DNA of 25,928 nt from a virus. This document shows positions 1 through 25,928 of this stretch, piece by piece. The notes below the pieces were generated by a model. It was not told the origin of the DNA, ran no database searches, and saw nothing but the letters and a program-made list of their open reading frames with translations. The position numbers and the translations under genes are program-made. Position 1 is the first letter of the stretch. Each line of letters starts with the position of its first letter. The stretch is from positions 1-25,928 of the IMG/VR virus record IMGVR_UViG_3300044616_001775; one strand, written 5' to 3'.

Positions 1-191
1 CAGCGCAGAAGATGAACTCATTACTAGCGGAAAGGGGCTTACAGGTCAAAAACACTGCTAACAATAATCCTTTATGGCTGCCCACAGAGGAGGGAAAACA
101 ATATTCCCAAATAGTCTTAGACACTGCAAAGGGACATAACAAAACCGTCCAGTCGTTACAGTGGCATCCATCTGTGGTTGAAGTGATTTAA
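1..191 (+). CDS. C-terminal end of a probable phage antirepressor-type protein (partial)
   Basis: This frame is open from the left edge (first full codon at base 3) and ends with TAA at 189-191, giving about 62 residues. It contains LWLPTEEGKQYSQ, then VLDTAKGHNKTVQSLQW, and ends VVEVI. This layout (a short aromatic-proline stretch, an EEGK turn, then a G-x-x-x-x-VQ-x-LxW segment) resembles the C-terminal KilAC/Rha-like domain of phage antirepressor and DNA-binding proteins. In those families it follows an N-terminal DNA-binding or BRO domain, which would lie outside this window. It is convergent with the minus-strand gene at 255-446 and separated from it by a bidirectional terminator. The family assignment is from motif memory only and is tentative; that it is a real coding end is more secure. 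Confidence 0.5.
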   Translation, partial: AQKMNSLLAERGLQVKNTANNNPLWLPTEEGKQYSQIVLDTAKGHNKTVQSLQWHPSVVEVI

Positions 192-204
192 TTGTTCAAA
201 AACG

Positions 205-237
205 AAACCCCTGGATTATTGCTAATCCAGGGGTTTT
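205..237. terminator. Bidirectional intrinsic terminator
   Basis: A perfect 14-bp stem (205-218 with 223-236) closes a TTGC loop. It is flanked by a T-run on the plus side and, read on the minus strand, by TTTCGTTTTT. It separates the convergent genes ending at 191 and 255. A near copy of the same hairpin lies at 1229-1260. Confidence 0.85.
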
Positions 238-254
238 GTAGTACGTAGGTTGTT

Positions 255-446
255 TCATTTAATATACTCATATCCTTGGGCGTGAAGCTGATTTGTGTAT
301 CTGGGTAATCCTACCCAGTATTTTCCGTCATCTCCCATCAGTATCATATTAATTTTAACTGCGTTGTCACAAAAAGTCCTGGCGGACTCTAAGCTGGAAA
401 ACTTACTCATCTGTTTGATTAATGCTGAAAATGTTGTAGTAGCCAT
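255..446 (-). CDS. Small hypothetical protein of the promoter-cassette array
   Basis: The protein has 63 residues, begins MATTTFSALIKQ and ends QGYEYIK. The ATG at 446 is chosen because AAGGGAAAC lies just upstream and a conserved promoter lies at 480-509. The frame is open 21 codons further, but that extension is translated promoter and 5' leader and recurs almost unchanged in front of unrelated neighbours. The middle has a short helix with an A-R-x-F-C-D-N-A-V segment, then a turn (MGDDGKYWVG) that could be a small beta hairpin. There is no signal peptide or membrane segment. I do not recognise a family. It is a monocistronic unit with its own promoter and the terminator at 205-237. Confidence 0.65.
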   Translation of the reverse strand: MATTTFSALIKQMSKFSSLESARTFCDNAVKINMILMGDDGKYWVGLPRYTNQLHAQGYEYIK

Positions 447-479
447 TGTCTTGTTTCCCTTGTTTTTGTTTATATAACT

Positions 480-509
480 ACTATAGTCTATTCTACTATT
501 TATTGTCAA
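480..509 (-). promoter_or_regulatory. Conserved array promoter P1 (for 255-446)
   Basis: On the minus strand: -35 TTGACA (509-504), 18-bp spacer, -10 TATAGT (485-480). The spacer sequence is also conserved among the copies, including an AATAGTAGAATAGAC core, which suggests an operator as well as a sigma-70-type promoter. Confidence 0.8.
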
Positions 510-591
510 TAGGTTTTAAAAAATATTTTGTACTGAATTTTGGTTAACTTTTCATACAGTACAAACAAGCAAGTAAAACAAAGAACCGCTT
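503..591 (-). repeat. Upstream flank repeat, type A, copy 1
   Basis: An 89-bp AT-rich block extends from the -35 box upstream to the previous gene's terminator. It is almost identical to 3241-3329 and clearly related to 12586-12673. Shared words include TTTTGTACTGAATTTT, a TTAACTTTT core and an AAGCAAGTAAAACAAA segment. It may act as an UP element or as a recombination boundary between cassettes. Confidence 0.8.
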
Positions 592-611
592 AAACTTTTG
601 TCTAAGCAGTT
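584..611 (-). terminator. Terminator after the ADP-ribosyltransferase gene
   Basis: An imperfect 12-bp stem (584-595 with 600-611, two mismatches) with loop TTTT. Read on the minus strand it is followed by CTTTGTTTTAC. It sits 26 bases past the stop codon at 637. Confidence 0.65.
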
Positions 612-636
612 GCAAGTTATTTATGAAGATTAATAA

Positions 637-1095
637 TTAAATTTCTTTTAAAACTATTGTATATTCTTCCCAGCCGTCTTTTTCGATGGAAATAACTTCA
701 AACCCGGTTAAGGGTAAGAACAATACTTCTCGTTCTTCAGGGTATTTAGAGAACTTAGAAATATCTCTCCCGGTTTTAGACTCAATCACAAGGGTAATCG
801 ATCTATTATCTGTTTTGGACAAGGGTACACCCAAGCAGTTGAATTTCTGAGCTACGACTTGGCTTTTGGATGTGGACATAAAGCCCATATCCCGGTAAAC
901 CTTACTGACCTTAAAAGTTGTTGATATTTCTGACTTGTCAAGGGTTAAGCCACGGTAGACTGTTCCTTTAAAGCATTTAACATTTTGTAAATCTTCAATT
1001 ATTTGTTCTACTGACTCATGATTTTTCCCGTATCTTAAAACCCGGTTGATTGAGCCGTAGTTTTGTTGAGTATATTGGTTTAATGTTGTAGTCAT
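637..1095 (-). CDS. Probable mono-ADP-ribosyltransferase (arginine-type ART fold)
   Basis: The protein has 152 residues, a single domain with no signal peptide, so it should act in the cytosol. The three signatures of R-S-E ADP-ribosyltransferases appear in order: an arginine strand (VYRGL, R48), an S-T-S strand (MGFMSTS, residues 74-76), and an E-x-E loop (YPEEREVLF, E121 and E123) followed by the usual closing strands (LPLTGFEVISIE). In this family the enzyme moves ADP-ribose from NAD+ to a protein side chain, usually arginine; T4 Alt, ModA and ModB do this to the host transcription and translation machinery. The size and full motif set suggest an active minimal catalytic domain. The start at 1095 follows a strong CAGGAGGCAGGCA site and promoter P2. 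Having its own strong early-type promoter fits a host-takeover or toxin role; the target is unknown. Confidence 0.82.
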   Translation of the reverse strand: MTTTLNQYTQQNYGSINRVLRYGKNHESVEQIIEDLQNVKCFKGTVYRGLTLDKSEISTTFKVSKVYRDMGFMSTSKSQVVAQKFNCLGVPLSKTDNRSITLVIESKTGRDISKFSKYPEEREVLFLPLTGFEVISIEKDGWEEYTIVLKEI

Positions 1096-1126
1096 TGCCT
1101 GCCTCCTGTTTTTTATTTATATAACT

Positions 1127-1156
1127 ACTATAGTCTATCCTACTATTTATTGTCAA
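1127..1156 (-). promoter_or_regulatory. Conserved array promoter P2 (for the ART gene)
   Basis: On the minus strand: TTGACA (1156-1151), 18-bp spacer, TATAGT (1132-1127). Spacer and flank match the other copies; the flank is type B. Confidence 0.82.
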
Positions 1157-1218
1157 GTAGTTTATGTACTGAACTTTTAAAAATATCTTTGTGTAACTAT
1201 TTTACGGTTGGGGATTTA
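1151..1218 (-). repeat. Upstream flank repeat, type B, copy 1
   Basis: This flank is shared with 2071-2150, 3699-3795 and 5239-5317. It contains GTACTGAACTTTTAAAAATA, then a TTTGTGTA core and TTTTACGGTTGGGGATTT. Unlike the other three copies, this one lacks the terminal HIP1 octamer. Confidence 0.8.
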
Positions 1219-1228
1219 GCCAAAAACG

Positions 1229-1260
1229 AAACCCCTGGACTAGCACTAGTCCAGGGGTTT
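1229..1260 (-). terminator. Intrinsic terminator after 1264-1425
   Basis: A 14-bp stem (1229-1242 with 1247-1260) with loop GCAC; the minus strand continues TTCGTTTTT. It is nearly the same hairpin as 205-237, differing in the apical bases. Confidence 0.82.
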
Positions 1261-1263
1261 TAA

Positions 1264-1425
1264 TCAGGAAGCGATCGCTCTCAATTCTTCATCTGAGAAG
1301 AATTTTGAGTATGGAGTACCCTGCCGTGAGCAAACCCACCCCGGTACTTTTTTATTTATATGCCTCTCTATTTTTGTGTGGAAAATATACACCACCCCGT
1401 CAAAAGTAAATTGCTGTCCTTTCAT
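1264..1425 (-). CDS. Small hypothetical protein
   Basis: The protein has 53 residues, beginning MKGQQFTFDGVVYIF and ending FSDEELRAIAS. The ATG at 1425 is preceded by AAAAGAGATAAAATC. The frame stays open upstream, but that part overlaps a separate short reading frame (1445-1510) that has the better ribosome-binding site. The composition suggests a small beta sheet (residues 5-20) followed by a basic segment and a C-terminal helix. No family is recognised. The HIP1 octamer at 1271-1278 lies inside the coding end. It is probably the second gene of a two-gene unit with the 21-residue frame. Confidence 0.55.
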   Translation of the reverse strand: MKGQQFTFDGVVYIFHTKIERHINKKVPGWVCSRQGTPYSKFFSDEELRAIAS

Positions 1426-1444
1426 GATTTTATCTCTTTTCTGT

Positions 1445-1510
1445 TTAATTAACTTCAGTGACATCAATGGCAATAAGCTGGGATTGACTGGTCTCAAATT
1501 CAATGAACAT
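1445..1510 (-). CDS. 21-residue micro-ORF or leader peptide
   Basis: The frame reads MFIEFETSQSQLIAIDVTEV plus N, then TAA. Its ATG at 1510 has the array-type ribosome site CAGGAGACACAA, the same element that starts the other cassette genes, and it is the first ATG after the promoter. The stop lies 19 bases before the start of the 53-residue gene at 1425, so it could couple translation to that gene. Whether the peptide itself matters is unknown. Confidence 0.4.
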   Translation of the reverse strand: MFIEFETSQSQLIAIDVTEVN

Positions 1511-1525
1511 TTGTGTCTCCTGTGT

Positions 1526-1573
1526 TTTTTGTTTATATATAAACTATCTTACTATTTATTTATTGCTAATAAG
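1526..1573 (-). promoter_or_regulatory. Decayed array promoter P3
   Basis: This region aligns with the conserved promoter, including the AATAAATAGTA core, but -35 has become TTAGCA and the -10 region reads TAGTTTATATATAA with altered spacing. It is either a weaker or a degenerating copy. Confidence 0.45.
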
Positions 1574-1587
1574 TTTTAGAAAAATAT

Positions 1588-2013
1588 TTATTTAAGAGTT
1601 ACTACACCATTACTGCAAACATAATCCATGACATTGCTGTAATCGCGTGTTCTGTTTTCGCCAATTCTCACCTTTATTTCTTTTCCTTCAATTCCCAAGA
1701 AATAATAATCTTTTCTTCCTACTCTAAATTGAGTATGTCCTTCACTTAAAAGACCAGATTCAAGAATAGACTTTATAGCCTTAATTTCTACCGATGTAAA
1801 GTGAATATTGCCCTTCACGGACTTAATCATGTTTTTTGTGATTTTACCCAATGCAGCTAACGAAGGTGCTAGAGATGCTTCTAATTTTTCTAAATCACCC
1901 TCTAAAGTAACCAACTGGTCAACATAAGATTTAATGCCGTCTGCAATAAGTTTTAATGTAGCTTTTATTTGGTGCTTGATAGTGCGGATTTGAAAGTTGA
2001 TTGTAAATTTCAT
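1588..2013 (-). CDS. Hypothetical protein sharing an N-terminal helical module with the sliding clamp
   Basis: The protein has 141 residues. The ATG at 2013 follows GGGAGACAGACAA and promoter P4; the 21 in-frame codons upstream are promoter and leader sequence. Residues about 10-48 form a charged amphipathic helix pair (KATLKLIADGIKSYVDQLV, then LEGDLEKLE) that is clearly homologous to residues 8-42 of the clamp gene at 3817-5181. The remainder (about 49-141) is a different domain with a short helix (TSVEIKAIKSILESGL) and a beta-rich end (RKDYYFLGIEGKEIKVRIG) not found in the clamp. This suggests a mobile N-terminal adaptor, perhaps for self-association. No catalytic motif was recognised. No terminator is obvious after the stop. 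Confidence 0.65.
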   Translation of the reverse strand: MKFTINFQIRTIKHQIKATLKLIADGIKSYVDQLVTLEGDLEKLEASLAPSLAALGKITKNMIKSVKGNIHFTSVEIKAIKSILESGLLSEGHTQFRVGRKDYYFLGIEGKEIKVRIGENRTRDYSNVMDYVCSNGVVTLK

Positions 2014-2046
2014 TTGTCTGTCTCCCTGTTTTTTGTTTATATAACT

Positions 2047-2076
2047 ACTATAGTCTATTCTACTATTTATTGTCAA
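2047..2076 (-). promoter_or_regulatory. Conserved array promoter P4 (for 1588-2013)
   Basis: On the minus strand: TTGACA (2076-2071), 18-bp spacer, TATAGT (2052-2047). Confidence 0.82.
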
Positions 2077-2150
2077 GTAGTTTGTGTACTGAACTTTTAA
2101 AAATATCTTTGTGTAGCTATTTTACGGTTGGGGATTTGAGCGATCGCTGT
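2071..2150 (-). repeat. Upstream flank repeat, type B, copy 2
   Basis: This copy ends in HIP1 (2140-2147) and continues with a GTAGTA...GTTGACATCA segment that is also present in the copy at 3699-3795. Confidence 0.8.
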
Positions 2151-2222
2151 AGTAATTGTTGACATCAGATTAAAATATGAGATCCAAGTACCAATTTTAA
2201 TTTACGTATTTGAACATAAAAT

Positions 2223-2250
2223 AACCGCTTAAACTTTCATTTAAGCGGTT
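2223..2250 (-). terminator. Terminator after 2261-3184
   Basis: A perfect 11-bp stem (2223-2233 with 2240-2250) begins 11 bases past the stop codon. The minus-strand tail is ATTTTATG, so the U-tract is modest. Confidence 0.7.
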
Positions 2251-2260
2251 ACAAGTTATT

Positions 2261-3184
2261 TTAATCACTAAACTTGTATTTTTCTAGCATTAAATCATTG
2301 TGTTTTTTTAAAAACTGGATACAGTGATCCCCAATCACATTTTCAGTTGCGAAACAATTGTCCTCTACTGGTGACAAATCAAGTCTGCCTTTGTAGACTT
2401 CCCCATCTACAAAATGGATTGAAAAATTTAACTTATCATACCCAGCATGACCCCATTTTGTCTTTTTATATATTTCTCTAATTGCATTATTTACAGAGTG
2501 AAAGCTAGAAAATTTAGCACCTTCAGCAATGGTTGGCGCACCTTCATGACACTCAACAGTTATGTAATCTAAGTTGCCGTCATTAACAGAAGCTCCTGTG
2601 TAGTCACCTTTAATTAAATTAATTTCAGCTTTTTTACGTTCCTCATTTCTTTTAAATTGTTCTTCTTGTTTTTTCCGTTCATGTTTTATAGTCCAATTTT
2701 CTGGATCTGTAGCAAATAAATAATTATCTTGAGCATTCTCAGCTTCGCGGCTGTTTAACTCAATAGCCATACCATTCTCATGGTATGCTTTTAGAGATTC
2801 GTTCTGTTGAATAAATCTGTATTTGTAGGGGTGAGCGGGAACTACAAAACAGGCTTGTAATGGCTCAAATACTATTTGTAAATCGTCTATTATTCTACCG
2901 TTTATAGATAGAATACCAGGCACTACAAAATCTATTTCTTCTTGAGATAGTTTTCTAACTATCTCAATTTTAATGCCTGTGCAATGGAAGTAATCAACCA
3001 TTGCATCACTATGATTTTGGTAAGTATGGTAATCATTAGTTATCTCTTTTACTTGGTTTATAAAGGGACCGCCAACCCATGAAACAACGATTGTTTCACA
3101 TAATCTGTTTTCGGTTTTGACCGAAAACTTAACACCTTTAAATGCTTTGTTAAGTGCTTTTTTGATCTCTTTTGATGTAGTCAT
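2261..3184 (-). CDS. Two-domain accessory protein with a probable LPD29-like N-terminus
   Basis: The protein has 307 residues. The ATG at 3184 follows GAGGAGACAGACA and promoter P5. The N-terminus (SKEIKKALNKAFKGVKFSVK, then a TIVVSWVGGP strand at about 32-41) matches the pattern I know from the large polyvalent protein-associated domain LPD29, seen in phage and plasmid accessory proteins: helix, GVKFSV strand, then V-x-W-x-x-GP. A central charged helix (about 170-193, rich in K, E and R) links to a C-terminal beta-rich domain (about 205-295) containing DYITVECHEGAP and a GEVYKGRLDL segment, also polyvalent-protein-like. No catalytic residues are evident. Such domains are thought to travel with proteins that protect or prepare incoming DNA; a role here is inference. 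Confidence 0.6.
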   Translation of the reverse strand: MTTSKEIKKALNKAFKGVKFSVKTENRLCETIVVSWVGGPFINQVKEITNDYHTYQNHSDAMVDYFHCTGIKIEIVRKLSQEEIDFVVPGILSINGRIIDDLQIVFEPLQACFVVPAHPYKYRFIQQNESLKAYHENGMAIELNSREAENAQDNYLFATDPENWTIKHERKKQEEQFKRNEERKKAEINLIKGDYTGASVNDGNLDYITVECHEGAPTIAEGAKFSSFHSVNNAIREIYKKTKWGHAGYDKLNFSIHFVDGEVYKGRLDLSPVEDNCFATENVIGDHCIQFLKKHNDLMLEKYKFSD

Positions 3185-3217
3185 TGTCTGTCTCCTCTGT
3201 TTCCTGTGTATGTAACT

Positions 3218-3247
3218 ACTATAGTCTATTTCACTATTTATTGTCAA
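3218..3247 (-). promoter_or_regulatory. Conserved array promoter P5 (for 2261-3184)
   Basis: On the minus strand: TTGACA (3247-3242), 18-bp spacer, TATAGT (3223-3218). The spacer has one GAAATAG variant, as in the two plus-strand copies. Confidence 0.82.
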
Positions 3248-3329
3248 TAGGTTTTAAAAAATATTTTGTACTGAATTTTGGTTAACTTTTCGTACAGCAC
3301 AAATAAGCAAGTAAAACAAAAAACCACCT
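3241..3329 (-). repeat. Upstream flank repeat, type A, copy 2
   Basis: An 89-bp block nearly identical to 503-591. It differs mainly in the last bases, where it merges into a different terminator stem. Confidence 0.82.
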
Positions 3330-3350
3330 AAACGTTCTGTCTAGGTGGTT
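3322..3350 (-). terminator. Terminator after 3375-3641
   Basis: A 12-bp stem with one mismatch (3322-3333 with 3339-3350). The minus-strand tail is TTTTTTGTTTTAC, a good U-tract. Confidence 0.8.
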
Positions 3351-3374
3351 AAATACTTATTTTATTTCAATGTT

Positions 3375-3641
3375 TTATTGTAATAAAACATTGGAGTTTA
3401 AAAACTCTTGGGCATAAGGATCGTCGATCCCTAAGTCATGCCCATAATCGTACCCTTCAAACATACCATTACCGTATGTTTTCTCATAATATGAAGAAAG
3501 ATTATAGTTTTCGCAATCTTTCTTTTTTTCTGCTCTCCGTTCAAAAGTGCAGTGATTTAAGTAAGGGCGGGTTATTGCTGTTTCGTAGTATCCTTCAGAT
3601 ACTAGAACGAAATTACCCGACTCAGTTATGTCTACTTTCAT
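3375..3641 (-). CDS. Small hypothetical protein rich in Tyr, Asp and Glu
   Basis: The protein has 88 residues, beginning MKVDITESGNFVLVSEGYY. The ATG at 3641 is preceded by GGGAGACAAGACA and promoter P6; the longer upstream frame is promoter sequence. The first 20 residues look like a beta hairpin, then a basic-acidic linker (FERRAEKKKDCENYN), then a Tyr- and Gly-rich segment (YEKTYGNGMFEGYDYGHDLG) and a short C-terminal helix. It may be a small phage modulator, but no family is recognised. It is a monocistronic unit between P6 and the terminator at 3322-3350. Confidence 0.6.
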   Translation of the reverse strand: MKVDITESGNFVLVSEGYYETAITRPYLNHCTFERRAEKKKDCENYNLSSYYEKTYGNGMFEGYDYGHDLGIDDPYAQEFLNSNVLLQ

Positions 3642-3674
3642 TGTCTTGTCTCCCTGTTTTTTGTTTATATAACT

Positions 3675-3704
3675 ACTATAGTCTATTCTACTATTTATTG
3701 TCAA
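3675..3704 (-). promoter_or_regulatory. Conserved array promoter P6 (for 3375-3641)
   Basis: On the minus strand: TTGACA (3704-3699), 18-bp spacer, TATAGT (3680-3675). Confidence 0.82.
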
Positions 3705-3795
3705 GTAGTTTGTGTACTGAACTTTTAAAAATATCTTTGTGTAGCTATTTTACGGCTGGGGATTTGAGCGATCGCTGTAGTACCTGTTGACATCA
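3699..3795 (-). repeat. Upstream flank repeat, type B, copy 3
   Basis: This copy includes HIP1 at 3768-3775 and the GTTGACATCA tail shared with copy 2. It overlaps the hairpin that follows the clamp gene. Confidence 0.8.
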
Positions 3796-3810
3796 ACTCA
3801 ACAGGTACTA
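3778..3810 (-). terminator. Hairpin after the sliding-clamp gene (weak terminator)
   Basis: A perfect 13-bp stem (3778-3790 with 3798-3810), loop CATCAAC, placed 7 bases after the clamp stop. No U-tract follows on the minus strand (CAGCGATCGC follows instead), so it may stabilise the mRNA end rather than terminate transcription. Confidence 0.5.
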
Positions 3811-3816
3811 CCATTT

Positions 3817-5181
3817 TTAATTTCTTAAATATTCAGCACGCAAGTAACCATTACCATTCTCAGTAACTGTTAAGCAGTTATTTTTATATTCATAAGGTAA
3901 AGTACATGGCGTGTGAAACCCAAACTTGTTTATGGTGACAACTTTATTGTTATCTATAGGCATGATTGGACCAATTCCTAGTATTATTTTATCTTTGGTA
4001 TTAGAACTGATTGTGATTAACCCACTAGTTAAATGCTCCCAAGAAATACTTATATCATAATTAGTCTTGGCTTTTTTTGTCTTTTTGGGTGTTGGTATAC
4101 TTTTGAGCGCATTTACTAAATACTTAATATTAACTGTAGTGCTAACATCTTCAGTATTTCCAATATTGCATCCAGTTACAGAACCTTCAGTATTTTCAGT
4201 CTCAATTAATATTTGACCATTCTTAGTAGTCAAGAAGCAAAATTCTTGAATTTTGCTTAGTATTTCTAATTCTTTTAATAGTGGTTGTTTGTCCACTAAC
4301 ATAATGTTATTTGATATTTTCCAGTGGAAAGAACTGAGATTGTTGATATTATTGATTAAGTTTTGAACCACTGTAGTACCGTCAGACAAACAAAATTTAA
4401 TCAGATTGTTTTCCTGATCAATGTGTAAAGCTAAAAGCCCCGATTCAGGTAAATATTTAACAATATCAGGAGACACGATAAACTTAGTTTTGTCTCCTAA
4501 CATCACTGTTGAGAATTTGCCAATAAAATGACCGTTACATCCGATTACTACTGAATTTAATTTGTCAGCACGAACGTGAATACCCGTCAAAGAAATTTTA
4601 CTTGTATCTTTGCTGACGAATTTACTAGCTTGTTTTAAAACAGTAATAAAATCAGGACTATTAACTATTACTTGTTGAGTATATTTTGACTCTGTATTTA
4701 TTAGTTCCTTGTTTTCTAAAAGGCCAAAACTAAATTTACCTTTGTATCCATACTCAATTATTAGTTTTTCATTAAAAGTAATTGATACTTCTTCGTCTGG
4801 TAGCAACTTGACAAATTTATTTAATAATTCCAGCCATACAGTTACTTGTGCTTGTACTTGCGTAGGATTGTTGATTTGAATTTTTTTAGACAAGAATACT
4901 TGACTGTCTTTACATATTAAGTTTAATTGGTTGTCAGCTACTACTAGATTTACCTCTTTAGCCCCTGTCTTAACCAAAGATGCAAGAGCATTACTAAAAG
5001 CCATGGAATTAAGTTTAATTTTCAATGTAGGCTGTACTGGACTCGGAATATTTGCTTTTTCCAATAATTCTAGTTGGTTTTCTAACTGGATTAACTGGTC
5101 AACGTAGCGTTTTATTTTAAATTCTGTAATTAGTCTTAGTGTGGCATTTATCTGGTTTTTTAAAACATTAATTTGATACAT
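3817..5181 (-). CDS. dnaN-like: DNA polymerase III beta-like sliding clamp with an N-terminal helical extension
   Basis: The protein has 454 residues; bacterial DnaN is about 370-380. Residues 1-46 are an additional amphipathic helical module (NATLRLITE, RYVDQLIQLE) shared with the protein at 1588-2013. Residues about 52-155, 170-290 and 300-410 read as three clamp domains. Domain 2 shows the hallmark order FITVLKQASKFVSKD, SLTGIHV, then SVVIGCNGHFIGKF, equivalent to the ATDGHRLA strand of DnaN. Domain 3 carries NIKYLVNALKSI. The C-terminus ends YLRAEYLRN rather than the usual M-P-M/V-R-x. A clamp ring tethers polymerase to DNA; phage versions free replication from the host clamp. The ATG at 5181 follows AGGAAAC at a rather long spacing. 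It is driven by P7. The clamp assignment is firm at fold level; the role of the N-module is unknown. Confidence 0.8.
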   Translation of the reverse strand: MYQINVLKNQINATLRLITEFKIKRYVDQLIQLENQLELLEKANIPSPVQPTLKIKLNSMAFSNALASLVKTGAKEVNLVVADNQLNLICKDSQVFLSKKIQINNPTQVQAQVTVWLELLNKFVKLLPDEEVSITFNEKLIIEYGYKGKFSFGLLENKELINTESKYTQQVIVNSPDFITVLKQASKFVSKDTSKISLTGIHVRADKLNSVVIGCNGHFIGKFSTVMLGDKTKFIVSPDIVKYLPESGLLALHIDQENNLIKFCLSDGTTVVQNLINNINNLSSFHWKISNNIMLVDKQPLLKELEILSKIQEFCFLTTKNGQILIETENTEGSVTGCNIGNTEDVSTTVNIKYLVNALKSIPTPKKTKKAKTNYDISISWEHLTSGLITISSNTKDKIILGIGPIMPIDNNKVVTINKFGFHTPCTLPYEYKNNCLTVTENGNGYLRAEYLRN

Positions 5182-5214
5182 AGTTTTTGTTTTTTGTTTC
5201 CTGTGTATGTAACT

Positions 5215-5244
5215 ACTATAGTCTATCCTACTATTTATTGTCAA
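5215..5244 (-). promoter_or_regulatory. Conserved array promoter P7 (for the clamp gene)
   Basis: On the minus strand: TTGACA (5244-5239), 18-bp spacer, TATAGT (5220-5215). Confidence 0.82.
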
Positions 5245-5317
5245 CAGGTTTATGTACTGAACTTTTAAAAATATCTTTGTGTAACTATTTTACGGTTGGG
5301 GATTTGAGCGATCGCTA
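5239..5317 (-). repeat. Upstream flank repeat, type B, copy 4
   Basis: Same block as 1151, 2071 and 3699, ending in a HIP1 octamer. It lies between the divergent promoters P7 and P8. Confidence 0.8.
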
Positions 5318-5360
5318 GACTATTGCACCTCAATGATCCTCAAACTCTTGTAAATCAAGG

Positions 5361-5392
5361 GTTTTAGGAATTTAAAAAATATTTCCTAAAAC
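5361..5392 (+). promoter_or_regulatory. Inverted repeat abutting the P8 -35 box
   Basis: A perfect 10-bp inverted repeat (GTTTTAGGAA at 5361-5370, its complement at 5383-5392) ends three bases before the -35 hexamer. It is a possible operator or activator site specific to P8; the other copies keep only the inner half. Confidence 0.45.
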
Positions 5393-5395
5393 CTA

Positions 5396-5425
5396 TTGAC
5401 AATAAATAGTGAAATAGACTATATT
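5396..5425 (+). promoter_or_regulatory. Conserved array promoter P8 (for 5461-6132)
   Basis: TTGACA (5396-5401), 18-bp spacer, TATATT (5420-5425). This is the same module as the minus-strand copies, inverted, with GAAATAGAC in the spacer. Confidence 0.82.
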
Positions 5426-5460
5426 AAGAGTATCAACAAAAAACAGAAGGGACAAAAGAA

Positions 5461-6132
5461 ATGACTACTTTAAAATTTACAAGAAAAGCCGCTGGACATT
5501 ACACTGCTACTACACCCTGGGGTGTAGTAGAAATAAAAAAAGCTGATACCGACAAGTGGTATGTTTATTTCCCGTGCGGAAAAACTTCGTATCGCCGGAG
5601 TTACGACGCTGCTAAAACCTGGGCTAATAATTATCTGGACAAGCAGACTAAACAGCCCACAGTAACCGCAGCACTAAAAAAAGCTGAATCTAAATCTAAT
5701 CCCACCACACAAACATTAAGAACAAAGCTAAGTCAAGCCAATGCTTACGTAATAGGTGCTGACTATTTAGGATGTATCAATACAGGTAAATCAGCCTGTA
5801 TTATCCATATTGTTGTGGATAACAAAGACTATTACCTTGTTGGGCTTAACGGGGCAATAATGGATACTTATTTTGAAAAGACTGTTTCCAGTATAAGAAA
5901 ACAATTGATAGAAGACCGAACAGTTAAATCTTATTATCACAAGACATTTGGAGAAGTAAAAATATACACCACCTTTAGTCAATCCGAAAAGGAATATAAC
6001 CGCATAAATGACGCTGTTAAATCAGCTAATCTTGATGACCGCAAAATTATCAACGAAGCAAAAACCAAGATCAAAAACGGAACAGCTACCATAACAGAAT
6101 ATTTTGCGTTATCTGATCGTGGAGTCATTTAA
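5461..6132 (+). CDS. Hypothetical accessory protein
   Basis: The protein has 223 residues. The ATG at 5461 follows AGAAGGGACAAAAGAA and promoter P8. The N-terminal 60 residues (FTRKAAGHYTATTPWG, then DTDKWYVYFP and SYDAAKTWANNYLD) look like a small beta sheet with a closing helix, a layout common in short phage proteins. A Lys/Thr/Gln-rich linker (about 61-85) leads to a second domain (about 90-190) with strands ACIIHIVVDNKDYYLVGL and a helical end. No transmembrane or signal segments are present and no catalytic motif is recognised. It is one of only two array genes with the plus orientation; the intergenic stretch with the clamp gene holds two back-to-back promoters. The function is unknown. 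Confidence 0.7.
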   Translation: MTTLKFTRKAAGHYTATTPWGVVEIKKADTDKWYVYFPCGKTSYRRSYDAAKTWANNYLDKQTKQPTVTAALKKAESKSNPTTQTLRTKLSQANAYVIGADYLGCINTGKSACIIHIVVDNKDYYLVGLNGAIMDTYFEKTVSSIRKQLIEDRTVKSYYHKTFGEVKIYTTFSQSEKEYNRINDAVKSANLDDRKIINEAKTKIKNGTATITEYFALSDRGVI

Positions 6133-6220
6133 TAGATGCTTATGATCCTGGTGACTATATCGGGGTTATAAGTATTCATTAAACTTTTAAAAATTCAGTA
6201 CAAAATATTTTTAAAACCAC

Positions 6221-6250
6221 TTGACAATAAATAGTGAAATAGACTATATT
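6221..6250 (+). promoter_or_regulatory. Conserved array promoter P9 (for 6283-6483)
   Basis: TTGACA (6221-6226), 18-bp spacer, TATATT (6245-6250). The upstream flank shares words of the type A and type B blocks (CTTTTAAAAATTCAGTACA and AAAATATTTTTAAAAC). Confidence 0.82.
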
Positions 6251-6282
6251 AAGAGTATCAACAAAGCACAGGAGACAGACAA

Positions 6283-6483
6283 ATGACAGACTTATTTAAT
6301 CTTTGTGAACTCCGCTTCCGGTTATACCGGAAAAGACTAATTACCATAAAACTGTTTTTTATTAAGGTTGAAATCTTTGTACCAAAGATTTATAAGAGCT
6401 ACATAGAAACCGCCCAGGAAATGTACGATTACTGCTGGGCGGAGTATGAAAAGTCAGGCGACCCTGACGACATCCCGTTCTAA
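6283..6483 (+). CDS. 66-residue protein ending in an SSB-like C-terminal tip
   Basis: The protein starts MTDLFNLCEL, has a strongly basic and hydrophobic first half (RFRLYRKRLITIKLFFIKV), then a short helix (ETAQEMYDYCWAEYEK) and ends SGDPDDIPF. The last residues match the conserved acidic-IPF tip of bacterial single-stranded DNA-binding protein (DDDIPF in E. coli), which docks partners such as RecO, PriA, RecQ, primase and exonuclease I. There is no OB fold, so this is not an SSB. The ATG at 6283 follows CAGGAGACAGACAA. It lies between promoter P9 and a strong terminator, as a complete single-gene unit. Mimicry of the SSB tail is an inference from the tip alone. A short internal hairpin (TTCCGG...CCGGAA) lies near the 5' end of the coding region. 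Confidence 0.7.
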   Translation: MTDLFNLCELRFRLYRKRLITIKLFFIKVEIFVPKIYKSYIETAQEMYDYCWAEYEKSGDPDDIPF

Positions 6484-6496
6484 TAAATAATCACTT

Positions 6497-6530
6497 AACC
6501 CGGTTAAAACTTAATTTAACCGGGTTTTTT
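6497..6530 (+). terminator. Intrinsic terminator after 6283-6483
   Basis: A perfect 12-bp stem (6497-6508 with 6515-6526), followed by TTTTTT. Confidence 0.88.
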
Positions 6531-6563
6531 ATTATCATTGGTAGTAGTTATCTATTTGTCAAA

Positions 6564-6905
6564 ATGACTAACTATCAAGTTCGATATGGGAACAATGTCA
6601 AAAAGCACAAAAAAAAGTGCCGTAACGCACACACAAGAACCTATGGTATTTGCTGTGTGTGCATGATTAATAAATCTGAACAGGTGCATCACTCCAGTTA
6701 TAGGCGGTCAGGAGACAGGTATGGGATTAATATTTTCCCTGTTTGTAAGCACTGTCATAAAAACGCCTGCCATAGTCCTAAAAACTGGATTGTTCACCCC
6801 ATAAATCCAGAATGGAAGAATCACAATACCCCTGAGTTTACAGCCCGCTTAAAACGAAATTATCAACGGTTACGGAAATTAAAACTCAATAAAAAACCCT
6901 CTTGA
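6564..6905 (+). CDS. HNH-family endonuclease-like protein
   Basis: The protein has 113 residues. After a very basic N-terminus (KKHKKKCR) it shows a zinc-ribbon HNH layout: C30-x-x-C33, VHHSSY with H42/H43, an N56 in GINIFPV, and CKHCH (C61, C64, H65). HNH proteins cut DNA with a metal-bound His core; small free-standing ones in phages act as homing nucleases or assist packaging. The C-terminus is Lys/Arg-rich (KRNYQRLRKLKLNKK), consistent with DNA binding. The ATG at 6564 has no obvious Shine-Dalgarno and no array promoter, unlike its neighbours, so expression may be low or dependent on read-through. The stop lies within the stem of the terminator for the converging gene. Confidence 0.78.
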   Translation: MTNYQVRYGNNVKKHKKKCRNAHTRTYGICCVCMINKSEQVHHSSYRRSGDRYGINIFPVCKHCHKNACHSPKNWIVHPINPEWKNHNTPEFTARLKRNYQRLRKLKLNKKPS

Positions 6906-6919
6906 TTGTCAAGAGGGTT
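6891..6919 (-). terminator. Terminator between convergent genes 6564-6905 and 6935-7111
   Basis: A perfect 11-bp stem (6895-6905 with 6909-6919), followed on the minus strand by TTTTTTATTG. It mainly serves the minus-strand acidic protein gene. Confidence 0.83.
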
Positions 6920-6934
6920 GATATTTGCTATGGA

Positions 6935-7111
6935 TTAATATTCGTCATCGTCTTCTTTATTGTCTTCATCGTCTTCATCGTCTTGATCATCTTCATCATC
7001 ACCACCATACAGTTCATGAATGCTACTAGCTTCACGAACTACTGCACATCTGCCCAATGCAGGTACATAACTGATGGCTTGTGCCTTTCCATTTTTCCAT
7101 CTATACTTCAT
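6935..7111 (-). CDS. 58-residue protein with a highly acidic C-terminal tail
   Basis: This small gene is read from an ATG at 7111 preceded by CAGGAGACAACAACC and array promoter P10. The protein begins MKYRWKNGKAQAISYVPALG; the last 22 residues are almost all Asp and Glu (GGDDEDDQDDEDDED, then NKEDDDEY). The basic N-terminus plus acidic tail gives strong charge separation. Small acidic phage proteins can mimic DNA and block restriction or nucleoid proteins (for example T7 Ocr), but no sequence similarity to those is claimed here. Its full promoter, ribosome site and terminator make it very likely a real gene. Confidence 0.75.
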   Translation of the reverse strand: MKYRWKNGKAQAISYVPALGRCAVVREASSIHELYGGDDEDDQDDEDDEDNKEDDDEY

Positions 7112-7137
7112 GGTTGTTGTCTCCTGTTGATATTATC

Positions 7138-7166
7138 AGTATAGTCCATCTACTATTTATTGTCAA
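7138..7166 (-). promoter_or_regulatory. Conserved array promoter P10 (for 6935-7111)
   Basis: On the minus strand: TTGACA (7166-7161), 17-bp spacer, TATACT (7143-7138). It lies directly downstream of the tmk stop codon. Confidence 0.8.
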
Positions 7167-7184
7167 TAGGTTTTAGAAAAATAT

Positions 7185-7811
7185 TTATAGAGACAAGTGT
7201 TTCCGCAAAATCTCTTGTACAACTTCTTGTACAACTTCTTGACTACCACTACCATCTACTCGGATAATTGAAGATGGATGAGACAAGTACAAATCTGCAT
7301 AACCCGCTTGTACCCGACGGTGAAAAGTTATTGTCTCTTGTTCAATACGATCTAATTTAGCTTGTCCGCGCTTACGCAGTAAACCTACCTCTACATCCAC
7401 GTCTAACCAAATAGTTACATCACTCAGTAAACCTCCTGTGGCAATCTGATTGAGATTATTAATTAGACTCATGTCTAAGCCCCTACCATAACCTTGGTAA
7501 GCAATAGTAGAGTCTGTATAGCGATCGCACAGAATATATTTTCCCATAGCCAAGTTTGGTTTTAGCTCTTCTTGGATATGCTGCACTCTGTCAGCAGCAT
7601 ACAATAGAAGTTCTGTAACTTCATTTATGGGCTTATCTACTGGCTTTGACAGTAATAACTCTCGTAAGCTTTTCCCTAATTCTGTTCCTCCTGGTTCACG
7701 GGTTAGCATTACAGGTATACCTAGACTTTCTAGCCATTGGGAGCAAAGGTGCATCTGGGTAGTTTTCCCACAACCCTCTACCCCTTCAAAAACAATTAAC
7801 TTACCATTCAT
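7185..7811 (-). CDS. tmk: Thymidylate kinase
   Basis: The protein has 208 residues, the normal Tmk length. It phosphorylates dTMP to dTDP with ATP, feeding dTTP synthesis in the cytosol. Visible motifs: P-loop GVEGCGKTT (residues 10-18), REPGG (38-42), the DRY signature (D96-R97-Y98) with STIAYQGYGRG after it, and a C-terminal lid region (RKRGQAKLDRIEQE, about 145-158). All key residues are intact, so it should be active. It reads like an ordinary cyanobacterial Tmk and may have been acquired from a host. It follows the primase-helicase gene on the same strand with a gap of 104 bases and could be co-transcribed with it. Its own ribosome site is weak, and no terminator separates it from P10. 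Confidence 0.95.
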   Translation of the reverse strand: MNGKLIVFEGVEGCGKTTQMHLCSQWLESLGIPVMLTREPGGTELGKSLRELLLSKPVDKPINEVTELLLYAADRVQHIQEELKPNLAMGKYILCDRYTDSTIAYQGYGRGLDMSLINNLNQIATGGLLSDVTIWLDVDVEVGLLRKRGQAKLDRIEQETITFHRRVQAGYADLYLSHPSSIIRVDGSGSQEVVQEVVQEILRKHLSL

Positions 7812-7840
7812 ATTAGTAGATGTAGGCGCAGCCCAAGAGA

Positions 7841-7908
7841 GACACCAGTATTTAAGGTGTCGTTTTTTAGATTTTTACCAGACATCTAGTGGGTTGTCCC
7901 CACTAGAT
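7841..7908. other. Two hairpins between the primase-helicase and tmk genes
   Basis: One is GACACC/GGTGTC (7841-7846 with 7856-7861), followed on the plus strand by GTTTTTT. The other is a perfect 10-bp stem (7884-7893 with 7899-7908, loop TTGTC). Neither has a U-tract on the minus strand used by the flanking genes, so they may be processing or stability elements, or an antisense terminator. Confidence 0.4.
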
Positions 7909-7915
7909 TATTCCA

Positions 7916-10900
7916 CTAAACCTTAGTAGCCCGCTTTAGTATGCGAATAATAAGGTGAGCGGGGATAGTTAGAAACTGTCTGGTTTTTGTTCCGTTAGGA
8001 TTTTTTTGCAGAACGCTGATCACATAACCCGTTTCATTGACCTCTTTAACTGGTCCTTGGATTGGGTGATTGAGTTCTTTTGCCCGGTCATTCACAAAAA
8101 ATTCAACCACATCATCGGGTGATGGGTTGTCTTGTGGAACAGGTGACGGGTCAGAAGTGTTGTCCTGGGTAGGGTTTGGGGAAAGTGACGGCAGATCCAA
8201 TACTACATCCCCTCTATATATAGGATCTATGTTCTTATCCTCTGTTGGGGACATGGAAGAAGGGAGACTAGAATTATTATTTCTAATTTCCATTGGAGTA
8301 TAAGAGTTCTCGTCACTACCCTCAAAAGCCTTATCTAGCAAGACTTCTGACCCGTCACTGCCTTCTAAACTTTTCCCGTCATGTGTCAAGGAACTGGATA
8401 AAAGTAGTTCGTGAGTGGGAATTTCGTCGTCTAAACCCGTCTGCCGCAACCGCAACCCAACAATAAATTTGCCAGTATTGGTGGCTTTGTGTTTCACTCC
8501 CCAACCCAAAACTGAGTTGCACAACTCAATTAAGTCAGGACTAAAGGTCTTAGACGCTTTGGCTTGGCTACCTGTCTCTGCACAGTGTCTAGAATAGCTG
8601 CCGAAGAGGGTCTTAATGAGACCACCATCGGCACCTTCATTCTTGTTACTACCTACAGGGGTCATGGCTGTGGGGTCGTAAATCACTTTCTCGTTTAACC
8701 AGTCAGCTAATGAGTCTACACGCATTCGGTTAACCCAGAACTCAAGGGTGCATTCTGGTATCTCTTGAATACCAGACAACACCTTGCGTACATAGTCGTC
8801 ATCGAAATTAAGAACGTGATTGGTGAAAGCTGCTAATTCCGGCTCAAATAACTCTTCAAGGTTTTTCCGCTTGGCTATCCCAACAGTGTTGTTACATGGT
8901 ACTGTAATCACTCGCCGCTTAACCCTACTAGCACTGTCACCTGCAAATACAGGTAAGTTAGAACAGACTGCCACCATGCCGTCATAGCGGTAGCTAAAGG
9001 CCTTTTGACCTTTGTTCTCAGCACGTAGCAAATCCTCCCCGGTTAAAGAGAGGAATTTCCCTAGTTTTCCGGTTGCTTTATCTTCATCAGGAAACAGCAC
9101 AAGCCGCTTCTGGTAAGCATTAGCAGCTTCAAAGTTGTTATTGCACCAATCATCAAGGGTACTGGTATGCACGTTCTGAGAACCGATTAAAGACACAAGT
9201 AATCGGGTAAACGTACCCTTACCTGTGCCACCTAAACCAATTAAGTGCAAAAACTTCTGTAGGTCTGAGCGACCTTTGATGACAGCATTGCAATAGCACA
9301 TCAACAGATCCTTAATCTGCTGATTGCCACCGCTTAAGTGGTTTAAAAACTCATTGATGTTATCCCAGTTTGTGGCAGCTCTGTCATATTCTCTGGGTAG
9401 TTGCCATGTCAATCTGTATCCAGGAGCATGAGGCATTAACTTTCCAGTTTGAATTTCTAAGACACCATTTCTAAATGGGAGTAGTTCTTTAGGCGATCGC
9501 TCTACCCAAGTACGCTGAATCAAGTGATGTCTAAGCATCCTGGTAACATTAGTAATGTACCCATCACCACCGTAGCCAGTGTATCCTTTGCCTTCAACAA
9601 TATTCATTACTGCACTGGCAATGAACTGATCAGTCTCCACAGCCCAAACGCCTGGACTGTCTGCTTGGTAGCGCATCCAACGCAAGCTGGCATTGTTGAA
9701 TGCAAGAATATCTCGGTATTCTTCGGCGATTTCCGCTGCCAAAATATCAGGAGTAGGGATTTTCCGCTTCTCCTGAAAGTGTAATTCGAGTTTTAGCTTG
9801 TCCAACCTTGTTTTTACCTCTTTGAGAGATTTTTTTAGTTCCTTGGGGTTTTTGGCGATTAAATCATCTAAACCCTTACCATGTTCAGGTTTCCACCGCA
9901 TTTCCAGTAGATAGGTCTCACTATCTTTTAATAGATAGTGAAATCTTCTATTAGCTTTCAGAACAGCCTTGACGGCTGTTTTTTTGGTGTCTCTGTCCAT
10001 TGCCAGGATCATAGCAGATCCGTCTCCAGTAAATTGCTCAAGGGCTGGGTTGATCTCTTTTTTCCCCCCACAGGAACATCCATAAAGAGCGATCGCGCAT
10101 AACCCAGTGCTTAAACCTGACAACGCTTTTTTACCACCCTCTGTCAAGAATCTAGGCACTTCTGGCATTTCTTTAATAGCATCCCAGAAGCTACCGCCCA
10201 TGGGAATATCAGTTCCCCACAATTTATTAATTTTTTCCCTGATGGACTTAGGCACGGGTGGTAAGTATGGTTTATCCCCAATTCCCTTGGGAGCAAAATA
10301 TGAATATTCCCTGTGCTTAGACGGGATGTTGACAATCACCTGCCAAATACTCCCATCTTCATTTTTCAAGAATGCTCCTAATAATTCATTCTTGGAAATA
10401 TTGTGTGTGAATCGGCTTTTTTTCCATCCCAAGGTCTCATGAATAGGGTACGAAGCGTCCATTCCATCAGTCCATTCGCACTCTCGATGGAACTCAACAG
10501 CACTTTCAAATAGTGCCGGGTCAATTCCACTCCCTGTAGTAAAATCCGTAAAAACTTTTTTCTTAAATTGTTCAAAAATGTCTTGACAATTGTTATTTGA
10601 TTGCGCTATATTAATAGCATGATTTGAATTATTCATATCATTCTCCATCGTAATGTTGTTTAACTGACTTGAATTTTTCACGTTATTCTCCATTGTGACA
10701 CTGTTTAATTTATTCATATTGTTCTCCTTAGTAATGGTAGTGTTTAAGTTATTCATGTCATTCTCCTTAGTGATGGTAATGTTTGAATTGTTCATGTCAT
10801 TTTCGATTGTGGCACTGTTTAAATTTAGATTATTTATTTGATACCCCTTGGTATCGGTAGTGTTTAAATTTTTCATGTCATTTTCTACTGTGGTAGTAGT

Positions 10901-10987
10901 GTTTTTCACTTGATACCCCTTGGTATCGGTAAGATTTAATTCAGTTGAGTTCATGGTGTTCTCTGTGTTTAATTGAGTTAAGTTCAT
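7916..10987 (-). CDS. Replicative primase-helicase (DUF3854 TOPRIM-like plus D5/SF3 helicase)
   Basis: The protein has 1023 residues from the chosen start. Residues 1-130 are an Asn/Thr-rich repeat tract. Residues about 275-375 carry a DUF3854/TOPRIM-like core: LTEGGKKALSG and ILAMDRD, acidic metal-binding motifs of primases. About 500-700 is a D5_N/DUF5906-type superfamily 3 helicase: RNGVLEIQTG, then Walker A GLGGTGKGTF (about 584-592), LVLFPDED as Walker B, and CSNLPVF as the sensor region. After a Pro/Ser-rich linker (about 935-965) comes a small beta domain. Such proteins start replication of phages, satellites and plasmids by priming and unwinding. The ATG at 10987 is preferred (AAAGGATAAGACC upstream); the frame is open to 11095. 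Several in-frame starts lie further inside. Confidence 0.9.
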   Translation of the reverse strand: MNLTQLNTENTMNSTELNLTDTKGYQVKNTTTTVENDMKNLNTTDTKGYQINNLNLNSATIENDMNNSNITITKENDMNNLNTTITKENNMNKLNSVTMENNVKNSSQLNNITMENDMNNSNHAINIAQSNNNCQDIFEQFKKKVFTDFTTGSGIDPALFESAVEFHRECEWTDGMDASYPIHETLGWKKSRFTHNISKNELLGAFLKNEDGSIWQVIVNIPSKHREYSYFAPKGIGDKPYLPPVPKSIREKINKLWGTDIPMGGSFWDAIKEMPEVPRFLTEGGKKALSGLSTGLCAIALYGCSCGGKKEINPALEQFTGDGSAMILAMDRDTKKTAVKAVLKANRRFHYLLKDSETYLLEMRWKPEHGKGLDDLIAKNPKELKKSLKEVKTRLDKLKLELHFQEKRKIPTPDILAAEIAEEYRDILAFNNASLRWMRYQADSPGVWAVETDQFIASAVMNIVEGKGYTGYGGDGYITNVTRMLRHHLIQRTWVERSPKELLPFRNGVLEIQTGKLMPHAPGYRLTWQLPREYDRAATNWDNINEFLNHLSGGNQQIKDLLMCYCNAVIKGRSDLQKFLHLIGLGGTGKGTFTRLLVSLIGSQNVHTSTLDDWCNNNFEAANAYQKRLVLFPDEDKATGKLGKFLSLTGEDLLRAENKGQKAFSYRYDGMVAVCSNLPVFAGDSASRVKRRVITVPCNNTVGIAKRKNLEELFEPELAAFTNHVLNFDDDYVRKVLSGIQEIPECTLEFWVNRMRVDSLADWLNEKVIYDPTAMTPVGSNKNEGADGGLIKTLFGSYSRHCAETGSQAKASKTFSPDLIELCNSVLGWGVKHKATNTGKFIVGLRLRQTGLDDEIPTHELLLSSSLTHDGKSLEGSDGSEVLLDKAFEGSDENSYTPMEIRNNNSSLPSSMSPTEDKNIDPIYRGDVVLDLPSLSPNPTQDNTSDPSPVPQDNPSPDDVVEFFVNDRAKELNHPIQGPVKEVNETGYVISVLQKNPNGTKTRQFLTIPAHLIIRILKRATKV
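10634..10987 (-). repeat. In-frame repeats carrying repeated ribosome-binding sites and start codons
   Basis: This is the 5' part of the primase-helicase gene. Start codons of the same frame occur at 10987, 10954, 10876, 10795, 10756, 10717, 10681 (GTG) and 10636, with spacings of 33, 78, 81, 39, 39, 36 and 45 bases. Several are preceded by AAGGAGAATGAC or GGAGAATGAT at normal spacing. The encoded unit is about 13 residues of the type MNNLNTTITKEND. A second repeat, TDTKGYQ, occurs twice. Confidence 0.75.
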
Positions 10988-11094
10988 GGTCTTATCCTTT
11001 TGATTTTGTTTTTTCGTCTGTGTCCACAAGAGGACTTTGTGGATTTTCGGTTCAAGAAGAGTTTGTTTTGTTCGTGGACTCTTCTTAGTTAACA

Positions 11095-11440
11095 ATCACT
11101 AAGATTGTTGTTTGCACTATACTAACAAATTATTTTTTAAACTCCAAACCTGTAATTGTTCATTCCTTCTGGATTTGCATTTTTTTGTCTCCTCTTTTTG
11201 TTTGATAAAGCCGATGTTTGCCGCATCGGCTTTTATGTGTTTATCATATCATGCCTAAGCCATTATGGCAATAAGTATCTGGTAATAATTTAAGTATAAA
11301 TAGTTAAGTGTGGCTGCTTATAAGTATTCAACAAAAAGTGCTATTTCCCACATTTTCCACATTTCCCAAAAACTTAAAATATTTAAAAACCCATTGGTGG
11401 TTGTTGTCCACCAATGGGTCTTGTTTTTTGATGTCGTTTC
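11095..11440. other. Non-coding leader region upstream of the primase-helicase gene
   Basis: There is no convincing long gene here. On the minus strand, a TATAGT -10-like box lies at 11116-11121 without a clear -35. A hairpin (11207-11216 with 11224-11233, AAAGCCGATG stem) is followed by GAGGAGACAAAAAA and a six-codon frame MQIQKE whose stop overlaps the start of an eight-codon frame MNNYRFGV. These could be leader peptides, but the evidence is thin. The stretch 11234-11385 is AT-rich, with TTTCCCACATTTTCCACATTTCCC-like direct repeats at about 11345-11368. Confidence 0.4.
11384..11419 (-). terminator. Terminator after 11441-11797
   Basis: A perfect 12-bp stem (11389-11400 with 11408-11419), followed on the minus strand by TTTTTAAAT; the plus side also has CTTGTTTTTTG, so it may work both ways. 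Confidence 0.85.
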
Positions 11441-11797
11441 TTATTCCCCTTTTTTAGCTTGTTTATTTTGCAACCGTTTTAGCCGTCTTTTTTCGTTGTA
11501 CTTACGCATATATTCGCGCTGCTTTTCCTTCTGCTCTTCTGTCATGTTTTCTACCCATCTTTGCCTAGACTCGCGCTGCCTTAGTAGCTGGTCTTCCGTC
11601 ATGTTAGCAGCCCACTCACGATTGGCTTTACGCTGCTTTTCTTTTTGTTCTTCTGTTAAGTTGGCAAGCCATTCTCGTTTAGCGTGCCGCTGTTTTTCCC
11701 GTTGTTCCTCACTCATATTCTTTGTATATTTGAGTTTACGCGCCTTGCCTTTTTTGGTAGCGTTGTAACGCGCTTGGGTTTCTGGATAGTAAGTCAT
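11441..11797 (-). CDS. Basic helical protein with four 19-residue tandem repeats
   Basis: The protein has 118 residues and begins MTYYPETQARYNATKKGK. The ATG at 11797 has AAAGAGGACAAC upstream; the frame opens further with a TTG, judged not to be the start. From residue 27 a 19-residue unit repeats four times, each starting N-M/L-T/S-E-E/D-Q and continuing with EKQR and REW (starts at N27, N46, N65, N84). The tail is Arg/Lys-rich (KRRLKRLQNKQAKK). The pattern predicts a long, highly charged helix that could bind nucleic acid or form a coiled coil. It has its own array promoter (P11) and terminator. I do not recognise a family; similar low-complexity tails occur in homing-nuclease-associated phage proteins. 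Confidence 0.68.
   Translation of the reverse strand: MTYYPETQARYNATKKGKARKLKYTKNMSEEQREKQRHAKREWLANLTEEQKEKQRKANREWAANMTEDQLLRQRESRQRWVENMTEEQKEKQREYMRKYNEKRRLKRLQNKQAKKGE
11491..11719 (-). repeat. 57-bp coding repeats in the basic helical gene
   Basis: Four diverged units of 57 bases encode 19 residues each, beginning at residues 27, 46, 65 and 84 of the product. DNA identity between units is moderate, protein pattern is strong. Confidence 0.7.
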
Positions 11798-11824
11798 GTT
11801 GTCCTCTTTCAATCTCCAAATATC

Positions 11825-11853
11825 ACTATAGTCTATCTATTGTTTTTTGTCAA
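11825..11853 (-). promoter_or_regulatory. Array-type promoter P11 (for 11441-11797)
   Basis: On the minus strand: TTGACA (11853-11848), 17-bp spacer ending ATAGATAGAC, TATAGT (11830-11825). The spacer is only partly conserved, so this is a diverged member. Confidence 0.75.
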
Positions 11854-11883
11854 CGCGACTAAGAATTGTGCTTAAACACAAAA

Positions 11884-11910
11884 AACCACTTAGATTTTTT
11901 CTAAGTGGTT
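11884..11910 (-). terminator. Terminator after the two-gene operon 11911-12538
   Basis: A perfect 11-bp stem (11884-11894 with 11900-11910) with a T-rich loop; TTTTTTG follows on the minus strand. The stem abuts the stop codon of the gene at 11911. Confidence 0.85.
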
Positions 11911-12075
11911 TTATTTTTGCTCCCATCTCACAAAACACCCATTAAACTCAGGGTGACTTTTTAGAAAGTCGTCTTTGAGCGCGATCGCACTCATCAAGTC
12001 CCTGGCAATCCAGGGACTACAAAAGATTATTTTGCTGGTCTTGTGTTGACCAGCCTTGAGTTTAAATCGGAACAT
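11911..12075 (-). CDS. Small hypothetical protein, second gene of an operon
   Basis: The protein has 54 residues, beginning MFRFKLKAGQHKTSKIIF and ending GCFVRWEQK. The ATG at 12075 is chosen because CAGGAACAAAAAT lies just upstream; the frame is open ten codons further, inside the previous gene. The start overlaps the end of the upstream gene by 14 bases, typical of translational coupling. It appears to be a small alpha/beta protein with a basic first strand. A HIP1 octamer lies within it. The function is unknown. Confidence 0.6.
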   Translation of the reverse strand: MFRFKLKAGQHKTSKIIFCSPWIARDLMSAIALKDDFLKSHPEFNGCFVRWEQK

Positions 12076-12538
12076 ATTTTTGTTCCTGTTTTTTGATCCA
12101 CTCAATGACGGCTAAGGCAGCCGTCCAAAAGTTATCTTTGTCTTCCATGTAAGTAGCGACTATAAAAAGGTCGGTTTTCCAGTTTGTTTTTTCAGTATTC
12201 GGTGGAGGGTTTAGGCAGTTTAACTCTTCTCTCAAAAATTCCTTTACTTCTTTGCAAGTTAAAGGAAGTCTATTTAAGTTCTTGGGTGGCTGTGGAAACC
12301 ACCCATGAAATATTGCTCTATAACACTTGAATTTGGCTATATTTTTGGTTTTGTGTAATATTGTCGCTAAAACATTTAGCGACTTAGCAAACACCACTGT
12401 AATAGTTGTTGTCAGCGGGCTGCTAACTATTTTATGGGTAAACCCATTAACTGTTTCCCAGAACTTTTTATTTTGTTTTATGAATTTTTCTGCTGATGCT
12501 ACATCAGTAAATGTTATTGCTGTCAATTTGTAATTCAT
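12062..12538 (-). CDS. Hypothetical protein, first gene of an operon
   Basis: The protein has 158 residues, beginning MNYKLTAITFTDVASAEKF. The ATG at 12538 follows AAAAGGAGACAAG and promoter P12. The first 55 residues predict a beta-alpha-beta start (TAITF, a helix AEKFIKQNKKFWE, then TTTITVVFA). A middle segment is basic and aromatic (KCYRAIFHGWFPQPPKNL), and the C-terminal 40 residues are helical with several Trp (FWTAALAVIEWIKKQ). No catalytic motif or membrane segment was seen. It is translationally coupled to the 54-residue gene. I do not recognise the family. Confidence 0.65.
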   Translation of the reverse strand: MNYKLTAITFTDVASAEKFIKQNKKFWETVNGFTHKIVSSPLTTTITVVFAKSLNVLATILHKTKNIAKFKCYRAIFHGWFPQPPKNLNRLPLTCKEVKEFLREELNCLNPPPNTEKTNWKTDLFIVATYMEDKDNFWTAALAVIEWIKKQEQKYVPI

Positions 12539-12563
12539 CTTGTCTCCTTTTGTTCATATTAAT

Positions 12564-12592
12564 AATATAGTCTATCCTACTATTTATGTCAA
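12564..12592 (-). promoter_or_regulatory. Conserved array promoter P12 (for the operon 12538-11911)
   Basis: On the minus strand: TTGACA (12592-12587), 17-bp spacer, TATATT (12569-12564). One base is deleted in the spacer compared with most copies. Confidence 0.82.
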
Positions 12593-12673
12593 TAGGTTTA
12601 AAGAATATTTTGTACTGAATTTTTATTAACTTTTTATACGGTGCAAATAAGTAAGCAAGACAAAGAACCGCTT
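12586..12673 (-). repeat. Upstream flank repeat, type A, copy 3
   Basis: This copy is more diverged than those at 503 and 3241 but collinear through the TTTTGTACTGAATTTT core to the AAGAACCGCTT terminator arm, nearly 12 kb from copy 1. Confidence 0.75.
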
Positions 12674-12694
12674 AGACAGAACGACTAAACGGTT
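12666..12694 (-). terminator. Terminator downstream of the terminase gene
   Basis: A 10-bp stem with one mismatch (12666-12675 with 12685-12694); the minus-strand tail is CTTTGTCTTGC. It is 70 bases past the terminase stop codon. Confidence 0.55.
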
Positions 12695-12763
12695 ATAGTT
12701 GAATGGCATTTATTCAAAACAAATATATGCGCCAGTACAGAAAAAATAAAATACAAGAAGAGT

Positions 12764-14248
12764 CTAAGCAAACGGATTATTGATTTTTCCGCCAACAAAC
12801 ATACCCTTGGGTGCAGAAACACCTAGCTCGCCAAAAGCACCGTCGGCACTATCTACAATGTCGTTGGTGAGTGGCTTTTTGCTACCATCAAATTCATGTA
12901 CCGCAGCTAGAAACTGATCGTTCCACGCACCTCTAAGTAACTTGATCTTACCTTGCTTGGCCGCTAATGCCATAGGTAATGCACGGGTCACTTTATCTCC
13001 CAAGGGCTTTACACCCTTAGCATCAAAACCAGCTAATTGCTTTCGTAAGGATGCTTCGTAGCGTTTACCCGCGCTACCACCTTCCAATTCCCATCGGACT
13101 TTACAATCTCGCCCGTCTTGATAGGCTATTTTTACCACAGAAGCATCACCCTGATCCGCCGAAACCTGTTCCCAGTGACAGTCAAGGACGTAATAGGTAT
13201 CTTGGTGTAAGTACATTTTGGTGCGTACACTGTAAAAACTGGACTTGGTAGCCACCGCTGCTGATGTGGCCGCAAAATCCCAAAAAGCCACTGTAGTACC
13301 ACCGCTAGGCACGCTACCAACAACCTCAAACCATTGCCGATTAAAGATAGTTCCTGCTTCGTATTTAATTTTCCAATTCCCTCTCAGTAGTCGTTCCATC
13401 TCTACTGGGTGCAACGATAGTAAATTTTGTAAGTATTGGGGATTGGTCTCTAACAGTATCGGATTATCATAAATCGTTGCACTAATAAAGCTGAAACTCT
13501 TGGGTGGTGCTATTTCCGCTAAATCAGGAAACTCTATCATCAATTCCTCTTTAGTATTACCCCAGTGCAATTTTTTGTTGACTCGATAGAAATACCGTAT
13601 TGCTCCTGATCTTTCTTCTATCGGGTATCCTGTTTGCGGATCAATATACCAGTCAACTAATTTGGCCACCCATGAATCAGCGTCCGGGTTGCAGGTTGCA
13701 TCTATGCGCGGCTTGACACCACATACGGAACGGTTGCGAGAAAACAGAAACCAGAATTGACGCTCTGAAAACTTAGTTAATTCATCAAAACCGATATGAC
13801 ATATCTGCGACCCTGGGTACTTATCTTCTACATCTTTGTCATATTGAGCGTGACCAAAACTGATGGCTGTACCGTTGGGAAAAGTCCAGTCTAGCTGATG
13901 TTCCCGTCCTACTGAGTTTTTTATTCTTTTGTACAAAAGTCTTGACTCATCCCATAAGCCACCTTCATTGGTTATTTCCGGTCGGGTTCGCCTAAATATT
14001 ACTGAACCATACCCAGGCGTATTTAAATACTTAGCTGCTTTTAGCAATAACGCAAAGCTTTTTCCGCCTCCGGCTGCTCCACCGTATATGCACACATCAG
14101 CCTGAGTATCATAAAATAATTCCTGCGCTCCTATCTGTGGTTCTGGTAGTTCAACATAAACCGCTTGGTTAGTTGATGACCTGGCTTTAGTGGCCTCTCT
14201 AATTTTAATTGTGTTTTTGGGATTAAGTTTGTTCATGGTTGCGTGCAT
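12764..14248 (-). CDS. terL: Terminase large subunit
   Basis: The protein has 494 residues. It is the packaging motor ATPase and nuclease that loads DNA into the prohead. Residues 56-64 form the Walker A loop GGAAGGGKS, and ICHIGFDEL (149-157) is Walker B with the catalytic Glu. ATCNPDAD and RGNWKI follow as in other large terminases. The nuclease half begins at VAFWDFA (metal-binding Asp) and includes a late acidic site (DIVDSADGAFGEL). The length is normal. The ATG at 14248 lies only a few bases beyond a terminator hairpin and has no Shine-Dalgarno; an ATG four codons inside (14236) is an alternative. The gene is on the strand opposite to the capsid genes, and no portal gene lies between. 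Confidence 0.93.
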   Translation of the reverse strand: MHATMNKLNPKNTIKIREATKARSSTNQAVYVELPEPQIGAQELFYDTQADVCIYGGAAGGGKSFALLLKAAKYLNTPGYGSVIFRRTRPEITNEGGLWDESRLLYKRIKNSVGREHQLDWTFPNGTAISFGHAQYDKDVEDKYPGSQICHIGFDELTKFSERQFWFLFSRNRSVCGVKPRIDATCNPDADSWVAKLVDWYIDPQTGYPIEERSGAIRYFYRVNKKLHWGNTKEELMIEFPDLAEIAPPKSFSFISATIYDNPILLETNPQYLQNLLSLHPVEMERLLRGNWKIKYEAGTIFNRQWFEVVGSVPSGGTTVAFWDFAATSAAVATKSSFYSVRTKMYLHQDTYYVLDCHWEQVSADQGDASVVKIAYQDGRDCKVRWELEGGSAGKRYEASLRKQLAGFDAKGVKPLGDKVTRALPMALAAKQGKIKLLRGAWNDQFLAAVHEFDGSKKPLTNDIVDSADGAFGELGVSAPKGMFVGGKINNPFA

Positions 14249-14249
14249 A

Positions 14250-14285
14250 ATAAAAAACTATTGAACTTGTCTGGGTTCAATAGTT
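14250..14285 (-). terminator. Intrinsic terminator directly in front of terL
   Basis: A perfect 11-bp stem (14256-14266 with 14275-14285), followed on the minus strand by TTTTTTA. The terL start codon comes two bases after this feature. It would end the transcript of the XRE regulator and the interrupted gene. Confidence 0.82.
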
Positions 14286-14366
14286 GTGTAGGATGGGTTT
14301 TTCTACTTTTAAATTTTAGCTTAATTCTGGCATTTAATGGTAATATATTTCCATACCCTAGTAACC

Positions 14367-14391
14367 ACCCGGCAACTTGTCCATGCCGGGT
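14367..14391. other. Hairpin after the interrupted gene
   Basis: A perfect 8-bp GC-rich stem (ACCCGGCA at 14367-14374, its complement at 14384-14391). A T-run follows only on the plus strand, where no gene precedes it. It lies just past the second stop of the interrupted minus-strand gene. Confidence 0.45.
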
Positions 14392-14392
14392 T

Positions 14393-14671
14393 TTATGCTA
14401 TAGTAGAATCTCCAACCTTGTTAAACCTGGTGGCATTTGCAGGAACGCTGCCGGGTCTTATTTGCAATTCATCTGCTATTAATTCTGCTATTTTTCTTGC
14501 AGTTCATTCACTATCAAATGTGTTTAACACAGGATCGTTGCCAACAATAATATTATACCATTTTCCTGTCAGAATTAGTGCTATTGATACACCTTCGTAA
14601 TTGTATTTTCCATTTTTCACCTTTTTGTCATCAGAAGTATTACGCCATTTTACGGAAACCAGCGATCGCAT
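14393..14671 (-). pseudogene. Small gene interrupted by an in-frame TGA
   Basis: The frame starts at ATG 14671, which overlaps the stop of the XRE regulator gene as TAATG, suggesting translational coupling. It reads MRSLVSVKWRNTSDDKK, then YEGVSIALILTGKWYNIIVG and NTFDSE, and meets TGA at 14506-14504. The same frame then continues for 36 codons of protein-like sequence (TARKIAELIADELQIRPG, ending VGDSTIA) to TAA at 14395-14393. The helix after the TGA looks like the natural continuation. It could be a point-mutated gene, a sequencing error, or stop read-through; a 55-residue product is made if TGA is obeyed. An upstream ATG (14689) inside the regulator gene is also possible. The family is not recognised. 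Confidence 0.55.
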
Positions 14672-14928
14672 TACCTGGGCAATAAACAACTAACAGGAAT
14701 GTTGAGTGCATCGGCTATTAATTCAATTTCGCTGTAGGTAATTGTTTGCCTGCGTCCATCTTTTTCCTTAAATAAATCTTCAATAGCAATAATCACGTTT
14801 ACTGACAGTCCGGTCTTTGCGGCTAATGCCTTCCTTGACATCCCCTGTTTTTCCCGTGCCAGGAAAATATGTATTCCTATCTTTCCTTCTGATGTCAAAG
14901 TGTCATAAATCGTAGGATCTGAAATCAT
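14671..14928 (-). CDS. XRE-family (Cro/CI-like) helix-turn-helix regulator
   Basis: The protein has 85 residues. A helix-turn-helix of the lambda-repressor type lies at about 28-50 (MSRKALAAKTGLSVNVI), preceded by IFLAREKQG and followed by the C-terminal helices of the fold (SEIELIADALNIPVSCLL). There is no dimerisation or protease domain, so it is Cro-sized. The ATG at 14928 is chosen over a GTG two codons upstream. It is divergent from the structural operon; the 140-bp gap contains a 16-bp palindrome over the operon promoter, a plausible binding site. It probably controls late-gene expression or the lysis-lysogeny choice (inference). Confidence 0.85.
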   Translation of the reverse strand: MISDPTIYDTLTSEGKIGIHIFLAREKQGMSRKALAAKTGLSVNVIIAIEDLFKEKDGRRQTITYSEIELIADALNIPVSCLLPR

Positions 14929-15034
14929 AGTCACTGGTTGGTATTAAGTTACTAATAATATATCAAAGAAAATTGCATATTTCTACAATTATCATTTATT
15001 TTACTATTTAAAAAATATTGAAACCCTTGATCTA

Positions 15035-15061
15035 TTGGCTAAACTAAGCTTAGTTTATATT
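15035..15061 (+). promoter_or_regulatory. Putative late promoter with an overlapping 16-bp palindrome
   Basis: The palindrome AAACTAAGCTTAGTTT (15041-15056) abuts TATATT (15056-15061), a good -10. A poor -35 (TTGGCT, 15035-15040) is 15 bp upstream. Predicted transcription starts about 2 bases before the protease ATG, so the mRNA may be leaderless. The palindrome is a candidate operator for the divergent regulator. Confidence 0.45.
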
Positions 15062-15069
15062 TTTTAGAT

Positions 15070-16200
15070 ATGCCAACCGCAACTAGAAATAAAACTATTT
15101 TAACTAAATTCTTAAATTCTGATTTGCAATTAAATCAGGATGAAAGAACAGTTGGGTTTTCGTTTTCCTCGAAAGACAATATCTGCGAAAGATATTCTTT
15201 CTCAGAAGACTTACCGGAAGGTTCTAGTGTAGTTTTTGATGAGCGTCTATCCCACGACCCTAACCATTGGGACTTAACCAGAGTTGCTAATAAAACCTGT
15301 CCGTTTTTGAGAAACCATCAACGCGGACAAAAATTAGGCATGGTTTCTCAAGTGGTACTAGATGGCGATAGAGGTGTCGCCACGGTTAAGCTTTCTAGAA
15401 ACGCTTTGGCAAATCAATTCATATCTGATCTTGAGGACGGCACTTCTGGTGGTATTAGTTTTGGTTATTTTGTGGAAGAATACCGAGTCATTACCCCGGC
15501 GGAATATGTTGTTAATAAAGATGGGTATCGTTCCCTGAAAACCAAGGCACTATTAGAAGCTACAAAAATAGTTTTATTTGAAGTTTCTGCTGAAGATATT
15601 CCTGCCGATCCTACCGTGGGTTACGGGAAGTCTGAAGTATTTTTTGATCAAGTTTCAGTTAAGGGAGATCCAAATTTTTACCCCATGAACAAAGATTTAG
15701 AAGCTGAATTACTAGCCACTAAAACTGCCTTAGAAGAAGTAAAATCTAGTAACGGCATCCTGTCAGAAAAACAGGCTTTGTTGATTACTGAAAACAATAA
15801 ATTGACTGAACAAATTAAAAGTTTAAGTCAGTCTATTGAGGAAAAAACCGCTATTATTTCTGCGTTTGAGCAGCGCGAAACCATAGTATCTCAGTATTAC
15901 AGCCTGCGTCAAAAAGCAGATGGATTAGTATCAGAAGGTAAATTATCTTCTGTTGAGTTTGGTGATTTATTCTCAGAAAATGCCACTGAAGATATTAACA
16001 AACATCTCAAGTCCAATAAGCTAGGCTACATGGAATTTCACCTTGATTTAATTGAGAAAAGAACCGCACCTTTACTTAATTTAAAACAATCAGTTAGTGA
16101 ACCCGTGACTAACCCTAACCCTACTGTTAATGCTGCTGATATAGAATTCCGTGCCGCTCGGATTGTAGGCTCTTTATCTCAAATTAGGAGTGAAATCTAA
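15070..16200 (+). CDS. Prohead protease fused to a scaffold-like coiled coil
   Basis: The protein has 376 residues. Residues 20-195 look like an HK97-type (U35) prohead protease: FLRNHQRGQKLGMV gives the catalytic His (H83), SGGISFGYF the Ser (S130, in place of the usual SIGF), and EVSAEDIPADP the closing motif. Residues about 208-275 are a long Glu/Lys coiled coil (LEAELLATKTALEEVK to SQSIEEKTAI), typical of a scaffold or delta domain, ending in a flexible Pro/Asn tail. In phages the protease cleaves the scaffold after prohead assembly; here both are one chain. There is no Shine-Dalgarno before the ATG at 15070. The stop overlaps the start of the next gene (TAATG). Confidence 0.83.
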   Translation: MPTATRNKTILTKFLNSDLQLNQDERTVGFSFSSKDNICERYSFSEDLPEGSSVVFDERLSHDPNHWDLTRVANKTCPFLRNHQRGQKLGMVSQVVLDGDRGVATVKLSRNALANQFISDLEDGTSGGISFGYFVEEYRVITPAEYVVNKDGYRSLKTKALLEATKIVLFEVSAEDIPADPTVGYGKSEVFFDQVSVKGDPNFYPMNKDLEAELLATKTALEEVKSSNGILSEKQALLITENNKLTEQIKSLSQSIEEKTAIISAFEQRETIVSQYYSLRQKADGLVSEGKLSSVEFGDLFSENATEDINKHLKSNKLGYMEFHLDLIEKRTAPLLNLKQSVSEPVTNPNPTVNAADIEFRAARIVGSLSQIRSEI

Positions 16201-17141
16201 TGCGTTACGAATCTTATCGTTACGATGATGAGGAATCAGGTTTTTATCCTGTATTGGCACGTAACAACTGTGCAGAAGCTACTCGCTATACCCTATTGAA
16301 CCATAATTACGCTACAGGTACAACTGGGGCAATACGCAAGTTAGTTAAAACATTTGCACCTGGTTTCTTTGCTGGTAGTGGTACATCTGCTAACCTTCCT
16401 GGCAATCGCATTTTGCCACGCATGACCACAAGACTTGCTACCGCTGCCAATGCTACTTCTATTAGTTTTCCTGTGGGAACGGCTGGTATTTTCATCCCCG
16501 GTGGTATGTTATCTATCATTGCACCTTCAGTGCGCTTGACTATAACATCTACCGGAAGTGGTTGGCTTGCTAATGACACCATTACTGTCACTATTAATGG
16601 CGTATCCGTAGTCTATACCGTTGTTTCCGCAGATATTGGTGCTTCACTAACAGCAACTAACGCTAACATTGCTACTAAAGTTATTAGCGCGATCGCATCC
16701 AATCCTTATACCTTTAGACTGGCATCTGCATTGTCCGTAGCTGGCACGGCACCCGCCTCTACTATTGTTTTTTGGGCAAAAGACTTTACCAGCCTCTACA
16801 GCTTTACTGCTAGTGCCACTGCCACCAATGGTAGCGTTACCGCATCTGGTGCTGTGTTTGTCCCCAATGTTAGCATCGGTACTATTTCTGCGGTTGACCC
16901 GGTTGCTGATACCGTTACCATCAGTGCGGCTGCTGTGTCTGTACCCTTGGGTATGCCTATAGGGGTCGCTACTAGTTCACCGGAAAATTTAGGTATGCTA
17001 TCTCCTGCTGTACCTATTGATTTGCTGTACAGAGAAAGTCAAAACTACGCTTTGTACTTAGAAGCAGACGTTTACCGCGATCGCCTACCATACATAGACG
17101 GACAATTGATTGCCTTGTATCCTGAAATTCGTTTGGTGTAA
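16200..17141 (+). CDS. Structural protein, probably head-decoration or capsid-associated
   Basis: The protein has 313 residues, and the start at 16200 overlaps the protease stop codon. The N-terminus is charged and aromatic (MRYESYRYDDEESGFYPV). The middle (about 75-250) is Ala/Thr/Ser/Val-rich with many short strands (RLTITSTGSGWLANDTITVT, then TISAVDPVADTVTISAAAV), typical of an Ig-like or beta-sandwich virion domain. The C-terminus (SQNYALYLEADVYRDRLPYI) is less repetitive and probably contacts the capsid. Its place between protease and major capsid protein is where decoration proteins are encoded. The exact role is inferred from position and composition. Confidence 0.7.
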   Translation: MRYESYRYDDEESGFYPVLARNNCAEATRYTLLNHNYATGTTGAIRKLVKTFAPGFFAGSGTSANLPGNRILPRMTTRLATAANATSISFPVGTAGIFIPGGMLSIIAPSVRLTITSTGSGWLANDTITVTINGVSVVYTVVSADIGASLTATNANIATKVISAIASNPYTFRLASALSVAGTAPASTIVFWAKDFTSLYSFTASATATNGSVTASGAVFVPNVSIGTISAVDPVADTVTISAAAVSVPLGMPIGVATSSPENLGMLSPAVPIDLLYRESQNYALYLEADVYRDRLPYIDGQLIALYPEIRLV

Positions 17142-17144
17142 TTT

Positions 17145-18320
17145 ATGGCTTCTATTATTGAATTAATTAATTCACAGCCGGGGGTAGTCCAGCGCACTAT
17201 TGATTTGCAGCTTGCAACTGTTAGCAGCACTGGGGAAACCTACCTAGACGGCTACCCTGATCCGGCTCTCAATCGCTTTTTCCCTTTTGTCCAATATTCT
17301 GATCCGGTTTTGGCACTACTCAAGATGCGGGCATACACCCCAACTCTTGCTTACGTAGTTGCCACTGATGGTACTATTCCTCAGGACGTAGATCGAATTA
17401 GTGTTACCCAGGAAACCTTTGGCAACTTTAAAATTGCTAAAAGTAGATTAATTACAGAAGAGGACTTCATGGTAATGCAGCAAGCTGAAAGGCTTGCTAT
17501 GTCTGACAATGCTGAAGCTGCTGAAAGGATTAAAGATACTTACTTAGGCATACCCGCCTCTCTGTATCAAGGATGTATTAACTTGCATACTGTACTAACA
17601 CTACAGGTCGCTTGTACCGGACAGTGCAACTATGTTGATCCTACATCTCGCGCTTCTGCTATCCTTAGCTATTCAAACCAAGTCCCCACTTCCCATTTAC
17701 CAGCTGCATTAACCGGAACTGCTAGATGGTCACAGTGGACAACCGCTACTGGCATTGACGACTTAGTGAGTCATATAGAGTCCTACTATCTTACTCTACA
17801 CAAGTTCCCACCTTTTATCATTATGGGTCGGGTGACTGCTAACAATCTTAGAAACCAGACTAGCACTAAAGAATCGGTAGGGCGTGCTAAGGGTATGATT
17901 ACAGAAGTAGGAGCAGCTAACCCAGCCGCTGTCGCTGCTATGCCACCTCCATCTTTATCTGAGATTTCTGGACTGATTGGGCAACGGCTTTTGGCGGGTG
18001 GTGGTCAAAATGCAAATACGCAGATTATTGTATCCGATGCTGTCTACTATCAGCGCGGTGGCGGACGCAATGGTACTGTCGAGTTGCCTTATATTCCCAG
18101 TGGCTACTATTTCTTTGCTACCGATAATTTTATCGAAAGAGCCATTGTCCCCACCGCAAGCAACAACTTCAGAGGCGGACTAGTTACTACCACTGATATT
18201 CTCAGTAAAGAACCACCTCAAGAAAGCATTACCGTGGCGGGTCGTGGTTTTCCGTTGGCAATGGACCCCCGATTTATTGCTGCTAGGAACGTTGAAAATA
18301 CTGCGATCGCTACTATTTAG
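17145..18320 (+). CDS. Major capsid protein (phage capsid E-like family)
   Basis: The protein has 391 residues, and the start lies 3 bases after the previous stop codon. It assembles into the phage head shell. Features matching the E-like capsid family: an N-terminal FFPFVQYSDPVLALLKM stretch, VDRISVTQETFGNFKIAKSR (about 82-101), a helix with AERLAMSDNAEAAERI, and near the end GTVELPYIPSGYYFFA and the GRGFPLAMDPRFIAARN tail. A Cys-containing insert (VACTGQCNYVDP, about 155-166) is unusual. Position after the protease and decoration-like gene and before neck genes is as expected. The stop overlaps by 8 bases with the inverted gene that follows. Confidence 0.8.
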   Translation: MASIIELINSQPGVVQRTIDLQLATVSSTGETYLDGYPDPALNRFFPFVQYSDPVLALLKMRAYTPTLAYVVATDGTIPQDVDRISVTQETFGNFKIAKSRLITEEDFMVMQQAERLAMSDNAEAAERIKDTYLGIPASLYQGCINLHTVLTLQVACTGQCNYVDPTSRASAILSYSNQVPTSHLPAALTGTARWSQWTTATGIDDLVSHIESYYLTLHKFPPFIIMGRVTANNLRNQTSTKESVGRAKGMITEVGAANPAAVAAMPPPSLSEISGLIGQRLLAGGGQNANTQIIVSDAVYYQRGGGRNGTVELPYIPSGYYFFATDNFIERAIVPTASNNFRGGLVTTTDILSKEPPQESITVAGRGFPLAMDPRFIAARNVENTAIATI

Positions 18321-18726
18321 ACTGTGACCACTTGATCTGGTTTTGACCTCTAGTCCCAAAAAAAGATGTTCCTTTGGTTGTTGATGCTGATTCTGGACTC
18401 GTATTTGTGACAATCTTTAGCAGTCGTTCATATTCAAGTCCGTACTTACTTTGTCCATAACTATTAGGAATACTTTGAAGTTCCACATTGTAAGACTCAT
18501 CATCCACTTCTAATTTTTTCAGGACTCCTGTACTATAATCACTACCTACATTTTGCTTAGTAAGTGTGATTTTGTGAGCGGTTAATAACTCAATTGCTAC
18601 GTTTTTCAAGTTCCCCCAACGGTACAGTTCCACTTCTAGAATTGCTTCTGAAAGAAACAAGTTAAACTTAGCTTCCTCACCTGTAAATTCTGGATATTTG
18701 ATAATAAAGTTGCTGAATAAAATCAT
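18313..18726 (-). CDS. Inverted head-completion protein (DUF4054-like)
   Basis: The protein has 137 residues. It begins with a pattern I know from gp6/DUF4054 head-tail connector proteins: F-x-x-x-YPEF (residues 8-14), a helix with NLFLSEAILEVELYRWG, AIELLTAHKITL, and near the end the SKYGLEYERLLK helix. Such proteins form the ring between portal and tail. The ATG at 18726 has a perfect AGGAGG site placed inside the neighbouring plus-strand gene. Oddly, it is read opposite to the structural operon, so its promoter would have to lie within or beyond the next gene. Its 3' end overlaps the capsid gene end, and its start codon overlaps that of the next gene. Confidence 0.75.
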   Translation of the reverse strand: MILFSNFIIKYPEFTGEEAKFNLFLSEAILEVELYRWGNLKNVAIELLTAHKITLTKQNVGSDYSTGVLKKLEVDDESYNVELQSIPNSYGQSKYGLEYERLLKIVTNTSPESASTTKGTSFFGTRGQNQIKWSQSK

Positions 18727-19147
18727 GATTTCCTCCTATGTAAACCAGACAATTGGCTATGTAGAACCCTTTAATTCTAACCTAAGTTTGACCTTTCAAA
18801 CAGGTAGTGGCCAATTTGTTGAGGATGCTGTAGGAAATATCATTGAGTCGGTTTCTACCGTCATTGTTCACGCTTCTGTCTCTATCAAAAAAGACTTTAA
18901 GCCTCTTTATGAAGATGCTCAAATGGGTCAAAATATCATTTATTTAAAGGGTCGTAAAATTGGCAATTGGGGTAACTTAGATATTGACTATCAAACTACC
19001 GCGATCGCAGTTTTAACCGATTTAATGGGTGATGCAGTTACAGGTCAATGGCAATTTATTCCTGTGGTTCAAAACAGAATAAATGGATATTTAGAAGGAA
19101 GAAATAAGTACATTGAGGGTCGTTTAACAATAGCAGGTAAGGTGTGA
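18725..19147 (+). CDS. Putative neck/head-tail joining protein
   Basis: The protein has 140 residues from ATG 18725 (MISSYVNQTIGYVEPFN). The codon lies within TCATGA and overlaps the start codon of the inverted gene by two bases. A TTG nine codons upstream would extend it, but neither start has a convincing ribosome site. The protein is rich in strands (LSLTFQTGSGQFVE, VSTVIVHASVSIKKDF), then RKIGNWGNLDIDY and a C-terminal beta segment (YIEGRLTIAGKV). Its place among neck genes and size suit a head-closure or tail-terminator protein. No family was recognised with certainty. Confidence 0.65.
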   Translation: MISSYVNQTIGYVEPFNSNLSLTFQTGSGQFVEDAVGNIIESVSTVIVHASVSIKKDFKPLYEDAQMGQNIIYLKGRKIGNWGNLDIDYQTTAIAVLTDLMGDAVTGQWQFIPVVQNRINGYLEGRNKYIEGRLTIAGKV

Positions 19148-19149
19148 TT

Positions 19150-19545
19150 ATGGTTTCAGTTAAATGGCAACGATTCAAAGTTCCTCGCAAACTCACGGCT
19201 ACCCACGCCTGGACTGCCCCTCACGCGGTAATTGTTCATGAAGGTGTTACTTTGTCTAATGGCACGGAAAACCCCGCCCGCCCTTGGGTAGATGTAGCCA
19301 TTGATGAGTACGACTTCCTGGGCGAGTACACTGGTAAGTTCTCCCAATCTCAAAACTTTAAGGATGCGTTTGTATCCATGTCTGAAGGATTTGGTGAAGC
19401 TTGTCAGTCCAATCTTGAGGATGATCGGTGGCAGTGGCCACGTCCCACAGTCCGCAGAAATGGTAGAACTGTCACCTCACCTCGTAACATCGTTGATACA
19501 GGTGAATTAAAAAATTCTTATCAGGTGCAGTATGAAGGTGTTTAA
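19150..19545 (+). CDS. Putative head-tail joining / tail-completion protein
   Basis: The protein has 131 residues from ATG 19150, just past the previous stop (TGA at 19145-19147), with AGGTAAGGTG upstream; a GTG two codons earlier is the alternative. The sequence contains ARPWVDVAIDEYDF and ends NIVDTGELKNSYQVQYEGV. Together with the N-terminal HAVIVHEGV, the P-A-R-P-W and N-x-x-D-T-G-x-L patterns are like HK97 gp10-type neck proteins and phage minor tail-completion proteins, where the last motif is well conserved. A central helix (FKDAFVSMSEGFGEAC) is as expected. The role is inferred from these motifs and position. Confidence 0.68.
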   Translation: MVSVKWQRFKVPRKLTATHAWTAPHAVIVHEGVTLSNGTENPARPWVDVAIDEYDFLGEYTGKFSQSQNFKDAFVSMSEGFGEACQSNLEDDRWQWPRPTVRRNGRTVTSPRNIVDTGELKNSYQVQYEGV

Positions 19546-19690
19546 GCGCAAACCTACTGTTGTTGAGTTTAAAGATATAACTAGCGCATTGAGTAACTTA
19601 GTAGATAAATCTCGCGCACAAGCGGCTTTTGTTGAGTTACAAGATGCACTCAGTAAGTTAAGAAAAACACCTTCTCATGAAAGTATCTGA
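19532..19690 (+). CDS. 52-residue protein overlapping both neighbours
   Basis: The ATG at 19532 is preceded by AGGTGCAGT and lies 14 bases before the end of the previous gene. The TGA at 19688-19690 lies inside the start of the next gene (ATG 19677). The protein reads MKVFKRKPTVVEFKDIT, then an amphipathic helix (ALSNLVDKSRAQAAFVELQD). The tight overlaps on both sides, as elsewhere in this operon, and filling of an otherwise empty gap support it being real. The function is unknown; it may be a small neck or tail accessory. Confidence 0.62.
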   Translation: MKVFKRKPTVVEFKDITSALSNLVDKSRAQAAFVELQDALSKLRKTPSHESI

Positions 19691-20045
19691 TTTAAGAAAG
19701 CGTTTAAGTGCATTACTTGCTACTGAGTTAGGCACTTACACAAACGGACTACCTTCTATTTGGGTGTACGGTAGTTCATCTCAGCCACCATCAGCAAGTA
19801 ACGGACTTGAGTGCTTAATCAAAGAAGTTCCCAGTGTCGCCGCTAAGGTTGTCAGCAGTGGCTCTAAGTACAAGCCGCAGCAATGGGAAATTCTATTACG
19901 CAACTGGACTAAAAATTCAAATCTACCTATTGCTCTCAATAAGATAGAAACCGGATTTATTGTCTTGCGTTACACGCACATTCCCGCAACTTCTGATGTA
20001 CTAGAACAAGCCAGGATTTTCATCTTTGACCCTGTAGTGATTTAA
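19677..20045 (+). CDS. Putative tail-terminator / minor tail protein
   Basis: The protein has 122 residues. The N-terminal helix (SDLRKRLSALLATELGTY), then LPSIWVYGSS and a central LECLIKEVPS strand, and the C-terminal ARIFIFDPVVI follow the alpha-beta layout common in tail-terminator proteins (gpU/gp11-like): one helix on a small sheet. The start overlaps the 52-residue gene; its ribosome site is weak. It precedes the gene for a repetitive structural protein and the tail tube, the usual position of tail terminators. The assignment rests on position and predicted layout only. Confidence 0.6.
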   Translation: MKVSDLRKRLSALLATELGTYTNGLPSIWVYGSSSQPPSASNGLECLIKEVPSVAAKVVSSGSKYKPQQWEILLRNWTKNSNLPIALNKIETGFIVLRYTHIPATSDVLEQARIFIFDPVVI

Positions 20046-20049
20046 ACTT

Positions 20050-20661
20050 ATGCCGATTACCATAGATTTTGCCAGACTAAAATCTGTCACAACCAATGCT
20101 ACCAACGCAGTCATTAACCCCGGTGCTGCGGTAGAAGTAGACACTAGTCTTGAGGAGTCTCAATTTATTCCATTCACTCATGCCAGTATCACCCCTGCCA
20201 CATTTAACGTTTCTGGATGTAACATCACCACTGGCAGCGCAACCATTACGACGACTACTGCTAATGGTTTTGCTAACGTCCGTATAGGTGACGTAGTTAC
20301 TGTTTCTTCTGGTGGTGGCACAATTGCTGCTAACACTGTTACTGCTATCGACAGTACCACTTCTATTACCATCAGTGTTAACGCTACTGCACCCAGTACG
20401 ACAGCAAACAGCACTGTACTTACTTTTGTACCACCTGCTATTGCTCCAACCACTTGGGGTATTCGGTTGCTCTATGAAAAAAGAGGTTCAGTAGTTGTTA
20501 TTCGTCCCACTTTATACCTGTACGACGGCACTCTTGGTGGTACAACAGGAACTCCCGCCAACGCAACCACGGCAATCAACCTTGTGGATTCCCAGGGCAA
20601 CGTTCCTAGTGTAGATTTAGACGCACTCTACAATACCATCCGTGTTGGTCGTAGCGCGTAA
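20050..20661 (+). CDS. Structural protein with an Ig-like insert
   Basis: The protein has 203 residues, with the start 4 bases after the previous stop. The N-terminus (MPITIDFARLKSVTTN) and the C-terminus (LYDGTLGGTTG to DALYNTIRVGRSA) look like a virion scaffold. Residues about 47-130 are an insert of Thr/Ser/Val/Ala strands: GSATITTTTANG, RIGDVVTVSSGGGTI and TTSITISVNATA. This matches the small Ig-like or adhesion beta domains often grafted onto phage virion proteins. Its place just before the tail tube gene suggests a tail-associated or second tube-type protein. No specific family is recognised. Confidence 0.65.
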   Translation: MPITIDFARLKSVTTNATNAVINPGAAVEVDTSLEESQFIPFTHASITPATFNVSGCNITTGSATITTTTANGFANVRIGDVVTVSSGGGTIAANTVTAIDSTTSITISVNATAPSTTANSTVLTFVPPAIAPTTWGIRLLYEKRGSVVVIRPTLYLYDGTLGGTTGTPANATTAINLVDSQGNVPSVDLDALYNTIRVGRSA

Positions 20662-20695
20662 TTAAGTTAATTTATTTTCTTTTGAGGTATTAAAA

Positions 20696-21454
20696 ATGGC
20701 TTTAGCGACCCGTCCCATTGAGTCTATTGTTCTTCAAAATTTTAGCCTTGATCTAAAATTACTTCCCCCCGGCACTGATTCAGTTACGTTCACCACTTTG
20801 ACCTGTCCTGCCGGTGCTTTAGAGGGTGCTACTACTATCAGTGTTACTGCAACAGCAGGCGTTACTTATACTATTGCTGCTGGTACTTCCTTGTCTTTTG
20901 CTGCTCAAAGCAATCCTTTGGGTCGTCAGCACGTACTTTTGCTGGCTAACGCAACTTTAGCGGGTACTACCGCAGTATCCTTGACAGTTGCTCCTTTGTT
21001 TAGAGCTATTCCTGCTAATGCTACTTCTCGCTTAGTTCAGGATATGTTTCCGCTACAGGGACTCACTAACATGACCCCACAATTTGGACCAGTTGTTGTG
21101 GATACCACCAATAACATGAATGGTAGCGGTACTAGCTCTGCTGTTGTCCGTGTGAAGCGAGAAATTACTTTTGAAGGAACTGAATTTAGAGACGATCAGT
21201 GTTTGATGCACTTCATCAAAGCACCATATAACAACCCGGTGCTAATGAACCGACCCTTATGGGCGATCGCTACACTCCCTACTGGCGAAAGATATGAAGG
21301 TGTAGCAAAAACCACGGCGTTAACTATGCCAGTTACGGTGCAAGAAGTCATGAAATACACTGGCACTTTAGAGTTTCAAGGTGAAATTTCATGGCTTCCT
21401 GGTTACTACGCAACTGGTGGTTCTTCCAGTGGATTCCCTGCCTATAACCTCTAA
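20696..21454 (+). CDS. Major tail (tube) protein
   Basis: The protein has 252 residues. The ATG at 20696 follows TTTTGAGGTATTAAAA, the clearest ribosome site among the head-tail genes. After an N-terminal IVLQNFSLDLKLLPPG segment comes an Ala/Thr-rich Ig-like stretch (about 28-100), then a core with KREITFEGTEFRDDQCLMHF, NRPLWAIATLPTGERYEG and VMKYTGTLEFQGEISWLPGY. The last segments resemble the closing sheet of tail tube proteins. It is the first gene before the chaperone and tape measure genes, the standard place for the tube. The stop overlaps the next start (TAATG). Confidence 0.72.
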   Translation: MALATRPIESIVLQNFSLDLKLLPPGTDSVTFTTLTCPAGALEGATTISVTATAGVTYTIAAGTSLSFAAQSNPLGRQHVLLLANATLAGTTAVSLTVAPLFRAIPANATSRLVQDMFPLQGLTNMTPQFGPVVVDTTNNMNGSGTSSAVVRVKREITFEGTEFRDDQCLMHFIKAPYNNPVLMNRPLWAIATLPTGERYEGVAKTTALTMPVTVQEVMKYTGTLEFQGEISWLPGYYATGGSSSGFPAYNL

Positions 21455-21693
21455 TGAAAATTCTCAAGGATAGCACTGGACTATTAGCTGTCCTGATCAA
21501 CTGCCGCATCGACGATGATAGGTTGCTTTGCGGTGCGGCAGTTTTTAGAGGGGGGTTGTCAGGTGAAATAACTGTTTCCAGTCACAATTCCTCTTTTAAA
21601 ATCAAGATTCCTGATTCTGTTAAGCAGGTGGCAACCTATCAACTTTTAGCCGATTCCCATGATAATTTAGAAATCGAATTATGCGCCCAATAA
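21454..21693 (+). CDS. Small hypothetical tail-region protein
   Basis: The protein has 79 residues, MKILKDSTGLLAVLINCRI at the start, ending LADSHDNLEIELCAQ. It overlaps the tube gene stop by one base and the next start by 13 bases, so it is translationally coupled on both sides. A small all-beta protein is predicted (LLCGAAVFRGGLSGEITVSS, then FKIKIPDS). No family is recognised; by position it is a tail assembly accessory. Confidence 0.65.
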   Translation: MKILKDSTGLLAVLINCRIDDDRLLCGAAVFRGGLSGEITVSSHNSSFKIKIPDSVKQVATYQLLADSHDNLEIELCAQ

Positions 21694-22544
21694 TTAGCAA
21701 GAAATCCAATTTTGAGATCATTCCTGTAGGCAACGAAAACACCGGAATTATTTATTTAGAAAAACGCGGTTCATTGACCACGGGTGAATCTATGGACATT
21801 GGGTCTATAGATGCAAAAAGACAAAGAGCCGCTATTATTGCCTCTAAATTAGTTAAGAAAATCTCTGTAGATCGTGGGGTGACAATTGCAGAAGCCCAGG
21901 AACTACTTTCCCCTACTCGTTCTGCTGACGGAACTTCTGAAATAGATAACTCTGATGTCATTTACGACTACATTGAGGACTTCACCGAACTAAATGCCCT
22001 GAGTGCCACAGATAGTACCTCTGTGTCCATTGCTATAGCCACTCTATTGATCAAAAAGCGAGTAGCTTTCCCAGTACAATTGATTGCACCTGTAACTTTC
22101 AATTCTACAAGTATCTCTGTACACCCGTTTCAACTCACATTGCAGGACAAACAAGTGATCCGCTTCGGCGATTGCTTGGTAACAGTGGTTGGCAATTACG
22201 CATCATGCCCTGACCATGAATCACTCTTGGTTCAGGTTGAGCCTGTGACTGAAAACTTACCAATTTCCACAGGTTTCTTGTACGACAAATCAACCAAGTC
22301 TTACGTAGTTGGTACGGATAACTGGACTGAAGAAGACACCAAGGATTGTAGCGATGAATTTGTATCCGCTATTTATGAGTTTTACGAAAAAGAACGTAGT
22401 AGATGGCAGGTAGAAGTTGAGCCTCCATCCGCACCTGTTGAGGGGGAGCAACCAGTTCCCCTGTTGACTGGGGAGACATCTACTGGCGTATCCAATCCTA
22501 CCGAATTGCCGACCCTAGATTTAGAGACTGGGATACCTTCCTAG
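21681..22544 (+). CDS. Tail assembly chaperone, short (G-like) form
   Basis: The protein has 287 residues, with no membrane segment. It begins MRPIISKKSNFEIIPVGN. The first half has helices and an acidic stretch (DNSDVIYDYIEDF); the middle has strands; about 225-245 is a helix (SDEFVSAIYEFYEKERS). The last 50 residues are Pro/Glu/Thr-rich and non-folded (EVEPPSAPVEGEQPVPLL). Siphophages encode a chaperone between the tube and the tape measure that is made in a short form and, by -1 frameshift, in a long form; the size and position fit. The Pro-rich tail is probably only the unshifted read-out. The start lies inside the preceding gene. Confidence 0.65.
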   Translation: MRPIISKKSNFEIIPVGNENTGIIYLEKRGSLTTGESMDIGSIDAKRQRAAIIASKLVKKISVDRGVTIAEAQELLSPTRSADGTSEIDNSDVIYDYIEDFTELNALSATDSTSVSIAIATLLIKKRVAFPVQLIAPVTFNSTSISVHPFQLTLQDKQVIRFGDCLVTVVGNYASCPDHESLLVQVEPVTENLPISTGFLYDKSTKSYVVGTDNWTEEDTKDCSDEFVSAIYEFYEKERSRWQVEVEPPSAPVEGEQPVPLLTGETSTGVSNPTELPTLDLETGIPS

Positions 22545-22837
22545 ATCAGCCAGTTCACGTGGTGTTTGAGTGTATTGAAGCACTTGAACGCTACCGCAGG
22601 GAACAGGCTAATGTTGAGGGTCGGGTTCATGCGATCGGTTGGACAGGGCTTTTTAACGGGTTCAAAAAGGAAACCGACCCCAATATGGACTTTGTTGATT
22701 TATTGCCCTTTCCTGATGATATTAAGGACAATTCCCGTAAGATTAGCCAAGTAACTGAAAGTATCCTCAAGGATATTATTAAAAACAATCGGTTGCCACC
22801 TGCTATTTTATCAGCTTTGAATTTGCTACTGTCTTGA
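22442..22837 (+). CDS. Frameshifted C-terminal part of the tail assembly chaperone (T-like)
   Basis: The -1 frame relative to 21681-22544 is open from 22442, just after a TGA at 22439-22441, to TGA at 22835-22837. It has strong coding character well upstream of any start codon: SSPVDWGDIYWRIQSYRIAD, then DPRFRDWDTFLDQPVHVV and GRVHAIGWTGLFNGF. A GTG at 22559 exists but has no ribosome site. The heptamer GGGGGAG (22442-22448, read G GGG GAG in the first frame) lies exactly where the new frame opens. Shifting there gives about 256 plus 129 residues, a 385-residue fusion. Such a G/GT pair is a conserved siphophage feature. Confidence 0.72.
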   Translation, partial: GGATSSPVDWGDIYWRIQSYRIADPRFRDWDTFLDQPVHVVFECIEALERYRREQANVEGRVHAIGWTGLFNGFKKETDPNMDFVDLLPFPDDIKDNSRKISQVTESILKDIIKNNRLPPAILSALNLLLS

Positions 22838-22871
22838 TTACAGATTAATATTCTTGGTCTGTAATCTTTTT
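22836..22871 (+). terminator. Terminator-like hairpin before the tape measure gene
   Basis: A perfect 9-bp stem (GATTACAGA at 22836-22844, its complement at 22858-22866) with a 13-base loop, followed by TTTTTC. The ribosome site of the tape measure gene comes 7 bases later, so it may be an attenuator that sets tape measure output. Confidence 0.6.
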
Positions 22872-22890
22872 CTTTATAGGAGTTAGTATT

Positions 22891-25800
22891 ATGAATTTAG
22901 GCGAATTAATTGTAGAGTTGTCTGCTGATTCCTCTGAATTAGAAAAGACTTTGGAACGGGCTAAGAAGAAGGCTTATGAAGCTGCAAAAGCAGTAGAAAA
23001 AAGTTTTAAAGATATTAATTTATCTCTTGACAACAATAAAACTACAAAAAAAGATAATTTAAGTAGTCATTTGAGTGTTAATCAGCAACATCTTAAAAAA
23101 ACTAATGATTATTTTAAAAGTAACCCTATTACTCCCGTGGTTAACGATAGTCAATTGACTAACTTAAATGAACACTTAAATTTAAAAGTACGACATCTTA
23201 AAAAAACTAATGATTATTTTAAAAGTAACCCTATTACTCCCGTGGTTAACGATAGTCAATTGACTATCTTAAATGAACGTTTAAGTTTAGAGGCGCAACA
23301 TCTTAAACAAGTTAATAAACATTTTGATAATAATCCAATTAATGTTAACGTTAATTCAAAAAATCTTGATGAATTAAATCGTAGATTAAATGGACTTTCT
23401 AGTAAAACTATTGCTATTACTGCTGAATCAAAATTAAGTAAGCAACTGGAAAAAAGTTTAACTGATGCTGTTAAAGATGCTGTTAAAGAGTCTAATCGAG
23501 GGAAAGATCAGAAATCATCTTCAACGCCAGTGCAACAACAAGCAGCTAAAGAGGTTTTGTCGTCACGTAAAACACAAAATGTGAATGTAGTTGCTAATCC
23601 TGTTAGTGCTGCCTTGAATGGCATTTTTCAAGAAATTGGAAAGCAATTTATTGGTGGACTTGATAAGAGTGCTGAAGACATATTCGGCGCAAATATTTCT
23701 GGCATGGCCAGAAAAGCTAATAATGCGTTTTTGCGTTATTTTGGCTTGCGTACAAAAACACAAGCTAATCCTGGGGATGCACCAACACAAAATACGCAGA
23801 CAGAATCTAGTTCACAAAAAGCAAAAAAACAAAAAACTCAAGTCAACCCTGATCCTGTTTCAGCATCTGCAAGTATTAGCGAAAAAACTATTTCAACTGA
23901 TAAATTGCCAGAAAATCAGGTGAAAAGAATTGTACAAAATATAGTCGTTGATTTTGCGTTTGATTATGCAAGTGGTAATTTATCACAACAAAGAACTAAG
24001 GATTTGCTTGCTAGAGCAGGAAAACAAGTTTTCAAAAAAGTAGTAATACCGTATATAAATGAGATATCAGAATCTCAGAGTTCAACAGGTCAGAGTTCAA
24101 CAGGTCAGAGTTCAACAGGTCAGAGTTCAACAGGTCAGAGTTCAACAGGTCAGAGTTCAACAAGCAAAAAAATCAGCAGGGCATCTCAAAGGGCATTTGA
24201 AATTCTTAAAGAGGCAGGTCAACCAGCACCTCAAAAATCAGCACCTCAACAAGCAGATCAAGTCCTAAAACCTCAATCTCATGTACCTGAAAATAAAAAT
24301 GTTGAAAAGATATTTCAAAAATCTAATAAATCTCAACAACCTGTTGCTACTAGTTCAGATTTAGAAAATGCTGCTCAATTATTAATTAACGCAGCCAATA
24401 TATTAGCTAATAGTGCTACTATAAATGCTTCTCAAAAGCCCAAAAAAACTAAATCTGAATTGGAATCCGACAAAAAAACTAACAAGTTATTAGTTGAAGT
24501 AAAAACAGCCTCCTCCGAAATCAAGCAAGCTGCTGTTAATCTTAACAAAACAACTAAAGGTTTTAATGATTCTATAAACAAAATAAAAGCTGCTTCTTTA
24601 GAGATTAAGCAGTCTGCAAATGATTTAAAGAACGCGGCTCAACTACTGGCTAATGCAGTTAATGTATTAACTGGTTCTACGCAATCTGCAATTAACTCTG
24701 CAAGTGATCCTAAAAAACCTAAGTCTACTAACAATGATGCAGAGCTATTGCAGCCAAAGCAAGATGTACTACCAAAAGTTAAACAACAGCTTGACTTAGC
24801 GCAGTCAAATATTGCAAAAGGTTTAAATAATACCGTTGAATCGTTATCTAACACTGCTAAAGCAGCTAAGGACTTTGTTCAATCTCAAATCAATCAAAAG
24901 ATAAATGCTAGTTTACCTAGTAACGCAGAACAAAAAACACCTTTACAGTTGCCTACAGAGCAAGCACAGCAGTTACAGCAGCCTGTAAATATTCCTCAAA
25001 AATCTACTAAAAACGAAGATATTACAGTGTTAGAACCATTGCCGCTAGAGTTAAAACAAAATATTAATTCAGTGCGGTTAAATACTGCAAAAAATATTGT
25101 AGCATCTAAAAGATTTGTGGATGCAACTAATCAAGAAGGTAACGCTCAATTAGTACCGCAAAAACCAATAAATATTGAAAAAATAAACACAAAAAAACAG
25201 ACATCTTTAGACACAACAAGAGATGTATTTGAGATTATAAACGATTATTTTACCGCAGAGTATAAAAAACTAAAAGCTGATGTTGATCGTGCTAAGAAAT
25301 CAGGTAATTTAGAAGATATTGATGCAACAAGAAATAAGCTTAAAAACTTTGCATCTCATACCGAAAAAGCAGTTACAGACATAGATGCAATCGTTAAACA
25401 AGCCGAGGATCAGGGGTATCAAAAATATATTAATAGTGAACTTACCGACGTTCATTCTAAAGGAAAATCACCTATAAGACGAAAAACTAAATTAGCAAAT
25501 GAGATGATAGGTTCGTTAAATTATGCAGAAGGGCAGATACTTGAAAAAGATAGAAAGAATTACGTAGCTCAAGCAGAAAAAGCTGGTATAGAAATTCCTG
25601 AAGGATTAAAACGGGGTATTGTCAGTAATTTTGATGGTGTCTCTGCTGAAACTAAAAAGTTGCTCAACGATTTTATTAAAGTTGTTAAAAAGCAATTAGG
25701 CATCCAGTCTCCATCTTTGGTGATGTTTGAGATTGGGATGATGATAGCTTCTGGGTTGTTCTTTGGGATGCAGAAGGGGAACAGTAAAGTGTCTGAGGGT

Positions 25801-25928
25801 GCTAGGAAAATGGTGACAACCATTAAATCTGCATTTGACCCTCTTAATGATTTATCTAGCTTAGGCTTGGCGGGTACGTACATGATACCCAATTTAAGCG
25901 ACATTAGCAACAAAGCCATGATTGCCAT
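22891..25928 (+). CDS. Tail tape measure protein (N-terminal part, runs off the window)
   Basis: The frame is open from ATG 22891 (TATAGGAGTTAGTATT upstream) to the right edge: 1012 codons, no stop. Tape measure proteins set tail length and pass into the host on infection. The start (MNLGELIVELSADSSELEK, then TLERAKKKAYEAAKAVE) is the usual opening helix. It is Lys/Gln/Asn-rich with repeats: three 35-residue units at 23089-23403 and five QSSTG repeats plus one QSSTS (24076-24165). Later sections are coiled coil with repeated AAQLL-x-NA-x-x-L blocks. Near the window end comes KQLGIQSPSLVMFEIG, the conserved hinge-like LG-I-x-SPS motif, before a hydrophobic MMIASGLFFGM segment. The 3' part is beyond the window. 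Confidence 0.88.
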   Translation, partial: MNLGELIVELSADSSELEKTLERAKKKAYEAAKAVEKSFKDINLSLDNNKTTKKDNLSSHLSVNQQHLKKTNDYFKSNPITPVVNDSQLTNLNEHLNLKVRHLKKTNDYFKSNPITPVVNDSQLTILNERLSLEAQHLKQVNKHFDNNPINVNVNSKNLDELNRRLNGLSSKTIAITAESKLSKQLEKSLTDAVKDAVKESNRGKDQKSSSTPVQQQAAKEVLSSRKTQNVNVVANPVSAALNGIFQEIGKQFIGGLDKSAEDIFGANISGMARKANNAFLRYFGLRTKTQANPGDAPTQNTQTESSSQKAKKQKTQVNPDPVSASASISEKTISTDKLPENQVKRIVQNIVVDFAFDYASGNLSQQRTKDLLARAGKQVFKKVVIPYINEISESQSSTGQSSTGQSSTGQSSTGQSSTGQSSTSKKISRASQRAFEILKEAGQPAPQKSAPQQADQVLKPQSHVPENKNVEKIFQKSNKSQQPVATSSDLENAAQLLINAANILANSATINASQKPKKTKSELESDKKTNKLLVEVKTASSEIKQAAVNLNKTTKGFNDSINKIKAASLEIKQSANDLKNAAQLLANAVNVLTGSTQSAINSASDPKKPKSTNNDAELLQPKQDVLPKVKQQLDLAQSNIAKGLNNTVESLSNTAKAAKDFVQSQINQKINASLPSNAEQKTPLQLPTEQAQQLQQPVNIPQKSTKNEDITVLEPLPLELKQNINSVRLNTAKNIVASKRFVDATNQEGNAQLVPQKPINIEKINTKKQTSLDTTRDVFEIINDYFTAEYKKLKADVDRAKKSGNLEDIDATRNKLKNFASHTEKAVTDIDAIVKQAEDQGYQKYINSELTDVHSKGKSPIRRKTKLANEMIGSLNYAEGQILEKDRKNYVAQAEKAGIEIPEGLKRGIVSNFDGVSAETKKLLNDFIKVVKKQLGIQSPSLVMFEIGMMIASGLFFGMQKGNSKVSEGARKMVTTIKSAFDPLNDLSSLGLAGTYMIPNLSDISNKAMIA
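23089..23403 (+). repeat. 105-bp tandem repeat in the tape measure gene (three copies)
   Basis: Copies begin at 23089, 23194 and 23299, each with CATCTTAAA. The first two are identical over the first 70 or so bases; the third is diverged. Each encodes 35 residues, so the frame is kept. Confidence 0.8.
24076..24165 (+). repeat. 15-bp tandem repeat in the tape measure gene (six units)
   Basis: Five exact copies of CAGAGTTCAACAGGT followed by one ending in AAGC; they encode QSSTG five times and QSSTS once. Confidence 0.92.

Follow-up and report, generated by a model that had tools for sequence, protein, structure and literature searches.

The closest described systems include the promoter-early stem-loop (PeSL) cassettes of T4-type phages (Arbiol 2010, Comeau 2014, as described in PMC4503421 and PMC3950731), in which repeated promoters lie between small genes, some with a terminator directly upstream, and exchange takes place at the repeats. 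The virus HGTV-1, as cited in PMC3950731, carries a repeated motif made up of a TATA-box-like region and an inverted repeat. In cluster K mycobacteriophages, the SAS/ESAS sites are thought to bind a DNA-binding protein (PMC3203893), and in cluster A mycobacteriophages one repressor acts at many stoperator sites scattered over the genome (PMC9283540).

Here we describe a window of 25,928 bp (the whole stretch of DNA that was analysed) from one IMG/VR virus record, IMGVR_UViG_3300044616_001775, whose gene content includes terminase, primase, thymidylate kinase, clamp-like and head genes. As in PeSLs, its promoters are repeated between small genes, some with a predicted terminator directly upstream, and there are eleven of them, host-like in matching 11 of 12 consensus bases and presumed early. 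Unlike the phages with PeSLs, the window phage is not T4-type by its terminase (best match phrog_979), each of its promoter copies carries a separate 9-bp predicted operator that shifts and inverts, and a same-strand terminator is predicted directly upstream of only five of the eleven (509, 1156, 2076, 3247 and 11853). HGTV-1 is alike in that most genes of one arm are preceded by a conserved promoter-like motif that includes an inverted repeat, but that virus is archaeal with a TATA-box promoter, whereas the window phage has bacterial sigma-70 boxes. Like the SAS/ESAS elements, the sites are repeated before many small genes; SAS, however, is tied to the translation start, while the window element is part of the promoter, some 30-45 bp ahead of the start codon. 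Many copies of one predicted operator per genome are a feature shared with the cluster A phages and with phage P1, where the C1 repressor alone serves many scattered operators. Stoperators differ in that they also lie inside transcription units and are asymmetric, whereas the window sites lie in promoters and are near-palindromic. By analogy, the system may work as PeSL-type promoter cassettes joined to a multi-operator regulon. Our preferred reading, to which we give a probability of about 0.58, is that these are early-gene cassette promoters used by the host polymerase, that a phage regulator at the palindrome most likely represses the set, and that recombination enrols genes in it.

Promoter copies and the genes behind them

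The eleven promoter copies listed in a preliminary description of this DNA were all found at the positions named there, which for the minus strand denote the downstream end of each -10 box (Table 1). As that description also held, they sit before genes: in 11/11 cases a start codon that opens a reading frame follows within about 45 bp, and the leaders are mostly 25-40 nt. The -35 and -10 boxes are near-consensus for sigma-70 at a spacing of 17-18 bp, and the eleven sites have 0-3 mismatches to the block, compared with none below 6 mismatches in Markov-shuffled sequence. The heptamer CTACTAT occurs 22 times in the window against 3.7 expected. The head-gene half of the window holds none of the eleven copies, and in a 100-kb relative (G002) the copies are confined to 51.7-63.2 kb. 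A decayed twelfth copy had been reported near 1526; it is indeed a mutated member, but of a recurrent long-spacer variant with about four extra spacer bases, which is intact in several relatives. In the genome collection, the exact full-block pattern gave no match, and a looser pattern gave many scattered matches, among the matches listed, that are probably due to chance. In virus contigs, the loose pattern mostly met a single site in each contig, and these sites are probably sigma-70 promoters of the ordinary kind.

Table 1. Promoter copies, genes and related features, in window coordinates unless a contig is named; promoter copies are called in the text by the coordinate of their -35 end.
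Feature	Position	Strand	Remark
Promoter copy, TTGACA-18-TATAGT	480..509	-	before F8; predicted operator ATAGACTAT inside
Promoter copy	1127..1156	-	before F3, ADP-ribosyltransferase-like gene
Mutated long-spacer promoter copy, TTAGCA ... ATAGTTTAT	1536..1569	-	
Promoter copy	2047..2076	-	before F5
Promoter copy	3218..3247	-	before F17
Promoter copy	3675..3704	-	before F13
Promoter copy	5215..5244	-	before clamp-like F10; divergent partner of copy 5396
Promoter copy	5396..5425	+	before F16
Promoter copy	6221..6250	+	before F2
Promoter copy, 17-bp spacer, ATGGACTAT	7138..7166	-	before F1
Promoter copy	11825..11853	-	before F0; orthologs give the cleanest conservation test
Promoter copy, 17-bp spacer	12564..12592	-	before F6
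F8, 63 aa	255..446	-	no function assigned
F3, 152 aa	637..1095	-	ADP-ribosyltransferase-like; PF01129 1.4e-13; PF03496
F5, 141 aa	1588..2013	-	N-terminal module in common with clamp gene F10
F17, 307 aa	2261..3184	-	LPD29 domain
F13, 88 aa	3375..3641	-	no function assigned
F10, 454 aa	3817..5181	-	DNA polymerase processivity factor / beta-clamp-like
F16, 223 aa	5461..6132	+	no function assigned
F2, 66 aa	6283..6483	+	no function assigned
F1, 58 aa	6935..7111	-	acidic tail
F0, 118 aa	11441..11797	-	basic helical repeats
F6, 158 aa	12062..12538	-	no function assigned
XRE/HTH_3 protein	14671..14934	-	candidate regulator, beside terminase
Second promoter family	G002 14.0-17.7 kb (L085); G013 36.3 kb; G024 40.1 kb; G025 38.0-42.2 kb		

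The ADP-ribosyltransferase-like gene F3 lies in a shuffled cassette, and its product possibly targets the host. The clamp-like F10 has an N-terminal module, about 45 aa long, in common with smaller proteins of differing length, namely F5 in the window and the product of 16472-17020 (L085) in G002. Small Cys/His-rich proteins, HNH-like by eye, are encoded at 6564-6905 in the window, there without an operator promoter, and at 36939-37280 in G002. In the latter contig, a single open frame of 5772 aa, probably tail-related, follows the head genes (73511-90829; L088-L089).

A conserved palindrome within the promoters

The preliminary description had argued from the conserved spacers, and from a direct repeat of CTACTAT about 15 bp apart, that a dedicated regulator probably reads these promoters. 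The direct repeat is complete in only 5/11 copies (509, 1156, 2076, 3704 and 5244) and was ruled out as the operator. Conservation of the spacer is confounded as proof of a regulator, as whole intergenic cassettes have been copied within the window: inside the groups 1156/2076/3704/5244 and 509/3247, identity is 86-99% over upstream flanks of up to 70 bp, so that the repeated unit extends beyond the promoter, spacer conservation within the window can stem from copying, and the copies of one phage, with their flanks copied along, are not independent. While the original argument is weak in the form given, the claim that this promoter set carries a regulator site is supported by other evidence, namely a palindrome that is kept in diverged spacers, in different registers and, in one relative, in inverted form.

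Across phages, the best-conserved piece of the spacer is ATAGACTAT, which adjoins and overlaps the -10 box and is exact in ten of the eleven window copies, copy 7166 having ATGGACTAT instead. In relatives, the left spacer halves differ while the 9-bp palindrome ATAG-A/T-CTAT is kept. Orthologs of F0 allow this to be followed site by site, as no other window copy closely matches the flanks of the F0 promoter. In 17 distinct orthologous upstream regions, which were extracted by gene anchor and not by motif, with queries stemming from motif-bearing genes and with F0-like paralogs (some of them with mutated sites) excluded, TTGACA (6/6 positions) and GATAGACTAT (10/10 positions) are invariant, compared with 1/10 positions kept in the 10-nt left spacer and 0/3 among the last three -10 bases. 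Poor -10 tails such as TATCGT and TATGTT thus stand beside an invariant 9-mer. The 9-mer is also kept beside unrelated left spacers in contigs G020 (TTGACATATTATTAATGG) and G021 (TTGACTTTTATTTGTGG); four G021 promoters have it inverted and shifted by about 7 bp (TTGACAAAAA-ATAGTCTAT-CCACTATTAT). Its start lies 4-5, 9, 11, 12, 13 or 16 nt past the -35 hexamer across contigs, a few register-5 and -15 entries being opposite-strand artefacts.

Relative to a second-order Markov expectation, ATAG[AT]CTAT sites number 10 against 0.8 in G002, 10 against 0.5 in G001 and 10 against 1.6 in G021; the least excess is seen in G025, where 4 sites against 1.2 expected fall inside the shuffled range. The excess is clear in most operator-bearing genomes, with the sites mostly just upstream of genes. 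For G002, where this holds for 10/10 sites and called genes, the objection that the block is a mere dispersed repeat at non-promoter sites can be dismissed. In the more distant G028, a search for ATAG[AT]CTAT found 0 sites, and a longer operator pattern searched in G029 found no match. On these comparisons, ATAG-A/T-CTAT is best read as a predicted operator for a dedicated regulator.

The long-spacer form with about four extra bases (register 16; L101, L103, L108, L112, L113, L114 and L119) keeps the 9-mer and has no good -10 at 17-18 bp, and from their sequence these promoters could be weak or activator-dependent. They bear on an alternative that we consider unlikely, namely that an activator or an RNA polymerase-associated phage factor reads the element and the set is switched on together; a weak -10 at 17 bp (TAGACT/TAGTCT), or else a 22-bp spacing, could need help, and the F0 orthologs with poor -10 tails and invariant 9-mers would fit as well. 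The window copies, however, with their consensus matches at 17-18 bp, should need no activator, the site overlaps polymerase contacts, and a search of the operator-bearing records for sigma70 region 4 (PF04545, up to E 0.01) yielded no match. The latter result also led us to reject a phage sigma factor of the sigma70 type as the reader of the promoters and, together with the near-consensus boxes, suggests that the host polymerase is used.

Exchange of genes between promoter copies

Gene order behind the promoters differs among contigs. An example is the F3 promoter of G002, whose upstream side matches window copy 2076 (241/251 identical) and whose gene side matches copy 1156 (437/472), with F5 and F7 absent in between; it appears to be a crossover between copies 1156 and 2076. 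An identical upstream region with an unrelated gene behind it was found in 8/47 operator pairs compared with 25/437 others (Fisher one-sided p 0.009), the pairs being non-independent and some of the other cases looking like gene-calling differences; the 148 pairs of the crossover comparison are likewise not independent, as they include near-identical contigs. This upstream-identity test was used instead of adjacency counts, which showed little contrast as a test of shuffling (27/32 against 66/66). The crossover and these counts indicate that the window unit is also a point of gene shuffling, and that recombination between promoter copies has swapped the genes that follow, which is also seen in T4 PeSL cassettes. 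Gene exchange, like the promoter-like sites and the conservation, multiple registers and inversion of the operator, is directly supported.

Promoter copies that are recombination points, with near-identical flanks within copy groups, would also fit a reading without any regulator, in which an extended -10 promoter for the host sigma factor was spread by gene conversion and shuffling, its spacer hitchhiking. We consider this unlikely as well: in diverged phages the 9-mer persists beside altered left spacers and -10 tails, and several registers and an inversion relative to the boxes would not be tolerable for sigma recognition. The analysis thus tells copying and regulation apart as reasons why phage promoters are repeated. 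If a phage regulator does act at the palindrome, as we prefer to think, we tentatively suggest that the predicted operator rides mobile promoter cassettes, that genes landing behind them join a phage-wide switch, and that over evolution the operator may have been moved and flipped inside the promoter with control kept.

Proposed control, candidate regulator and host

In the mechanism proposed here, we infer the use of the host sigma factor, the existence and identity of a regulator, repression and timing. The cassette promoters would serve a phage gene region that is probably early, where host RNA polymerase carrying its main sigma factor would read TTGACA/TATAnT and transcribe a short leader followed by a single gene. 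A phage-encoded DNA-binding protein would occupy the palindromic operator within the promoter, normally overlapping the upstream edge of the -10, and would most likely repress the whole set together, because a bound protein would cover RNA polymerase contacts. The set could in this way be switched off once early expression is over, or be kept silent in a lysogen-like state, which neighbouring Ant/KilA-N-type proteins could relieve. Recombination between promoter copies would swap the downstream gene, so that a new gene enters the regulon.

A candidate for the regulator is the XRE/HTH_3 protein encoded next to the terminase. It is conserved in operator-bearing phages where the terminase region could be compared, and its predicted structure (pLDDT 88) has an XRE fold, with RM controller proteins as best structural matches; operators of RM controller proteins resemble TATAGTC, a likeness given no weight here. 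HTH_3 proteins are present also in G028 and G029, related contigs in which no operator match was found, and this counts against tying the XRE protein to the operator. The F0 protein was rejected as regulator, its model being all-helical with no significant PDB match. G002 encodes two other HTH proteins (at 11.4-12.4 kb), which are lambda-like, and KilA-N- and Ant-like proteins just before the array. These proteins and the many scattered sites within one genome would suit immunity operators of a temperate or plasmid-like phage, prophage-silent in the style of the P1 C1 or cluster A repressors, but this is the least probable of the alternatives, as the integrase family PF00589 had no match in 12 records, which leaves a prophage role unsupported, a resolvase-family match was found only in G021, and a sample of 390 genomes from the cyanobacterial class yielded terminase relatives with no more than 50% identity.

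The window terminase is 99-100% identical to that of several other virus contigs and 76-86% identical within a wider group, and it shares 44-49% identity with most of the more distant virus contigs. A DNA similarity search of isolated phages with the window gave no match, and isolate terminases reach at most 45% identity among the best matches listed, the first being those of Methanoculleus and Rhizobium viruses (39-45%). The HIP1 sequence (GCGATCGC), whose abundance we take to be a sign of a cyanobacterial host, occurs 14 times in the window, where 0.12 would be expected, and G002 has it 56 times; the host of this uncultured phage family is therefore probably cyanobacterial. For such phages, the palindrome provides a concrete and testable predicted operator; the controlled set would include the ADP-ribosyltransferase-like gene and the replication clamp, and the regulator, if found, would show one control over ever-changing small accessory genes.

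Finally, another part of the genome was seen to hold a second family of promoters, which has a conserved element of its own (TTGACA ... TTTCTTTAT-N4-TATTATAGAAA; Table 1). If true, this family (TTTCTTTAT ... ATAGAAA) would mean that the design is a general one and comprises two switches that work separately.
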